Assembly (NCBI GenBank): GCA_021846395.1
Contig: JAJZXB010000005.1
Location: 1 to 64,000, forward strand
Reading direction: 5' to 3'
Length of the DNA stretch: 64,000 nt
From: Thermoplasmata archaeon
Lineage (GTDB): Archaea > Thermoplasmatota > Thermoplasmata > Thermoplasmatales > Thermoplasmataceae
Part shown: piece by piece, positions 1-64,000 of the stretch
Position numbering within the stretch: the first letter of the stretch is position 1
Layout: each line of letters opens with the position of its first letter
Notes under the pieces: generated by a model
Database searches by the model: none
What the model was told of the DNA's origin: nothing
What the model saw: only the letters and a program-made list of their open reading frames with translations
Made by a program: the position numbers and the translations under genes

Positions 1-1
1 A

Positions 2-73
2 TGGACCGAAGGGGATTTGAACCCCTGCCCTCTTCCATGCCAAGGAAGCGATCTACCGCTGATCTATCGGCCC
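2..73 (-). tRNA. tRNA-Ala (anticodon GGC)
   Basis: The reverse complement folds as a 72-nt cloverleaf. The 7-bp acceptor stem GGGCCGA/TCGGTCC contains a G3:U70 wobble pair, the alanine identity element. The anticodon loop TTGGCAT reads GGC, and the T arm is GGGGTTCAAATCCCC. The 3' CCA is not encoded. Confidence 0.95.
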
Positions 74-109
74 CTTCATACTGTATTATAATATTATGTA
101 TAAATCTTA

Positions 110-1096
110 TTATATTTTGCCCCTATCATGATATTCCAAATATTCTTCCACAAGCCATTTCAGGGCACCCTTATCCCTAACCCATAATGGCCCGCACTCC
201 TTTATGTATGAGGCTGCTTCATCAGGTTGCCCCGGAGATATAAAACCTCTATCTCTTGGTAATGCTTTCCCCGTAATCATCATTGCCGGAACATATTTAT
301 TGCTATCAAATGCACTCCTTATAGCCCTTTTGGACTGCATGGTTATGCCTGAACGGGTATATAATAATAAGGCTTTATTGTATTCCCATGTTGCACTTTC
401 CTCATCGGCATATGCATTGATAAGTTTTTCAGCATCATCAATTTTATTTTTCTGCATGTATAGGATAAAAAGGAAATATCTCATTCCCTGGTTATCATCG
501 GGATTAAGTTCCAGAATTTCCTCAAGAATTTTTTCCACTTCATCCAAATTTCCTAACCCCCATTTTAAAAATGCAAGGCCTTCCATTGCCCGCATAAATG
601 GCCTTGTGGAAACAATGTACCAGAAATTGCCTTTTTCTTTGGCAAATATGGCATCGCCAAGAGTTTTCCTTCCAGCATCCACACCTTTTTGGTACAGCTC
701 CATCTTTTTTTGTTTATTTTTCTCCAATTCAGCGAGTATAACATATGCATCGGCACAATTACTGTTTATTTCAAGTGCCTCCAATGCCATTTTTCTGCGT
801 TCTTCACCTTTTTTGCTGATGGCATCGTATGCAAGCATCTGGGCTTTGTCTTCAGGGGATTTCGGCTCATATTTGTCCATTTCACCTGAACCAACCGCAC
901 CCTTAATGAATTCGTCAGCATCCTCAAAAGTGTCAAATCCCTTATCCTCCATGATTTTTTCCATTGCCCATGAACTCTTTTCATTTATTCTCGAGTCATA
1001 ATTGGATAAATCGATTTCTTCCACTTTTTTAACCCCCTCAGAATTGCTTTGCCCTTTCTTTTGGTTTGTTATTCTTTTGCGTTTTGCTGATCCCAT
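110..1096 (-). CDS. TPR-repeat protein (ST7-like C-terminus)
   Basis: Protein of about 328 aa with no enzyme motif that I recognise. The basic N-terminus (GSAKRKRITNQKK) is followed by a charged region and helical tetratricopeptide-like repeats in the middle (around ALEINSNCADAYVILAELE and LNPDDNQGMRYFLFILYMQ), so it is probably a protein-interaction scaffold. The tail LPRDRGFISPGQPDEAASYI resembles the end of bacterial and archaeal ST7-like TPR proteins, which is a weak match. I chose the start at 1096 over an ATG 21 nt upstream because GGTGA lies just before it. It stands alone, pointing toward tRNA-Ala. No signal peptide is seen, so it is probably cytoplasmic. Confidence 0.7.
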   Translation of the reverse strand: MGSAKRKRITNQKKGQSNSEGVKKVEEIDLSNYDSRINEKSSWAMEKIMEDKGFDTFEDADEFIKGAVGSGEMDKYEPKSPEDKAQMLAYDAISKKGEERRKMALEALEINSNCADAYVILAELEKNKQKKMELYQKGVDAGRKTLGDAIFAKEKGNFWYIVSTRPFMRAMEGLAFLKWGLGNLDEVEKILEEILELNPDDNQGMRYFLFILYMQKNKIDDAEKLINAYADEESATWEYNKALLLYTRSGITMQSKRAIRSAFDSNKYVPAMMITGKALPRDRGFISPGQPDEAASYIKECGPLWVRDKGALKWLVEEYLEYHDRGKI

Positions 1097-1209
1097 AACC
1101 TTCACCGTTATATTCACATATTAGGATAATATATATATTTTTCAATTAAAAAAGATTTGCCCCTTACGTAAAAAAAATGGGAAGTTAATCTATATTAACG
1201 GTTCAGTTT

Positions 1210-1758
1210 TCAATACAATATTTCCTCAAGGTAATGGTCTTCATGCTTACCTGATCCTGAACACTTCTCACAGATATATACAGGTCTTTCTTTTTCCTCG
1301 CCACATGTATAGCATTCATTTACTGCTATTGTTTTCTTTCCTTTTGCCTGGCAATCCTCGCAGAATTTATAATGCGGATCATTTTGTGATACTGTGCGGG
1401 GGTAGTAAACATTGGGTTCAACGTCCGAAATCTTTTCTAGCTTTGCATATAAATGTGTTTCCGTGCCAAAATCATAAACATAGTTAATTGTCCCATTAAA
1501 CAGCATCAATGATGAAATTTTTATATCTGCCCCTTCTCCAGTTCCCTCTGGTGTTATTATCCCATATCCTGAACGGGCCCAATTTTTTCCAGAATAGAAT
1601 GTGCTCAGATGGTCGAAATCATCGAGATTAAATTCTAACCTTATAATGCGATCGAAATCTGCCAATGTCTGGTTACCCTTAATCTCTATTCTCCTCCAGA
1701 CGCCTCTGTCACCTCTTCTTGCCACCTTGAAAAGGAATGCCTTTGTTTTTTCTTCCAT
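1210..1758 (-). CDS. pRiA4b ORF-3-like protein with C-terminal zinc-ribbon-like Cys pairs
   Basis: 182 aa. Residues 1-115 match the plasmid pRiA4b ORF-3 / IS1096 TnpR-like fold: the VWRRIEI strand, a LADFDRIIRLEF helix, then LSTFYSGKNW and the YVYDFGTE strand. The family is found on plasmids, transposons and chromosomes and its function is unknown. The C-terminal third carries CEDC, CYTCGEE and CEKC pairs, suggesting one or two zinc sites appended to the domain. It sits alone between a TPR protein and an unknown gene on the same strand, separated by gaps. Whether it came with a mobile element cannot be seen here. Confidence 0.75.
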   Translation of the reverse strand: MEEKTKAFLFKVARRGDRGVWRRIEIKGNQTLADFDRIIRLEFNLDDFDHLSTFYSGKNWARSGYGIITPEGTGEGADIKISSLMLFNGTINYVYDFGTETHLYAKLEKISDVEPNVYYPRTVSQNDPHYKFCEDCQAKGKKTIAVNECYTCGEEKERPVYICEKCSGSGKHEDHYLEEILY

Positions 1759-1843
1759 TACCTCACCCCAATTTATCTATTAACTTAAGCATTGAGATAT
1801 ATAATAATAAACTTTTCACTGCAAATATTTTAACTGAACAGCA

Positions 1844-2953
1844 TTATTTATCATATTCTGATTCAAAGAATTTTTTTATTGCATGCCTCAATTCCAGTGG
1901 AATTAATGCAGATTTATAATATTTGTTTCCATCAAACATTTTCCCAATAATAATGAATCCGTGCAATCTCAGGATTCCAATATCTGATTTTGGAGGTTTT
2001 TTCGACCACCAGTATTCTGTATCTGAACTGAAAGTTCTTTTGAGTTTTCCATATTTCACAGCCCATGAGTTTTCATATAAAACTTTAAGTGCGTTGAGCT
2101 GTTTCTTCGTAAACTTATTGTTTAACAGGTCCTCTGCCTTGCCCTTGCTAAATGAAGAGAGTATAAATGTTTTCTTTACATTTTTTGCTTCTCCCCTATC
2201 CCTGAATCCAAGGGCGTGGTAGATGCCGTCAATCCATTCTTCAGGGTATTTGTTCAAAATAAATTTCAATGTGGCATCATTATTTAATACAATTGATTCA
2301 TACATCCTCATTTGCTGCCCTGCATAGGCATTTATAATCATTTCTGCCATTTTATCGGAATTCATTTTGTATTTTGCCATATTTGACCTTAAGGAAACAA
2401 TCCCATCAATCATATAATACCTGTTTTTAGTTATGGGGTATATTCTTGCGTCTATTAAATTATTCCTAACATACAGATTATCTGGATTGGATTGGCTTGG
2501 AATCTTCGATACAGAAATGTATTTTTTCCCAGTTTTCTGTTTTTCAAGCACAATAAATGGATAATGTGATGCGTCCACTACCTTGAAAGGGCCTTCGATT
2601 ATATCTTTCATAAATAGGAGCCTGCCAGCAACCTCTGGTTTTATTTTTTTTATATTTTTTTCAACATATTCCTCCAGAATGGTTTTTCCTGTGGAAGGCA
2701 GAACCTTTTCGTTCATAAACCATGAAAATGCCTGCTTATAGGAGAGGTTTTTATTTCCAAATTTCGTATAATAAGGGCATTCGTTCTTATGCTTTAGAAA
2801 TTCAGGATAATAATTATCGTAAGCGTAATTGTAAATATTTTGAATATAATTGATATTTTCATCAATTAATTTTTTAATTGCCGGAATATATTTTACATCT
2901 TCTTCCGTTATATGCTCCGAATCAGCGCTATATCCATCTATTTTATCTGACAT
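1844..2953 (-). CDS. hypothetical protein, 369 aa
   Basis: I do not recognise this protein. It is mostly charged and soluble, with several helical stretches (for example DVKYIPAIKKLIDENINYIQNIYNYAY) and a C-terminal part (KRTFSSDTEYWWSKKPPKSDIGILRLHGFIIIGK) that could be a winged-helix-like segment. The reading frame continues upstream to 3046, but that extension (hydrophobic, cysteine-bearing) overlaps a degenerate unrelated coding fragment, so the start MSDKIDGY at 2953 is preferred. No signal peptide is predicted from that start. Flanking genes give no functional clue. Confidence 0.6.
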   Translation of the reverse strand: MSDKIDGYSADSEHITEEDVKYIPAIKKLIDENINYIQNIYNYAYDNYYPEFLKHKNECPYYTKFGNKNLSYKQAFSWFMNEKVLPSTGKTILEEYVEKNIKKIKPEVAGRLLFMKDIIEGPFKVVDASHYPFIVLEKQKTGKKYISVSKIPSQSNPDNLYVRNNLIDARIYPITKNRYYMIDGIVSLRSNMAKYKMNSDKMAEMIINAYAGQQMRMYESIVLNNDATLKFILNKYPEEWIDGIYHALGFRDRGEAKNVKKTFILSSFSKGKAEDLLNNKFTKKQLNALKVLYENSWAVKYGKLKRTFSSDTEYWWSKKPPKSDIGILRLHGFIIIGKMFDGNKYYKSALIPLELRHAIKKFFESEYDK

Positions 2954-2970
2954 ATATGACCATATTAATA

Positions 2971-3096
2971 TTAAAATATAAATGTTGACAAACGCTTGAA
3001 TGCAAGTCCTGAGGTTCCCCCCACATATTGCCTGTGCAGTTCCCATAAAATTGGAATGATCTTAAGTTTATTTGCCAGCCCCAATCTTTTTGATTT
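2971..3096 (-). pseudogene. degenerate coding fragment (LANK-x-KII family)
   Basis: A 41-codon open stretch without a start codon reads KSKRLGLANKLKIIPILWEL and then HRQYVGGTSGLAFKRLSTFIF. It resembles the short fragment at 42951-43028 (LANKFKIISIEYALHGQCV) in both DNA and protein, so both look like relics of one gene family, possibly from a mobile element. It ends inside the upstream region of the 369-aa gene. The function of the parent is unknown. Confidence 0.4.
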
Positions 3097-3588
3097 TTAT
3101 GAACCGTGTTTCCTTATTATTTTTCTACATATGGTATAATGTATTCTAATAATTGCCGGACCACTCCTCCCGTGCCTATTTATTCATCCACTATTAGGTA
3201 CATCAGAAATATTCCAAATTCCATGGGTTCTATATAAATATTATATGCATTCCCCTTAAATAAAAACATTCCAGTAAAACAATAAACCATGGCATCTGGC
3301 TTTATAATCACGTAAGGCCGGATTGGATATGCAATTTTATCTTGAATAGTAAAATAAAAATAAAACCTGCAATTTGGCTTATACTTTATAATATTTTTTA
3401 TTTGAATGAATATTTTTATTTTATTTACCTTAAAATTGATAGATAAATTGCAGTATATCAATTATTAAAGAGATAAATACTAAAAAAAATGCCAAAATTG
3501 AAAGAATATTTTACTTTATATAAATATTTTGAATTATTAATCAAAAATTATGACAAATGTTAAATATAAAGGGCTAATATTCTTAACC
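3097..3588. other. intergenic region, AT-rich
   Basis: About 490 bases between the relic and the HAD gene. It holds one open frame (3180-3461, minus) of unusual aromatic/Ile-rich composition with no ribosome site, which I regard as chance. No tRNA, strong hairpin or repeat was recognised. The 3' part is almost pure A/T and probably holds the promoter of the HAD gene. Confidence 0.4.
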
Positions 3589-4266
3589 ATGAACAAAGTA
3601 ATATTGTTTGATATAGATGGAACATTAATGGAGGAACCAAATACATATAATGAGGGTTTTGTTTTTGCCTGCAAAAAAATAATGCATGTTGATGTTGAAA
3701 TGGAAAATTTTCAGACCAGCGGGAAAACAAACCCCGAAATCATAAGGGAATTGCTCAGTGCAAAAAACATAGACAGCATATCTATAAACAAGAATATGTT
3801 AAAACTCTTGAAGGCTGTTGAAAGTTATACATTAAAAAATTTGAATAAAAATGATTGTAGGCTTTTGCCTCATGTACATGATGCATTGAATGCAATAAAA
3901 GAAAACAAAATAAAAATGGGTTTCATAACTGGAAATATTGAATCAATAGCATTTGAAAGGGCCAAAAGGGCAGGGATAGGGCACTATTTCTACTCAGGAG
4001 GCTTTGGGAGTGATGGTGAAAAGAGATCCAAACTGGTAAAGGTGGCAATGGCCAGATTAAACACTGAACCTGAAAATACCTTTGTCATAGGTGATACGCC
4101 AAAGGATATAAATGCGGGCAGGGCAGCTGAAACATACACGGTTGGCATTGCAACGGGCATATTTGATGCCAATGATTTATCGGATGCAGACCTTGTAATA
4201 AACAATCTCAGTGAATACAAAAAAATTATAAAATTCGTAAATAGTGTGGGTGCAGTCCAGCAATAA
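3589..4266 (+). CDS. HAD-superfamily phosphatase (phosphoglycolate phosphatase-like)
   Basis: 225 aa from the start MNKVILFDIDGT. HAD motif I is DIDGT with the nucleophile and acid Asp at about 8 and 10. Motif II is the T of FITGN, motif III a Lys in the KRSKLVK stretch, and motif IV is GDTPKDINAG. An alpha-helical cap lies between motifs I and II, as in subclass I phosphatases acting on small phosphate esters. An ATG 39 nt upstream is possible, but it would add 13 residues before the motif I strand, so the internal ATG is preferred. The physiological substrate cannot be told from sequence. A methyltransferase follows on the same strand after 54 nt. Confidence 0.85.
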   Translation: MNKVILFDIDGTLMEEPNTYNEGFVFACKKIMHVDVEMENFQTSGKTNPEIIRELLSAKNIDSISINKNMLKLLKAVESYTLKNLNKNDCRLLPHVHDALNAIKENKIKMGFITGNIESIAFERAKRAGIGHYFYSGGFGSDGEKRSKLVKVAMARLNTEPENTFVIGDTPKDINAGRAAETYTVGIATGIFDANDLSDADLVINNLSEYKKIIKFVNSVGAVQQ

Positions 4267-4320
4267 ATTTTTAATAAAAATTTAAAAAAAGATTAATCAA
4301 TAAATAAGGTATATGCATAC

Positions 4321-4941
4321 ATGGATCCGGATTTTGGAATTTATCACCATTCAAATAGGGAAGAATCAGAAAAACTTAGGAAAAATGCGGAATTGCTTTT
4401 CAATGAGTCCTTTAAAAAAACAGGCATGGATAGAGAGTCAGAAATCAATATTCTGGATGCGGGTTGTGGCCTGGGATTTCTAACATACATAGCATCATCA
4501 TATTTCATAAATGCCCGAATTTATGCACTGGATAAATTTTCAGGAAATGAATTGCAGGGCATATCAGTGGAAAAACTCAAAATAAATCTTGAAACATTAA
4601 AGATATCAGATAGGGTGGACGTAATCGAAGGGGATCTTGCAGAAAAATTAAATCTGGATGAAAGCTTTGACCTTGTTGTTTCAAACCTTGTTCTTCACAA
4701 TCTTGGCAGATCAAGGTTCAGGGCATATGAAAATATAAAATCAGCTATGAAGGAGGGTTCATATTTTATCAATGCCGATGGATTCATAAGAAGAAATATA
4801 TTCATGAATCCATTAAAAAATGATATGAATAAATTGAATGGCATATTTGAGCCTGCATTTGCAATGTCCTTGAAGGGGGATGAAAATTTCTTTTTCAAGT
4901 ATATTCTTGTTGGATTAAAACCAGTTTTCAATCAGCCGTAA
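4321..4941 (+). CDS. class I SAM-dependent methyltransferase
   Basis: 206 aa with a Rossmann-type methyltransferase core. Motif I ILDAGCGLGFLTYIAS binds AdoMet, YALDK follows at the end of strand 2, and the motif IV region is FDLVVSNLVLHNLG. There is no targeting signal and no substrate domain, so the acceptor (small molecule, RNA or protein) is unknown. It lies 54 nt downstream of the HAD phosphatase and may be co-transcribed with it. It runs tail to tail with the glycosyltransferase, with stop codons 4 nt apart. Confidence 0.85.
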   Translation: MDPDFGIYHHSNREESEKLRKNAELLFNESFKKTGMDRESEINILDAGCGLGFLTYIASSYFINARIYALDKFSGNELQGISVEKLKINLETLKISDRVDVIEGDLAEKLNLDESFDLVVSNLVLHNLGRSRFRAYENIKSAMKEGSYFINADGFIRRNIFMNPLKNDMNKLNGIFEPAFAMSLKGDENFFFKYILVGLKPVFNQP

Positions 4942-4945
4942 TTTA

Positions 4946-5707
4946 TTATTTTCTCCTTAATGAGCAGAAGATGTATCCAAGGGAGCCAAAAAAATTCCTT
5001 ATAAAATACCTGAATTTTAACATCAATTTAAATTGATTTCTATGTATTTGCCTTATTTTACCATGTTTATTCTTCAGCTGTTTTCTTCCATAACCATTCC
5101 AGAAAGATTGCCCGATAAATGATGCCATATTATTCCTTGTTTTATTGTACACTATGCAATCTTCACAGTATATGAATTTTGGATTTTTATCCATTGCCCT
5201 TATATTCAGATCAATATCCTCAGCAGTTATGAAATTTACATCAAAACCGCCCAGGGCAAGAAACAATTTCCTTGAATATATTAAATTTGATGATGGGCTT
5301 GTAACGTCAAAATCCCTGTAAAATAACTTCATTCTTTCGGTCCCATATTTTTTATTTCCAACATCCACAATTTTTCCTGCTATAATATCATAATTTTCAT
5401 TATTTTTTATATTTTTAACCCATGAATCACTGGCTATTGAGTCCCCATCGATAAATGCAATATAATCATATTTTGAATTTTCAACTCCTGTATTTCTGCC
5501 CTCTCCCCTTGTGCATTTTTTATTAATGTATTTAATATAATTGTATTTTTTTGAATATTCCTTAAGTATGCGCGGCGTGCTGTCTGAACTTTCGGAATCA
5601 ACAACTATTATTTCAACAGGCTGTTCCTGAATTACAAGCGAGGCCAATAAATCCCGGATATTATGGCCCTCGTTATGTGTTGTTACAACAATAGATATGC
5701 CATTCAT
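4946..5707 (-). CDS. family 2 glycosyltransferase
   Basis: 253 aa with a GT-A fold. The N-terminus ISIVVTTHNEGHNIRDLLASL, then IIVVDSESSDST, and the metal-binding DxD-like IDGDS near residue 87 are typical of inverting GT2 enzymes using NDP-sugars. A late EDIDLNIRA element is consistent with the acceptor/base region. The C-terminus is basic and aromatic (RYFIRNFFGSLGYIF) and may lie at the membrane. It is the last gene of an apparent operon after the GINS homologue and a small Cys-rich protein (8-nt gap). It probably acts in surface glycan or glycolipid synthesis; the substrate is unknown. Confidence 0.85.
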   Translation of the reverse strand: MNGISIVVTTHNEGHNIRDLLASLVIQEQPVEIIVVDSESSDSTPRILKEYSKKYNYIKYINKKCTRGEGRNTGVENSKYDYIAFIDGDSIASDSWVKNIKNNENYDIIAGKIVDVGNKKYGTERMKLFYRDFDVTSPSSNLIYSRKLFLALGGFDVNFITAEDIDLNIRAMDKNPKFIYCEDCIVYNKTRNNMASFIGQSFWNGYGRKQLKNKHGKIRQIHRNQFKLMLKFRYFIRNFFGSLGYIFCSLRRK

Positions 5708-5715
5708 AGTTTATT

Positions 5716-5901
5716 TTACCAGTCAAGTCTCTGTGTTTCTCTTTCCTTTTTTGTGTTTTTCTTGTATTCCTTGTAATGGGCCTTGCAGAGGTGCACCTTT
5801 GTTTTATCGTCCTTCAATGAAAAAGCCTTTTTTGCCAGATCAGCCGGCACAGTCTGAAAACTTTTTTCAGTACAGCCAACAACATCACAAATTTTATCCA
5901 T
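5716..5901 (-). CDS. small Cys/His-rich (zinc-finger-like) protein
   Basis: 61 aa. CDVVGC near the N-terminus and HLCKAHYKEYKK near residue 40 form a plausible C4-type or C2HC-type zinc site. The C-terminus is highly basic (KKNTKKERETQR). The ATG overlaps the stop of the GINS-like gene by one base (TAATG), so the two are translationally coupled. I do not recognise a named family. Its place directly after a replisome component suggests a nucleic-acid or replication accessory role, which is inference from position only. Confidence 0.7.
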   Translation of the reverse strand: MDKICDVVGCTEKSFQTVPADLAKKAFSLKDDKTKVHLCKAHYKEYKKNTKKERETQRLDW

Positions 5902-6599
5902 TATTCTTTATTGACATTCTGCTTAAAATCTTTATCATTATCCCCATCATTGTTTTTTATAAAAACAAGGGACCCCCTTTTATGAAGTGCTTCTGAGAAT
6001 TCCTCAGGCAGATACAGAATATCGTTTTTATGAAGATAATAGTCCTTTTCAGGCTGTGCTATTGGCGGAAGATCCTGGGTTATTCTTACAAGCCGGTATA
6101 TCATCTTTCGAAGGCCCTTTGGCCCATCATTTTTAGGCTCAATTTCCTGTTCTCCTGTGGTTGCCTGTAATTCTTCAATAACTTCCGGTTCTTCTTCATT
6201 TTTTTCCTCAACCGGTTTTATGCCTGAGAAATTGGAATAATAACCCCTAATTTTGGATGACATGTCCTTTATAATATTTTTTTCCTCAGGTGTCAGGTTT
6301 TCAAGTATATTATCCGTTATTTCATATACAGAATGCCTTGCTATTTTTTCAAACCTTATCTGGAAAAATGCCTTGAAATTTTTTCTCACTTCATCTATTA
6401 AATGTGTTATATCCATGTATTTCTGAATTTCTGCCTTTAAAAGCATATCATTTTTTTCAACGTCAAGGTCAATCAACAGTGAATGGACGTTTTTATAAAA
6501 ATTGGGCTCGATTTTATTCAGTTTTCTTAGTTTCCTTTCGGAAAAAAGATGTGATTTTAAGTCTTCGAGGGTTTTGTCGTATTTGTTCAGGTCCAACAT
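5901..6599 (-). CDS. GINS complex subunit (Gins51/Gins15 type)
   Basis: 232 aa, a part of the archaeal CMG-like replicative helicase complex linking MCM with GAN/RecJ. The N-terminal helical A domain (LDLNKYDKTLEDLKSHLFSE through the RKNFKAFFQIRFEKIAR region) is followed by an acidic linker (EEKNEEEPEVIEE). A short C-terminal B domain, VRITQDLPPIAQPEKDYYLH with ILYLPEEFSEAL after it, matches the small beta domain of GINS proteins. A then B is the order of Gins51 rather than Gins23. No second GINS gene is in this window; Thermoplasmatales are reported to use a single GINS. The start at MLDLNKY removes 13 unlikely leading residues. Confidence 0.8.
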   Translation of the reverse strand: MLDLNKYDKTLEDLKSHLFSERKLRKLNKIEPNFYKNVHSLLIDLDVEKNDMLLKAEIQKYMDITHLIDEVRKNFKAFFQIRFEKIARHSVYEITDNILENLTPEEKNIIKDMSSKIRGYYSNFSGIKPVEEKNEEEPEVIEELQATTGEQEIEPKNDGPKGLRKMIYRLVRITQDLPPIAQPEKDYYLHKNDILYLPEEFSEALHKRGSLVFIKNNDGDNDKDFKQNVNKE

Positions 6600-6749
6600 G
6601 ATAGATAAGATATTGTTTCTGGTTATTAAAATATTCATTAATTTTAAAAAATGTACAGTATCATTTCATGCATTAACCTATACTGAATATGCATAAAACC
6701 ACATATTACAAGAGAATGCAATTAATGTGTATACATATCATATGGTTAA

Positions 6750-7568
6750 CTAAATTAGGAAAAAATCCTTTTTATAAAATTTATAAGGTATTTCAATAAA
6801 TATTTTATTTAAAATTCTATCATAATCATCGTACTGGTTCCTTATCATTTCCGCCCTTTTCGGAACTGAATAGGGCGGCATGACCTTGCCTGGCTTTTCC
6901 TTCTGATCGGTATAATCCGTTTCAAGCAAAAAGTTCTGGTTTGATTCTATTGAATATTTTACATTTGGCCGTGAGGCTATTAAAGACTTTAATATAGTTT
7001 TGTTGAAATTGAAATCTGCTGAATTTGCATGATGCTTCAATATTTTTTCTTTATTGTAATGCCTGTATGCCATATCCTCAATATGTTCATATTTACCTGC
7101 ATTTAGATCCTCAGTATGAAGAATCAGGGGTATATCATAATCTTTGCATGATTCCATGGCATATATCAGTATTTTTTCAGAGTTTTCATAAATTTCGGGT
7201 TCAACATCAAAATGTGGATATCCTATTTCTCCCAGGACATCCGCCTTGCCATTTTTTATGTATTTTACGGCAAGATCAATTCCAGATTTTAGCTTTTCAA
7301 CAGGATTTTGGTTCGTGAATTTAAAGTAATCCAGCGGATATGGTCCTATAGTTATTATCGCGTTTATTCCACTTTCTCTTACTTTTTCTGCCGTTTTTAT
7401 TGTTCTGTCATAGAGATGCTCATAATAATTATTTTCAACATCATTTTCAGGGAAATTCACAAGATTTATTGATGTTCCTCCGTACTTCTTAAATTCATCT
7501 ATTGCCTCAAGAAAATAGCCCTCTGGCCTTATATGCATAAAATTATCAAATATTGATTTATATAGCAT
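6750..7568 (-). CDS. TatD-related metal-dependent hydrolase
   Basis: 272 aa TIM-barrel hydrolase of the archaeal TatD-like group. The first barrel strand carries FDNFMHIRPEG rather than the usual H-x-H. Later metal or catalytic positions are visible: LGEIGYPHFD (Glu), PLILHTED (His), HHANSADF (His) and ESNQNFLLETDYTD (terminal Asp). The family includes nucleases and phosphoesterases, but archaeal members of this branch are uncharacterised. It is on the same strand as the GINS operon with a gap of about 150 nt, probably an independent unit. Confidence 0.75.
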   Translation of the reverse strand: MLYKSIFDNFMHIRPEGYFLEAIDEFKKYGGTSINLVNFPENDVENNYYEHLYDRTIKTAEKVRESGINAIITIGPYPLDYFKFTNQNPVEKLKSGIDLAVKYIKNGKADVLGEIGYPHFDVEPEIYENSEKILIYAMESCKDYDIPLILHTEDLNAGKYEHIEDMAYRHYNKEKILKHHANSADFNFNKTILKSLIASRPNVKYSIESNQNFLLETDYTDQKEKPGKVMPPYSVPKRAEMIRNQYDDYDRILNKIFIEIPYKFYKKDFFLI

Positions 7569-7757
7569 TACACTTACATATCAAGGTGAAATATAATTTT
7601 TCATATGGTATCAGAATATTTTGTGAATTATAACAATTTTAATAACTTATAGCAAAATTATTGAAGATAACAATCATTTTTTTAAAATGTTTTAAAACAT
7701 GCAGAGAGTCTTAGATTGAAATTTTGAATAAGCATTAAAATATCAAAAATAATGATT

Positions 7758-7949
7758 TTAATTTTTTTTATCCTTAGAATTATCGACTATTGCGAATCTA
7801 AAATATGGGAATATAATGCCTACAATAATTCCAGTAATAATCATAATTAAATTTTTTTCAATAATTCCTAATATTAAAAGTAACAATCCACTTATGATTA
7901 TTGCTATTTTTAAAGCAAAAAGAGATTTGTTTTTTATTTTATTTATCAT
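7758..7949 (-). CDS. small two-helix membrane protein (immunity-like architecture)
   Basis: 63 aa. The basic N-terminus (INKIKNKS) is followed by a first hydrophobic helix (ALKIAIIISGLLLLILGII), a short EKN turn, a second helix (LIMIITGIIVGIIFPYF) and a charged tail (DNSKDKKN). The start is supported by AAGGAGG 8 nt upstream. That ribosome site overlaps the stop of a 20-codon ORF whose first 16 residues match a putative peptide precursor at 47.5 kb. No family recognised. The architecture is that of small bacteriocin-immunity or holin-like proteins, but that role is inference from size and context. Confidence 0.6.
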   Translation of the reverse strand: MINKIKNKSLFALKIAIIISGLLLLILGIIEKNLIMIITGIIVGIIFPYFRFAIVDNSKDKKN

Positions 7950-7961
7950 TTTTTATCCTCC

Positions 7962-8024
7962 TTAATTTTTCAAAATGTTCATGGATTTTACAGTATTATT
8001 TGTTCTGGATGGCATTGTATTCAT
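7962..8024 (-). CDS. 20-aa leader-like peptide ORF (truncated copy of precursor at 47.5 kb)
   Basis: Encodes MNTMPSRTNNTVKSMNILKN. The first 16 codons are identical at DNA level to the start of the 60-aa gene at 47346-47528, after which this copy ends at once. Its stop codon lies in the ribosome site of the 2-TM gene, so it may serve as a translated leader for that gene, or be the remnant left after deletion of the peptide core. Too short for confident calling on its own; the exact repeat is the evidence. Confidence 0.45.
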   Translation of the reverse strand: MNTMPSRTNNTVKSMNILKN

Positions 8025-8027
8025 TGC
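7975..8027 (-). repeat. 53-nt exact repeat, copy A
   Basis: Identical on the same strand to 47479-47531. It covers three bases before the ATG plus the first 16 codons of the leader peptide. The sequences diverge completely on both sides, so the boundary coincides with the coding start rather than with a visible element end. Confidence 0.95.
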
Positions 8028-8551
8028 AATTGATGTGTAATTGTTTTCTATGCCGAATTTATGCATTGTAATATTTCTATAATACATATAAATACATTGA
8101 TGATAAGTAAAGGGGATTTATTAAGGATTTCATCTGATTTTTGTATGATGATCTGTAGTTTTTTGCATTTACATTATCATTGTAATTGATATTTATATTT
8201 CATAATAATAATGTGTAATAATATATAATATTTTACATATATATGTTTGCTATATAATGTGGAGTATATTGAAATTTCAGCAATTAAAGGCAAAATGGCA
8301 ATACACTTAAGGATTCAATAAAATAAACTATAAATGAAATTAAAAAGATTATAATAAAACGTATCTATGTCATAATAAATAGTGGAGTAAATTATGTGTA
8401 ACGAACCGGTATATTGGTAATAATTAAATTATTTCATATTTTTTAAAAATTATGAAATTTGAATGCCTGATATAGGATACACTTATTCTTAGACGAAAAT
8501 AGATAATATTATTAACAGCTATTTTTAAAGACATTTTTAACCCCTTATTTT
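8028..8551. other. intergenic region, very AT-rich
   Basis: About 520 bases with no recognisable gene. Many stops occur in all frames and short A/T-rich runs are abundant (for example around 8180-8240). The promoter of the leader/2-TM unit is expected just above 8028. No strong hairpin, tRNA or IS end was recognised. Confidence 0.5.
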
Positions 8552-9081
8552 TCATTCAGTTATCAGAGCACCAATATATGCGGATGCAATTGGTGCAAAA
8601 TAAGATATAAGTAAACCCGCTAAAGTATCAGTTACCGTTTCATCCACTCCCAGATCCAAAATAGCCCTAGCTACAGCTGAACATAATCCTATTTTATAGA
8701 ATGCAAGACCAACTAATATAATGGCCACAAACTTAATAGCTCCAGAGCCTACTAATACTTGATGCCCAACAGTTTTATTTACTAATGCAGCTACACCGTT
8801 AATAATACCGAGACCTACTGAATACATAGTATTTATCATTGATTGAACTGCGTTTCCATTTGAAGAGTTCCAAGGAGCTGCATAATAATATGCAAAATAT
8901 CCTGTATTAATAGTATTTGTCCCCTCAAAATAATTAGTCGCTATACCAAATTCATTTCCTACTTGCTCTATAGGTACAATAGCATATACTCCAAAAAAAG
9001 GTTTATTATTCCTAAAACTGTTGCAATTTTAGCAATTTGCCTTCGGTTATACTTGTTCTTTTTACTATCCCTACCTCTAAT
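8552..9081 (-). pseudogene. frameshifted secreted/membrane protein
   Basis: Two open frames join into one protein if one base is added in the seven-base A run at 8993-8999. The first part (KKNKYNRRQIAKIATVLGII, then a hydrophobic run) looks like a signal or anchor segment. After the shift it continues FFGVYAIVPIEQVGNEFGIA, a polar Asn/Thr/Tyr-rich segment, and then hydrophobic stretches (MYSVGLGIINGVAALV, AIKFVAIILVGLAFY, TLAGLLISYFAPIASAYIGA). A 95-aa piece with its own ATG at 8839 remains open. No family recognised. No ATG/GTG/TTG is found near the expected N-terminus, so the start is unresolved. It may be a decayed gene or an assembly error. Confidence 0.5.
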
Positions 9082-9443
9082 ACCATCACATCCAGAAAAT
9101 ATAACTTGCCTGGTTTTATCAATATTTCCCAATGCCCAATAATTTAGTGGTTTGCTTTTAATATATATTTCTATAATATAATACAATATACTATTATATT
9201 TGAAATTTTTATAAATTCTATGACGGCAATGGGCTATTATATTTTTTGGATGATTATTGCAATAAAACATAAAATATAGACTCTGCAGAATAAGAAATGT
9301 ATGAGCATGTTATTGCAGACAGAGAATTGACTTTCTAGTCTGTGTTCTACTGGGAAATATATGAAAATAGTTTAACTGTACGTTTCCACCATGGCACCTT
9401 AATAAAATTTTTAATGATATTTATATAAAAAAATTACAGGAAT

Positions 9444-10757
9444 TCAATTTACCCAGACAGTTTTTATATTTGTGAATTCAATAAGTCCATATCTTGATAA
9501 TTCCCTTCCTATGCCGGATTTTTTAGTTCCACCAAAGGGAAGCCTTGGATCGGAAGCAACAACTTTATTTATAGATACTGTTCCTGCATCAATAAATGGA
9601 ACCATTTTTTCTGCTTCATCTGTATTTCCCCAAATGGATGAACCCAGACCATAGGGAGTGCCATTTGCTTTTTGAATTGCCTCATCTATAGTTTTGAATT
9701 TCATCAGCATTGCCACTGGGCCGAAAACCTCTTCATCGTATTCCCTGTCAAGATGGATAATCGTTGGCCTTATTATATTGCCATTGTTCTCACCAGTGGT
9801 TAATATCTTACCGTATGATTTCAGTTGGTTTATCTGGTCATTGATAACTTTTGCCTGGATACTGGATGATAACGGGCCTACATATGTATCTGGATTCAAT
9901 TGATCACCAACTCTGACTTTCTGGAACTCCTCATACATCATCTTTGAAAACCGGTCATATATATCTTCCCTTATGATGAATCTTTTTGATGCTATGCAGC
10001 TCTGGCCATTGTTCTGCAATCTTCCAATAACGCCGTTCTTCACGGCGTTCTCCAGATTTGAATCATCTATGACTATATAGGGGTCAGAACCGCCAAGCTC
10101 CATCACAAATTTCTTTATATTTTTTGCAGCTTCTGCGGCTATTTTTGACCCAGCTGAAGTGGACCCGGTAAAGGATACTCCATCAACGTATTTTATTGCA
10201 TCATCCGCTATCTCTCCTGTTGTTATAACCGATTTAAATTCATCAAGATTGAAAAGTTCCTGTATCTTCAGTGATGTTCCACTCACAATTGAGGCGTGTT
10301 TGAGAATTACGGTATTTCCTGCCAAAAGAGCGGGAATTGCAGCTCTGGCAACCTGCCATAATGGAAAGTTCCATGGCATAATAATCAATACAGTACCAAG
10401 TGGATCGAATCTTATGTATGATTTTCTTGCCTCTGTTTTAACATATTCATTGGATAGAAAATTCTTTCCGTTTTCTATATAATAATCGAAAAGCAATAAT
10501 GTTTTTTTAACCTCAGCCATGCTCTGTGTTATTGGCTTCCCCATTTCCGATGACATCAATGTTGCAAGGTCATTCATATTTTTTTCAAAATTTTTCTTTG
10601 ATTCCTTAAGTTTGTTAATTCTTTCATCAATATTTATTTTCCACTGGGATTGCCTGGAATTCAGGTCAGAAATTATTTTCCTTACCTCATCCAAATCCTG
10701 AATTGTATATGTACCCAGCTGCTCATTCGTATAGGGATTAAATGTCTTTACTTCCAT
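9444..10757 (-). CDS. NAD(P)-dependent aldehyde dehydrogenase
   Basis: 437 aa, a short-form aldehyde dehydrogenase like the succinate-semialdehyde group. Visible elements are MPWNFPLW, the cofactor loop FTGSTSAGSKIA, the general-base Glu220 in MELGG, the nucleophile Cys254 in NNGQSCIASKR, and a C-terminal PFGGTKKSGIGRE. It oxidises an aldehyde to the acid with NAD(P). Thermoplasmatales glyceraldehyde dehydrogenase of the non-phosphorylated Entner-Doudoroff route belongs to the same superfamily, so glyceraldehyde is one candidate substrate and succinate semialdehyde another. It is followed at higher coordinates on the same strand by a ThDP enzyme, with a gap of about 50 nt. Confidence 0.85.
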   Translation of the reverse strand: MEVKTFNPYTNEQLGTYTIQDLDEVRKIISDLNSRQSQWKINIDERINKLKESKKNFEKNMNDLATLMSSEMGKPITQSMAEVKKTLLLFDYYIENGKNFLSNEYVKTEARKSYIRFDPLGTVLIIMPWNFPLWQVARAAIPALLAGNTVILKHASIVSGTSLKIQELFNLDEFKSVITTGEIADDAIKYVDGVSFTGSTSAGSKIAAEAAKNIKKFVMELGGSDPYIVIDDSNLENAVKNGVIGRLQNNGQSCIASKRFIIREDIYDRFSKMMYEEFQKVRVGDQLNPDTYVGPLSSSIQAKVINDQINQLKSYGKILTTGENNGNIIRPTIIHLDREYDEEVFGPVAMLMKFKTIDEAIQKANGTPYGLGSSIWGNTDEAEKMVPFIDAGTVSINKVVASDPRLPFGGTKKSGIGRELSRYGLIEFTNIKTVWVN

Positions 10758-10806
10758 AATTGTAAAATAAGGAATGAATATTTAATGTTTTTCAAACAAT
10801 TACAAA

Positions 10807-12534
10807 TTAAGGGTTGTATTTTTCTAGTTTAATGTCAATCAATGATGGCTCACCCTTCTCTGCATCAATCACCGCAAGATTCATTGATTTATCCAATTCA
10901 TCTATTGTTTCAACGGAATATGATTTCACATTGAATCCAGATGCAATTGTTGCGAAATTAATTCTTGGTTCGTCCAGATCGATAAATTCACGATCGTGCA
11001 TATTTGCGACGTATCTCTGAGAGGTATTTTCAAAATATGGCCATTCTACAGCCCATGAACCATTGTTGAGTATAATGTATATTACACCAAGATGATAATG
11101 TTTGACTGACCATAGAACGGAGGTTAAATTGCCAAATATTGAGTCCCCGTCACCTGTAACGCAAACTGTTGGCTTATAATCACGGATTCCCTTAAGATAA
11201 TTTTCCTCATTTTTTGCCAGAAATATGCCATATGCCATGCCAACTGGTGATCCCAGGTGTCCGCTTGGGTTGCTAAAATAACTTCCTGGTTCATTCAACC
11301 GTACCCTCTGGTTTATCCGGGTATTTGATGTTATACTCCCATTAACAAAAGACATTCCCGGTTTCCAGTATTTATTTATTGTATATCCAATAGATGCTGC
11401 TGTTAACCTGCCACTTTTCATATCGGATTCAGTTTCCCCATCAATTTCCTGTATCATTTTTTCATGTTTTTCCATTATTTTTTCCTTTCTGTCGCCTATT
11501 ATTTCCCGATCCTTCGATTCAAGCTTGATTTTTTTCATAATAAATTTGAGTGTTGGCCCCAGATCAGAAATTACATCCATTGAATTGAAAAGATTGGAAG
11601 AACCGTAATCCCCGCCGCTGTATATATCCCTTCTTCTCACAAAGTCAGTCGAAAAGTCTATTATGTCAATATCATCCCTGAAGGCATTGCCTGGAAGAAT
11701 GCCGAATTCTAACAGGAGGAGCAAATCATCATTTCTTGTATCGGGGGGCTTCATTCTTGCAGAAAATCCGAGATGCATTGAATTTTCCAGGGGAAAACTC
11801 ATGAAATATCTTCTTTCCCTTACCTTAATTCCAAGCATTTCGGAAAATTTTATCATGGTATCGACATATTCAGGATTCCTTCCTGCATGTGATATGAGCA
11901 TTTCAGGATGATTGGACGAAAGTATTTTTCCAATTATGATATTGATTGTATCCTCATCAGGAATCTTTTTGCTGTAATAAAACTTCTTTATTTTTATTTT
12001 AGAACCATTATATGCACGCTGCATTAGGTCATGCCTTAGTGTAATAAATGAAATTCCTTTGGGTTCTATCTGCGATATAAATATTGCCTTCGAAAGATCT
12101 TCATCCAGCATTTTCTCGGACTGGGAGTTATTCGACCATTTCACCCATGGTTCAATTATCTGTAAATGCTTGCTCGAATAATGGCTTGTTGGATCCTTCA
12201 ACAAATGCGTGCCTGCTATATCCCTTGAGGATAAAACGAGCATTGGCGCCATATTCAAGTATGAGGAATAAAGTGCACCTATTGAGTTCTGGGTTCCAAC
12301 AATCCTGTCAATCAATGCTATTCCTGTTTTGTTTTTGGCAAGTGCGTAACCCTCAGCTGAACTCACCGCAGTGAATTCATGCAGGGCCTGAATCCATTTT
12401 AAATCCTTTTCTACAGAAATTGCGTCCTGAAGTTCTGCCATTCCAGCACCTGTGGTGCCAAAAATAAAATTATTGCCATACAGCTTCAATGACCTTATCA
12501 AAAGCTGGGCAAGTGTTTTAATATCCTGTGCCAT
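10807..12534 (-). CDS. thiamine-diphosphate-dependent enzyme (acetolactate synthase/decarboxylase-like)
   Basis: 575 aa. The N-terminal pyrimidine-binding domain has the activating Glu in ALHEFTAVSSAEGYALA (about residue 54). The central domain is poorly conserved. The C-terminal diphosphate domain has VTGDGDSIFGNL and LNNGSWAVEWPYF, the GDG-x(n)-NN motif that holds Mg-ThDP. The family includes acetolactate synthase, benzoylformate decarboxylase and 2-hydroxyacyl-CoA lyase; none can be assigned. The internal ATG at 12534 is chosen because the 24 residues before it lack homology-like features. It precedes the aldehyde dehydrogenase on the same strand, so a decarboxylase making an aldehyde for it is plausible. 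Confidence 0.75.
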   Translation of the reverse strand: MAQDIKTLAQLLIRSLKLYGNNFIFGTTGAGMAELQDAISVEKDLKWIQALHEFTAVSSAEGYALAKNKTGIALIDRIVGTQNSIGALYSSYLNMAPMLVLSSRDIAGTHLLKDPTSHYSSKHLQIIEPWVKWSNNSQSEKMLDEDLSKAIFISQIEPKGISFITLRHDLMQRAYNGSKIKIKKFYYSKKIPDEDTINIIIGKILSSNHPEMLISHAGRNPEYVDTMIKFSEMLGIKVRERRYFMSFPLENSMHLGFSARMKPPDTRNDDLLLLLEFGILPGNAFRDDIDIIDFSTDFVRRRDIYSGGDYGSSNLFNSMDVISDLGPTLKFIMKKIKLESKDREIIGDRKEKIMEKHEKMIQEIDGETESDMKSGRLTAASIGYTINKYWKPGMSFVNGSITSNTRINQRVRLNEPGSYFSNPSGHLGSPVGMAYGIFLAKNEENYLKGIRDYKPTVCVTGDGDSIFGNLTSVLWSVKHYHLGVIYIILNNGSWAVEWPYFENTSQRYVANMHDREFIDLDEPRINFATIASGFNVKSYSVETIDELDKSMNLAVIDAEKGEPSLIDIKLEKYNP

Positions 12535-12656
12535 GAAATATAAGCATAAAAACGGATTTAAATTTTTGTATGTGTTTTGGGGATGAATATCCAAAAATAG
12601 TTCCAATCTAATAAAACAATTTTAAAAATATTTATTAACACAATTTTAATGATTGT

Positions 12657-12957
12657 ATGGAAAAGCCCGAGGGCAACTTTCGCCGTTAAGGTGAGGAAAG
12701 TCCCCCCTCCATGGTCAGATGCTTCCGGTGAAAACCGGAATCCCGAGAGAGATGGTAAAGAGACAAGAAATAAACGGCTCCGGATAAAGAATGATTCGAA
12801 AAGATGACGTTTTCTGGATGGCCGATGGGAACTCTTCCAGCATGGAGCAAGTCTAAATTGAATCTATGAGCCCGACCATGAGATTCAGGTAAGACGCATA
12901 GTCGAATGTTGCCAACCGAAAGGCGAACAGAAGGAGGCTTACTCCGGGCATTTCCAT
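12657..12957 (+). ncRNA. rnpB: RNase P RNA
   Basis: About 300 nt showing the conserved cores of archaeal RNase P RNA: GAGGAAAGTCCCCCCTCC near the 5' side (CR I/P3 region), the ACAGAAGGAGGCTTACT 3' core, and a pairing P1 formed by ATGGAAA at the start and TTTCCAT at the end. It is the ribozyme that trims the 5' ends of tRNA precursors, with Rpp proteins. A TATA-like AT block at about 12620-12636 lies where a promoter is expected. Confidence 0.95.
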
Positions 12958-13008
12958 TTTTAAATGTATTTATAAATAATTTTTAATATATGTTAACATT
13001 GTTTGATT

Positions 13009-13428
13009 ATGCTTTGTGATGCCGCTGTTGTTTTAATTGTTAGTGGCCATAAATTCCTGCTGGTTAAAAGATCTGAATTTGAAGGAGACCCATGGTCAGG
13101 GCAGATGGCCATACCAGGTGGGCATAGGGAAAATGATGAAAACTGTGAACAGACAGCAATAAGGGAGGTTCATGAGGAGATGAACCTTGAAATAAATATT
13201 ACAAAAAAACTCGGCATATATCATACGTTAAATCAAAGAATAAGCGTAATGGCATTTGAATCAAAAAAAATATCCGGTGAAATAAAAACTAATAATGAAA
13301 TGGCCATGTATTTTTGGGTGGATTTTAATGATTTGATTCCAGGAATGGATGAATATTTATTCAAAAGTTATAGAATATTTGGATTGACATATAGAATATT
13401 GAGTGATTATATAAAAAACAATTTATAA
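13009..13428 (+). CDS. NUDIX hydrolase
   Basis: 139 aa. The NUDIX box runs from IPGGHRENDENCEQTAI to REVHEEMNL: it has G, E, REV and EE in the right spacing, with Asn in place of the usual late Gly. It hydrolyses a nucleoside diphosphate linked to another group (Mg-dependent). A CoA pyrophosphatase-like PWSGQMAIPGG lead-in is visible, similar to the CoA-acting NUDIX branch. A TTG start 6 nt upstream is an alternative. It lies just after RNase P RNA and overlaps the BluB-like gene tail to tail by 6 nt. Confidence 0.85.
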   Translation: MLCDAAVVLIVSGHKFLLVKRSEFEGDPWSGQMAIPGGHRENDENCEQTAIREVHEEMNLEINITKKLGIYHTLNQRISVMAFESKKISGEIKTNNEMAMYFWVDFNDLIPGMDEYLFKSYRIFGLTYRILSDYIKNNL

Positions 13429-14088
13429 ATAAGTATTTTTTATAGATTTAATTAATTGGCCATCTGGTTTGTTATTCCATTTTTCACTGAATATTAGATC
13501 CTCTAATTGCATGCGATCTTTCCATTTCTTTTCCTGTAGTTCGGGTATATCATGTTCTTCTTTTAGATAGCCCATGGCCAGATATGCTACTAATTTTATA
13601 TTTTCAGGTATTTTAAGTATTTTTTTTACATCCTCTGGATTAAAAAAACTTATCCAACCTATACCAATGTTTTCAGACCGTGCAGCAAGCCACATATTTT
13701 CTATTGCAAGGACAGCACTATATTCCGATGTTTCTTTTATTGTGGATCTTCCAATAATATCTGGTCCAGAACGTTCAAAATCACATGTAACTGCAATATT
13801 CATATATGATTCCATTATTCCTTCTATTTTTATATCTGAAAACAATGATTTTTTTTCTTCACTTAAATTGCTTTCAAATTCCTTTCTTTTTTCAATAACA
13901 AGATTTTTTATTTTATTTCTTGTAGATATATCCTTAATCATAATAAAATTCCATGGTTGTGAAAATCCAACAGATGGTGCATAATGTGCGGCCATGAGTA
14001 TTTTAGCTATAACATTTTCAGGTATAACTCTATCATCAAACCATGACCTGACATCTCTTCTTTTTTTAATTACAGTATAAATGTCCAT
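13423..14088 (-). CDS. bluB: BluB-type 5,6-dimethylbenzimidazole synthase / nitroreductase-family protein
   Basis: 221 aa flavin-binding nitroreductase fold. The BluB hallmarks are present in order: RRDVRSWF near residue 10, AAHYAPSVGFSQPWNFI near 35, GRSTIKETSEYSAVLAIENM near 115, and WLAARSENIGIGWISFF. BluB consumes reduced FMN and oxygen to make the dimethylbenzimidazole lower ligand of vitamin B12. The resemblance is closer to BluB than to generic nitroreductases, but this is by eye. No other cobalamin biosynthesis gene is adjacent. It is divergent from the UbiA prenyltransferase. Confidence 0.75.
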   Translation of the reverse strand: MDIYTVIKKRRDVRSWFDDRVIPENVIAKILMAAHYAPSVGFSQPWNFIMIKDISTRNKIKNLVIEKRKEFESNLSEEKKSLFSDIKIEGIMESYMNIAVTCDFERSGPDIIGRSTIKETSEYSAVLAIENMWLAARSENIGIGWISFFNPEDVKKILKIPENIKLVAYLAMGYLKEEHDIPELQEKKWKDRMQLEDLIFSEKWNNKPDGQLIKSIKNTYL

Positions 14089-14152
14089 GAATAGTTATCA
14101 CTAAGTTTTATATATAACATTTTTATTGTAACAATAATAACTTTATATAAAA

Positions 14153-15035
14153 ATGGAATACCAAAAAAGAAGGTATCTTTACGGGTAAAATTAAAGCATT
14201 TATTGAGTGTATCAAACTGGAACATACTGTATTCGATCTTCCTTTTATCTTTGCAGGGGCTTTAATAGCATCCAATGGCCATTTGGAAATAATAAAATAT
14301 TTTTTAATCCTTTTTGTTGCCATTACTGCAAGAGGGGCAGCCATGTCCATCAACAGAATCACAGGGAAAAAATATGATATTATGAATCCAAGGAAAAAAA
14401 GCTGGGCCCTCGTAACAGGAGAGTTAAAAACCCGGGATGCAATTATATTTACCATTATTCTTATTATTTTATTTGAAACCTTTACATACATGCTTAACAA
14501 TATTGTTTTTATTTTATCACCGGTTGTGCTTGCTTTTTTTATAGTAGACCCATTATTGAAGAGAGTGACTTCGTTAAGGCATTTATTTATGGGCTTTACC
14601 ATAGGTCTGGGAATAATAGGGGGATTTCTTGCAATAACACCTGTTTATCCACCACTTATTATATATTTAATTGTTGTTGCATCCACATTCTGGATTGCAG
14701 GTTTCGATATAATATACACAATACCTGATAGAATGTATGACAGAAAAAATGGCCTTAAAACAATAATAGTAAAATATGGAGTGGAAAAAGGCCTTATTAT
14801 ATCAATAATATTCCATATTTTAACAATAATATTTTTCATTTCCATAGCATTTATTGTAAATTCAATATACTATGTTATCTGCCTTATACCTATTATTTTC
14901 CTGATAATATACGGACACAGGGGAATAGATGTGGATAATCCAAGAACCATAAGGAAGGCATTTTTCAATGCGAATTCATTAATAGGCTTTATATTTTTGC
15001 TTGGTATATGGGCATCAGTGTTTTTAAAAATTTAA
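14153..15035 (+). CDS. UbiA-family prenyltransferase, apparent N-terminal frameshift
   Basis: Polytopic membrane prenyltransferase, about 293 aa if one A is removed from the six-base run at 14163-14168. The reading then starts ATG at 14153 and runs MEYQKEGIFTGKIKAFIECI, KLEHTVFDLPFIFAGALIAS, then into the long open frame. As given, that frame has no ATG before the second helix and could only use TTG at 14283. The first Asp-rich motif is unusual (INRITGKKYDIMNPR, with Gly for the first Asp); the second, DIIYTIPDRMYDRKNGLK, is canonical. It transfers an isoprenoid to an acceptor, perhaps for menaquinone or ether lipids; the acceptor is unknown. Confidence 0.75.
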
Positions 15036-15037
15036 AA

Positions 15038-16510
15038 TTATTCGGATGGGAGATTTGATCTTATCTCCTCCGAAATGTCTCTGTTTTCTTTCCTTTTAAG
15101 ATAGCTGCTTCTGAAAGCAAAAATAAAAATGCCCACGAGGAACGTTATGAACAGCTGTATTGATGGCTGAAGAAATAATGGTATTTTTGGTTCATATATC
15201 ACCGACGGTATGAGAACCAATGAAACCACAATACCAAGTATGGCCATAATGACCATCGCAGATGTTGTCACCCTTTTTTGCCATTCCTCCTTATTTTGCC
15301 TGCGCTTAAGAATCAGTACACCAAACCCAAGAACCATTATGACAATAAGAATTCCAACTGACCTTATTACCACTATGGCAATCCCGATAAACGAGGTATA
15401 TATCAGAAATATGCTTGAGAGTATGAGAGTTAAAATAAGGGCAGCATCTGGTGCCTTCCTGTTATTCACATGAAGGAAAATAGAGGGTAAGATTCCGTCA
15501 TTTGCCCATGCATAGACGGATCTGCTACTGGCAAGCATTGCAGGAGAAATGGTCTTTGCAAGTATTATCGTTATCAGTACTGAAATAATAAGTCCAATAA
15601 TTTTTGGAGCAATAAGGCTTATTATTCCAGGCAAGGTTGTATAATAGGGTTTATTGCTTTTCAGAAGAGAATAAACCAGTGAAGAGTCGGCAACGTGGAA
15701 AATTGCGAACGTGACCAATGTAAACAGGACAAGTGCCATTGCCCATCCAAGAATTATTCCCCGAGGCATGTTCTTTTTTGGATTTTTAGTTTCTCCGCCC
15801 AGCATGGGTGCCGCACTCAGGCCTCCGTATGCGAAAACAAATAATGTCATTGTCCCAAAAAATGAAAAGTATGTAAGTTTTGGAAGTTTATATGAGGGGA
15901 CAGTACCATGAAAAATATTTGATGATAATGCGGATTCAAATGTTGATGGAGTATTGCCAAAGCCAAATATCATTGATATTGCAGCCGCGATAATTATTAT
16001 TACAAATGTTATCCAGAGCAGATATGAATATGATCTGATACCGGAATAATGTATTCCAAAAATAAGAATTATTATGAATAATCCAATAAATATGTGGCCG
16101 GGAATTGTAGCGAAATAAGCCCCAGAAGTTATTCCAAGTAGTACAAGGGTGGATGCCAATGTTGTTCCGGTGGCATATGCAAGAAATGATATTCCGCTGA
16201 TTACTCCTATCCAGTATATGAAATGCGTGATAAAACCAGTTGCGGGTGATATGGAACGGGATATCCATGTGTATTCACCACCACTGCTGCTGGCAACACT
16301 GCCATATCTTTGAAACATGAAAACCTTCGGTATAAGAAAAAGGCCAACAGCAAACATTGCAAGTGGTGCCAAATTTCCAATACCGGGATATACGGACATT
16401 GAACTTTCCGCAACAACATTTATCCCAGAACCGTATTCTGATGCGAGGGCAGAAGCCATTATGGTAAACCATCCAGCAGTTTTCGCCAGTCTTAATGTAT
16501 TGTTTTGCAT
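15038..16510 (-). CDS. APC-family amino-acid permease
   Basis: 490 aa, about 12 to 13 hydrophobic helices, typical length for amino acid-polyamine-organocation transporters. The N-terminal region ASALASEYGSGINVVAESSM corresponds to the TM1 substrate/ion loop, and GGEYTWISRSISPATGF to TM3. FVFAYGGLSAAPMLGGETKNP is the conserved TM6 stretch followed by the cytosolic ETKNPKKNMPRG motif. It imports an amino acid by proton symport or exchange; the substrate is not readable. It ends 3 nt from the stop of UbiA on the other strand and is monocistronic. Confidence 0.85.
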   Translation of the reverse strand: MQNNTLRLAKTAGWFTIMASALASEYGSGINVVAESSMSVYPGIGNLAPLAMFAVGLFLIPKVFMFQRYGSVASSSGGEYTWISRSISPATGFITHFIYWIGVISGISFLAYATGTTLASTLVLLGITSGAYFATIPGHIFIGLFIIILIFGIHYSGIRSYSYLLWITFVIIIIAAAISMIFGFGNTPSTFESALSSNIFHGTVPSYKLPKLTYFSFFGTMTLFVFAYGGLSAAPMLGGETKNPKKNMPRGIILGWAMALVLFTLVTFAIFHVADSSLVYSLLKSNKPYYTTLPGIISLIAPKIIGLIISVLITIILAKTISPAMLASSRSVYAWANDGILPSIFLHVNNRKAPDAALILTLILSSIFLIYTSFIGIAIVVIRSVGILIVIMVLGFGVLILKRRQNKEEWQKRVTTSAMVIMAILGIVVSLVLIPSVIYEPKIPLFLQPSIQLFITFLVGIFIFAFRSSYLKRKENRDISEEIRSNLPSE

Positions 16511-16645
16511 GTTGAATTAAAGCGTGATAGTTATTAAATATATCCATATGAATAAAAATTATTACCATAGAAAATTATTTATTAATTTTATAATGCCTAA
16601 ATTAATTTAAATTTTTTATATAAAAATAATTTTTTTGTACTAATT

Positions 16646-17797
16646 TTATGCAGAAATATATAGCTTGGTTATTGCAAATTCATAATGCTTTAAAATTTCG
16701 TTTGCTGTAAGAGTTCCAGAAGCGGTTTTAAGCATTGTATTGTAAAGCCTGTTTCCAGCTTCCTTCAGGTCATATTCAAAATTGAGCAATCCTGAAACAT
16801 CCAGATCAAAGTGTTCCTTCATTGAATTATAGGTTTTTGGATTTGCTGTAATTTTTATTACCGGTTCTATGGGGTTTCCAACTATATTTCCCTGGCCTGT
16901 TGTGAAAAGATGCACAACTGCACCGGCCGCAGAAAACAGGGTTACAGCCTCTGCCGCTGCCGAAGATGTATTCATGTAATTTAAGCCCTTTACCACAGGT
17001 TCTTCGGCATACTCAAGCACCCCCTTAATTGGCTTTGTTCCCATTTTCTGTATATTGCCAAACGCCTTTTCTTCTATAGTGGACAAACCACCTTTAATAT
17101 TTCCCTTTGTTGGCTGGGATCCCAGAAGATCGGCTTTTTCCTTTATTATGTCCGTCTGGTAATCGTCAAATATTTTCTGGAATTTTGCCTTCAGTTCTGG
17201 AGTTGAACAGTTTCTGGCAACATAGCTTTCTGCACCGGTAAGCTCTGAAGTTTCCCCAAATATTACTGTAGCACCCTCATCCACCAGTCTGTCAAAAACA
17301 ACGCCTACGGTAGGATTTGAAGCCAGTCCTGAGGTAGTATCTGACTCTCCACATTTTGTGCTTACCACAAGATTCGAAACATCAAACTCCTTTCTGTTTT
17401 TTCCACTTGCTTCCTTTACCATGGATCTTGCTGCTCTTGATGCTTTCTCAATGGTTTTTAAATCTCCGCTGCCTTCTATGCTTATTGCCTCAACACTCTT
17501 TCCTGTTTCAGCAATTTTATCCGCTATTTCCTGTGTCCATTGATCCTCAATGCCAACCACTACAGCACTTGCTATATTTGGATTCCTTCCCATGCCGGCA
17601 AGCGTTTTAAATGTCAGATCGAGGTCCCTGCCAAACTGTAGTCTTCCATATGGATGTGGTATGGCCCTTGTGCCGTATATATTGTTTTCCACTGCCTGAG
17701 TGACAGAATTGGAAAGATCATCCAGTGGTATAATTAAAACATGGTTTCTTGTACCGACTCTTCCATTTTCCCTTTCATATCCCATAAATGTTGACAT
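16646..17797 (-). CDS. UxaA/GarD-family dehydratase, large subunit
   Basis: 383 aa, corresponding to the catalytic part of altronate/galactarate dehydratase. The start GYERENGRVGTRNHVLIIP, then HPYGRLQFGRD, STKCGESDTTSGLASNP with its Cys, FGETSELTGAE, and LFTTGQGNIVGNPIEPVIKI are family signatures. It dehydrates a sugar acid to a 2-keto-3-deoxy acid. The SAF domain present in bacterial UxaA is encoded separately 3 nt upstream. The same split is seen in sulfolactate sulfo-lyase SuyAB, so altronate dehydratase is favoured only by the uronate-type neighbours. Confidence 0.8.
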   Translation of the reverse strand: MSTFMGYERENGRVGTRNHVLIIPLDDLSNSVTQAVENNIYGTRAIPHPYGRLQFGRDLDLTFKTLAGMGRNPNIASAVVVGIEDQWTQEIADKIAETGKSVEAISIEGSGDLKTIEKASRAARSMVKEASGKNRKEFDVSNLVVSTKCGESDTTSGLASNPTVGVVFDRLVDEGATVIFGETSELTGAESYVARNCSTPELKAKFQKIFDDYQTDIIKEKADLLGSQPTKGNIKGGLSTIEEKAFGNIQKMGTKPIKGVLEYAEEPVVKGLNYMNTSSAAAEAVTLFSAAGAVVHLFTTGQGNIVGNPIEPVIKITANPKTYNSMKEHFDLDVSGLLNFEYDLKEAGNRLYNTMLKTASGTLTANEILKHYEFAITKLYISA

Positions 17798-17800
17798 TTT

Positions 17801-18082
17801 TTACCACCTCATTGTTTTTATATTGTGTGTGTGAACATGCTCACCTTTTTTTATATCCTGTGTCGCCTTGCCTATTGGTTCTCCATATTCTACAACTCGA
17901 TCATCCTTTTTAATATCCTTTAAGGCTATTTTATGTCCCAATACAATATCATCAACCGCCTTAACAGTTGTTTTTTTATTATTGTCCATATATACACCTT
18001 CTATTTCTTCATTTTTGGAGATGTCATTGGTTGCTACACCAACAGAATCTTCCATTTTATGTGCCAAAAACTTTGTTGCCAT
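17801..18082 (-). CDS. SAF-domain small subunit of UxaA-type dehydratase
   Basis: 93 aa single SAF domain (MATKFLAHKMEDSVGVATND at the start; VLGHKIALKDIKKDDRVVEYGEPIGKA in the middle; GEHVHTHNIKTMRW at the end). This is the N-terminal domain of UxaA and the whole of SuyA; the VHTHN strand supplies ligand-binding residues beside the large subunit. It is the first gene of a two-gene unit with the large subunit, 3 nt apart. A 13-nt perfect inverted repeat lies directly before its ATG and probably mediates regulation. Confidence 0.8.
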   Translation of the reverse strand: MATKFLAHKMEDSVGVATNDISKNEEIEGVYMDNNKKTTVKAVDDIVLGHKIALKDIKKDDRVVEYGEPIGKATQDIKKGEHVHTHNIKTMRW

Positions 18083-18086
18083 AGTT

Positions 18087-18129
18087 ATATATCATATTAT
18101 TTTATTTAAACTTTATTAATATGATATAT
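18087..18129. promoter_or_regulatory. perfect 13-nt inverted repeat, candidate operator
   Basis: The arms ATATATCATATTA (18087-18099) and TAATATGATATAT (18117-18129) are perfect inverse complements separated by 17 nt. They start 5 nt before the ATG of the SAF-domain gene. The core TATCATA/TATGATA also occurs upstream of the sugar transporter. Candidate binding site of the GntR regulator encoded next door; not proven. Confidence 0.5.
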
Positions 18130-18752
18130 TGTTTTATATTTTAATTTAGCAAATAATGACATGATACCTATTTATTACATAACAATTAAAGACTGCAATA
18201 TTGTTAAAAAAACAGGAAAAATTCTGAATTAAATGGATTAAAACAGATAATGTGGTATTAATTTTAATATATTATAATAGATAATTTATTAACAAAACTT
18301 AAATATCTATATAATAAATATTGTTTGATTACCCATGTACATAAATATTTTTCAAAATACACACTTTGTTTATAATATCATGATATTTTTTAAAAACCAC
18401 CATTATTGAAATTTCAAAAATTGAGTGCTTTATAGTAAATCCTGAAATTGGGTATTTTAAATAAATTTTTTAGAAGAACAAGCGTCTTTTTTTAATAGTT
18501 ATTTAAAATAACATTTGGGAATTTCTAAAAACCTCGGTTTTTTAGAAGCTTTTAAATTTGTCAGTTTCTGTCAACTCAGGCAAATACGTATTTTTTAATA
18601 ATAAGGCAATTACATGGAATATGCAATTTTTAGAGTTATTAGAACTCCTCATTTAAGAATTTTATCAAAAATTATATATTCTTTTATACTTTTGGACAAA
18701 ATTGTATATTTTTATTTAAAAAACATTATATATTAATAAAATATCTAATACT
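18130..18752. other. divergent intergenic region with palindrome
   Basis: About 620 AT-rich bases between the UxaA pair (leftward) and the GntR regulator (rightward). The only clear structure is a perfect 14-bp palindrome AATATCATGATATT at 18374-18387, which shares the ATATCAT/ATGATAT core with the inverted repeat at 18087. No gene, tRNA or hairpin RNA seen. The promoter of the GntR gene should lie close to 18715-18735, where the sequence is almost all A/T. Confidence 0.5.
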
Positions 18753-19445
18753 ATGTATAATTCAAAAGATATTAAGCCAAATAAAGATAAAGATGAAAAT
18801 TTAGACCTATCAACAAAGGCGTACACTCAGATAATTGATATGATAAGTTCGGGTTCTCTTAAAATGGGCCAGATAATAACAGAAGATGCAATGAAAAATA
18901 AGCTAGGGATGAGCAAAACTCCCATTCGAGAGGCTTTTGCATCCTTGGAATTTGAGGGCATAATAAGCAAAAATGGAAGGTCATATTCCATTATATACCC
19001 AGAAAAGGAAGAACTAAACGAAATTTATGAATTTAAAAGGGAGGTTGAAGGCTTGGCTTCGTATTTTGCAACTTTAAGAATGACGAATGAAGAAAAAAAT
19101 GATCTGAAAAGAATAATGGATCGCATAGTAAGGGAGAATAAAGAGAATGGAGATCCAGTTGTACTGGCAAATTTAAGTGGTGAATTGCATGAAGCAATAG
19201 CGAAGGGTGGCAAAAACAATCTTATAAGAAGGGACATTGAAAGCATGAGATTAAAACTGAGAATTGTTAGAATTTCACTGTTCGCCAGTATGGAAAGAAA
19301 ACAGGAAGAGCTGTCGGAACATTTGTTGATTGTAAATGCAATACTAAATAATAATCCGGAAGAAGCAAGAAAGGTCATGTATGACCATCAGTCTGACGTC
19401 TGGGATTACGTTAAAACTAAGGTCGTTCCCAGACTGTACTATTAA
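18753..19445 (+). CDS. GntR-family (FadR/FCD subfamily) transcriptional regulator
   Basis: 230 aa. An N-terminal winged helix-turn-helix (residues about 20-80: AYTQIIDMISSGSLKMGQII, then MSKTPIREAFASLEFEGII) is followed by an all-helical FCD ligand domain. That domain has metal-site-like positions ELHEAIA, SEHLLIVNAIL and DHQSDVWDY. FCD proteins usually sense sugar acids or organic acids and repress their catabolic genes. The gene lies in the middle of the sugar-acid island, tail to tail with the UxuA operon, so it is the likely local regulator. FadR-type GntR proteins are uncommon in archaea; this may be a transferred module. Confidence 0.85.
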   Translation: MYNSKDIKPNKDKDENLDLSTKAYTQIIDMISSGSLKMGQIITEDAMKNKLGMSKTPIREAFASLEFEGIISKNGRSYSIIYPEKEELNEIYEFKREVEGLASYFATLRMTNEEKNDLKRIMDRIVRENKENGDPVVLANLSGELHEAIAKGGKNNLIRRDIESMRLKLRIVRISLFASMERKQEELSEHLLIVNAILNNNPEEARKVMYDHQSDVWDYVKTKVVPRLYY

Positions 19446-19450
19446 AATAT

Positions 19451-20431
19451 TTAAGTTTCGGTTGCTTCACGTAGCCCATTGATATAACCTATTGCATAAA
19501 GTCTACCAAGATATGAATAACCGGGAACGTCTGTATCGTCTCCGCATAATGTGGGAACGTGATCAACTCTCATTATGCCTGAAAAATTAATATCTTTATA
19601 TGACCTGATACAATTGGCCAGATTGGTTTTACCCTTACCCAGGGGAGTTTCCCTGTACTTTTCCCTATTTCCAATTACATCTCGAAAATGAACGAATCCA
19701 ATCCTGTCTCCAAAATGCTTTATTGCTGCCGGCAAATCGTCTGTCATCAGTGTAAAGTTGCCCTGACAGAAGGTTATGCCATTACTTGGGCTTCTATTTA
19801 ATTTGATCAATTTGTTAAAGGACTCTATTGAGTTCATTATTCTAGGAATGCCCATTAGGGAGTCAACGGGAGGATCATCAGGATGCATGCATATCTGAAC
19901 GTCGTTATCTTCAGCTATGGGTATTATTCTATCCAGAAAATATTTAAGGTTGTTCCAAAGATCCTCCTTTTTTATTTTGTATTTATAATGGAATTTGGCA
20001 TCCTCAAGTTCCTTCGAATCAAAGCCAGATGTTGTTCCATATTCGCTCTTTATATGCGTTGATGTTCTTGTCCATCCAGTTACGGCATTCCAGCTATAAC
20101 TCCATAGCTTTATTCCAAGCTTACCAAAATTATCCAGCATTTTTGAAATTGCCTCTATTTCATAATCTCTTTCATCCAGTCCCAGTCTAATCTTATCAAT
20201 TGGGGGGTTGTCCTCAATTGCAGCTAATTTAAAGCCATTTTCCCTTAACATGTTTTTATATTTTAACAGTGGAAGAAAATCCCATGGTTCTTGACCTTTT
20301 GATTTTCTCCAGTCATTAAAGCCCCTTGGTAAAACACCCACTGCCTCTGACACTCCAATCTCATTTAACATTTTCCAGTATTTATTTGGTTTTTCTTCCA
20401 GCAAAATTTCAGCAATACGAAATCCAGTCAT
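19451..20431 (-). CDS. uxuA: mannonate dehydratase-like protein (UxuA family)
   Basis: 326 aa TIM-barrel protein. VQICMHPDDPPVDSLMGIPR is the UxuA signature, with a metal-binding His, followed by CQGNFTLM and RIGFVHFRDVIG, both metal-ligand segments. The end segment IMRVDHVPTL contributes the last His/Asp pair. UxuA dehydrates D-mannonate to 2-keto-3-deoxygluconate. The bacterial enzyme is nearer 390 aa, so this is a compact form. The ATG overlaps the stop of the aldolase gene by one base (TGATG), making it the last gene of a four-gene overlapping operon. The substrate could be another hexonate. Confidence 0.8.
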   Translation of the reverse strand: MTGFRIAEILLEEKPNKYWKMLNEIGVSEAVGVLPRGFNDWRKSKGQEPWDFLPLLKYKNMLRENGFKLAAIEDNPPIDKIRLGLDERDYEIEAISKMLDNFGKLGIKLWSYSWNAVTGWTRTSTHIKSEYGTTSGFDSKELEDAKFHYKYKIKKEDLWNNLKYFLDRIIPIAEDNDVQICMHPDDPPVDSLMGIPRIMNSIESFNKLIKLNRSPSNGITFCQGNFTLMTDDLPAAIKHFGDRIGFVHFRDVIGNREKYRETPLGKGKTNLANCIRSYKDINFSGIMRVDHVPTLCGDDTDVPGYSYLGRLYAIGYINGLREATET

Positions 20432-21303
20432 CAGTATTCATCCCTCTTGTATTCATTCATTAACATTTCCAGTTCTTTCTTAAGCAGGGACTCTTTTTCG
20501 CCAGAAATAGGATATATGGGCAATCTTGGCTTCCCCAAATCATATTTTAATAGATATCTAACCATATTATAATTTGCAGACCACTGGCCATATTTTTGGG
20601 ACAGGCCTGCCAGCTTGCTCAAAAATTCCTGGGATTTTATTGCCAATTCAAAATCATCTTTCATAATTGATGTAACTGTATTTGGCGCATAATTACCTGT
20701 TCCGGCTATAGCTCCGTCAAGTCCGGATCTGATAGCTGGCAAAATCAAGGTATCAGGGCCTGAATAAACCTTAAATGATTTGGAAAATTCCCATTTAAAA
20801 TTCAACATGTGATTTAGATCCGGCAGTGTTTCCTTGATTCCGATTATATTGCCATTGTTTTTATTTACAGCCTTAACAATATCCGGTGAAATGTTATAAC
20901 CAGTTGTTAGTGGAAAATTATATGCAATTGTTGGATAAATGGAAGAAATTTCTGTATAATATTTAATATACCACTCATCTGGCATCCTTGGATAATAATA
21001 TGGAGGTAATGCTGCAATAGCTTTGATTTTAAATTCCTTTGCCTTTCTGGAAAGTGTTTTTGACTCTTCAAGATCAAGTGAAGCTACCTGGAGTATAACT
21101 CTCTCAGGAACATCAGAAAATTCTTTCAATATTTCCAGTCTCTCTTTAACTGACAGTGATGGCCCAAGACCGGTTGTACCGGCTAATAACAACGAATTGA
21201 CCCCTTTTGAAAATAAAAAATTGGCATGGGCCCTCAGCTTTTTCAGGTCAATGGAATTATCATCTCCAAAGGGAGTTATTATGGGAACTATAAATTCACT
21301 CAT
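20431..21303 (-). CDS. DapA/NAL-family aldolase (probable 2-keto-3-deoxy acid aldolase)
   Basis: 290 aa class I TIM-barrel aldolase. The start FIVPIITPFGDDNSIDLKKL, the LLLAGTTGLGPSLS loop (GTTG), the YNFPLTTGYNIS segment with the catalytic Tyr, and the Schiff-base Lys in GIIGIKET-like NIIGIKETLPDL are all present. Archaeal members of this family cleave KDG or its phosphorylated form to pyruvate and glyceraldehyde (or its 3-phosphate). The setting between dehydratases for sugar acids fits this use rather than lysine synthesis. It overlaps the MBL-fold gene by 8 nt and uxuA by 1 nt. Confidence 0.85.
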   Translation of the reverse strand: MSEFIVPIITPFGDDNSIDLKKLRAHANFLFSKGVNSLLLAGTTGLGPSLSVKERLEILKEFSDVPERVILQVASLDLEESKTLSRKAKEFKIKAIAALPPYYYPRMPDEWYIKYYTEISSIYPTIAYNFPLTTGYNISPDIVKAVNKNNGNIIGIKETLPDLNHMLNFKWEFSKSFKVYSGPDTLILPAIRSGLDGAIAGTGNYAPNTVTSIMKDDFELAIKSQEFLSKLAGLSQKYGQWSANYNMVRYLLKYDLGKPRLPIYPISGEKESLLKKELEMLMNEYKRDEY

Positions 21304-22030
21304 TGTATATCACCGGCTTTGATGCTATATCCTTTCCAATACTTACTGAGAAATCTGTTTCATCCTCATTTCTCATAAAAATAGTTACCTTATCATTTTC
21401 AATATACCCATTTTCGTTAAATGGTGGATCATGACCTGGAAATATTATATCCGGATGTATATTTTTAATTTTAATAATGCTTTCCTTTGCTTTCTCTAGA
21501 TTGTAAAAAATAAGATCAGGCACTCCTCTGATAAGGGCTCTCCTATTAGGTATTGCATCCCCTGAAAATACAATCTTGCTGTTACCATTTTTTAACAGTA
21601 AGGAAATGTGTCCGTGAGTGTGTCCCGGGGTATATATTACACTTGAATTTGAAGATATTTTTTCCCCTCCACTAACGGAGGTTGTATTTCTATTTTTTAG
21701 ATATTCTTTAAATTTCTCAGTGATTCCATCATTGCTTCCAGTTAATGTACCCAGTTCATACTCATCTTTTCCAATAATTATTTCAGCATTTTTAAAAATA
21801 TCAACGTTCAGGCAATGATCCCAGTTCATATGTGTTAAAAAAACTGTGTCTATGTCCGAGGTGGACAGGTCATTTTCAGCAAGGTTTTTTAAAAGCAGAT
21901 CCCTGTTACCAAAATGCCCAGTATCAACAAGTATGTTTTTGTCATCCTGTATTAAAGTTACGGAAGCCGCGCCCATTGTCCCGTAATTTCCGAAAATACC
22001 AGCACCCTTTAGAATTCTAATTAATTTCAT
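21296..22030 (-). CDS. metallo-beta-lactamase-fold hydrolase (candidate sugar-acid lactonase)
   Basis: 244 aa. Metal-binding motifs in order: THMNWDHC (H-x-x-x-D-H), PGHTHGHI, FSGDAIP and FPGHDPP. This pattern is that of the AHL-lactonase/glyoxalase-II-like branch. In a sugar-acid operon it most likely opens an aldonolactone made by a sugar dehydrogenase, but that is inference. The start at 22030 is chosen for its GGTGAT 4 nt upstream. Starts up to 22072 are open, but would overlap the previous gene by 56 nt rather than 14. Same operon as the aldolase and the enolase-superfamily dehydratase. Confidence 0.75.
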   Translation of the reverse strand: MKLIRILKGAGIFGNYGTMGAASVTLIQDDKNILVDTGHFGNRDLLLKNLAENDLSTSDIDTVFLTHMNWDHCLNVDIFKNAEIIIGKDEYELGTLTGSNDGITEKFKEYLKNRNTTSVSGGEKISSNSSVIYTPGHTHGHISLLLKNGNSKIVFSGDAIPNRRALIRGVPDLIFYNLEKAKESIIKIKNIHPDIIFPGHDPPFNENGYIENDKVTIFMRNEDETDFSVSIGKDIASKPVIYNE

Positions 22031-23168
22031 CAATATCACCATGATATTTATAATCCGAGCTGAAATATTCAAGGTGCATTTTCCTGTATGGATATTTTGT
22101 TAGTGCTTCTTCATTTATTTCAATACCAAGTCCAGGTTTATTGCTTGGGTATATATATCCATCTTTCAATCGGAAGTATTCAGTTATAAGATCGTGTCTT
22201 ACGGTTTCTGCATCAAGCCAAAATTCCAAAATCAACGCATTTGGCATGGTTATAAGAGCATTCAGGGAAGCGGCCGTGGCAACTGGACCATTGGGGTTGT
22301 GGGGGGCAACTGTTATGTAATTTGTATTTGCCATTGAACCTATCTGCGATAGAGCGAAAATACCTCCCATATGACACACATCTGGCTGTATTATATCCGC
22401 ACCCCTGGCAACCATTAATTCCCAAAATCTATTCTTCGATAGTATCCTTTCTCCAGTAGCTATTGGTACTCTGGAGTTTCCTTTGACTTCAGCCATGGAT
22501 AAAATATCCTCTTCAGGAACCGGCTCTTCAAACCAGTACGGATTATATTTTTCAATTTCACTGGCTATCTTTATTGCCGTTCTGGTATTGAATCTACCAT
22601 GCGCTTCGATCATGAGGTCAATATCATCACCAACACTATCTCTAATTGACTTTATTCTTTCAGAAGCAAGTGTCAACTCTTTATTGTTTATTGTTGGCCC
22701 GGAACCGGAAAATGGATCAAATTTAAGTGCATAAAAACCCCTCTCAATGGTTTTGACGGCTGCTTTGCCAAATTCCTCTGGAGATTCATTTCCAGAGATA
22801 AATCCATTGCCATAAACTTTTACCTTATCCACCGCCTTACCTCCAATCATTTTGTATACCGGCATATTGACAGTTTTTCCCATGAGGTCCCAGAGAGCCT
22901 GCTCGATTGCACTTTCAGCAGTGGACAGTACGGGTCCATTACGCCAGAAAAAATGCCTGACAAAAAAATTTGTAATTTCATTGATTTCTATTTCGCGACC
23001 AATGAGAAATGGTTTTAAATCATTGATTGCAGCTTCGATGCTTTTCTCAAAATCACCAAGAGTTCCTTCACCATATCCTTTAAGTCCATTTTCCCCTTCT
23101 ATTTCTACAATAACAAAATTTCTCCATACGGCTGCTGCAAAATACGTTTTGATATCTTTTATTTTCAT
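22017..23168 (-). CDS. enolase-superfamily sugar-acid dehydratase (galactonate dehydratase-like)
   Basis: 383 aa. N-terminal capping domain plus (beta/alpha)7beta barrel. ALKFDPFSG is in the position of the KxK strand, IEAHGRFN and FEEPVPEED are metal Asp/Glu strands, TGERILS follows, then QPDVCHMGGI, and the acid/base His in VAPHNPNGP. DgoD-type dehydratases show this EAHGRF/FEEP/APHNP set and dehydrate galactonate or related aldonates to a 2-keto-3-deoxy acid. First gene of an overlapping operon with the MBL-fold protein, aldolase and UxuA homologue. The actual substrate cannot be read. Confidence 0.85.
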   Translation of the reverse strand: MKIKDIKTYFAAAVWRNFVIVEIEGENGLKGYGEGTLGDFEKSIEAAINDLKPFLIGREIEINEITNFFVRHFFWRNGPVLSTAESAIEQALWDLMGKTVNMPVYKMIGGKAVDKVKVYGNGFISGNESPEEFGKAAVKTIERGFYALKFDPFSGSGPTINNKELTLASERIKSIRDSVGDDIDLMIEAHGRFNTRTAIKIASEIEKYNPYWFEEPVPEEDILSMAEVKGNSRVPIATGERILSKNRFWELMVARGADIIQPDVCHMGGIFALSQIGSMANTNYITVAPHNPNGPVATAASLNALITMPNALILEFWLDAETVRHDLITEYFRLKDGYIYPSNKPGLGIEINEEALTKYPYRKMHLEYFSSDYKYHGDIDEIN

Positions 23169-23271
23169 ATGATTGAATTAATATATAATATATAAATATA
23201 TCTATTTATTGCTTTTATTAATTATACGATAATAAAAAAGTTAATATATAAAATAAACATGATACAGTTAT

Positions 23272-24720
23272 ATGATAACCGACAAAGAAGGGGCAATTAT
23301 AGGAGACGAAATAGTAACGGGCAATGATATTGATGTGTTTAATCCTTCAACAGGGGAAGTCATAGATTCAATGCCTTCACTCAAGGGCGATGATATTAAA
23401 CGAGCTATTGACATTGCCAGTGATGCATTTCATAAGTATTCTGAATTGCCAGCTAGATCAAGAAAAAACCTCCTTTTGAAAGTCTCTGAACTTATATTCA
23501 ATGAGAGTGAGAACCTTGCCATTACCATGTCAAAGGAGAGTGGAAGGCCTATTAAAAGTTCAAGGGGAGAAATATTAAGAACGGGAGATATATTTAAATT
23601 TGCAGCATGGGAGATGGAACATGTATTGAAGGGCGAATTTATTCCTCTTGACTTATATGACTATCCTGCCGGAAATGATGAAAGAATTGCAATTACTTTA
23701 AGGGAGCCGATGGGCGTTATATCTACAATAACGCCTTTCAATTTCCCTGGTGCTAGTTTTGCACACAAGGTTGCAACTGCACTGGCAGTTGGAAATACTG
23801 TTGTGCACAAACCAACAAAATATACTCCTTTGACACAAATAAAGCTGTCTAAACTCATATTAAAGGCGGGTTTTCCAAAAGGAACGATAAATGTCGTTAC
23901 CGGAGATTCCTCGATGATAGGGGACATAATTGTGGATAATGATAAAATTAGACTTATTTCCTTTACTGGATCAACAAATGTTGGGTTGGATCTTGCATCA
24001 AGGGCTGTCAGGTATGGTAAAAGATCAATTATGGAGCTGGGAGGTAGCGATGCAGAGATAATACTAGATGATGCAGATATAACAAAGGCTGTTGAAGCAG
24101 CCACATTTGGCAGGTTTGATTATGCCGGTCAGTTCTGTAATTCAACCAAAAAAATAATAGTTTCAAAAAATATAGCTGGTAAAGTTCAAAAACTGATTGT
24201 AGAAAAACTCTCAAAAATGACCGTGGGGAGTGCCCTGAATGATGAAACGGAAATTGGGCCAGTAATCTCGCCAGATGTTGTTAAGGAAATGTCCATATTT
24301 TTGAAGGATGCAGAAGAGCATGGAAATAAAATTGTATTCAAAAAAGAAATACCAGGAGGGGGGTTCTTTTTCTCTCCTACAGTTGTAGACATAAATAGTT
24401 TACATTCTAAAATTGTTGAAGATGAAGTTTTTGGACCTTTGCTGCCAATTATTAAGGTGGATTCGGACGATGAGTGCATTTCAATTATAAATAAATCAAA
24501 ATTCGGACTGGATGCGGCGATTTTCTCCAGTAATTTTAGCAGAGCCTATAAAATGGCAAGAAAAATTAATGTTGGAACCGTAATTATAAATGACACAACA
24601 AGATTGAGATGGGATAATTTACCATTCGGGGGTCCAAAATTCAGTGGCATAGGAAGGGAATCGGTTTCAAGTACAATGGAGGAAATGACTGAAGCAAAGG
24701 TTATTTCGTATCATATATGA
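23272..24720 (+). CDS. aldehyde dehydrogenase (sugar-catabolic)
   Basis: 482 aa. TPFNFPGASFAHKV at the cofactor site, KPTKYTPLTQ, FTGSTNVGLDLA, the base Glu in MELGGSDAEI, the nucleophile Cys in YAGQFCNSTKK, and PFGGPKFSGIGRE are all visible. The group contains glyceraldehyde dehydrogenases and semialdehyde dehydrogenases of non-phosphorylating sugar pathways. It is divergent from the enolase/MBL/aldolase/UxuA operon, and followed after 10 nt by an SDR. It may oxidise the aldehyde released by the aldolase (for example glyceraldehyde to glycerate). Confidence 0.85.
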   Translation: MITDKEGAIIGDEIVTGNDIDVFNPSTGEVIDSMPSLKGDDIKRAIDIASDAFHKYSELPARSRKNLLLKVSELIFNESENLAITMSKESGRPIKSSRGEILRTGDIFKFAAWEMEHVLKGEFIPLDLYDYPAGNDERIAITLREPMGVISTITPFNFPGASFAHKVATALAVGNTVVHKPTKYTPLTQIKLSKLILKAGFPKGTINVVTGDSSMIGDIIVDNDKIRLISFTGSTNVGLDLASRAVRYGKRSIMELGGSDAEIILDDADITKAVEAATFGRFDYAGQFCNSTKKIIVSKNIAGKVQKLIVEKLSKMTVGSALNDETEIGPVISPDVVKEMSIFLKDAEEHGNKIVFKKEIPGGGFFFSPTVVDINSLHSKIVEDEVFGPLLPIIKVDSDDECISIINKSKFGLDAAIFSSNFSRAYKMARKINVGTVIINDTTRLRWDNLPFGGPKFSGIGRESVSSTMEEMTEAKVISYHI

Positions 24721-24730
24721 GGGATGTAAA

Positions 24731-25507
24731 ATGGAATTGAAAGATAAAAGAGTTATAATAACAGGTGGGACACACGGAATAGGAGAAGCTACGGCATTAC
24801 TTTTTAAGGAAAATGGTGCCGATGTTCTTGTGATAGGAAGGAATGGGGAAAAGGGAAATGCAATGGAGAATGCCCGGGGTAATGGGAAAATAAATTTTTA
24901 CAAATGTGATTTAACAGTAAGAAGCGATATTGAAAAATTATGTGAATTTATTGACAAGGCAGATAAACCGTATGATGTTCTTATAAATTGTGCTTCCAGA
25001 AATTCAAGATATAATATTTTGAATATAGAATTGAATGAGTGGGAGAATATGGTTGAATTGAATTTGACCGCAGTATTGCTTATGACAAAACATTTTTCCA
25101 ATAAACTTGTAAGTAAAAATATGCCAGGGAAAATAATAAATGTTGGAGCTGTTCAATCCATTAGCCCACTTAAATCATCTCTTGCCTATGCCGCAGTTAA
25201 GGGTGCATTAAGGTCAATTACAAAAAGTTTGGCTGTGGATCTTGGAGAGCACAATATACTGTGTACTCTTGTAATGCCCGGGCCAATATATGCTAAAACG
25301 GATAGTGAGGAACCGCCACACAATCTTGACTCAAGAGCAGCAACTCTCCTACAGAGAATGGGGAGGAAAGCAGAGGTTGCTAATCTTCTTAAGTTTTTAG
25401 CCTCCGATGAAAACTCATTCATGACGGGCAATGAAATAATAATAGATGGTGGTAGGCTCATCTCGAGAAAATCAGATCCAGATGAGATAATGAAGGGTGA
25501 TTTGTAA
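24731..25507 (+). CDS. short-chain dehydrogenase/reductase
   Basis: 258 aa. A classical SDR: ITGGTHGIGEAT binds NAD(P), then DLTVR, NCASRN in place of NNAG, the catalytic Ser region NVGAVQSISPL, and the active-site YAAVK. It is probably a sugar, polyol or sugar-acid dehydrogenase; the exact substrate is unknown. It follows the aldehyde dehydrogenase by 10 nt, with a GAGGG ribosome site ahead of its ATG, so the pair is one unit. Together with the MBL-fold protein, it could provide the oxidation/lactonisation entry into the pathway. Confidence 0.85.
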   Translation: MELKDKRVIITGGTHGIGEATALLFKENGADVLVIGRNGEKGNAMENARGNGKINFYKCDLTVRSDIEKLCEFIDKADKPYDVLINCASRNSRYNILNIELNEWENMVELNLTAVLLMTKHFSNKLVSKNMPGKIINVGAVQSISPLKSSLAYAAVKGALRSITKSLAVDLGEHNILCTLVMPGPIYAKTDSEEPPHNLDSRAATLLQRMGRKAEVANLLKFLASDENSFMTGNEIIIDGGRLISRKSDPDEIMKGDL

Positions 25508-26085
25508 ATATATTTGGATTGTGTTTAGAAAATATGGTAATTTTTTATCATATCGCCAGACCCATCTCAAAATAGATATTGATCTAATGCAGTAAACAAA
25601 GATATTAATTTTCCAGATAATTTCAATATCATTCTATAGGGTTATAATACATGCAGGCAGAGGCTTTAGTGGCCATAGGCATATATTCTTTTTTACAACA
25701 GGTATTCTGCCTGTGATTACATTTGGAGCATGTCTGTGATGTTGGGTTTTATTTCTGTCAAATTTAAATCTATTTATATCTCAATATAATAAAATACATG
25801 AGGGGCAAGGATAAAATAAATTATTGTATTTAGTCCATACTTAATATAAATTTAAGAAATGATTTTTATTCCGTGAACAATGAATTTTATTACATTATTT
25901 AAATATTATGCCTAATAGGGCGTAAATTTACTATTAAAATGGGAAAATAATTGCCGAAAATAATAAGAATAAGTTATGATTATAGCGTTGGTGTATAAAT
26001 ATCATAATTTAAAAGATATGATAAAAAGTATCATAAAATATGTTAAAATAAAAATATTTATATATGATTAAAGATTATATAAATT
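25508..26085. other. intergenic region before the sugar transporter
   Basis: About 580 AT-rich bases. No gene recognised: all frames are broken. The last 90 bases hold three TATCATA/TATGATA half-sites (annotated separately) and A/T blocks suitable as the transporter promoter. Confidence 0.5.
26000..26035. promoter_or_regulatory. TATCATA/TATGATA half-site cluster, candidate operator
   Basis: TATCATA at 26000-26006, then TATGATA (26017-26023) and TATCATA (26029-26035) forming a perfect 7-nt inverted repeat with a 5-nt spacer. It lies about 50-85 nt upstream of the sugar transporter ATG. The half-site is shared with the inverted repeat in front of the UxaA pair, so a common regulator is possible. 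Confidence 0.45.
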
Positions 26086-27507
26086 ATGGATTTAAAATAT
26101 GAAGACGTATTGGATTTGATGAATCGGCATAAAATAAATAAGATCTATATAATTGCAACAATAATTGCCGCACTGGGAGGGTTTTTGTTTGGTTATGATA
26201 CCGCCATTATAAGTACGGCGCTGATTTTTGTTACGCCGTTATTCAAGCTTACAACGGTGGAAATTTCATTTCTGGTTGCTGGTGAATCAATTTTAGCAGC
26301 AATTGGAGCTTTAGTAGCTGGTCCTATAGTTGATAAGTATGGAAGAAAAAAAATGTTAATTGCTGATGGTGCAATGTATTTTCTTTTTGCATTATTTACG
26401 GCCATAGCTTCTACCAGTTTCCTGTTGATACTCTGGAGAACCCTCATTGGTTTTAGTATAGGTGCTGATACTGCAATTGCAACAGGCTATATATCTGAGT
26501 TTGCCCCTTCAAAATCAAGAGGTAGATTTGGAATAACACAGCAATTGATGATATTTTCAGGATTTACAGCAGCGTTTTGGGCCGGATTTTTACTATCATT
26601 CAGTGGCAATTGGAGATTAATGTTCGGACTCGGGGCAATTCCTGCAGTTATATTGCTTGCTTTAAGATTTTATCTCCCAGAAAGCCCAAGATGGCTATTG
26701 ATAAAAGATAGAATGGACGATGCTAAAAAAGCTCTATCAAGATTTGGGCTTGACATAAAAGAAAACATTATTAAACCGGTTAGGGAAAAAAACTACAGAG
26801 AAATAATGAGAGAAAAGTCTGTCAGATCCGCATTGTTACTGGTGGGATTCTGGATGGCTTTTCAGCAGATAACTGGTGTTAATATTATATTGTATTTTGG
26901 GCCAACCATTTACACATACATGGGTTTAACTGGACCCAGAGCCATATTCATAACAGCAATTTCTGAATCTTTAGGTGCTATTGAATATGCAGTGTCGTTT
27001 TTATTAATTGATCGCTGGGGAAGGAGAAGGCTAGGTGTAATCGGTTATGTTGGTATTGTGTTTTCTTTCATTTTAATGCTCATAGGTATCGGATACCTTG
27101 ACTCTCATGCAATTCTACTGGCTATAGTTTTTGTATTCTCAGCAATGACTCTATTCCTATTATTTTTCCATATAGGAGTGGGAGGAGTTGGGTGGGTTTT
27201 ACAGGGAGAAACTTTACCAACAGCTTTCAGAGGGAGGGGTATGGGTATATTAGCGGCAGTGGATTGGATAGCCAATTTCATCATTATCTTTATATTCCCC
27301 TACTGGCACACATACATAGGTTTGTATTCATTTTTTGAATTTGAACTGGGATTGTCCGTTATAGCGCTTATTGTAATAGTTCTTTTCTTCCCTGAAACAA
27401 AAAATATACCATTAGAAAAAATGCCAGAACTGTTTGGCAGAAAATACAGAGATATGAGAAAGCCATTTAAATATGACGAAGAATCTAATGTTGGAGGTGA
27501 AAAATGA
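26086..27507 (+). CDS. MFS sugar porter
   Basis: 473 aa, about 12 transmembrane helices. Sugar-porter signatures: GGFLFGYDTAIISTAL in TM1, YGRKKMLI between TM2 and TM3 (the G-x-x-x-D-R/K-x-G-R-K type loop), PESPRWLL after TM6, LIDRWGRRRLG between TM8 and TM9, and PETKNIPLEKM after TM12. It imports a sugar or sugar acid, probably with protons. Position and candidate operators tie it to the sugar-acid island. No partner gene overlaps it. Confidence 0.9.
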   Translation: MDLKYEDVLDLMNRHKINKIYIIATIIAALGGFLFGYDTAIISTALIFVTPLFKLTTVEISFLVAGESILAAIGALVAGPIVDKYGRKKMLIADGAMYFLFALFTAIASTSFLLILWRTLIGFSIGADTAIATGYISEFAPSKSRGRFGITQQLMIFSGFTAAFWAGFLLSFSGNWRLMFGLGAIPAVILLALRFYLPESPRWLLIKDRMDDAKKALSRFGLDIKENIIKPVREKNYREIMREKSVRSALLLVGFWMAFQQITGVNIILYFGPTIYTYMGLTGPRAIFITAISESLGAIEYAVSFLLIDRWGRRRLGVIGYVGIVFSFILMLIGIGYLDSHAILLAIVFVFSAMTLFLLFFHIGVGGVGWVLQGETLPTAFRGRGMGILAAVDWIANFIIIFIFPYWHTYIGLYSFFEFELGLSVIALIVIVLFFPETKNIPLEKMPELFGRKYRDMRKPFKYDEESNVGGEK

Positions 27508-27718
27508 AATTCATATAAATTTATATTTATTTAATAAATTATTTATATTCTTAATTTTAACAGTAATTATTTTTTTTATATAATGTACAGAAAATAAGTA
27601 ATGGAGATTAAAAATGAGAGTAATAATGTAATTGATATTTTAAAATGCACCATTTGTATAATATATTAAAATTAAAGGGTAATTGTATTGAAAATAAAAA
27701 TACAGTGTTATGATTAAA

Positions 27719-28807
27719 TTATTTATGGAATTTCAACAGGTATTCTTTTTCGCTTACAGGCAGGTCATTTGAAATGGATATGCCCAGGCCTTCCCCCCCT
27801 AATATTATTTTATTCTTTTCTACATTTCCATCAATATGTATTGATTCGGGTGGTTCATTTGGAGGGGTTTCAATAATGGTTTCACCATTATAGGTTGCAG
27901 CCAAATTGGCACTTGCCATAATTCCAACCCAGCCATTGTGGGGCCTGTTATGGAATGAAAGATAAGCGTTATATGATTTTAATAATCCCATTATTTCCAG
28001 CATTGGTGATATTCCACCTATTTTAGTAACATCAGGCTGGTATACACTTAAACAATCATTTTCAAGAAGGTTTCTGAACTCAAAGATGCTGAAAAAATTC
28101 TCTCCGGCAGCAACGGGTATTATTTTATTTATTTTTTTTAAGGATGAATAATCGTCTGGTGGCCATACTGGTTCTTCTATCCATTTCAACTCATATTTGG
28201 AAATTTTTCTGGCAAATTCAAGAGCTTTTGCCTGAAACATTGAACAGTTTAAATCGACCATTAAATCGAAACCATAACCAAACTTTTCCCTTATCAGCTT
28301 TACGGATTCAATTGTATCTTCACTTGTTTGATGGAGTTTTATGGAAGTATAACCCTGTTTAAAAAGAGATTCAACAACCTTCAACACATCTTCTGTTGAT
28401 TTGTATCGTGAAAGAGAGGCATATCTTGGGACATAATCCACGTATTTCCCGGCAATTACAGATAAGTTTTCATTTAATCTTTTTCCCATGAGATCCCATA
28501 ATGCTATATCAATACCTGATAAAACGCCGGTTGATATACCATAGCCGCTGGTAAATGTAACCTTTCGCAGAGAATTCCATATTGATTTAATGTTTCTCTC
28601 GTCGGAAGACATGAGTATTGGTTTTAATTTTTCAAGTAGGGCAATATAGGGCTTTCTGGAATTGGCTGCAGCTATTAATATTTCCCCAATACCTTCCCTG
28701 CCAGCATCATCCTTTATTTTCACAAAAAGCTGGTTGTTCCATTCATTCAACCATTCCTGTTTGGGGTTGGTTGGTGTTAGTGGAATTGTTGCCTCAATTA
28801 TCTCCAT
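27719..28807 (-). CDS. enolase-superfamily enzyme (mandelate racemase/sugar-acid dehydratase group)
   Basis: 362 aa. Barrel motifs: SIKLHQTSED (K-x-H in place of K-x-K), DLMVDLNCSMFQA, WIEEPVWPPDDY, AAGENF, VYQPDVTKIGGI and LSFHNRPHNG. These give the metal ligands Asp/Glu/Glu and a terminal His. It is the second such enzyme in the island and belongs to another subgroup than the galactonate-type one, so it probably handles a different acid. The start at 28807 gives a proper first strand (MEIIEATIPL); an ATG 12 nt upstream is possible. Monocistronic, convergent with the transporter. Confidence 0.8.
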   Translation of the reverse strand: MEIIEATIPLTPTNPKQEWLNEWNNQLFVKIKDDAGREGIGEILIAAANSRKPYIALLEKLKPILMSSDERNIKSIWNSLRKVTFTSGYGISTGVLSGIDIALWDLMGKRLNENLSVIAGKYVDYVPRYASLSRYKSTEDVLKVVESLFKQGYTSIKLHQTSEDTIESVKLIREKFGYGFDLMVDLNCSMFQAKALEFARKISKYELKWIEEPVWPPDDYSSLKKINKIIPVAAGENFFSIFEFRNLLENDCLSVYQPDVTKIGGISPMLEIMGLLKSYNAYLSFHNRPHNGWVGIMASANLAATYNGETIIETPPNEPPESIHIDGNVEKNKIILGGEGLGISISNDLPVSEKEYLLKFHK

Positions 28808-29079
28808 ATTATTTATCATACTATGTAATTATTTAATTATATTAAAATATTGCTAATTTTAGATACAATACATTATCTAAACTTAATGTTATTTATATAT
28901 TTCTCATACATAAAACAAAGAATTTATGGGTATTGCATTCATTCAGAAAGGTAGTTGCCTCAAGGGTTATTTTATGCCATAAATATTATTGAAACGTAAA
29001 ATACACTTACATTGAAAAATTTACAATTATTTTATTATATTTTATAAATGTTTATGTGAGATTTGAACAGTCTAAAACA

Positions 29080-29164
29080 TGCAAGGGACGGGATTTGAAC
29101 CCGCGAACCCCTTCGGGATAGGATCTTAAGTCCTACACCTTTGGCCAAGCTTAGTTACCCTTGC
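29080..29164 (-). tRNA. tRNA-Leu (anticodon TAA)
   Basis: 85 nt class II tRNA on the minus strand. The acceptor stem is GCAAGGG/CCCTTGC, the anticodon loop ACTTAAG reads TAA, a long variable arm (TATCCCGAAGGGGTTCG region) is present, and the T arm is CGGGTTCAAATCCCG. The long variable arm and UUA anticodon make leucine clear. CCA is not encoded. Confidence 0.95.
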
Positions 29165-29265
29165 ATCAGCTTAATTATTATTACCTTAATAAGTTTTTTT
29201 AAGGCTCAATAATATCTCGTATAAAATTCAATGATGTTTTTATATTAAGTTCTATTATCATAAGC

Positions 29266-29517
29266 ATGGAAAATGATGACAATGGCGTGATAGGTTTTAA
29301 CGTTGAGGAAGAGCCAAAATGGGTAAAGGTCACACTAGAAGATGGAACAATATTGCAGATCAAAATGGAAATAGTAGCAATAGAAAAAAATGGAAATGAT
29401 CCAAATACGGGCCTTCCAGTATATATGATTCAGGCAACAAATCTCATGAGAATGCTTAAGGTTCCAAAAGATCTTATCAAAAAATCCGGAAATGAGGATA
29501 GAGGTTTATATAGATAA
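29266..29517 (+). CDS. conserved archaeal small protein, unknown function
   Basis: 83 aa. Short beta-rich protein: WVKVTLEDGTILQIKMEIVA, then GNDPNTGLPVYMIQATNLMR. The NDPxTGLPxY stretch resembles a small protein found in many archaea with no assigned function (recognised by eye, no family name claimed). No signal or membrane segment. It lies just upstream of an Lrp-type regulator on the same strand with a 49-nt gap. Confidence 0.65.
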   Translation: MENDDNGVIGFNVEEEPKWVKVTLEDGTILQIKMEIVAIEKNGNDPNTGLPVYMIQATNLMRMLKVPKDLIKKSGNEDRGLYR

Positions 29518-29566
29518 TTTTTTATTCGTATAAATAGATTTAAATTCGTATAGATAATTACCTATT

Positions 29567-29956
29567 ATGGATGACCTGGATTACAGAATACTCACCATAT
29601 TAAAGGAGAATTCACGAAAAAAGAATATAAACATAGCAAGGGAACTGAATGTTTCAGAGGGAACAATAAGAAAGAGAATTGCAAACTTATATGAATCGGG
29701 AATAATTAAAAAATTTACCATTGAAACTCCTTCTTCAATTGAGGGAATAATACTTGTAAAGGTTGATCCCAAAAAGGCAACAGTCGTAATAAATGCACTT
29801 AAAAAACTATACAGCGAAATATATGAATTTTCCGGCCATATAGATATTTCAATTAAGCTATCAAAAAACAGCCTTGATGAGCTCAATTCCGAAGTTGACA
29901 ACATAAGAAATATAAGTGGTGTCCTTGATACTGATACAATGATCCGGCTTAAATAA
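29567..29956 (+). CDS. Lrp/AsnC-family transcriptional regulator
   Basis: 129 aa. N-terminal helix-turn-helix (DDLDYRILTILKENSRKKN, then IARELNVSEGTIRKRIANL) and a C-terminal RAM ligand domain (VKVDPKKATVVINALKK, GHIDISIKL, LDELNSEVDNIRNISGV). Such proteins form octamers or dimers and sense amino acids. No adjacent metabolic gene indicates its ligand. Slightly shorter than the usual 150 aa but complete in both domains. Confidence 0.85.
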   Translation: MDDLDYRILTILKENSRKKNINIARELNVSEGTIRKRIANLYESGIIKKFTIETPSSIEGIILVKVDPKKATVVINALKKLYSEIYEFSGHIDISIKLSKNSLDELNSEVDNIRNISGVLDTDTMIRLK

Positions 29957-30001
29957 CTATATTATTTTTAACTCCTGTGAACTGGAAATCCCCGTCCTAT
30001 T

Positions 30002-30036
30002 GGACTGGTGGGATGTCACTACCCCAGTCTGTTTTA
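30002..30036 (+). terminator. hairpin with T-rich tail between lrp-like gene and alba
   Basis: GACTGG (30003-30008) pairs with CCAGTC (30024-30029), extended by GG/CC across one bulged T, then TGTTTTATTT. It follows the Lrp-like gene by 46 nt. It looks like an intrinsic terminator, but the GC-rich block that precedes it (29981-30030) is longer than needed and may be a small structured RNA. Confidence 0.4.
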
Positions 30037-30100
30037 TTTAAAATCGAAAGTAACGACATTATTAAATATAGTAAATAAATATAGTTAAAGGGGATTTTAC

Positions 30101-30373
30101 ATGGCAGAAGAAAATACAATCTTTGTGGGAAAGAAACCAACTATGAATTATGTTCTTGCTATAGTTACGCAGTTTAACAACAATGATGTTGAGCGCATTA
30201 TTATTAAGGCGAGAGGTAAATCAATAAGCAAAGCTGTTGATATCGCCGAAATAACAAGACACAAGTTTGTACAGAGCATCAAATATGAAAAAATAACACT
30301 TGATACAGAAATTCTTGAAGGTGAAAGAGGACCGTCAAATGTCTCCTCTATAGAAATTGTGCTTTCAAAATAA
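30101..30373 (+). CDS. albA: Alba chromatin protein
   Basis: 90 aa, full-length Alba. VGKKPTMNYVLAIVTQFNN contains the DNA-contacting Lys pair (K11-K12 region, equivalent to the acetylated Lys16/17 of Sulfolobus Alba). VERIIIKARGKSISKAVDIA is the conserved dimer strand-helix, and LEGERGPSNVSSIEIVL the DNA-binding hairpin and last strand. It coats DNA and also binds RNA in archaea. A GGGGAT ribosome site stands before the ATG. A separate transcription unit. Confidence 0.95.
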   Translation: MAEENTIFVGKKPTMNYVLAIVTQFNNNDVERIIIKARGKSISKAVDIAEITRHKFVQSIKYEKITLDTEILEGERGPSNVSSIEIVLSK

Positions 30374-30471
30374 TTTCGCCAAAGACGTAAGTTATTATAA
30401 TTTTAAATTATTGATTTATATCACAAAACCTTAAATTGTTAATTTTAATACAACAGTAACTCGGTGTTTGA

Positions 30472-31464
30472 ATGAAAAGTTTTTATGAATGGCAGTCAGG
30501 TCTGGTAAACAAAATAAATGATATCAATGAAAGACTTCTAAAAACAATAGAAACTGAACAAAAGTATCTTTACTCTATGTCCCGATATACCATAGAGGCG
30601 GGGGGCAAAAGATTCAGGCCCTTATTGACAGTCCTTTCTTATGAAATAAGCACAGATAAACCATATGAAAATATCATAGACCTTGCAGCAGGCTATGAAT
30701 TAATACACACTGCAAGTTTAATTCATGATGACATAATAGACAATTCATCATACAGACGTGGTAGAAAGACACTGAGTGAAAAGGAGGGCATAAATAATGC
30801 CATTGTTGTTGGGGATTATCTTTTTGCAAAGGCATATGAACTGGGTTCACGCTATGGAAAGGAGGTATCAAAGATCATGGCCGATGCATCAAGCAGACTT
30901 GCCGAGGGGCAGATACTTGAAGCAGAAAATATAGGAAATCTCAAAATGGACATACACACATACACAGAAATAATTAAAAATAAAACTGCCCATTTCTTTG
31001 CAGCATGTTCAGAGGGTGCAACAATTGCTGCAAATGCAGATGTGCAGGTATCACATAATTTAAGAGAATTTTCGTTCAATATGGGAATGGCTTTCCAGAT
31101 AACCGATGATATTCTGGATATAGTTGGAAATGAAAAAGCCATGGGCAAACCAACCATGGTAGACCTTAACCATGATATAGTTACTCTGCCAATAATATAT
31201 GCCCTGAAAAATGCAAATGAAAGAGATAGAAATAAAATAATAAATATACTTACAGGAAAATCAAGGGAACCTGATTTTAAGGATGTTTTTAAGGAGATAC
31301 TTTTTGAAACGGGTGCTCTTGACTATTCATTTAAAATAGCCAAAGAATATATTATGAAATCAGTGACAAACCTGAATAATATTGGAAAATCCGATAATGT
31401 CAATCTTCTCATGGATCTTGCATTGATTGTAATTGATAGAATAAATGAGTCTGGGGTGATATAA
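30472..31464 (+). CDS. geranylgeranyl/polyprenyl diphosphate synthase
   Basis: 330 aa trans-prenyltransferase. The first Asp-rich motif is in LIHDDIIDNS and the second in ITDDILD, with the RPLLTVL helix and GGKRFRP before them. It condenses IPP with allylic diphosphates to GGPP or longer, for archaeal ether lipids. The stop is directly followed by the ATG of an ArsA-type ATPase (no gap), so the two are co-translated. Chain length cannot be fixed with confidence from the residues before the first motif. Confidence 0.9.
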   Translation: MKSFYEWQSGLVNKINDINERLLKTIETEQKYLYSMSRYTIEAGGKRFRPLLTVLSYEISTDKPYENIIDLAAGYELIHTASLIHDDIIDNSSYRRGRKTLSEKEGINNAIVVGDYLFAKAYELGSRYGKEVSKIMADASSRLAEGQILEAENIGNLKMDIHTYTEIIKNKTAHFFAACSEGATIAANADVQVSHNLREFSFNMGMAFQITDDILDIVGNEKAMGKPTMVDLNHDIVTLPIIYALKNANERDRNKIINILTGKSREPDFKDVFKEILFETGALDYSFKIAKEYIMKSVTNLNNIGKSDNVNLLMDLALIVIDRINESGVI

Positions 31465-32622
31465 ATGACAAGAATATTATTATACACTGGAAAGGGTGGC
31501 GTTGGAAAAACAAGTGTGGCAGCTGCAACTGCAGTGCTGCTTTCAAAAAAATATAAAACACTGGTAATGTCAACCGACCCTGCACATAGCCTTGGGGATT
31601 CTCTTGAAAGGGAAATTGGTTCTGAACCAACTCTTATTTCAAATAATTTATATGCACAGGAAGTGAATATAAATGATGCGATTAATTCCCACTGGAAGGA
31701 TTTAAAAGAGTACTTAACTGCACTGTTTCAATATCAGGGCCTGGATCCAATATCTGCTGATGAAATAGCCATACTTCCAGGATTTGATGAGGCTGCATAT
31801 CTTTTATACATAAACGACTATGTTTCAAAAAACCAGTTTGATGTTATTGTTGTTGACAGTGCACCTACAGGTGAATCCCTGAGATTGCTATCATTTCCGG
31901 AGGTGATGAGGTGGTACATGGATAAAATATTTCCAATCAGCAGAACAGCTGCCAAGCTGGCAAGGCCATTAATGAGACCATTTTCAGGCATACCCGTTCC
32001 AAACGATGCAGTATTCAAAAGTGCTGAGACACTGTATGATCAGCTTGGAAACATCCATGATGTCTTGCAGAATCCAGATATAACTTCTATAAGGCTTGTA
32101 ACAAATGCCGATCAGATGTCATATAATGAGACAAAAAGGGCATTCACATATTTATTATTGTATGGGTATCCTGTTGATGCGGTAATAGCAAACAAAATCT
32201 ATACAGATGATACTGGAGATTTCTTTAAGGGATGGAGGGATTCCCAAACAAGAATTGTGGGTGAATTGCCAGATGCATTTCCTGATATAAATATTCTTAA
32301 GAGCTATCTACAGAATTATGAACTGCTTGGAGAGGAAAAATTATCGATTTTTGGAAAGAACATATACGGAAATTATGACCCATTTGATGTTTTTTATAAG
32401 GGAAAGCCAATAGAATATATAAAGAAGGGAAACAATACAGTGATAAAAATAGAACTGCCCCATGCAACAAAGGAAAACCTGAATGTTTATAATAAAGCAG
32501 GCGAATTGATAATCGAACTTAAAAACTGGAAACGTGTACTTTATTTACCGCAAACTATGGCAAATATGGAACCTCAGGATGCTGAATTAAAAAATGGTTA
32601 CCTATATATAACATTAAGTTAA
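31465..32622 (+). CDS. ArsA/Get3-family ATPase with C-terminal HSP20-like domain
   Basis: 385 aa. The deviant Walker A GKGGVGKTSVAAAT carries the signature Lys of the family, the switch I region is STDPAHSLGDSL, and Walker B/switch II is VVDSAPTGESLRLL. A C-terminal part (IKIELPHATKENLNVYNKAG to the end) is an HSP20/alpha-crystallin-like domain seen in archaeal ArsA proteins. The whole protein contains no cysteine, so neither the ArsA metalloid site nor the Get3 CxxC zinc site can be present. It is likely a dimeric client-handling ATPase, not an arsenite pump component. Directly abuts the GGPP synthase gene. Confidence 0.85.
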   Translation: MTRILLYTGKGGVGKTSVAAATAVLLSKKYKTLVMSTDPAHSLGDSLEREIGSEPTLISNNLYAQEVNINDAINSHWKDLKEYLTALFQYQGLDPISADEIAILPGFDEAAYLLYINDYVSKNQFDVIVVDSAPTGESLRLLSFPEVMRWYMDKIFPISRTAAKLARPLMRPFSGIPVPNDAVFKSAETLYDQLGNIHDVLQNPDITSIRLVTNADQMSYNETKRAFTYLLLYGYPVDAVIANKIYTDDTGDFFKGWRDSQTRIVGELPDAFPDINILKSYLQNYELLGEEKLSIFGKNIYGNYDPFDVFYKGKPIEYIKKGNNTVIKIELPHATKENLNVYNKAGELIIELKNWKRVLYLPQTMANMEPQDAELKNGYLYITLS

Positions 32623-32631
32623 TTACCGTAT

Positions 32632-32820
32632 ATGGATAAAAAAACTATCATTCAAATAAATATCGAGGTCCCAAAGATCGTTAATGATTTGATGAATGAA
32701 AGTGAAAAATATGCCAGAGGGGCTCTTGAGCTTCTAAAATTGGGCAATAGAATAGTATTCAAACAAACCAGTGAAAAGCATGAACCGGAGAAGAAATTAA
32801 AAAAATTGAATGTAAAATAA
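32632..32820 (+). CDS. small hypothetical protein
   Basis: 62 aa, basic at the C-terminus (KHEPEKKLKKLNVK), with one amphipathic helix (VPKIVNDLMNESEKYARGAL). No family recognised and no membrane segment. It starts 9 nt after the stop of the ArsA-type ATPase on the same strand and ends at the converging Taw1 gene with no gap. The compact placement supports a real gene, possibly co-transcribed with the ATPase. Confidence 0.5.
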   Translation: MDKKTIIQINIEVPKIVNDLMNESEKYARGALELLKLGNRIVFKQTSEKHEPEKKLKKLNVK

Positions 32821-33795
32821 TTAATTTTTATACTGTACACTCATGAGCTGCCTATCAATTTCTTCCTGAAAATTAATTCTGGCTTTTGATGGGTCCCTAG
32901 CAATCATAGCAACACGGCTTTCAAATCTATCGGCATATGGTGTATACCCTAATCTTTTTGAAAGTTCGTTTGAAAAGTCAAGAACCATTTCATGCGGTGG
33001 CATGTTTTCAAACTTAAGCCTGTCAGAAGATTGTCCCACGTGAACATATCCCTTTGATTCTATGAAATCAGGCTCCGCAAGTTTATCCATTTTCTCATAC
33101 TCATCCAGATATGGCATATTTACCTCCTTTACCAAAGTATGCCTTATCACCCTTCTGGTATTTAGAGATGGCAGCAATTCCAGAGTTTTGTTAAAATTCT
33201 CCCATGCATTCCCTATAGCAGGGTGCAGAACCTCATTGAATATTTTCTTTGTTGGACCAGCCACAGTAACATATAGCTGTGTGGGCAGGGGGTTGAGTTT
33301 TTCCAGGACCATTGGAAGAGTTCCATTTGTGACAACAAATGTGGAAATGCCCCTTCTTGCAGCGGCCTCTATTAATTCCCCAAGCCTTGTATACAGAGTT
33401 GGTTCTCCAGTTAATGAAATTGCCATATGTTTGGGATGTTCAGCCTCTTCAAATAATTCTTTTTTGACCTTGGGGTTTCCCTTAAAGCCTGATATTAATT
33501 TTAAATGTGCCTTTATGCTTTCTTCAAGTATGAATTCTGGATCGTCCTCATCAGATATGTGCATGCTGTCAAATCCCTGAAATCTCCAGCAGAATTCGCA
33601 ATTTTCAGAGCATGCATTCAATGATGGGGTCATCTGTATACATTGCGATGATTTTATTCCGTAAAATGTATTTTTATAACAGGTGCCATGGCCTGTTAAT
33701 TCACTCTTTGTCCAGTGGCATACCTTAACGGCAGAGTGCTTGCCAACAAGACCGTAATGCTGTTTTTTATAAATTGATTCATAATTATTCATCAT
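32821..33795 (-). CDS. taw1: tRNA 4-demethylwyosine synthase
   Basis: 324 aa radical SAM enzyme. The radical-SAM cluster motif is C62-x3-C66-x2-C69 (ACSENCEFCWRFQG). An N-terminal second cluster is supplied by C26, C39 and C52, the same spacing as in characterised archaeal Taw1. SLTGEPTLYTRLGELI and FVVTNGTLPMVL follow on the barrel. It makes the tricyclic imG-14 base on G37 of tRNA-Phe using pyruvate. Either of two Met codons at the N-terminus may be the start. Convergent with the small gene before it. Confidence 0.92.
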   Translation of the reverse strand: MMNNYESIYKKQHYGLVGKHSAVKVCHWTKSELTGHGTCYKNTFYGIKSSQCIQMTPSLNACSENCEFCWRFQGFDSMHISDEDDPEFILEESIKAHLKLISGFKGNPKVKKELFEEAEHPKHMAISLTGEPTLYTRLGELIEAAARRGISTFVVTNGTLPMVLEKLNPLPTQLYVTVAGPTKKIFNEVLHPAIGNAWENFNKTLELLPSLNTRRVIRHTLVKEVNMPYLDEYEKMDKLAEPDFIESKGYVHVGQSSDRLKFENMPPHEMVLDFSNELSKRLGYTPYADRFESRVAMIARDPSKARINFQEEIDRQLMSVQYKN

Positions 33796-34035
33796 TGAAT
33801 TGTCATTTTAAAAAAATATATAAAGTCTTTTAAATTATATTTGCAAATACACTTATGTCTATATTTTTATATTGTTTACGCTGAGTTTTGATAGAGTATA
33901 AGGGTAAATAAAACAAAGGAAGTGAAACATATCCTGTTGCAAAGAGGCTGATGAATAATGTGCGTCGATCTTATTTCAGAAAGTTTTTTATAATGATAGA
34001 ATACATTCTATAAAAATATTTATATTTATATTAAT

Positions 34036-34056
34036 ATTATTATTATTATTATTATT
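34036..34056 (+). repeat. (ATT)7 microsatellite before a start codon
   Basis: Seven ATT triplets followed by GTT and then the ATG of the secreted protein at 34060. A TATA-like block (about 34015-34030) lies just upstream, so repeat length would change the promoter-to-start spacing in a leaderless gene. Confidence 0.85.
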
Positions 34057-34059
34057 GTT

Positions 34060-35217
34060 ATGAAACCAAAAAACCTTATTAGATTTACAGCAATATTTGT
34101 AGTATTCCTATTTGTGGGAATGGGGTTTATAGGAATGGTTATTCAGAATGATAAAGTGGTTTCGAATACCAATGAACATGCAACAAATAAAAATTTTGCA
34201 AGCACATCGTTTGAATACAGTGCTTTAAATTATGCACGCAATCATTGGGGGAAAAATGCCACAAAAAATAAACTTGATTCTCTGGAATATTCTCTTAATT
34301 CCAACTTTATAACGTGGTACCACAATAATTATTATAAACTTCCATTAAAATACAGAAACCTCACAAATTCTAATATGCCATTCTTAATGAAAATATATCA
34401 AAATGAATCCCCAAAGGGAAAATTATTATTGTCCAATATAGCTAATTATGAAATGAATAAACAACATAAAAATAACCTTAATATAACTCATATAGTTAAT
34501 AATAGGATGGGCATATTAATATTAAATAAAACAATCATTTATCATAATAAAACTGCGTATCAACTCACATACAAATACAAAAAGAATAATTCATCACTTG
34601 TATATTCACTCATAATACAGGGCAAAAAAGTAATTCCTGTTGATCCATATATAAGATTGAACAATTTCAAAATATCCGCTGGTGTGTGGATATTTAAGGT
34701 ATATGGGGAAAGTTACAATATTTATCTTAGATTTAATAATTATAACAATGCCAAAGCTTATGAAAATTACATTATAGGGAATCTTCAATTAAAAGCGATT
34801 ATTACCGATATTATGGATGGAATTTTTTGGATTGCTCTGGGTGTATTAACAACTGGTTGGGTGGGAGTCCTAGTTGCTGTAGCCGGGACACTTGTTTCGG
34901 ATCTAGCAGGTGTGACAAATCCACTCACTATTGCCCATAATGTTAAAACTCTATTTAAAAATGAGTGGGGATATAGTGGAAATTTCAGAATAGTATTTAC
35001 TGAAAATGAGTGGGAAAATGGAGCCTTGCCTGAATTTGCAGTTTGGGGAAGGATAAACCCCGGGAACAGTTTATTCGAAGTTTTTCGAAGTTTTCAATAT
35101 TTAACACAAAACGAGGGGAATAATTTCGTTAAAGCCTTTGGTAAACTTGCAGCTCATTATGGATTAGATAAAACTGACTATATAAGTAATCCCAAGGAAT
35201 GGAGGTACTTTGGGTAA
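34060..35217 (+). CDS. secreted or membrane-anchored protein, unknown family
   Basis: 385 aa. The N-terminus has a basic start and a strong hydrophobic segment (LIRFTAIFVVFLFVGMGFIG) that is a signal peptide or anchor. A second hydrophobic block lies near residues 255-285 (IFWIALGVLTTGWVGVLVAV) and may insert in the membrane. The rest is Asn/Tyr/Lys-rich, typical of extracellular proteins of acidophiles. No family recognised. It is followed by an overlapping membrane-protein gene, so the two are probably a unit. Confidence 0.65.
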   Translation: MKPKNLIRFTAIFVVFLFVGMGFIGMVIQNDKVVSNTNEHATNKNFASTSFEYSALNYARNHWGKNATKNKLDSLEYSLNSNFITWYHNNYYKLPLKYRNLTNSNMPFLMKIYQNESPKGKLLLSNIANYEMNKQHKNNLNITHIVNNRMGILILNKTIIYHNKTAYQLTYKYKKNNSSLVYSLIIQGKKVIPVDPYIRLNNFKISAGVWIFKVYGESYNIYLRFNNYNNAKAYENYIIGNLQLKAIITDIMDGIFWIALGVLTTGWVGVLVAVAGTLVSDLAGVTNPLTIAHNVKTLFKNEWGYSGNFRIVFTENEWENGALPEFAVWGRINPGNSLFEVFRSFQYLTQNEGNNFVKAFGKLAAHYGLDKTDYISNPKEWRYFG

Positions 35218-35674
35218 TAAATTAAAAACACAAGGTGTTCCAAAAATGATATCTGAGTTAATATTAATTAATGCCTCAATTGCAATTATATTTATATTAA
35301 TAAAGGGCCTAATGGATTTAGAGATAACAGGAAAACAATTAAAAAAACCACTAGCAATTTCCATAGCAAATCTTATTATCATACTAATTATTTTTGGCAT
35401 TTATTATAGATCTATTTTTTTATCTCAATATAGATATTTTTATCAAATTGGACATTTGGTATATTTTTCATATCAATTTTTTTATATATTTACTTTTGAT
35501 GAGTTTTTAATTATTAGCTATTTCACTCTACTTCTACTTTCATTAACTAATAAAACTGGCAAATTAAACCTTATGAAAAAATATCATATTACTAGAGATG
35601 AGGTAAATAAACTAAATCCATTCAATAAGAAAAAACTTGTAAGGGAATGGTCTGAATGGAATAAGAATAAATAG
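35210..35674 (+). CDS. small polytopic membrane protein
   Basis: 154 aa starting at TTG, which overlaps the end of the secreted-protein gene by 8 nt. The TTG is preceded by GGAGGT a few bases upstream, supporting it over later ATGs. Four hydrophobic helices can be seen (LILINASIAIIFILIK, ISIANLIIILIIFGIY, a Phe/Tyr-rich stretch, and FLIISYFTLLLLSL). The C-terminus is basic (KKKLVREWSEWNKNK). No family recognised. Probably works together with the preceding secreted protein. Confidence 0.6.
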   Translation: MGNKLKTQGVPKMISELILINASIAIIFILIKGLMDLEITGKQLKKPLAISIANLIIILIIFGIYYRSIFLSQYRYFYQIGHLVYFSYQFFYIFTFDEFLIISYFTLLLLSLTNKTGKLNLMKKYHITRDEVNKLNPFNKKKLVREWSEWNKNK

Positions 35675-36042
35675 CAATACATGGATTTACAATGTATTAA
35701 GGGCAAAAAAATTCGCAATTATTATGATACTTGGAAACAATTGTTTTTTCCACTTAGTGCTTTTTAATATAAAAATTATTCATCGTGTGCAGGCGCTCCA
35801 CACATATTGATTGTGAATGAATACACCAAATATTTGGCACACATTTTTTCCATTTTTCAATACACTTTACATTTATTTTAAACTCCCTATATTTTAAACC
35901 GATTCAATTTTCAAATTACAGAATTTCATGGATTTTGATGGGGTTGATATCACTGGCATTTATATCCTTTATAATACCGGTACATGAAGAAGTTTATATA
36001 AAATTATATGGAAATACAAAAATAAAATAAAAAATTATATCC
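35675..36042. other. intergenic region
   Basis: About 370 bases with no gene. Just after the membrane-protein stop, AATACAT and ATGTATT form a 7-bp hairpin with a 9-nt loop (35677-35700), perhaps transcript-end related. GTGTG and CACAC near 35790-35810 form a second weak hairpin. Otherwise only AT-rich sequence. Confidence 0.4.
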
Positions 36043-37671
36043 TTATTCGTATCCGCCTGGTGGCATTCCTCCCATTCCGCCTGGAGCTCCACCTTTCGAT
36101 GACTTTGTTGCTATGACATCATCTATTCTCAGTATCATAACGGCTGCCTCAGTGGCTGCTTCGATGGCCTGTTTTCCAACTCTGATGGGTTCTATTACAC
36201 CTGTTTTTTCCATGTCTTCAACGCTTCCAGTGAATACATTTAACCCAAAGGTCTTTTTGCCCTGTGCATGTGCACTTCTGATCTGTATAAGCATATCTAT
36301 TGGATCGAGACCTGCATTTTCTGCCAGTGCTCTGGGTATATCTTCAAGTGCATCAGCAAATTTTTCAATTGCAAGCTGCTGTCTTCCGCCAACTTTGGAA
36401 GCATATGATCTTAGCCTGAAGGCGATTTCTTCTGATGCTGATCCTCCACCGGTTACGTAAGCTCCATCCTCAACTGCAGCGGCGACAACATGCAATGAAT
36501 CAGTAATTGACCTTTCTATTTCATCAGCTACATGTTCTGTTCCAGCTTTTATCAAAATGCTTATTGCCTTTGGATTCTTGCTTCCTGTTATGAAGGTCAT
36601 ATAGTCGTCCCCAACCTTTCTTTCCTCAACCGTTGATGCAAATCCAAGGTCGGATGGTGTAATTTCTTCAAGTGAGGATATTATTGTTGCACTTGTGGCC
36701 TTTGCAAGCTTATCAACATCGCTTTTTTTGACCCTTCTTACTGCATATATTCCTTCTCTGGCAAGGTAATGCTGTGCCATATCATCTATTCCTTTCTGTG
36801 TTATGACCACATTTGCCCCTATTGATTTTACCTTTTCTACCATCTCCTTTAAAAGGTCTTCCTCCTGGGTCAGAAATTTCTGTATCATTTTAGGATCGCT
36901 TATCTGAAGATTGGTATCAAATTCAGGCTTTTTGATTTCAAGTGCTGCATCAAGCAGTGCTATTCTTGCATCCTTTACAATCTTTGGCATATTTGGATGT
37001 ACCTTTTCCTTATCAAGAATGATGCCGTCTATTAACTTGGTTTCTCCGATTTCTCCACTATGCTTCTTGACTATCATTAAATTGTCAAAATCAACATAGT
37101 ATTTGCCATCTCTTTCCTCTGCAATGTTTTTAATTGCTTCATATGAAATTCCTCCAAGCAAATCTTCCTCAACTGAAGCACTCTTGCTGTTTAGAGATGT
37201 TTTTGCCATTTTAACGAGTAATTCCTCATCATTAATTTTTACTTTTTTTGAAATTTCGTCAAGCACCTTTGAGGCTTCAGCTGCTGCCATTTTGTAGCCC
37301 TCAGTAATAACTGTAGCATGAACATTTTGATTTATCAATGTTTGTGCCTGATCCAGCAGTGCACCTGCAATTACAACTGCTGTTGTTGTACCATCACCAA
37401 CATAGCTGTCCTGTGTTTTTGATACTTCCACCATCATCTTGGCTGCAGGGTGTTCCACATCCATTTCCTTTAAAATTGTAACTCCATCATTTGTTATAAC
37501 TATATCTCCAAGGGAATCTACTAGCATCTTATCCATTCCTCTTGGACCCAATGTAGATCTTATTGATGTGGCAATTGCCTTGGCAGCATCAATGTTTTCC
37601 TGCATTGCATCTCTTCCGCTTTCTCTTTTTGTTCCTTCTCTTAATACAAAAATTGGTTGACCACCGATCAT
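36043..37671 (-). CDS. ths: thermosome subunit (group II chaperonin)
   Basis: 542 aa. ATP-binding motifs are complete: [40 protein letters not shown] and the [10 protein letters not shown] loop. The C-terminus is the Gly/Met-rich [16 protein letters not shown] tail. The start [20 protein letters not shown] is the usual thermosome N-terminus, so the ATG at 37671 is preferred over one 9 nt upstream. It forms the double-ring folding chamber in the cytosol. A TATA element 27 nt upstream of the ATG predicts a nearly leaderless transcript. Alpha or beta subunit identity was not decided. Confidence 0.95.
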
Positions 37672-37696
37672 GATTATCAATAAGTAAAAATAAACT

Positions 37697-37708
37697 TCTA
37701 TATAAGGA
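37697..37708 (-). promoter_or_regulatory. TATA box of thermosome gene
   Basis: The minus strand reads CCTTATATAG here. Its distance to the ATG at 37671 (about 30 nt) places the transcription start within a few bases of the start codon, as is usual in Thermoplasmatales. Confidence 0.55.
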
Positions 37709-37779
37709 TTACTATATATGATTTAATTATATTATTAGTTTATTATATTTTTATTAATATATTGACCGTCCTCCCCGCT

Positions 37780-40482
37780 TCACCAGTACTGTCTGTTTTT
37801 TGCATAGTCTGTCTCTGCCTTCAATAACTGCCTTATCATGTCATCCTCATTTAGATATGATACTTCCAGTATTCTTGAGGCAGTTTCAGGGCCTACGCCT
37901 CTGGCCGCCATGACCATTATTGCAGTAATTCCCCTTTCTCTTACAAGGTGCGCGTTCTGAACCAATCTTTTTTTTGCTTTCTGATCCATATTTCTCAGTG
38001 AATCCTCATCAAATTTTGAAATTGAAGCAACTAGATGAGAGTGGCAAACGGGGCATTTTATATCACCTATATCCTTTATTTTTTTTGTTCTTTTATTTCC
38101 ACAGGATGTACAGTAAAGTATGACTTCTTCATTCATGAGCCTTTTTTTGATGGAGTCAAGGATTGTTTTTGTTGGCCTCAATGGCATTATTCTCTCTGAA
38201 TAATGGTATAAAAAAACGTTGGATGATTCTGATATTTTATCCCTTAAAACAAAGTTTACATTTTTAATGTTTGATAAGTACGATTTTAAAACATCTATAT
38301 CCATATAATCAAATATCAGTTTTCTCATGGAGTCTTCATAAACAGGTGACTCATAATATGCATCCACAATTTTTTCAAATCTGATCCTGCTTATATCCGC
38401 ATCAACATTAATCACCCCAAATTTTCTTGCCTCATATAGAAATACATTGCTGAAGAATCTCGACCTCCTCACTGATGATTTTATATATCCATTTAAATTT
38501 TCTATATTTATTGACATTATTATATTTTTGATATCACCTGAGGATATATTTCTTGTGAGCTTTAAATAAATATGATATGGTGAATAGTCCATTTCAACAC
38601 TTTCACCTGTAATCGATGTCATTATGCCTGACAGAATTTCACCCATGGTAAAATTTCCCAAACTGCCAAGCAGTATCTGGATAATCACCTCTGCATTGTG
38701 CGACTCAATAATTACCCTATCCAGTGTTGCAATATCATGTTCATACCAGTCTTTCAATAAGTCCCGGCCTCTCTGATTGAGAAAAGCCGGTATCTCCTTA
38801 TTTTCTCTGTTTTCTGAAACACGGGAAACCGCTTCATAAAGAACGGGAATTTCTTCACCGGTCCAGTGTGGAGCTATTGCGGCAGTTGGAAATGGCTCAA
38901 CGTGAATTATATCATCCTTAATCCGTATTGTTCTCCATGTTGAACCCCTTATGATAAAAAATGATCCCGGCTCAATTTCATTTAAAACATATTTCTCATC
39001 CAGTGTACCGATAAATTTTCTATTCGCTATATCAATAACCCTGTAATTTTTCTCGCTGGCTATCATTGATATATTCTGAATATAGTATTTCAATATTGAA
39101 TATCTTTTTATTATATGCGCATCCTCAATAATGAGTTTTTTTGTTTTTGAAAGTAAGTCTATCACGGACATATAGTCCTCATAAGATAATGTCCTGAATG
39201 GGTAAGCTCCTGTAATTATTTTATAAAAATCGTCATATTTAATTTTTTTTGAATAATTCAATTCAAGCAATATCTGATTTGCCACAGTTGAAAGTGAATT
39301 TTTTCTTATCATTACATTTTCCAAATTGTGCTCATTCACATTGTCCACTATTGCTACGGCTTCTTCCAGTTCAATTACATCATTGCATATTATGATGCCT
39401 TGCGATATCTTTTCCAGGTTATGCCCTGATCTCCCTATTCTCTGTACCAGTTTGTTTATTTGCCTGGGCGAATTAAACTGAACAACAGTATCTGCTGTCC
39501 CGATATCAATCCCCAATTCAAGGGATGAAGTGCATATCATCCCCTTTATTTTATTGTTTTTAAAATCATATTCTGCTGTCTCCCTGGTCTCCTTTGATAA
39601 TGAGCCATGGTGTACTTCAATATCTGGATTTTTAAGCCAGAGCCTAAGTCTAAAGGCAATATCCTCAGCCACATATCTCCTGTTGACAAACACAATTGTT
39701 CCCATGTTATGTTCTATTATTGAGTGTATTTTTACAAGAGCACCTGCAAATTGCGGATCACATCCCATGATTTCGGATATCTGTTCATTTGCCTCATCGG
39801 GATATAAAACCTCCACTTTCATTTTTTTATCAATTCCTGGCTTGATTATTTCCGGCCTATTGCGAGGTGATAAAAAATCTGCAAGTTCATTTTCATTTTT
39901 TATGGTTGCCGATAATCCTATTATCTGTATGTGCCCTGCTAGTGCTTTCAGGCGTTCCATTGCTATTGAGAACTGTGACCCTCGTTCATTCTGGGCCATC
40001 TCATGAACCTCGTCAACTATTACATACTTTGTATTTTTTATATGTTCTCTCAAATTTTTTCCGGACATTAAAAGCTGCAATGATTCCGGTGTGGTAATTA
40101 ATATTTCAGCAGGATTTTTTGATATTTCGGCCCTCTGTGCCTGAGTGATATCGCTATGCCTTACCTGTATTCTTATACCAAGAGTGCTGCAGTAATCATA
40201 CAATCTGGATAACATATCCCTGTTCAATGCCCTTAATGGGGTGATATACAGAAGTGAAATTGGTTGTGGCTTATCATTATATATCATATTTATCAGAGGC
40301 AGGATTGCAGCTTCTGTTTTACCTGATCCTGTTGGTGATATGAGCAGAACGTTTTTGCCGGAAAGTATTTCGGGAATTGCCAATTTCTGGGCTTCTGTCG
40401 GGTTGTAAAGCCCATTTCTATTTATACTCTTAACAAGTTCGGGATTCAGTAAGCTAAAAACATTTTTAAACAGTGGATCCAT
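37780..40482 (-). CDS. lhr: Lhr-family ATP-dependent helicase
   Basis: 900 aa superfamily 2 helicase. Motifs: Q-like YNPTEAQKLAIPEI, Walker A SPTGSGKTEAA (50-60), YITPLRALN, ITTPESLQLL, DEVHEM (motif II), GLSATI (motif III), SLELGIDIG and QRIGRSGHN (motif VI). A long C-terminal half forms the winged-helix and Lhr-specific domains. A late C4 zinc site, LYCTSCGN with IKCPVCHSH, is followed by HhH-like VMAARGVGPETASRILE. Lhr helicases unwind branched DNA and RNA:DNA hybrids in repair. Monocistronic, same strand as the thermosome. Confidence 0.9.
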   Translation of the reverse strand: MDPLFKNVFSLLNPELVKSINRNGLYNPTEAQKLAIPEILSGKNVLLISPTGSGKTEAAILPLINMIYNDKPQPISLLYITPLRALNRDMLSRLYDYCSTLGIRIQVRHSDITQAQRAEISKNPAEILITTPESLQLLMSGKNLREHIKNTKYVIVDEVHEMAQNERGSQFSIAMERLKALAGHIQIIGLSATIKNENELADFLSPRNRPEIIKPGIDKKMKVEVLYPDEANEQISEIMGCDPQFAGALVKIHSIIEHNMGTIVFVNRRYVAEDIAFRLRLWLKNPDIEVHHGSLSKETRETAEYDFKNNKIKGMICTSSLELGIDIGTADTVVQFNSPRQINKLVQRIGRSGHNLEKISQGIIICNDVIELEEAVAIVDNVNEHNLENVMIRKNSLSTVANQILLELNYSKKIKYDDFYKIITGAYPFRTLSYEDYMSVIDLLSKTKKLIIEDAHIIKRYSILKYYIQNISMIASEKNYRVIDIANRKFIGTLDEKYVLNEIEPGSFFIIRGSTWRTIRIKDDIIHVEPFPTAAIAPHWTGEEIPVLYEAVSRVSENRENKEIPAFLNQRGRDLLKDWYEHDIATLDRVIIESHNAEVIIQILLGSLGNFTMGEILSGIMTSITGESVEMDYSPYHIYLKLTRNISSGDIKNIIMSINIENLNGYIKSSVRRSRFFSNVFLYEARKFGVINVDADISRIRFEKIVDAYYESPVYEDSMRKLIFDYMDIDVLKSYLSNIKNVNFVLRDKISESSNVFLYHYSERIMPLRPTKTILDSIKKRLMNEEVILYCTSCGNKRTKKIKDIGDIKCPVCHSHLVASISKFDEDSLRNMDQKAKKRLVQNAHLVRERGITAIMVMAARGVGPETASRILEVSYLNEDDMIRQLLKAETDYAKNRQYW

Positions 40483-40656
40483 AATTTAATATTCAAATTA
40501 CCTATTCATATTTAAATTTTATAAATATATTATTCTTAAAAGCATTACTTGAAAAATTTACACTTGAAGAAACCAATAAATTTTTTTCAATAAAATGATT
40601 CAAACCATTTATTCAAATATGCAAAATTATATTTATAGAATATTTTTTTTCATAAT

Positions 40657-40932
40657 ATGGTCAAACCTCCTGAAACATTAATGGGCTTGCGTGTATGGTA
40701 CTCTATAGATAATGGTAAATTTTTATGGTGCCCGGAATACGGGAATATTCCACAACCTTCTGGTTGGGAACTTCTTCGGCCTGGAAATACTTACATGACC
40801 AGAACACTGAAAAAATTGGGTCTCCATTGGATACTTCTACAAAGGCATAAGAAATACACGTATAACATTGGGATAATAGCTCCAGCTGAAAATATCAAGG
40901 AAGTGAGAAAGCTGGAAGAAGAATCACAATAG
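40657..40932 (+). CDS. small hypothetical protein, aromatic-rich
   Basis: 91 aa, with Trp/Tyr/Gly-rich segments (LRVWYSIDNGKFLWCPEYG, SGWELLRPGNTYMTRTLKK, HWILLQRHKKYTYNIGI) suggesting a small beta-barrel fold such as an SH3- or OB-like nucleic-acid binder. That is a guess from composition. No family recognised. Convergent with the ArsR-type gene. Codon use resembles its neighbours. Confidence 0.55.
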   Translation: MVKPPETLMGLRVWYSIDNGKFLWCPEYGNIPQPSGWELLRPGNTYMTRTLKKLGLHWILLQRHKKYTYNIGIIAPAENIKEVRKLEEESQ

Positions 40933-40983
40933 GAAAGAGAGATAAAAAAATAAAAAATCCAGGAAGTTGAAAATTTTTAAAAT

Positions 40984-41643
40984 TCAACAGCCATCGCCAA
41001 AAAATTTCTGCAAATCTCTTTTAACCACTATTTTTCTTGTTCCCTTAATTCTATCAATATAACCATATTCTTCAAGCGTTTTTAACAGGGAAGCACCAAG
41101 AGTTCCACCAAGATGGTATTTTTTAACGGTGGAATCAAAGCACCCATAGGCAAAAATTCTGTTGCTGTTTTTTCTTGTTGAGATGTCAACATTTTTTGAT
41201 ATCAGAGCATTTTTTCCCCTTAAAGTGAGTGAAAATTCATTGTGGCTATCCTTGACTAACCATTTTCTTGCAACCATTCCATTGAAAATTTTCACTCCCT
41301 CGATACCTGCCAGATGGTCATAGCATACCCTCGCACGGTGAAAATCTTTAATATTATAATCCACGGTTATATCATCTTGCCCAGAGTTGATTATATTATT
41401 AAGGTAATTCACAAGTTCTTCAATGCCTTCTGGCAATAATTTATATATCCTTTCCCTTCCAATATTATATGTATCTACAATTCCAATTCCGAGAAGTATG
41501 GATAAATGTGTTGATACGGTTGACTGGTGCAATCCCGTTTTGATAACTATTCCCGTGACAGTTTCTGTTTTTTTTGATAGTATTTCGATAATTTTAATTC
41601 TTAAAGGATTGGAAAATGCCCTTATAACATCACTTGCTTCCAT
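40984..41643 (-). CDS. ArsR-family winged-helix regulator
   Basis: 219 aa. N-terminal ArsR-type winged helix-turn-helix (RAFSNPLRIKIIEILSKKTE, GLHQSTVSTHLSILLGIGIV). The larger C-terminal part contains ARVCYDHLAGIEGVKIFNGM, a pattern known from ArsR-type regulators of bacterial transporters, and a second winged-helix-like end (GTLGASLLKTLEEYGYIDRI). No obvious metal-binding Cys pair in the HTH (CVCDL type) is seen. Divergent from an MFS transporter with a shared 95-nt promoter region holding an inverted repeat, so it probably controls that transporter. Confidence 0.8.
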   Translation of the reverse strand: MEASDVIRAFSNPLRIKIIEILSKKTETVTGIVIKTGLHQSTVSTHLSILLGIGIVDTYNIGRERIYKLLPEGIEELVNYLNNIINSGQDDITVDYNIKDFHRARVCYDHLAGIEGVKIFNGMVARKWLVKDSHNEFSLTLRGKNALISKNVDISTRKNSNRIFAYGCFDSTVKKYHLGGTLGASLLKTLEEYGYIDRIKGTRKIVVKRDLQKFFGDGC

Positions 41644-41675
41644 AATACCTTCATAATCTATCGTTTAATAAATTT

Positions 41676-41705
41676 TTCACATATCGGGATTCAATGATAT
41701 ATGAA
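41676..41705. promoter_or_regulatory. inverted repeat between ArsR-type and MFS genes
   Basis: TTCACATATC (41676-41685) and GATATATGAA (41696-41705) match as an inverted repeat in 9 of 10 positions with a 10-nt spacer. It lies in the shared promoter of the divergent pair, which is where an autoregulating ArsR protein would bind. Confidence 0.4.
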
Positions 41706-41737
41706 AATAAATTTATGATAAATAAATATAAAGGAGG

Positions 41738-42907
41738 GTGCAAAATTATAAAAGCAGGGTGTATTCTGTTCATATTGCAAGGCTCTTATATGGGATAAAC
41801 TGGATGGATATAGCACCCGCACTTTCATATATCAGGCAATCCTTTCTTATATCAACTGTTGAAATTGGTGCACTTGTGGCTTCCTTTTATACTGGTTTAT
41901 TTGCATTTCAATTTCTTGGTGGTTATTTGTCCTCTTTAATTGGAGATAAAACAACCTCACTAACCGGAATACTTCTTGTTGGTATATTTGCCATAACGTC
42001 AGGACTTTCAACTAATTTTCCGGAACTTTTATTATCAAGGTTTTTTGCAGGTATTGCTTCAGCGCTATTTTTCTCCCCTGCCCTTAGCCTGCTTGCATCT
42101 ATAGTGCCTGCGGAAAAATACACATTTCACGTTGGTATATACAATGCATCCTACGCCATTGGTTCCGGAATTGGTGTGGCTGGATGGTCAATAATGGATA
42201 TTTATGAAGGATATAAAAACGGCTTTATTATAGCTGGAATAGCAACAGTATTTTTGTTTATCATGCTTACAATACTTTTAAAAGATATAAGCAATGTTAA
42301 AACACATAAAAAAGATATTGCAAAAAGCATTAAAATGGTATTATCATCAAAATTGATCCCACTTGTTGCTTTGATAGGCGGAGGGACCATAATAGCTTAT
42401 ACAATTATGGGACAATTTTTTGTGTATTACCTTGAATATTTAAAATTTGGCACTCTTAAATCCGGTTATATTTCTTCCCTATCTTTATTGATAGGTTTTA
42501 TTGGGGGTGTTGTTGGAGGGTATCATTATTCAAAGACAAAGCATAAACTTGCAGTTTTTATAATGCTTAATGTATTGATTTCCATTCTTCTTATTGTTGT
42601 GGGATTTGTTTTCAATATCATTTTAATTATTATCACTGTAATTTTGATGGGCATGCTGGCAGTATATGGTTTCTCTGTTATTTATGCAATAATAAGAAAG
42701 CTTTCCAGAAGAGATCTCGTTTCATTGTCAATATCCTATGTAAATACTGTGCAACTGGCAATCGCCGCTATTGTTCCGGTTATATTTACTTATTTATCTG
42801 AAATTTCTGGCTACAAAACTTCATGGATTGCCATGGGAATAATATCAATGGCGCTTATATCTCTGATAATACCTGCAAAAAAGGAACTTTATAATAAAAT
42901 ATCGTAA
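41738..42907 (+). CDS. MFS transporter
   Basis: 389 aa with 12 hydrophobic helices of the major facilitator fold. The N-terminal half has LYGINWMDIAPALSYIRQSF in TM1 and LLSRFFAGIASALFFSPALS in TM4. The GTG at 41738 is inside GGAGGGTG, so the ribosome site would overlap it; the true start may be slightly different, and no better ATG is seen. Substrate unknown; exporters of drugs or metabolites are common in this branch. Regulation by the divergent ArsR-type protein is likely. Confidence 0.8.
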   Translation: MQNYKSRVYSVHIARLLYGINWMDIAPALSYIRQSFLISTVEIGALVASFYTGLFAFQFLGGYLSSLIGDKTTSLTGILLVGIFAITSGLSTNFPELLLSRFFAGIASALFFSPALSLLASIVPAEKYTFHVGIYNASYAIGSGIGVAGWSIMDIYEGYKNGFIIAGIATVFLFIMLTILLKDISNVKTHKKDIAKSIKMVLSSKLIPLVALIGGGTIIAYTIMGQFFVYYLEYLKFGTLKSGYISSLSLLIGFIGGVVGGYHYSKTKHKLAVFIMLNVLISILLIVVGFVFNIILIIITVILMGMLAVYGFSVIYAIIRKLSRRDLVSLSISYVNTVQLAIAAIVPVIFTYLSEISGYKTSWIAMGIISMALISLIIPAKKELYNKIS

Positions 42908-43269
42908 CTTTACATGATTTCTTTGTAAAATTATTCATAAATATTGAATTTTACGCAGTTTTAACGCATTGTCCGTGTAGTGCATATTCTATTGAAATTA
43001 TCTTAAATTTATTTGCAAGATCCAACATCTTTTGCTACAAAACCATAATGGCAAGGATATTAATTCAACACCATGAAACCATTAAATCACAATTCAATTA
43101 AATAAAGGGTTTTAGAAAAAATAAAGTGAGACAAATGTAAAGTCGTGTATGATGTTTCAATATTCAGATAAGAATATACATCCCAGAAAATATGCTATGT
43201 ATCATTTTTTTAAATGTGTGAAAAACAATGCATTAGATAAATATTTTAAATAAATAATAATACAGTTCT
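42908..43269. other. intergenic region with a gene relic
   Basis: About 360 AT-rich bases. The only recognisable content is a 25-codon minus-strand ORF at 42951-43028 starting MLDLANKFKIISIEYALHGQ, which matches the degenerate fragment at 2971-3096. The rest (43030-43260) shows no gene; the promoter of the arginine decarboxylase gene is at its end. Confidence 0.5.
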
Positions 43270-43809
43270 ATGTTACTTCCAAAAAAAATATTCTTTACAC
43301 GTGGTATAGGCAGGGGTGAAACGCAGTTGCAATCGTTTGAAAATGCCCTGAGAGATGCGGACATAGCCCCATATAATCTGGTAAGTGTAAGTTCCATACT
43401 TCCACCATATGCCGAAATAATAGATAAATCCGAGGGAATAAAATTGCTGTCATATGGCCAGATATTATTCACCGTTCTTGCAAGAAATTCATCAAATGAA
43501 CTCAATAGAATGATATCCTCTGCTATTGGTTTTGCCGTTCCTGCGGATAGGGGGAAATGGGGATATTTAAGTGAACACCATTCATTTGGCCAAACAGAAA
43601 ATGATTCGGGGCACTTTGCCGAAAAATTAGCAGCGGAAATGCTTGCAAGTACGATGGGATTGGATGAGCATCTAACATGGGATGAAAATAAAAATGAATA
43701 TGTGCTTGATGATAAAATTTTAACTACTAAAAATATTGCTGCAACAACCGTGGTATTGAAACCGGATGAATGGGCAACGGTTATTGCTGCGGCTGTACTG
43801 GTGGTATGA
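43270..43809 (+). CDS. pdaD: pyruvoyl-dependent arginine decarboxylase
   Basis: 179 aa, full length. The proenzyme self-cleaves at the Ser-Ser of [14 protein letters not shown], leaving a pyruvoyl group on the alpha chain. [20 protein letters not shown] at the N-terminus and [20 protein letters not shown] in the alpha chain are family signatures, with a conserved Glu in EKLAAEMLA. It makes agmatine, needed for polyamines and for the agmatidine base of tRNA-Ile2 in archaea. It overlaps the LeuRS start by ATGA, so both are translated together. Confidence 0.95.
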
Positions 43810-46523
43810 ACATGGACAACTCAATAGAACAGAAATGGCGCAATGCCTGGGATAAAAATAATATTTTTGAGGCAAAAGTTGAGGCTTCCAAAAAAAAGTT
43901 TTTGGTTACTGTGCCATGGCCATATACAAATGGATCACTTCATGTGGGGCATGGGAGAACCTATACACTTGGAGACATAGTTGCCAGATACAAGCGAATG
44001 ATTGGGTATAACGTTCTTTTTCCCATGGCATTTCATGAAAGCGGCACCCCGATACTTGCATTTTCTGAGAGAATAGCAAACAATGACAAGGATACTCTAA
44101 AATTATACAGAAATTATTTAATGGAATATGAAAAGTCAGAAAATATTGATGACATTATCTATTCATTCAGAGAGCCCAAGAATATTGCTGAATATTTTTC
44201 AAAGGTAATAATTAAGGATTTTTCTGACCTTGGATATTCCATAGACTGGTCCAGAAAATTCACCTCAGCTGACAACTTTTATCAGTGTATTGTTAGATGG
44301 CAATTTGATCATTTAAAGACCCTTGGATTGCTGAAAAAGGGTGAATATCCAATTCTGTACAGCATAAATGATGAGAATGCGGTAGGAGAAGATGACATAA
44401 AGGACGGCGATACTGATAAGGTAAGCGTGGAAGAATTTACTGGGGTGCTATTCAAAGGCAGAAACTTTGACCTTATAACGGCCTCTTTGAGGCCGGAAAC
44501 ACTGTTCGGTGTTACAAATTTATGGATAAATCCGGATGCGGATTATGTAATTATAAATTACGGAAACCGTGATATTGCCATTTCATATTCGGGATATATA
44601 AAATTTTCATTGCAGCATGAAGGCGTGAAGCTTGTAAAACATATAAATAAGGATGACATTTTAAAGGAAAAATTCAAAGTTCCACTGTACAATGCAGATG
44701 TGTCTGTATATGAAGCGAATTTTGTTGATCCAGATAACGGTAGCGGAATTGTGTATTCTGTTCCTGGCCACTCAATATTTGATTATGTATATTTCAAAAA
44801 AAATAATCTTGACTTTGATATTAAGAAAGTTGTTGAAACTGGAAATGATATAAATGTGGAGAGCCTGATAAGAAAATATGACCTTTTAAACAATTCAGAT
44901 AAACTGAAGGAAGCAACGCAGGAATTATACAAGGAGGAATTTTACAAGGGAACGTTGATAAACTCAAGCAAATACTCAGGATTATCGGTCAATGAAGTTA
45001 GGGAACAGATAAAAAAAGATCTTATACATGAAAATATGGGCATTATATTCTATGAAACCAGCAGAAAGGCCGAAACAAGAAGTGGTTCACTGGTAATTGT
45101 TGCTATTTTAAAGGATCAGTGGTTCATTGACTATTCCAGAGACTGGCTAAAGGAAAAAGCGCATGATTCCATCAATTCAATGAAATTTTATCCCGAGTTA
45201 TATAGAAAATTGATGAATGATGCCATTGACTGGCTAAAGGAAAGGCCATGCGCCAGAAAGAGGGGCATAGGGACAAAATTGCCATTTGATAACAGATGGA
45301 TCATTGAATCACTATCTGATTCAACTATTTACATGATAACCTATACAAATGCAACTGAGATGAAAAATATATATGACCATCTTGGGGATATTGAAGATGA
45401 AATACTGGATTATGTTTACCTCAATGAAAATTTGGATATGGGTAAATATGATGAACTGACCCGCAAAAATATAATTGCTGCAAGGGAAAAATTCAACTAC
45501 TGGTATGGTAATGATTTGAGAATAACCGCCCCCCCGCATATTTCTAACCATCTGGCATTTTTTATAATGAATCATGCCGCAATCTTTAATGGTAAGAATT
45601 TGCCAGGTGGGCTAATGTTATCTGGAATTGTAATATCCAATGGGTCAAAAATTTCTAAAAGCAAGGGTAATGTCATATCATTGCTTGAAATTACAAAAAA
45701 ATATTCTGCAGATCTTTACAGGCTATTCATAGCAGTCGGAGCCGATGTGTCATCGTTGCTCGACTGGAATGAGAAGGATATTGCCTCAGTTTCAAAGAGA
45801 TACGACTACTTCATAAATATTTTAAAGGATTACAACAGAGACGCAGAAGAAAGCGGCGATTATATATACAAATGGTTTGTATCATCGTTTTACAGTCATT
45901 TAAAGGACTATCTCAGCAATATGGAAGCAATGAAAATAAGGGATGCATACATATCCATATTTTACAGTGTACTCAATGATTTAAAAACGCTTGAAAACAT
46001 GGGTGGGAATATCAACAGCGGATTAAAATTGATTATGCATGACTGGTTGATTGCAATGTCTCCTGTAATTCCCTACTCATGTGAAGAATTCTGGCATATG
46101 CACATTAATGACAAATTTGTAAGCACGGAGATTCTGGATACAAATGTTGAGGATAAGATAAATTATGGCATACTGGCAGCCGAGGAATATCTTGAGAGAG
46201 TGTTGACGGATATAAAGGAAATATCAAAGGTAATAAAAAATCAGGGAGAAACTGCGAATATAACTGTTTTTGGAGAATATCAGAAAGATTTTATAGAAAT
46301 GTTCAACAGAAAGGAGATAAAGCAAGAATATAAAATAATGATAAAGGATTATATAAAAAATAGAAACAGAATCCTTGATAAGCAGATAGATGAATATGCG
46401 GTTTTATCAGAAAATAGATCATACATGGAAAGGGTTACTGGGCTGAAAATAGAGATACTAAAAAGCAAAAACATAGAACAGAAAAACCCATGGCCCGGAA
46501 GACCAACCATAAAAATAATTTAA
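43806..46523 (+). CDS. leuS: leucyl-tRNA synthetase (archaeal type)
   Basis: 905 aa class I synthetase. The HIGH motif is HVGH in [20 protein letters not shown], and KMSKS is [12 protein letters not shown]. The editing domain is inserted between ([13 protein letters not shown] region, TLFGVT). The [13 protein letters not shown]-like segment CEEFWHMHI and the C-terminal [13 protein letters not shown] tail fit the archaeal/eukaryotic LeuRS type. The ATG at 43806 is in ATGA overlap with the pdaD stop; a second ATG 6 nt later is possible. It charges tRNA-Leu. Confidence 0.95.
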
Positions 46524-46942
46524 ATATCGAATACAATTGTGGCATAATTTTTTTCCGGACATATCTCCAGATCGTAATATGTTGGATCCTTGATAACATA
46601 TTCATATTCAACATTTTCAGGCAGTTCTGCCCCATATAACTTCCCTGTAATATGCATATTTTTTATTTCAAGGTCTGAAATGAAATAAAGAATATTTTGC
46701 GTTTCAAGATAGTATATAATATCTGATAGTAAGGAAACTAGAAGATCATAATAATTATTTCTTTCAATTTTTATGTCAATTATTTTATCGGGAATTAAAT
46801 TGCTAGTTTTAACAATTAAATTTGCCATTGCAGATATGGCATTTTCAAAAATTGTTTTATAGGAATTACCATACACCTTTATTTTTAAATCTCCGGTATG
46901 ATCAAGAACCTCATACATGATTTTGGGATTTTTTTCTTCCAT
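46520..46942 (-). CDS. archease
   Basis: 140 aa. YEVLDHTGDLKIKVYGNSYK is the archease N-terminus with the metal-binding Asp, and LLVSLLSDIIYYLETQNILY and the C-terminal Asp near [17 protein letters not shown] are typical. Archease activates the RNA ligase RtcB and also modulates tRNA m5C methylation. A longer start at 46993 is open, but the ATG at 46942 follows GGAAG and begins closer to the family start. It overlaps the end of leuS by 4 nt, tail to tail. Confidence 0.9.
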   Translation of the reverse strand: MEEKNPKIMYEVLDHTGDLKIKVYGNSYKTIFENAISAMANLIVKTSNLIPDKIIDIKIERNNYYDLLVSLLSDIIYYLETQNILYFISDLEIKNMHITGKLYGAELPENVEYEYVIKDPTYYDLEICPEKNYATIVFDI

Positions 46943-47009
46943 GTTAATATCTTCCTTTAAGTTTATGATATCATTAAACTTTAAATTTTTCATATATCTG
47001 TGAAATATG

Positions 47010-47031
47010 CAGAAATTATGTTACATAATCA
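47010..47031. repeat. solo IS-end-like sequence
   Basis: 22 nt matching 50906-50927 in 20 positions (CAG-A/C-AATTATGTTACA-T/C-AATCA). The other copy is placed at the edge of a transposase relic, so this one may be a leftover terminal repeat. It borders the peptide/2-TM locus. Confidence 0.4.
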
Positions 47032-47048
47032 TAATTTTATTAAATTAC

Positions 47049-47252
47049 TCATTTTATTATATTGTTAGACTTTTTATTATATATGATATTATTTCCTAAT
47101 ATCCCGATAGTTATTACACTTAATATTATTAATAATGATACCCATATATAAAGAGATGGTTTTTTATAATTTAATACCATTTCTCCTATGAATGAAATAT
47201 AACTTAGGATTATAGCTAATATCATAGCTTTAGTTATTTTCACATGTCTCAT
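47049..47252 (-). CDS. small two-helix membrane protein beside peptide gene
   Basis: 67 aa. Helix 1 is ILAIILSYISFIGEMVL, a basic loop NYKKPS follows, helix 2 is LYIWVSLLIILSVITIGILG, and the tail is polar and basic (NNIIYNKKSNNIIK). The ATG at 47252 is preferred to TTG at 47264 because GGTGAG precedes it by 5 nt. Same architecture as the 63-aa protein at 7758-7949, though sequence identity is not obvious. It follows the 60-aa peptide gene and a 25-codon ORF (47258-47335) whose stop overlaps the ribosome site. An immunity- or export-type role is inference. Confidence 0.55.
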   Translation of the reverse strand: MRHVKITKAMILAIILSYISFIGEMVLNYKKPSLYIWVSLLIILSVITIGILGNNIIYNKKSNNIIK

Positions 47253-47345
47253 TTTTCTCACCAAAATATGTGCTCTATTCCCATATCCGGGTATTTTGGA
47301 TGGTGATTCTCAATTTGATAATAAAATTCAATCATTATACCACTA

Positions 47346-47528
47346 TCAAGTAAGATAAGTAAAGCAATTCCCACAACCAACTGGACTAGACATTGCTGCT
47401 ATAAAACCTATTACAGCTATTACAAGCAAAATCCAGCTTAATGTAGAATCGTCCATTACCACTGCACTTGTTTCACTTATGTTCATGGATTTTACAGTAT
47501 TATTTGTTCTGGATGGCATTGTATTCAT
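47346..47528 (-). CDS. 60-aa putative secreted/antimicrobial-type peptide precursor
   Basis: Leader MNTMPSRTNNTVKSMN (identical in DNA to 7975-8027), then SETSAVVMDDST, a hydrophobic core LSWILLVIAVIGFIAAM, and a Cys-containing end SSPVGCGNCFTYLT. Size, leader-like polar start, hydrophobic core and a C-x-x-C tail fit a bacteriocin-like precursor or a small membrane peptide. No export or modification gene is adjacent. Its ATG overlaps the stop of an IS3 OrfA fragment (ATGA), so an OrfB N-terminus was considered, but no transposase features are present. Confidence 0.5.
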   Translation of the reverse strand: MNTMPSRTNNTVKSMNISETSAVVMDDSTLSWILLVIAVIGFIAAMSSPVGCGNCFTYLT

Positions 47529-47531
47529 TGC
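47479..47531 (-). repeat. 53-nt exact repeat, copy B
   Basis: Identical to 7975-8027 on the same strand. It begins at the start of the 60-aa peptide gene, just behind the OrfA stop, and ends within codon 17. The flanks are unrelated. Confidence 0.95.
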
Positions 47532-47824
47532 CTCCCACCTTTCCTCATAAGCTGTGTTTTTTTTAATGTTTCATTGGCCACTGTCAATTCACCTATTATT
47601 TTCTTAAGATCATTTATTTCTTTTCTTGATTTCTGGTATTCAGATGACCTTCCAGGTTCCAGTGCTGATGTTCCACCCTCTATAAAAGAATCCCTCCATT
47701 TATATAATAATGATACAGCTGTATTGTATTTCCTGCTTATCTCTGCTATTGTTTCTGTGCTTGAAAGCATCTCCATTACTATCCTTGCTTTCTCTTCCTT
47801 TGTTTTGAATGATCGGTTATTCAT
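47525..47824 (-). mobile_element. IS3-family OrfA fragment (HTH transposase subunit)
   Basis: 99 aa. KTKEEKARIVMEMLSSTETI, AEISRKYNTAVSLLYKWRD and a downstream leucine-zipper-like coil (SRKEINDLKKIIGELTVANE) match the HTH_Tnp_1 OrfA of IS3/IS911-type elements. SD GAGGTGAT precedes the ATG. The OrfB catalytic gene that should follow is absent: the next ORF is the 60-aa peptide. The protein is too short to transpose alone; it could survive as a DNA-binding protein. Confidence 0.75.
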
Positions 47825-47999
47825 TAATATATCACCTCTATATTCTGTACTACCCTATTGAAGCCTTTCTCTCCTGTTAAACTGTCTGAATGAAAGTGAA
47901 CCCATAACAAACTCCTTACAGCATAAACAATTTGTATATAATTCCCTGAATTAACGTGTTTATACCTTTCTTTCCATTTTTCATCCTCCTATTTTTAAA

Positions 48000-48128
48000 T
48001 TATTCATCCGTAATAGCCATTTCAAATTCATCAGGGGAGAGATAACTCGATGAAGGATATGATCTCACTGAATTATATTCCTATAAAGCCAACTCCATAT
48101 AATTCTTGAATCTAAAAAAATACGATTC
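48000..48128 (-). pseudogene. IS3-family OrfB C-terminal remnant
   Basis: In one frame the minus strand reads ESYFFRFKNYMELAL, a TAG, then EYNSVRSYPSSSYLSPDEFE. The ESFF-x-R-x-K block and the YN-x-x-R/S-H/Y-xSLGY-x-SPxEFE ending are the integrase C-terminus of IS3 OrfB. The internal stop and missing DDE core show it is dead. It lies upstream of the OrfA fragment, so more than one copy has been scrambled here. The intervening 47825-47999 holds no other gene. Confidence 0.65.
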
Positions 48129-48296
48129 GATATGTCATCCTCACTTAAAGTGCAATCATGTATGGTTTCATTGTCTATCCCATGGTATTAATAATTTTTT
48201 ATACCCCTTTTGTAAAGAAACTTTTATAATGAAATTCACATTTATCTATTAGAAAAACTTATAATTGTATAATATAATTAAGGAAGAGGTGAATAA

Positions 48297-49001
48297 ATGC
48301 AACAGGGTCAAATGGCTTATGATAGAGCAATTACGGTATTTTCTCCTGATGGGAGATTATTTCAGGTTGAGTATGCAAGAGAAGCAGTTAAAAAAGGTTC
48401 CACAGCACTAGGTATTAAGTTCAAGGACGGAGTGATACTTTTGTCAGAGAAAAAAGTCAGAAGCAAGCTTGTGGAAAAAAATTCACTGGAAAAAATCCAG
48501 TTAATTGATGATTACGTGGCAACAGTTACATCAGGCCTTGTTGCTGATGCAAGAGTTTTAATAGACTTTGCAAGAATTGGGGCACAGCAGGAAAAGGTTA
48601 CATATGGTTCATTGACAAACATAGAAAACCTTGTAAAGAAAGTGGCAGACCAGATGCAGCAGTATACGCAATTCGGAGGTGTAAGACCCTATGGTGTTTC
48701 AATAATATTTGCGGGAATGGATACAATAGGCCCTAGACTCTTTGACTGTGATCCTGCCGGAACAATAAATGAGTATAAATCCGTAGCTATAGGTGCAGGC
48801 AAGGATGCTGCAACCGATTATATTGAAAAAGCTTATAAAGAAGATATGACCATGGATGAAACAATAAAAATGGGAATAGCCGCTTTAAAAGCTGCAATTA
48901 CGGATGAAAGTTCAATCAAGGAACCAGAAATTGCCGCAATAAAGGTTGGTGAGAGGTTCCACATATTGACCAACGATGAAGTTGCAAAGTATTTAAATTA
49001 A
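48297..49001 (+). CDS. psmA: 20S proteasome subunit alpha
   Basis: 234 aa. [20 protein letters not shown] with [16 protein letters not shown] is the alpha-subunit H0/YDR signature that forms the outer ring gate. There is no catalytic Thr propeptide, so it is not beta. The end [12 protein letters not shown] is Glu/Asn-like rather than catalytic. GAGGTGA is placed 4 nt before the ATG, an excellent ribosome site. Cytosolic protein degradation. Monocistronic here. Confidence 0.97.
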
Positions 49002-49162
49002 ACAGTGAAAATCTATATTTTATAAAAAATAATTATAATTTTTTAAATTGCTGCTTAAATATTATAGTTGATTTTAATGATATAGCAAAGTTTAGAATAA
49101 AACTTCCTGATCGTTTCAATAAATAAATTTATAACATTTATTAAAATGTCTCATAGGTTTGA

Positions 49163-50440
49163 ATGATTTCAGTTATATTAGGAATGCAATTTGGCGATGA
49201 GGGAAAGGGCAAAATAACAGATTATATAAGTAAAGTTTATGATGACGTTGTTCGATTCAATGGCGGAGGCAATGCAGGCCACACTGTTGTTATCAATGAT
49301 AAAAAATATAAATTCCATCTTATTCCCTCCGGTGCACTGCAATCAAAAACAGTAATTCTGGGAAATGGGATGGTTCTTGACCTTGAAGAATTATTAACAG
49401 AAATAGACGTTTTAAAGGTTGCAAATAAGAATATAAATATAAAAATAAGCGCAAATGCACATATTGTTTCAAAAATGCATAAATTTCTTGACAAGCAGGA
49501 AGAAAGCATTAGGTCAAATCTAAATATAGGAACAACATCAATGGGCATTGGCCCCACATATGAGGATAAGTATGCAAGAACGGGCATAAGGGTCATAGAC
49601 CTTTCAGATATTGAAATTTTAAGGCAAAAAATAGGCACAATATACAAAATGAAGAAGGAACTTTTGAAGGATTCAATATATAATGATGAGAATGAGAGGG
49701 AGAATTTAGCAAAGGATCTTTATTCACTGGGAGAGAAAATAAATTGTTATATTGATTATACGGAAACCCTTATAAATGCAGAATATAAAACAGGGAAAAA
49801 CATACTTTTTGAAGGGGCACAGGGAGGAATGCTTGATATTGACTTTGGAATTTATCCATTTGTTACATCATCAAATACAATAGCAGGTGCCCTTTCATCA
49901 GGATCAGGGTTTTCATTCAGGAAGGTTGATAAGGTCATAGGTGTTTTCAAGGCATATCAATCCAAGGTTGGATCTGGACCATTTCCAACCGAAATAATAG
50001 ATGACGATTCATTGAGAAAATACGGAAGTGAATACGGAACAACAACAGGAAGGCCTAGAAGGGTCGGGTGGCTTGATATACCATTATTGAAGTATACATC
50101 TATGCTCAACGATGTTGATTCTCTTGCCATTACCAAGGTTGACATTCTTGGAAAAATGGATAAAATAAAGGTCGGCCTTAAATATTTAATTGATGGCAAG
50201 GAAATTGATTATTTTCCTAAAAAATTAAAGGATTTTGAAAAAATAAGGGTTGAGTATAAAGAGATTCCAGGATGGGGAGATATGGATGAGGAGAAAATAA
50301 TAGATCAGGGATACTCTGCATTGCCAAAAAACATGAAAGATTACTTAAAATTAATTGAGGATGAAATTGGAAAAAATATAGAGATTATCTCTCTTGGAGA
50401 GGACAGAAAAAGAACCATCACAAAAGAAATATTTAATTAA
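49163..50440 (+). CDS. purA: adenylosuccinate synthetase
   Basis: 425 aa, full length. GMQFGDEGKGKITDYIS with the catalytic Asp, GNAGHTVVI with the catalytic His, TTSMGIGPTYEDKYART, LFEGAQGGMLDIDFG, YPFVTSSNT and TTTGRPRRVGWLD are all there. It converts IMP plus aspartate and GTP to adenylosuccinate, the first step of AMP synthesis. It lies 160 nt after psmA with its own promoter region, and just before tRNA-Glu. Confidence 0.97.
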   Translation: MISVILGMQFGDEGKGKITDYISKVYDDVVRFNGGGNAGHTVVINDKKYKFHLIPSGALQSKTVILGNGMVLDLEELLTEIDVLKVANKNINIKISANAHIVSKMHKFLDKQEESIRSNLNIGTTSMGIGPTYEDKYARTGIRVIDLSDIEILRQKIGTIYKMKKELLKDSIYNDENERENLAKDLYSLGEKINCYIDYTETLINAEYKTGKNILFEGAQGGMLDIDFGIYPFVTSSNTIAGALSSGSGFSFRKVDKVIGVFKAYQSKVGSGPFPTEIIDDDSLRKYGSEYGTTTGRPRRVGWLDIPLLKYTSMLNDVDSLAITKVDILGKMDKIKVGLKYLIDGKEIDYFPKKLKDFEKIRVEYKEIPGWGDMDEEKIIDQGYSALPKNMKDYLKLIEDEIGKNIEIISLGEDRKRTITKEIFN

Positions 50441-50494
50441 GATAATGTGATTTGGGAGTACAAAAATTTGGTTTATTTTAAAATCAAATTATTA

Positions 50495-50569
50495 GCTCCG
50501 ATGGTGTAGCACGGCCAAGCATTCCGGCCTTTCGAGCCGATGACTCGGGTTCAAATCCCGGTCGGAGCA
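50495..50569 (+). tRNA. tRNA-Glu (anticodon TTC)
   Basis: 75 nt. The acceptor stem is GCTCCGA/TCGGAGC, the anticodon loop CTTTCGA reads TTC, and the T arm is CGGGTTCAAATCCCG. CCA is not encoded. An IS256-like relic lies just after it, as is common at tRNA 3' ends. Confidence 0.95.
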
Positions 50570-51056
50570 TGTTCTCAAAGGTTAAAATTCCACAATAAAT
50601 ATTTATGTTTCTTCACACTTTTAGTGGGTAACACATTTCAAATTACTCTGGAAACCCTGTAAATGAAACCGTCAGGGTGAATTCGCACCCTCTTAAAGGA
50701 AACTTAACAATGAATGTGTATATGAATTGGCATGTATCTGTTCTAATGCTTCTTCATCCATTACACTGTTTAGAAACCATTCTATTAACTCATTCTTGTC
50801 TTCTTTATGGTCTGATAGATAACTTTTATTAACTCTTTCAATACATTGTTTGGGTTTTTCATTTTTATCATCTCCAACTAAATATGGAAAACCATATTAA
50901 ATTTACAGCAATTATGTTACACAATCAATTTATCCTATTTCTATGCAGATCATGATGCAAGATTCTTTTACACCTTTGACAAAAAAAAATCATAAGTAGC
51001 AAAATTACCAATTACATCAAGAAAACGGATAGCCAAAAAAATATAATTTATGAAAG
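50570..51056. other. intergenic region containing the IS relic
   Basis: About 490 bases after tRNA-Glu. Besides the IS256-like relic and its terminal-repeat-like edges, it has a possible 6-bp hairpin at 50654-50678 (ACCCTG/CAGGGT). 50930-51056 is plain AT-rich sequence with no feature seen. Confidence 0.5.
50693..50862 (-). pseudogene. IS256-like transposase N-terminal remnant
   Basis: The minus strand has ATG at 50862 (KNPNNVLKELIKVIY), then in the next frame DKNELIEWFLNSVMDEEALE and QIHANSY, the N-terminal LxEWFLNSxxxEEAxExIxA pattern of IS256/mutator transposases, ending at TAA. The frame break and the missing rest show decay. IS-end-like sequences at 50624 (GTGGGTAACACATTTC) and 50906-50927 could delimit a 300-bp deletion derivative. 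Confidence 0.5.
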
Positions 51057-51695
51057 TTATTCAAGTTTTATCTGCCTTGGTATATCATTAAGAACCCCGG
51101 ACAGTGCATTGCTCTCATAGTTCTGATGGTAAATATGATGGTAAATTTTATTCAAAATATCTCTAATTAAAGGTCCTTCCATTGTTGCATCATTGTTTTT
51201 TGATATAACCATAAGAATCCTTTCTTCTGGCGGTTTGCCAAGTATTTTTGAGGGTACATGATATTTGAATCCGGTTAATTTTTTAGCCCCCAATTTTGTA
51301 AAGAAATTAATTTTTTTATTTTCACTGGAATCGGGATCATCGTTGGAAGGTTTTGTTTCAAATATTATTTTATTGCAAGTATCTCCAAATAATGAAAATA
51401 TTTTCTTAATAAAATCAGTACCTATGCCCTTGTTACGGTAATTTTCATCCACCGCCAGGGAATCGAGGAATAAAAACTCAGAATCAATAACATGCCATAC
51501 CAGGCCCATCATTACAATTTTATTGTCCAATTTTCCTCCTGTTAATTTTTCCCCATCCTTTATAAGATTCAATTTTAAGTCTATGCTTGATCTTTTTTCT
51601 CCTGCGGGAATTGATTTTATATAGATATCGTATGCCGTGCGAAATTGATCAGAAGCAGAATTAATATCAAAATATTCAATATTTATATTTTCCAT
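51057..51695 (-). CDS. GNAT-family acetyltransferase
   Basis: 212 aa. Motif A VDENYRNKGIGTDFIKKI (R-x-x-G-x-G) binds acetyl-CoA, preceded by the FLFLDSLAV strand. Motif B is near INFFTKLGAKKLTGFKY. The C-terminal 50 residues are not typical and may be a helical extension. Substrate unknown (protein N-terminus or small amine). Monocistronic, same direction as msrA, with a gap of about 80 nt between them. Confidence 0.8.
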   Translation of the reverse strand: MENINIEYFDINSASDQFRTAYDIYIKSIPAGEKRSSIDLKLNLIKDGEKLTGGKLDNKIVMMGLVWHVIDSEFLFLDSLAVDENYRNKGIGTDFIKKIFSLFGDTCNKIIFETKPSNDDPDSSENKKINFFTKLGAKKLTGFKYHVPSKILGKPPEERILMVISKNNDATMEGPLIRDILNKIYHHIYHQNYESNALSGVLNDIPRQIKLE

Positions 51696-51773
51696 ATTTT
51701 AATAGTGAATTATTAAATAAATATTTTGCCCATAATTACAATATTGTATTTGATTATTGAATTAATTATGGAC

Positions 51774-52325
51774 TTAAAAATCATGTTTATTATTTTTTAA
51801 GATTGGTGAATGATGTTCTCTTAATTTCTGAATTTTAGGGGATATGACGTACCTGCAATATGGATTCTGAGGGTTATTTTTATAATAGTTTTTATGGTAA
51901 TTCTCCGCCGGATAAAAGTTCGTGAATTGTTCCACTGCAGTGACAATGGGATTGTTGAATTCATGATTTTCCTCCAGTTTTTTAATGAATGAAATTGCCT
52001 TTTCTTTTTGCTCTTTATTTAAATAGAATACCGCCGATCTGTACTGTGTTCCAATATCATTTCCCTGCTGATTTAACGTTGTTGGATCATGCATTTCAAA
52101 GAACAGCTCAAGAATATCACTGTATGAAATTACGTCATCATCGTATGTTATTCTCACTGATTCTGCATGCCCGGTTATATCTGCGCATACTTCCTCATAG
52201 GAGGGGTTTTTTACCGTTCCTCCTGAATAACCGGGTTCAACATTTTTTATGCCGTTTATATCCTGAAATGCTGCTTCAAGGCACCAGAAACACCCTCCAG
52301 CAAGAATGCACGTTTTGATATTCAT
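51774..52325 (-). CDS. msrA: peptide-methionine (S)-S-oxide reductase
   Basis: 183 aa. GGCFWCLEAAF carries the active-site Cys, with the family signatures VEPGYSGGTVKNPSYEEVC, HAESVRITYD, FFEMHDPTTLNQQGND, and FYPAENYHKNYYKNN near the end. It reduces methionine sulfoxide in proteins, useful for an organism in an oxidising acid environment. No fused MsrB. The second Cys of FWC may serve for recycling. Monocistronic. Confidence 0.95.
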   Translation of the reverse strand: MNIKTCILAGGCFWCLEAAFQDINGIKNVEPGYSGGTVKNPSYEEVCADITGHAESVRITYDDDVISYSDILELFFEMHDPTTLNQQGNDIGTQYRSAVFYLNKEQKEKAISFIKKLEENHEFNNPIVTAVEQFTNFYPAENYHKNYYKNNPQNPYCRYVISPKIQKLREHHSPILKNNKHDF

Positions 52326-52381
52326 ATGAATTTATATTATGATTATATTTAAAGCGTTTTTGTATCCCGATAAATGAAAAA

Positions 52382-52924
52382 TTAAAAACTGTTTAGCAGA
52401 TCTATCAATGAACTTGCCTCCTTGCTGGTCAATTCGTTTATATTCTTTTTATTTATTTTTTTTAAATAGTCATTTAATTTTTTTATGTTATTATCACTAT
52501 CCTCAAGTTTTTTAATATAATCTAATTGCTTTTTTGAAATGCCTGAATTTACATTCAGAGGGCTCGAGATACCCTTTAAAATGTCTATCAATTCTGAAGA
52601 TTCGTGAATTGTCAACATTTCTATGGATTTATTGCCATGGCTTTTTAAAAAATTATTTGTTTCCCTTATTCTTGTTTCAGAATTATTTAAATTTTGAATG
52701 AATTTCAGCTGTTTAGAAGTGATTGTTTTCTCTGCATGTGTATCATTATCAACTTTTATTTTTTTAAGTGAATCTATCAATTCCGATGCTTCATTTCGAT
52801 CAAGTTCGGATATATCTGATTTTTTAATTGTTTTTAAAAACTTCTGAAATTCCTCTGACCTCTTATCCGAAGTTTCCATTAGTTTTTTAATAAATAAAAT
52901 CTGATTTTTTGAAATGCCTACCAT
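52382..52924 (-). CDS. protein made of three tandem helical repeats
   Basis: 180 aa composed of three repeats of about 55 residues: residues 4-57 (ISKNQILFIKKL to ASELIDSLKKI), about 67-117 (ITSKQLKFIQNL to SSELIDILKGI) and about 128-180 (ISKKQLDYIKKL to ASSLIDLLNSF). Each repeat has a K/Q-Q-x-x-x-I-K-x-L helix, a Lys-rich middle and an E-A-S-x-L-I-D-x-L end. Single copies of such units occur in bacterial and phage proteins as small DNA-associated domains; here it is a pure array. No other family recognised. Monocistronic. Confidence 0.75.
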   Translation of the reverse strand: MVGISKNQILFIKKLMETSDKRSEEFQKFLKTIKKSDISELDRNEASELIDSLKKIKVDNDTHAEKTITSKQLKFIQNLNNSETRIRETNNFLKSHGNKSIEMLTIHESSELIDILKGISSPLNVNSGISKKQLDYIKKLEDSDNNIKKLNDYLKKINKKNINELTSKEASSLIDLLNSF

Positions 52925-53547
52925 AATTGTATAAATATCATCGATTACTTTATACTTTCTCTAATTTTTTTCAATAAAAAACACTTAATGATATTTTTGG
53001 CCATTTGTTATGGAAAATTGCAATCTTATCCTCCCATTTTTCAGGATTTTTACAATTGTGCCTTCAACTATTTTCCTGCATTTTCAATGTTGTAAATTTA
53101 TATGCATATATTGTGATATTAAAGCGTTTAGTTTATTTTATGGGTTTGCCAACAAAAATTATGTTATTTTTTTCAATATTTTTTAAAACATTATCCAAAT
53201 AAGTTTTTTCTGAACTTAAAATTCTGGCAAATTTATCTATATTTTTATTTAATAGTTTTCTTATCACGTCCGGATTGACTCATTTTCATTTTTAATTCCC
53301 CATATGTTTTGTTTGATAATGAGGGCATTGGGCTTTGTGCCATGTGCTTGAATATTAAAAGGGATTTTGGCATGTTCAATATTGTTATGGAAGAAAAACA
53401 GATAATATGGTTGGAATGCCCATCATCTTTTTGCGTTACAGAATTTGCAGTATAGTGCATGAGTGCAATAAATAGGTTTTTACATACCGTAGAATTTCAC
53501 AATTATTTATATAAAAATGCTTTTTATCCTTTATTATATATGTGAAT
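52925..53547. other. intergenic region, possible short ORF
   Basis: About 620 AT-rich bases. A short plus-strand frame from TTG at 53309 to TAG at 53453 would encode 48 aa (FDNEGIGLCAMCLNIKRD, MEEKQIIWLECPSSFC with Cys pairs); there is no strong ribosome site and support is weak. Two other frames (53005-53202 plus, 53245-53460 minus) look like chance. No repeat or RNA recognised. Confidence 0.35.
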
Positions 53548-53922
53548 ATGTCAGATTTAAAGGATTTGCAAAAAATTGCCAAAAAATTCATAGATGACCG
53601 TGATTGGAGGCAGTTTCAAACACTAAAGGACCTGTCAATGAATGCAGCTGTAGAATCTGCTGAACTGATGGAAATATTTCTCTGGAAAGACAGAAAGTTT
53701 GAGGATAGCATAATGAACCATGAGGATAAGAAAACTGAAAGCAAAATAAAAAATGAGGTCTCCGATATATTATTTTCATGTCTGGCAATAGCCGATCAGA
53801 TGGATTTTGATCTGGAAGAGGCATATAGAAATAAAATGGATGAATTGAATAGAAGATACGATGTGAATGAGGTCAGGGGAAAAATAACCAAAATAGGCTC
53901 TCCGGATCATGGCGGAACATAA
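53548..53922 (+). CDS. MazG-like nucleotide pyrophosphohydrolase
   Basis: 124 aa all-helical protein. DDRDWRQFQTLKDLSMNAAV with ESAELMEIFLW carries the E-x-x-E metal site. KNEVSDILFSCLAIADQMDF with DLEEAY carries the E-x-x-D, then NRRYDVNEVRGK. This is the short house-cleaning MazG/RS21-C6-type family that hydrolyses non-canonical dNTPs or dCTP. A GTG start 6 nt upstream is possible. It is monocistronic. Confidence 0.85.
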   Translation: MSDLKDLQKIAKKFIDDRDWRQFQTLKDLSMNAAVESAELMEIFLWKDRKFEDSIMNHEDKKTESKIKNEVSDILFSCLAIADQMDFDLEEAYRNKMDELNRRYDVNEVRGKITKIGSPDHGGT

Positions 53923-54030
53923 TTTGATAATATTCTAAGAATTATGTAAAAACCCTTTATATTATATATTTAACTAAAATGGTTCAGAAATAATTCTAGA
54001 GATGCTTAATAGAATTTTAAATATTTATTC

Positions 54031-54954
54031 TTATAGAACTTTTTTCATGATCCTATAGGCGTTTTTGTAAAGGACATCTTCGTAATGGTCAAGATTATTT
54101 TTTAAATCCTTCAGCTTTTCAATATTTTCAAAGCCCGCCGGTACGGAATTTATGCCAAGAAAATCTGTTCCTATTCCCACATGTCTCCATCCATAATTAT
54201 CACCAAGATAGTTTATATTGTCTATTATGGATGAAATATCCTGTTTTTCCAATGTTGTTGTTATTGCAGTAATGCCTATAACTCCATCAGTATCAACTAT
54301 TGCCTTTATTTCCTCATCGTCCAGATTCCTTATGTGGAGCTTCAATTTTGAAAGGTTTGTATGTGAATTTATTACAGGGTTTTTTGATGCACTGCATGTT
54401 TCAAGTATTGTTTTTCTACTGGCATGTGCTGTATCAATAATTATATGGTTTTTATCTGCTATATCAATCAATTCCTCTCCATAACCAGTTAGACCATAAT
54501 CCTTTTTTGACATGCATGCGGCTGCAAACTTTGTATCATAGTTCCATGTCAATCCTATTGCTCTCAGACCGAGTTCTTTTAGCATATATAAATCATCAGG
54601 CTGGTTTAAAACATCAGTTCCTTCCATTGATATTAAAAAATTCAGTCCGCTATTTAAATCATCAAATTTTTTGATTATTTTTACATTATACTTCCTTTCT
54701 AGAAAGTGGTAAAATTTGAACTGATCCAGCATGACACCGAATTCAGGATATGTTGCCTCCTGTTTGAACCCGTACTTTTCACTTAAAATAAGAGCGTTGT
54801 CATTCAGAGAGAGTATGTGTGGATAAACAACAGAGAATATTGTTGCCTTATCAAATTTTGATAATTTATTGATGCTTGACTGGTATGTTTCCTCTATAAT
54901 ATCATTTCTCATTGATGCAAAGGCAATATCTTCGTGCAAATCTACAAATTCCAT
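54031..54954 (-). CDS. membrane-dipeptidase (peptidase family M19)
   Basis: 307 aa zinc metallohydrolase. VDLHEDIAF supplies the first His/Asp site, LISMEGTDVL the bridging Glu, IIDTAHASRKT and INSHTNLSKL two His, and GTDFLGI the last Asp. It hydrolyses dipeptides (or related amides and lactams). There is no signal peptide, so it is cytosolic. Fits the peptide-scavenging life of these acidophiles. Monocistronic. Confidence 0.85.
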   Translation of the reverse strand: MEFVDLHEDIAFASMRNDIIEETYQSSINKLSKFDKATIFSVVYPHILSLNDNALILSEKYGFKQEATYPEFGVMLDQFKFYHFLERKYNVKIIKKFDDLNSGLNFLISMEGTDVLNQPDDLYMLKELGLRAIGLTWNYDTKFAAACMSKKDYGLTGYGEELIDIADKNHIIIDTAHASRKTILETCSASKNPVINSHTNLSKLKLHIRNLDDEEIKAIVDTDGVIGITAITTTLEKQDISSIIDNINYLGDNYGWRHVGIGTDFLGINSVPAGFENIEKLKDLKNNLDHYEDVLYKNAYRIMKKVL

Positions 54955-55146
54955 ACAATAAGAGGATTTACGACTATTAATAATTTTACAGCAAGTATGG
55001 ATGAAACAAATATTAACCGGATAATGGGTGGTATTATTATGGTAATTGAATTATTAACAGCAATGATAAGCCGTATTTATTATCAAAGTTTTTTAACTAG
55101 AGCAGATAAAAATCAAAGAGATTCGCGCCACTAAAATTAAAAAAAA

Positions 55147-57471
55147 TTAAAGGTCACATTTGCCAGTTGGACATGCGGGGTCAAATGTGGATTCAAGCTT
55201 AAGGAATTTATCTGGCATTTTTAATAAAATGTCAATTTTTTTTTCCTCATCGCTTTTTTTTTCCTTATCGCTGTTGCCGTCCCCAGCATATAAGACTTGC
55301 TGTAATTTGCTTTTGTCCCTGTATACTGTTATGCCCTTGCAATGAACGTCCTTGGCAAGCCTGTATGCCTTTGCAATGTCATCAGGTGTTGCATCAAATG
55401 GCATATTTATTGTCTTTGATACACCGGAATCACAGTATCTCTGGAATGTTGCCTGCATCATTACATGCCATTCAGGCTTTATTTCCTGAGCTGTGATAAA
55501 TGTCTTTTTAATGTCCTCAGGAAGTGCGGCGCCCTTCAGATTTCCTGTATGTGCAACCCTTTCCATTATATCTGTAGAATACAATCCCTTGTTTCTAAGG
55601 GCTTCCTCGAATAGTGGATTTATCTCCAGAAGTTCCTGACCATTAAGGACGTGCCTAACGAATGCTATTGCAAATAATGGTTCTATGGAGGAGGAACATC
55701 CTGCGATTATTGATATTGTGCCTGTTGGTGCTATTGTTGTTGTGGTTGAATTTCTCATTTTAATTCCGGCTTTTTCATAATCGGATCCGTACCATCCTGG
55801 GAAAACTCCTCTTTCTTCTGCAAGCCTCTCTGATTCACTATGGGACTCATCATTCAGGAACTTCATAATATGTTCCCCCATCTCCAGAGCTTCATTGCTG
55901 TTGTATGGTATTCCCAGTTTTATAAGCATGTCTGCAAATCCCATCAGTCCGAGGCCAATCTTTCTTGTTGTTCTGGTCATGTTTTTGATTTTTTCAACCG
56001 GAAATTTATTGGCATCCACTACATTCTCAAGAAAATCCGTTGCTGTGCGAATAACATCCCTGTACCTATCGTAATTGATTTTTCCATTTTCGACAAATTT
56101 TGCCAGATTTATTGAACCAAGATTGCATGATTCGTAAGGCAATAACGGTTGTTCGCCACACGGATTTGTGGATTCGATATATCCTATGTTCTTCACCGGA
56201 TTTTTTCTATTGATTTCATCGAGGAATATCATTCCCGGGTCTCCGGTTTTCCATGCCTGGTTTATGATTGAATCCCATAATGTTTTTGCCCTTATTTTTC
56301 CCATTATTTTATTGTCTCTTGGATTTACCAGTTCAATATAATCATCGTTATCAAGCTTTTCAAAGAACTCATCGTCTATTCCAATCGATATATTGAAATT
56401 GCTCAAAACTTTATTTTCGGAATCCTTGCTAAGAATGAAATCCATTATATTTGGATGATTGTAATTCAGGATTCCCATATTGGCTCCCCTTCTCTTGCCG
56501 CCCTGCTTTATTACATCCGTTGTAACATCAAATATCCTCATAAATGACACGGGACCTGAAGCAACACCCTTTGTGGATGCTACTAAGTCATCGCTGGCCC
56601 TCAATCGTGTGAATGAGAAACCGGTACCTCCTCCGGATTTGTGTATTTCGGCTGTGTATTTCAGTGTATCAAATATTGAGTCTATGCTGTCATCTACCTG
56701 AAGAACAAAACATGCACTTAACTGGCCAAGTGGGCCACCAGCATTCATTAAGGTGGGAGAATTTGGGATGAATTCCAGATTTATCATCACATCTTCAAAC
56801 TTTTGTATATAATAATCTATTCTGGTCTTTTTGGTTTGAATGAAATCTATGAATTTCTCAAAGTCTCCTGTTACCTGTTTTTCCTTTTTAAGCTCACTGA
56901 ATGCCCTTTTCAATTCATCAATCTGTGTTTTTGATAAATTTGTGTATACAGTACCTTCATTGTGAACTTTTCCATTTTTCTGAAAATCAATATAATCATA
57001 AATTCCCTGTATAATGCCCAGATGAACTGCCACTCTGTGAAACATCTGCTTTGGCGTTTCTATTATTTTTCCCTCAGAATCCTTGAATAAATATCTAGCC
57101 TCCAGCACCTTTATCGCATTTACATTTAATTTGAGATCATCCTTAACACCGAGAAGTTCCTTTTCCTCCCTGATTGTTTTTCTTTTTTCCCTATACAGTA
57201 TATAGGCTTTTGCAACTGGTATGTACGACTTCCCATCAAGTTTATGTGACATTAATGTGTTTTCTACAGCATCCTGAATAGCTTCAACGCTTGGCTCCTT
57301 TTCTCCCTTTTGTATTTCTTCGGTCACAATATCAGCAAATTTATTTGCATCTTTTATTGAACCCATTTTCACAGAAAGCATGGCCTTGTAAATCGCCATT
57401 GCAATCTTGCCCTCATCGAACGAAACCCTGGTCCCATCCCTCTTTATAACATTTTTTATAGTTGTTGCCAT
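55147..57471 (-). CDS. nrdJ: adenosylcobalamin-dependent (class II) ribonucleotide reductase
   Basis: 774 aa. An N-terminal ATP-cone (TIKNVIKRDGTRVSFDEGK) regulates activity. The catalytic barrel follows: SACFVLQVDDSIDSIFDTLK with the first redox Cys, QGGKRRGANMGILNYNHP, NPCGEQPLLPYESCNLGSIN with the radical Cys, and STTTTIAPTGTISIIAGCSS. The C-terminal CPTGKC pair reduces the site. The GGKRRGANMG and small size point to the B12-using class, making deoxyribonucleotides without a metal radical subunit. No nrdB-like gene is nearby. An ATG at 57480 is an alternative. Confidence 0.9.
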   Translation of the reverse strand: MATTIKNVIKRDGTRVSFDEGKIAMAIYKAMLSVKMGSIKDANKFADIVTEEIQKGEKEPSVEAIQDAVENTLMSHKLDGKSYIPVAKAYILYREKRKTIREEKELLGVKDDLKLNVNAIKVLEARYLFKDSEGKIIETPKQMFHRVAVHLGIIQGIYDYIDFQKNGKVHNEGTVYTNLSKTQIDELKRAFSELKKEKQVTGDFEKFIDFIQTKKTRIDYYIQKFEDVMINLEFIPNSPTLMNAGGPLGQLSACFVLQVDDSIDSIFDTLKYTAEIHKSGGGTGFSFTRLRASDDLVASTKGVASGPVSFMRIFDVTTDVIKQGGKRRGANMGILNYNHPNIMDFILSKDSENKVLSNFNISIGIDDEFFEKLDNDDYIELVNPRDNKIMGKIRAKTLWDSIINQAWKTGDPGMIFLDEINRKNPVKNIGYIESTNPCGEQPLLPYESCNLGSINLAKFVENGKINYDRYRDVIRTATDFLENVVDANKFPVEKIKNMTRTTRKIGLGLMGFADMLIKLGIPYNSNEALEMGEHIMKFLNDESHSESERLAEERGVFPGWYGSDYEKAGIKMRNSTTTTIAPTGTISIIAGCSSSIEPLFAIAFVRHVLNGQELLEINPLFEEALRNKGLYSTDIMERVAHTGNLKGAALPEDIKKTFITAQEIKPEWHVMMQATFQRYCDSGVSKTINMPFDATPDDIAKAYRLAKDVHCKGITVYRDKSKLQQVLYAGDGNSDKEKKSDEEKKIDILLKMPDKFLKLESTFDPACPTGKCDL

Positions 57472-57667
57472 ATTTATCACAATTGAGTGTAAATGACAAT
57501 ACGTGGTTTTATATAAAAATTTTTAACCCAGTTTTTTAACCCTGTACATGACCTATTTATTTAGCATATACTTTATCTAAATAGATAATAAATTCACATA
57601 TGTATATTTATTATATCTATATATGCTTATTAAAATTACTTTTTATATAGATTAATAATAACATATT

Positions 57668-58558
57668 ATGAAAATTTTTGGATCCGTCCCGAATTTCAGC
57701 ACATCAGATGAGAATGTGATGGAACTGATCATCTCAACAATGAAGGAATATGGAGCAAATATACTTGATGTTAACATGGACAGGGATCATAATAGAAGCG
57801 TTGTTACCATGATTTCAGATTACAATAACATATTGAGTGTTCTATTTAATATGGCAAAAAGAGCATCTGAGCTGATAGATATGGATAATCATCGAGGATT
57901 GCATCCTAGAATTGGGGCTATCGATGTTTTGCCGATAATTCCAATGATGGAAGCAACGATGGATGAGGCAATTGAGATGTCTAAAGCCCTTGGAAAAATG
58001 ATAGGTGATAACCTGAATATTCCGGTATATATGTATGGAAATTCAACAGAAACTAAAAAAAGAATATCGTGGATAAGAAACATGCACTTTCAGTATGAGG
58101 AATTAAAAAAACACATAAATGAGGAAAAATATATGCCAGATTTTGGTCCTCCCAGGATGGGCAAAGCAGGTGCAGTAATGGTGGGTGCACGTAACATAAT
58201 GATTGCGTATAATGTGAATATAAACACTGAAGACGCATCTGCCATCGATGAAATTACAAAAAAAATAAGGTCTGGAAAATATATAAAGAATGTCAGGGCT
58301 CTGACATTCAATATAAAATCAAATAAATATATGCAGATTTCCATGAACATATATGATTATCATGATGCTTCACTATATGATATATATGAGTTTATAAAAA
58401 AGGAATCAGATGACAGAGGCTTCAGCATAGCTGGATCTGAAATCATTGGCCTTCTGCCGGATGATGCAGTGGCAGAATCGTTAGGATACTACCTTAAATC
58501 AAAAATTAGCAGCAAAAATATTTTAGAGTATAACATATTAAGAACATTATGGAAATAG
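57668..58558 (+). CDS. ftcD: glutamate formimidoyltransferase
   Basis: 296 aa, matching the N- and C-subdomains of formiminotransferase. VPNFSTSDENVMELII at the start, LDVNMDRDHNRSVVTMI, the His of MDNHRGLHPRIGAIDVLPI and NVNINTEDASAIDEI are family signatures. It transfers the formimino group of N-formiminoglutamate (from histidine breakdown) to tetrahydrofolate. It overlaps the next gene by 10 nt, so both are translated together as a bifunctional pair. Confidence 0.92.
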   Translation: MKIFGSVPNFSTSDENVMELIISTMKEYGANILDVNMDRDHNRSVVTMISDYNNILSVLFNMAKRASELIDMDNHRGLHPRIGAIDVLPIIPMMEATMDEAIEMSKALGKMIGDNLNIPVYMYGNSTETKKRISWIRNMHFQYEELKKHINEEKYMPDFGPPRMGKAGAVMVGARNIMIAYNVNINTEDASAIDEITKKIRSGKYIKNVRALTFNIKSNKYMQISMNIYDYHDASLYDIYEFIKKESDDRGFSIAGSEIIGLLPDDAVAESLGYYLKSKISSKNILEYNILRTLWK

Positions 58559-59151
58559 AAGAATACATAAATTTATTGAAAAGTTCATCACCTGCTCCCG
58601 GTGGTGGGTCAGCATCTGCCCTGACATCAATGTTTTCTGCATCCCTGAATTCCATGGCTTCATTGCTGTCATTATCAAGAAAAAGCTTATCCCAGAATTA
58701 CGAAAATTATAACTGTATAATAAAAAACAGTGAAGAAATTATAGATAAATTAAAAATACTAATGGTGGAGGATGAGAAAAATTTTCTGAATATAATGGAC
58801 GCATTCCATCTGGATAAATCCCTCAAAACACGCAATGAAACAATAAACAGTGCAATAAAAAAAAGCATAATTACCTCATGGAAGATTGCACTTGCATCAC
58901 TGCAGAGCATGGAAAATGCGCTGTATCTAATGGGCAATGGCAATAAAAACCTTATAACTGACAATATATCTTCCGTTTATATGTCATATTCAGGAGTGCA
59001 TACTTCCCTGAGCAATATTGGAATAAATCTAAAATTTTACCATGGGGAATCTTTCACCTTTTCTGAGAAAGTTAAGCTTAAATTATTCAATGAAATTTCT
59101 GAGAGTGTTATGAACCGGGCAAAAAATTATGAAAAAAATATATTGAGATAA
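58549..59151 (+). CDS. fchA: formimidoyltetrahydrofolate cyclodeaminase
   Basis: 200 aa helical protein. The start LLKSSSPAPGGGSASALTSM with the PGGG folate-binding turn is the family signature, followed by the long helices. It converts 5-formimino-THF to 5,10-methenyl-THF and ammonia. In vertebrates it is fused to FTCD, and here it is a separate gene overlapping ftcD by 10 nt. Length is normal for the stand-alone form. Confidence 0.9.
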   Translation: MEIEEYINLLKSSSPAPGGGSASALTSMFSASLNSMASLLSLSRKSLSQNYENYNCIIKNSEEIIDKLKILMVEDEKNFLNIMDAFHLDKSLKTRNETINSAIKKSIITSWKIALASLQSMENALYLMGNGNKNLITDNISSVYMSYSGVHTSLSNIGINLKFYHGESFTFSEKVKLKLFNEISESVMNRAKNYEKNILR

Positions 59152-59208
59152 ATTTCAGCACCATGATAAATTAAAAAATTTATTATAATTTTTAACATTG
59201 TATGAACA

Positions 59209-60831
59209 ATGAAAAATATTTCTGATATAATGAGAGATTCTGGTATTTCCGAATATGAAACGTATGGAAAATATATGGCAAAGATAGATTTGCATGAAAT
59301 TTACTCATCAGGCAGAAAAAATGGGAAATTGATTTTAATGACTGCAATTACGCCAACACCCGCAGGTGAGGGGAAAACCACAACTGCAATAGGTCTCGGC
59401 CAGGCACTCAGAAAGCTTAATTTAAATGCAGGAATAGCCATAAGAGAGCCGTCTCTTGGGCCTGTATTTGGTGTCAAGGGCGGTGCCACCGGCGGGGGCA
59501 AATCTACTGTGGAACCAGCCGATAAAATAAATTTAATATTCACAGGAGATTTTCCTGCAATATCATCAGCACACAACTTACTTTCTGCAATGATAAATAA
59601 CCATATAAGCCATGGGAATGAATTGAACATTGACCCAAAAAATGTAGCTTTTCCGAGGGCAATTGATATGGATGACCGATCATTGAGGTCAATTATTGTT
59701 GGCAATGGAAACAAAAACAGTGGTACCATGATGATGGATTCGTTTGTGATTACAGCAGCGTCCGAAATCATGGCGATTATGGCTTTGTCCTTAAATTATG
59801 ACGACCTGAAGGAAAGGCTGGGAAACATACTTGTGGGCTACACATATTATGGGAAGCCACTATTTGCCAGGGAGCTAAATGCGCAGGGTGCAATGGCAGC
59901 CCTTCTGGTGGATGCCTTGAAGCCAAATATTGTCCAGTCAGTGGAAGGCACTCCCGCAATAATACATACAGGGCCCTTTGGAAATATTGCCCACGGGACT
60001 TCAAGCATTATTGGAGATGTTCTGGGATTGAAATTGTTTGATTACCTGGTCACAGAGGCGGGCTTTGGTTCTGATCTGGGATTTGAAAAATTCATGGATA
60101 TATTCACCAGAATTTCAAATATTCTTCCTGACTCAGTTGTTATTGTTGCCACCTTAAGGGCTTTGAAATATCATGGTGGCATAAAGGATATTGATAATGA
60201 AAATACTGATTCTATAGCAGAGGGATTTAAAAATCTACTGAGGAATGTAAATATAGTGAGGATGTTTGGCATAATACCAGTGGTGGCCATAAATAAGCAT
60301 AAAAATGATACGGATAATGAAATAAGGCTGATATCAAAATTGCTTGATGAGAATGGCATTGATTATGCAATATCTGATGTTTACTCCAAAGGAGGCGAGG
60401 GTGGCATTGATCTGGCAAAGAAAGTCGTTGAAAATATTAAAAAAAATGGAAATAAGAAAATAAAATACGCCTATGATATTGATAATGACCCTGAGAAAAA
60501 AATAATCAATATTGCAAAAAAAGTATACGGTGCCGAAAATGTTATTTTTTCAAATGATGCCAGAAAGGATCTTGTAAAAATAAAAAAACATGGTTTTTCA
60601 AAATTTTACGTATGCATGGCAAAAACACAGAGCTCAATTTCGGATGATCCAAAAAGGTTGAATAGCCCTGAAAATTTTGATATACATATCAACAAAATAA
60701 ATGTAAATTCTGGATCTGGATTCATAATACCGGTGGCTGGAAATATAATGACAATGCCAGGACTTCCAAAAAAACCTGCGGCTGAAAATATAGATATAGA
60801 TTCTGATGGAACCATTACAGGCCTTCATTGA
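59209..60831 (+). CDS. fhs: formate-tetrahydrofolate ligase
   Basis: 540 aa. The P-loop is TPTPAGEGKTTTAIGLGQAL (about residues 46-65), then REPSLGPVFGVKGGATGGG, FTGDFPAISSAHNLLSA, AINKHKNDTDNE and the C-terminal PVAGNIMTMPGLPKKPAAE. It makes 10-formyl-THF from formate, ATP and THF. It follows the ftcD-fchA pair on the same strand by 57 nt, completing a folate one-carbon cluster. The use of folate rather than methanopterin fits Thermoplasmatales. Confidence 0.95.
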   Translation: MKNISDIMRDSGISEYETYGKYMAKIDLHEIYSSGRKNGKLILMTAITPTPAGEGKTTTAIGLGQALRKLNLNAGIAIREPSLGPVFGVKGGATGGGKSTVEPADKINLIFTGDFPAISSAHNLLSAMINNHISHGNELNIDPKNVAFPRAIDMDDRSLRSIIVGNGNKNSGTMMMDSFVITAASEIMAIMALSLNYDDLKERLGNILVGYTYYGKPLFARELNAQGAMAALLVDALKPNIVQSVEGTPAIIHTGPFGNIAHGTSSIIGDVLGLKLFDYLVTEAGFGSDLGFEKFMDIFTRISNILPDSVVIVATLRALKYHGGIKDIDNENTDSIAEGFKNLLRNVNIVRMFGIIPVVAINKHKNDTDNEIRLISKLLDENGIDYAISDVYSKGGEGGIDLAKKVVENIKKNGNKKIKYAYDIDNDPEKKIINIAKKVYGAENVIFSNDARKDLVKIKKHGFSKFYVCMAKTQSSISDDPKRLNSPENFDIHINKINVNSGSGFIIPVAGNIMTMPGLPKKPAAENIDIDSDGTITGLH

Positions 60832-61091
60832 TCTGGCCAATTTTTATATCCGGTTTTATTATCCAATAATGCTTTAAATTCATTATAACCAGATCTATAT
60901 TTAATGAAATCCCCATAAGCGTAACTCATATTTCAATATACCCTGAATTAATATAAAGAATTATTGATATTGTTGAGCATTAAATATTATTCTTTGCCCT
61001 TGTTTATTATAACCAGAAAAATTCTTTTTTACAGATGGATTGAGGTCATGGTAGATGGATCTGTAACTCTCTTCTTTAGCCGGATGATGTG

Positions 61092-61556
61092 TCACAATTC
61101 AGGTATAAAATAAACATCATTAACATCAAATTTCTGAAGGCTTTTGAATTTTGCCATTACCCCCATTCCTATAGATATTTTTGTATTATTTTTATTTATA
61201 AGCCTTGACATGAAAAGTGAATCAATGCCCTCAAATTCCACAAGTATCAGGGTATATGGCACATCATTCATGAAGGGTTCACCACTGTAATAGCATGTTG
61301 TAAATGTGTGAATTTTGCCCTTTAATGGCAGCTCAATATCCGCAGTTTCACTGCCACAGTACATGCAGTATTTTCTGTATGTTCCATATTTATAATTGCA
61401 TTGCTTGCAGTAAGAACCCAGCAGTACATTTCTGCCAAGTGCTTTAAAAAACTCCGAATCCTGAGCATAGCTGTGTGTATACGATAATGAATAATCCCAT
61501 CTTTTTATCAATGGATCCGTTTTATATATTTCAGTTCCTTTCACATCATTTTTCAT
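61092..61556 (-). CDS. DUF35 zinc-ribbon/OB-fold acyl-CoA-associated protein
   Basis: 154 aa. The rubredoxin-like zinc ribbon GSYCKQCNYKYGTYRKYCMYCGSE (C-x2-C-x9-C-x2-C) is followed by an OB-fold (KGKIHTFTTCYYSGEPF, ILVEFEGIDSLFMSRL). Proteins of this type bind CoA thioesters and partner with thiolase-fold enzymes: the archaeal acetoacetyl-CoA thiolase/HMG-CoA synthase complex and the steroid-aldolase Ltp2 complexes. It lies 5 nt downstream of a thiolase-fold gene in the same operon, so it is almost certainly its partner. Confidence 0.85.
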   Translation of the reverse strand: MKNDVKGTEIYKTDPLIKRWDYSLSYTHSYAQDSEFFKALGRNVLLGSYCKQCNYKYGTYRKYCMYCGSETADIELPLKGKIHTFTTCYYSGEPFMNDVPYTLILVEFEGIDSLFMSRLINKNNTKISIGMGVMAKFKSLQKFDVNDVYFIPEL

Positions 61557-61561
61557 TTTAA

Positions 61562-62806
61562 TTACCTCTCCAGAATGGATACTGTTTCATATGCACCTGT
61601 ACCGGCATGGCTATGTATAACTCCTCTCTTTGCATTCTCAACCTGAAGCTTGCCGTTTTTTAAATGCTTTTTAACTGAATGTTGCAGCTGCCAGAATGCA
61701 TATACGGCCTGCATTATTCCAGTTGCCCCTATGGCATGGCCTGATGCAATTAAACCGCCTTCAGGATTAACGGGAAGTTTATTATTTATTTCAGAATACC
61801 CTTTTTCAATGAATTTTCCACCCTCACCGTATTTGCAGAATCCCAGATCCTCATATGCCTGTATTTCAGCTGATGTATAGGAATCGTACAGTTCTGCAAA
61901 ATCTATTTCCTTTAATGGGTCATTTATATTTGCCCGTTCATATGCCATTTTTGCTGCTATTCTTCCTGCCCTGAATGAATGGACTCCGGGATATTTTAAA
62001 TTTTTATAATCATCTTTGGATTCATTTGGCAATAAGGGAACCTTGCCGAATGGCCTGTCTGATAGCCTCATTGTATCACTTGAAGAGCCTATTGCCCTTA
62101 TTTTAACGGGGTTTTTGCACAGGCTTTTTGCCCTCTCTTCCGATGCAAGGATAACACAGGCAGCACCATCTGACATCAAGCTTATATCCAGCATTGTCAG
62201 TGGAGTTGCAACCATCGGTGATTTTAAAACATCATCAACTGTAATTTTCATAGGACTCTGTGCAAATGGGTTGTGCATTGCATTTCCATGATTTTTTACG
62301 GAAACCATGGCCATCTGCTCGGGGGTTGTGCCAAACTCATGCATGTGTCTTGTTGCCATCAAGGCATAATATGCGGTATAAAATCCACCAAGTGGATAAT
62401 CAAAGTTTGAGTCGCTTCCTAAGGCGATAACATCATTGCCCTTCCATGTGTTTAAATGAGACATGCTTTCGAAGCCATAAACGGCACAAGTTTCCATATT
62501 TCCAGATGCTATTTCCTCATAGCCGGCCTGAAATGCCAGCCCTCCTGTGGCACCTCCACCTTCTATTCTTTTAGATGGCTTTGTTGCCAGCCCTATATAA
62601 TCATTTGTCATTGCACCTGCTATTAGCTGTCCCTGTATATGGTCAGAAAAATATGCTGATACAGAACCGTCCATATCCTTATGTGTAATATCTGCATCAT
62701 TCAGGGCATAATCAAAAGCCCTTTTTACCATCAGGCGAAAATCCTCATCATAGTTGTGTTTTCTGAATTTCGTCATGCCAGCTGAAACAATATAAACATC
62801 ATTCAA
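61562..62806 (-). CDS. thiolase-fold protein lacking the nucleophilic cysteine
   Basis: 414 aa, aligning over its full length with archaeal acetoacetyl-CoA thiolases (VYIVSAGMTKFR start; MATRHMHEFGTTPEQMAMVS; ELYDSYTSAEIQAYEDLGFC; GGLIASGHAIGATGIMQAVY). The thiolase nucleophile in R-V-E-A-A-C-A-S-G is Gly85 here (RIEGGGATGGLAF), and the late Cys region reads IHSHAGTGAY. The oxyanion His of GHAIGATG is kept. A Claisen thiolase reaction by the usual mechanism is therefore unlikely. Ltp2-type aldolases with DUF35 partners also lack the Cys, so an aldolase or lipid-transfer function is an alternative. Overlaps the acyl-CoA dehydrogenase gene by 4 nt. Confidence 0.8.
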   Translation of the reverse strand: MNDVYIVSAGMTKFRKHNYDEDFRLMVKRAFDYALNDADITHKDMDGSVSAYFSDHIQGQLIAGAMTNDYIGLATKPSKRIEGGGATGGLAFQAGYEEIASGNMETCAVYGFESMSHLNTWKGNDVIALGSDSNFDYPLGGFYTAYYALMATRHMHEFGTTPEQMAMVSVKNHGNAMHNPFAQSPMKITVDDVLKSPMVATPLTMLDISLMSDGAACVILASEERAKSLCKNPVKIRAIGSSSDTMRLSDRPFGKVPLLPNESKDDYKNLKYPGVHSFRAGRIAAKMAYERANINDPLKEIDFAELYDSYTSAEIQAYEDLGFCKYGEGGKFIEKGYSEINNKLPVNPEGGLIASGHAIGATGIMQAVYAFWQLQHSVKKHLKNGKLQVENAKRGVIHSHAGTGAYETVSILER

Positions 62807-63942
62807 AGTTTACCACCATTTTCCCTGTATTTCCTTATCAACGCCTCAGAAATAATTTTTTTCCTTATTTCATTTGTTCCTGCCCCTATGGTTAAAAGTA
62901 GGGAATCCCTGAATAACCTTTCTATTTCAAAGTCCTTTATATAGCTATAGCCACCAAATATCTGCATTGCCTCTCTTGCTATATATTCACATGATTCGGA
63001 TGCATACAAAATTGATGAGGCAGCATCTAGTGAATTCATTTTATTGCTATTCACACGATTGAGGGCTTCATAGGCAAAAACCCTTGAAGATTCAAATTTT
63101 GTATACATATATGCAAGTTTTTCCTGTATGAGTTCAAATTCATGTATGGGCCTGTTGAACTGCTTTCTTTCGATGGAGTAATTTACTGCAAGGTCAAGCG
63201 CCCTTCTTGCAATGCCTATTGAATTGAATGACAGTATTGACCTTTCCATATTTAAACCTGAAAACATTACATTTTTTCCATTGTTAAGTGAGCCCACAAT
63301 GCGACTCTCATCCAGTGGGATATTATTGAAATATATTTCCCCAGTTGGAGATCCCCTCATGCCAAATTTATCAAATTCAGGGCCTCTGGAAAAGCCATCA
63401 TCGGATGATAAAACCACAAAGGGTGTTATATCCTTTCCAGTTCTGGCATAAACAAGAAATATATCTGCATAAGGTGCATTCGTTATGAATGTTTTGCTGC
63501 CATTTAATATGCATTTATTGCCTGTAAATTCAGCATGGGTTTTCATTGACAGTGCATCACTTCCAGATGAGGGCTCTGTCATTCCCAGTGACCCTATGCT
63601 TTTTCCATTGGCCAGAGAGGCAACATAATTTTCCCTTATAAATTCGGATCCATTTCTATAGAGGTTGTCGAGGCATAGATTGCTGTGGGCACCATAGGAT
63701 AATCCCATAGATCCGGATGCATAGCTGATTTCCTCTTCTATTATTGCCTGTGATACATAATCTGATCCTGATCCCCCATATTCCACGGGAATGGTAACGC
63801 CAAGATACCCAAGAGATCCCATTTTTCTGAATAAATCCACTGGAAAATAATTTTCATAATCAATTTTTTTCGCCAGTGGAGAAATCTCTTTTTCCGAAAA
63901 CTGCCTGGCACTTTCCCTTAAAATATCATATTCATCATTCAA
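62803..63942 (-). CDS. acyl-CoA dehydrogenase (isovaleryl-CoA dehydrogenase-like)
   Basis: 379 aa flavoprotein. YLGVTIPVEYGGSGSDYVSQ, GSLGMTEPSSGSDALSMKTH and the IQEKLAYMYTKFESSR helix are family marks. The C-terminal loop is TIGAGTNEIRK where most acyl-CoA dehydrogenases have YEGT, and the helix-G Glu is present in SGLNMERSI. This is the arrangement of isovaleryl-CoA dehydrogenase. It would oxidise a branched or short acyl-CoA with FAD, passing electrons to ETF. First gene of a three-gene operon with the thiolase-fold and DUF35 genes. Confidence 0.87.
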   Translation of the reverse strand: MNDEYDILRESARQFSEKEISPLAKKIDYENYFPVDLFRKMGSLGYLGVTIPVEYGGSGSDYVSQAIIEEEISYASGSMGLSYGAHSNLCLDNLYRNGSEFIRENYVASLANGKSIGSLGMTEPSSGSDALSMKTHAEFTGNKCILNGSKTFITNAPYADIFLVYARTGKDITPFVVLSSDDGFSRGPEFDKFGMRGSPTGEIYFNNIPLDESRIVGSLNNGKNVMFSGLNMERSILSFNSIGIARRALDLAVNYSIERKQFNRPIHEFELIQEKLAYMYTKFESSRVFAYEALNRVNSNKMNSLDAASSILYASESCEYIAREAMQIFGGYSYIKDFEIERLFRDSLLLTIGAGTNEIRKKIISEALIRKYRENGGKL

Positions 63943-64000
63943 ATTATCACTCTTTATAATTCAGGTGGAATATTTAAATTCTTATAATGAGAAATAATAT

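Follow-up and report, generated by a model that had tools for sequence, protein, structure and literature searches.

Direct-repeat scars in a Thermoplasmata archaeon as probable remnants of a polymorphic, bacteriocin-like peptide system

Results

Organization of the locus

The window analysed in this work is a stretch of 64,000 nt, positions 1-64,000 of the forward strand of contig JAJZXB010000005.1, from Thermoplasmata archaeon GCA_021846395.1 (Thermoplasmataceae; genome G000). The following features are considered:

6750..7568, minus strand: TatD-like gene, flanking the ancestral slot on the left
7758..7949, minus strand: 63-aa two-helix membrane ORF following decayed copy A
7962..8203, minus strand: decayed full-length precursor gene (copy A), start codon kept (MKYKYQLQ-stop), part of the leader kept
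7975..8027, minus strand: 53-nt direct repeat, copy A, exact match to copy B
8204..47048, no strand assigned: ~39-kb block between the remnants, not in this slot in the congener G001
47049..47264, minus strand: 71-aa basic two-helix membrane ORF after copy B, TTG start, in an immunity-type position
47346..47528, minus strand: chimeric 60-aa ORF (copy B), sequence MNTMPSRTNNTVKSMNISETSAVVMDDSTLSWILLVIAVIGFIAAMSSPVGCGNCFTYLT
47479..47531, minus strand: 53-nt direct repeat, copy B, whose 5' edge GCAATGAATACAATG is common to the IS3 orfB start
47517..47909, minus strand: fragment of an IS3-type element comprising the left end and orfA (47525-47824), with 97% identity to the IS at G000:C21:166223
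48297..49001, plus strand: proteasome alpha subunit gene psmA, right flank of the ancestral slot

A sequence-only reading of this DNA had described an exact 53-nt repeat, the 60-aa ORF and a small protein with two transmembrane helices (2-TM) behind each repeat copy, and all of these are present: the two repeat copies lie on the minus strand (7975-8027 and 47479-47531), the 60-aa ORF at 47346-47528 (-), and the 2-TM ORFs that follow the two copies at 7758-7949 (-, 63 aa) and 47049-47264 (-, 71 aa). A third copy with 1 mismatch occurs in the same genome at G000:C12:60791, and the chance expectation for the 24-nt core of the repeat is 0.00, even allowing 3 mismatches. The edges of identity, which had been taken as the limits of a leader, proved accidental. 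One is the IS3 junction of copy B and the other a deletion in copy A, and these therefore form the two borders of the repeat; in relatives a block of ~46 codons is conserved, with conservation continuing further upstream.

After its early stop, the sequence of copy A resumes at the last part of the pro-part and the leader of the precursor described below; it carries internal deletions and its core is gone. The 63-aa ORF behind it shows 27-31% identity to the partners of SYWWC-type cores in G001:C55 and G000:C7. Beside copy A, at 8552-9030 (-), lies what is left of a different protein, whose C-terminus is hydrophobic and has one Cys; its homologues are sporadic (G001:C2, G092:C59, G097 and G008), and it could possibly represent a second peptide family.

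The ORF of copy B starts in the start-codon context of IS3 orfB, continues with the end of the conserved leader and finishes with a short atypical core. At G000:C21:166223 the IS is intact, orfB coming after orfA, and the junction sequence there is GGAGGCAATGAATACAATGGTTAAC, that of the copy A leader being ATTGCAATGAATACAATGCCATCC; the point of orfA-leader fusion in copy B falls within their common 15-nt microhomology GCAATGAATACAATG. No close relative of the 71-aa ORF was found among the other partners of the family. The 60-aa ORF had been proposed as a candidate bacteriocin-like gene with the leader at its N-terminus, but it is instead a chimera, and probably a remnant, in which IS3 orfA context is joined to a leader fragment and the core is short and atypical; the supposed leader is in reality the C-terminal end of the ~230-aa N-terminal part of a secreted precursor, corresponding to the last portion of the ~46-aa leader. 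Both copies are probably remnants, so the reported leader is no N-terminus and the 60-aa ORF no normal gene.

A family of secreted-type precursors in Thermoplasmatales

Relatives were searched first at the protein level, followed by a profile search across the order. The protein search returned 12 copies in the window genome, 9 in the congener G001 (MAG TL1-4.bin46) and one each in G011, taken as Ferroplasma acidiphilum Y (PMC5473848), and G027, and the profile search widened the set to eight genomes of genus g10, taken as Ferroplasma, along with distant members in other genera; outside the order, two weak family members were found. The set of leaders compared below (n=55, Thermoplasmatales) comes from the window genome, one congener and eight Ferroplasma-genus genomes, and the assemblies are mostly draft, several arrays stopping at contig borders (C6, C7, C20, C24). 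The suggested leader search in Thermoplasmatales thus returned conserved leaders followed by variable cores and small membrane neighbours, and relatives bore out the idea of a recombining family of peptide precursors whose leader is conserved, whose core can be replaced and whose neighbour is a small membrane gene.

Eight genes are intact (300-318 aa), one of them in F. acidiphilum, and each has an N-terminal hydrophobic segment (signal peptide). The intact precursor consists of the signal peptide, a pro-part of ~175 aa with 19-30% Asn, the conserved ~46-aa leader and a variable core. Cores are hydrophobic, 45-75 aa long, and 42 of 47 contain exactly two Cys, one no more than 6 residues from the start and the other no more than 16 from the end. 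A small hydrophobic membrane ORF lies directly downstream on the same strand in 53/55 leader copies, compared with 12.75% of random positions; these partner ORFs encode 60-168 aa, start -59 to +106 nt from the core stop codon and are all of net positive charge (53/53, median +8). dN/dS is 0.07-0.23 for the pro-part between genomes, 0.16-0.58 for cores in most pairs (one pair 1.3) and 0.20-0.33 for partners in most pairs, two Ferroplasma pairs with few substitutions reaching 0.64 and 1.1. Since these values are mostly <1, coding constraint is visible in the pro-part, most cores and most partners.

In most full-length copies of the window's genus a +1 frameshift separates the signal peptide from the rest, and because of it no intact expressed gene is visible in the window assembly. 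The frameshift is exactly one extra nucleotide in the poly-A tract that separates the codons of signal peptide and pro-part, present in L036 ~5380 (G000:C23), L101 ~106-165 (G000:C20) and L040, L041 and L043 (G001); the tract is in frame in G001:C25, G000:C12 and Ferroplasma. Both halves of the frameshifted copies look selected (dN/dS about 0.33 and 0.15), and the extra nucleotide may reflect phase variation, transcriptional slippage or a dead allele that has spread. At G027:C1 760442-764011 the precursor gene is split, the signal-peptide part lying ~2.6 kb from the remainder, probably through an insertion.

Comparable layouts were observed elsewhere. L116 964-2512 (G437), L099, L113 and L114 encode distant precursors of secreted type whose hydrophobic C-termini contain Cys, and a membrane protein of ~130 aa comes after each of them, so that the pair layout extends beyond Ferroplasma. 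In the window itself, 34060-35674 (+) encodes a signal-peptide-like, Asn-rich protein of 385 aa with a hydrophobic stretch toward its C-terminus. A membrane protein of 154 aa overlaps it; the layout is alike and the sequence apparently unrelated to the family.

Cassette arrays and covariation of cores with partners

Many copies have neither signal peptide nor pro-part and form tandem arrays, as in G000:C24, G001:C40 and G092:C62; such 5'-truncated units of leader, core and partner also occur outside arrays. Homology between array units starts 10-50 nt 5' of the MKTLINS codons, coinciding with the stop codon of the partner gene before, and the unit therefore runs from leader to next leader. Similarity of cores is correlated with similarity of partners (Mantel r 0.72 with overlapping DNA removed, p 2e-4, all 5,000 permutations <0.27), also between genomes (r 0.73) and on 37 non-redundant cores (r 0.66). 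Core and leader similarity within a genome are uncorrelated (r -0.03, p 0.58). Among the 781 pairs with core similarity <=0.25, none had partner similarity >0.3 (0/781), the exceptions to covariation being a few similar cores with dissimilar partners (G093:C8:65029). Leader similarity falls from 0.88 within a genome to 0.73 among different genomes of one genus and to 0.55 across genera, the corresponding values for cores being 0.18, 0.19 (within genus) and 0.15. Related cores mostly occupy different genomic slots, and in the slot at the lpd-like gene, compared between G091 and G093, leaders are 0.75-0.81 similar and cores unrelated (0.12-0.15). As judged by these sequence comparisons, leaders have been homogenised genome by genome without following the cores, and cores and partners travel together. 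One and the same partner gene, an orphan immunity candidate, has no core of its own in G001:C55 and follows a truncated core in G000:C22 (L041 5082-5405, L037 4695-5027).

History of the TatD-psmA slot

The TatD-like gene and psmA are adjacent in two outgroups, with a spacing of ~185 bp in G002 and ~180 bp in F. acidiphilum. In the sister species (G001:C40) they flank a region of ~3.9 kb with a four-unit array (four cores), and in the window they stand ~40 kb apart, with copies A and B at the edges; the tested parts of the intervening block map to the G001 contigs C63 and C64. The simplest reading is insertion of an array followed by rearrangement via leader repeats and IS damage, an order of events that we infer. 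Recombination between leaders, together with the IS3 fusion, would have destroyed the array between the TatD-like gene and psmA in the window genome, leaving two direct-repeat scars 40 kb apart.

Discussion

Our results suggest that copies A and B are what probably remains of a Sec-secreted polymorphic system of bacteriocin-like type in Ferroplasma-type archaea, one that exchanges cassettes and in which the small membrane partner is probably an immunity protein. The precursor would be exported and cut near the leader-core border, and the core, its two ends linked by a disulfide, could insert as a helical hairpin into the membranes of related, wall-less competitors, the producer being protected by the partner. 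Recombination between leaders would then load a stored core with its partner onto the full-length gene. We also propose, tentatively, a peptide weapon that resembles contact-dependent inhibition (CDI), in which a library of core/immunity cassettes might reload one Sec-secreted precursor by recombination through the conserved leader, with expression gated in some species by poly-A slippage between signal peptide and pro-part.

Other explanations have to account for the same observations. The signal peptide, the Asn-rich pro-part and the hydrophobic C-terminus would also suit a variable surface protein, in which the core is the C-terminal anchor of a possibly glycosylated ectodomain, the partner assists assembly and exchange serves surface variation; N-x-S/T sites are somewhat more numerous than in shuffles (10-12 vs 6-8), and hydrophobic two-helix cores could be membrane anchors. 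However, the exposed pro-part is the conserved portion (dN/dS 0.07-0.23) and the membrane part the variable one, the reverse of antigenic variation, and an anchor needs neither two terminal Cys nor a one-to-one partner, which makes this reading unlikely. Covariation of core and partner fits a ligand and its receptor as well as a toxin and its immunity protein, and a secreted peptide for signalling or kin recognition, paired with a cognate receptor in the membrane, pherotype-like and diversified by cassettes without killing, has to be weighed too; we consider it quite unlikely, as the 60-168-aa membrane partners are without a recognisable signalling domain and orphan arrays of ligand-receptor pairs would be unusual.

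Two further readings seem highly improbable. Short ORF pairs in arrays recall intracellular small-protein toxin-antitoxin modules that multiplied in the genome, but the intact members have a signal peptide and a pro-part of ~175 aa, and the partner is a membrane protein. An IS-associated ORF, the repeat simply belonging to an insertion sequence, was the main alternative offered by the sequence-only reading, and it is refuted except at the copy B junction, where the repeat copy stands directly behind IS3 orfA and IS orfB begins with the same 12 nt ATGAATACAATG. It thus explains the first 4-5 codons of the 60-aa ORF, by microhomology, but not the remainder: the intact IS diverges past those 12 nt, and dozens of leader copies are without a preceding IS, like the intact one in F. 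acidiphilum. The leader does not form part of an IS3-type transposase, GCAATGAATACAATG being all that it has in common with the intact IS orfB start, and among the leader copies the outcome that would have spoken for an IS origin, a leader occurring solely as a transposase N-terminus, was not found.

The bacteriocin-like reading was also compared with known toxin families. Nothing credible as a toxin fold or family was found in Pfam, NCBIfam, PADLOC, PHROGs or solved-structure sequences, PADLOC giving one weak LeoBC match (E 1e-4) in one member, and an AlphaFold2 model of the full precursor was unusable (pLDDT 40). Viral contigs and plasmids held no relative of the family, and a viral or plasmid origin was rejected for this reason. 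The gene family apparently has no name so far; the literature search found no prior mention, and an earlier one, for example in Makarova et al. 2019 (mBio e00715-19), is possible. With the family, the known archaeal antimicrobial repertoire gains dozens of genes that had no annotation, and its leader repeats mark the edges of a large chromosome rearrangement. The genus has a cultured and sequenced type strain (F. acidiphilum), and peptide antagonism, immunity and cassette switching in acid-mine archaea become directly testable.

Among archaeal proteins, the fusellovirus toxins SSV1 A-291 and SSV9 B310 are likewise of ~300 aa and are secreted, as the precursors here would be, and in SSV9 a small gene lies downstream, as here (PMC13431529, PMC8628083). 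Identity with them was rejected, as profile comparison with SSV1 A-291 by hhalign gave a probability of 0.25%. The halocin C8 precursor is an archaeal protein of similar plan, secreted and with a hydrophobic core that contains Cys at the C-terminus, after a larger N-terminal portion; the halocin C8 core is Cys-rich, unlike the cores described here with exactly two Cys (42/47) and a separate downstream partner gene. Immunity to halocin C8 is encoded within the same preproprotein (PMC3831642); here a separate, co-varying downstream gene is present besides the pro-part. Full precursors had no direct match to the halocin C8 model, and membership was rejected because TIGR04449 has no match in G000, G001, G011, G027 or G090. 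The model scores over its cut-off in five other genomes of the order, and halocin C8 domain proteins were observed in other Thermoplasmatales (L130-L133; G013, G014, G025, G042).

Bacterial class II and circular bacteriocins have a leader, a short hydrophobic core and a small basic membrane immunity protein encoded next door. The units described here likewise combine a leader, a short hydrophobic core and a neighbouring small basic membrane protein; unlike the bacterial pairs, they have a long pro-part and orphan arrays, no sequence relationship was found, and no dedicated transporter or protease gene was noticed beside them.

The CDI (CdiA-CT/CdiI) and Rhs systems likewise join a constant N-terminal to a variable C-terminal part, with a cognate downstream partner that co-varies with the latter (here 53/55, Mantel r 0.72), and their orphan modules are likewise 5'-truncated and arrayed, with homology from one conserved block to the next, IS disruption and interchange between slots (PMC3150448, PMC3482391). 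By polymorphic-toxin logic, toxin and immunity should arrive jointly in one exchange (PMC3482391). Unlike in CDI and Rhs, the precursor here is a small, Sec-type protein of ~300 aa in an archaeal host, and in place of large toxin domains there are hydrophobic two-Cys cores of 45-75 aa with membrane-protein partners. Known trafficking (TpsA, RHS, PVC and others) or toxin domains were not detected by Pfam/NCBIfam, in which PKD repeats in a distant G102 homologue were the sole family found. Since there is neither a known polymorphic-toxin domain nor a halocin C8 match, the family is not filed as a member of either. By its layout, it would work in the manner of CDI/Rhs polymorphic toxins and also in that of a bacteriocin with its immunity protein. 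Most archaeal lineages are described as generally lacking polymorphic toxin systems that have orphan cassettes (PMC3482391), and a polymorphic-toxin-like architecture can now be described in wall-less, extremely acidophilic archaea, where the exchangeable part is a small hydrophobic peptide with two Cys.
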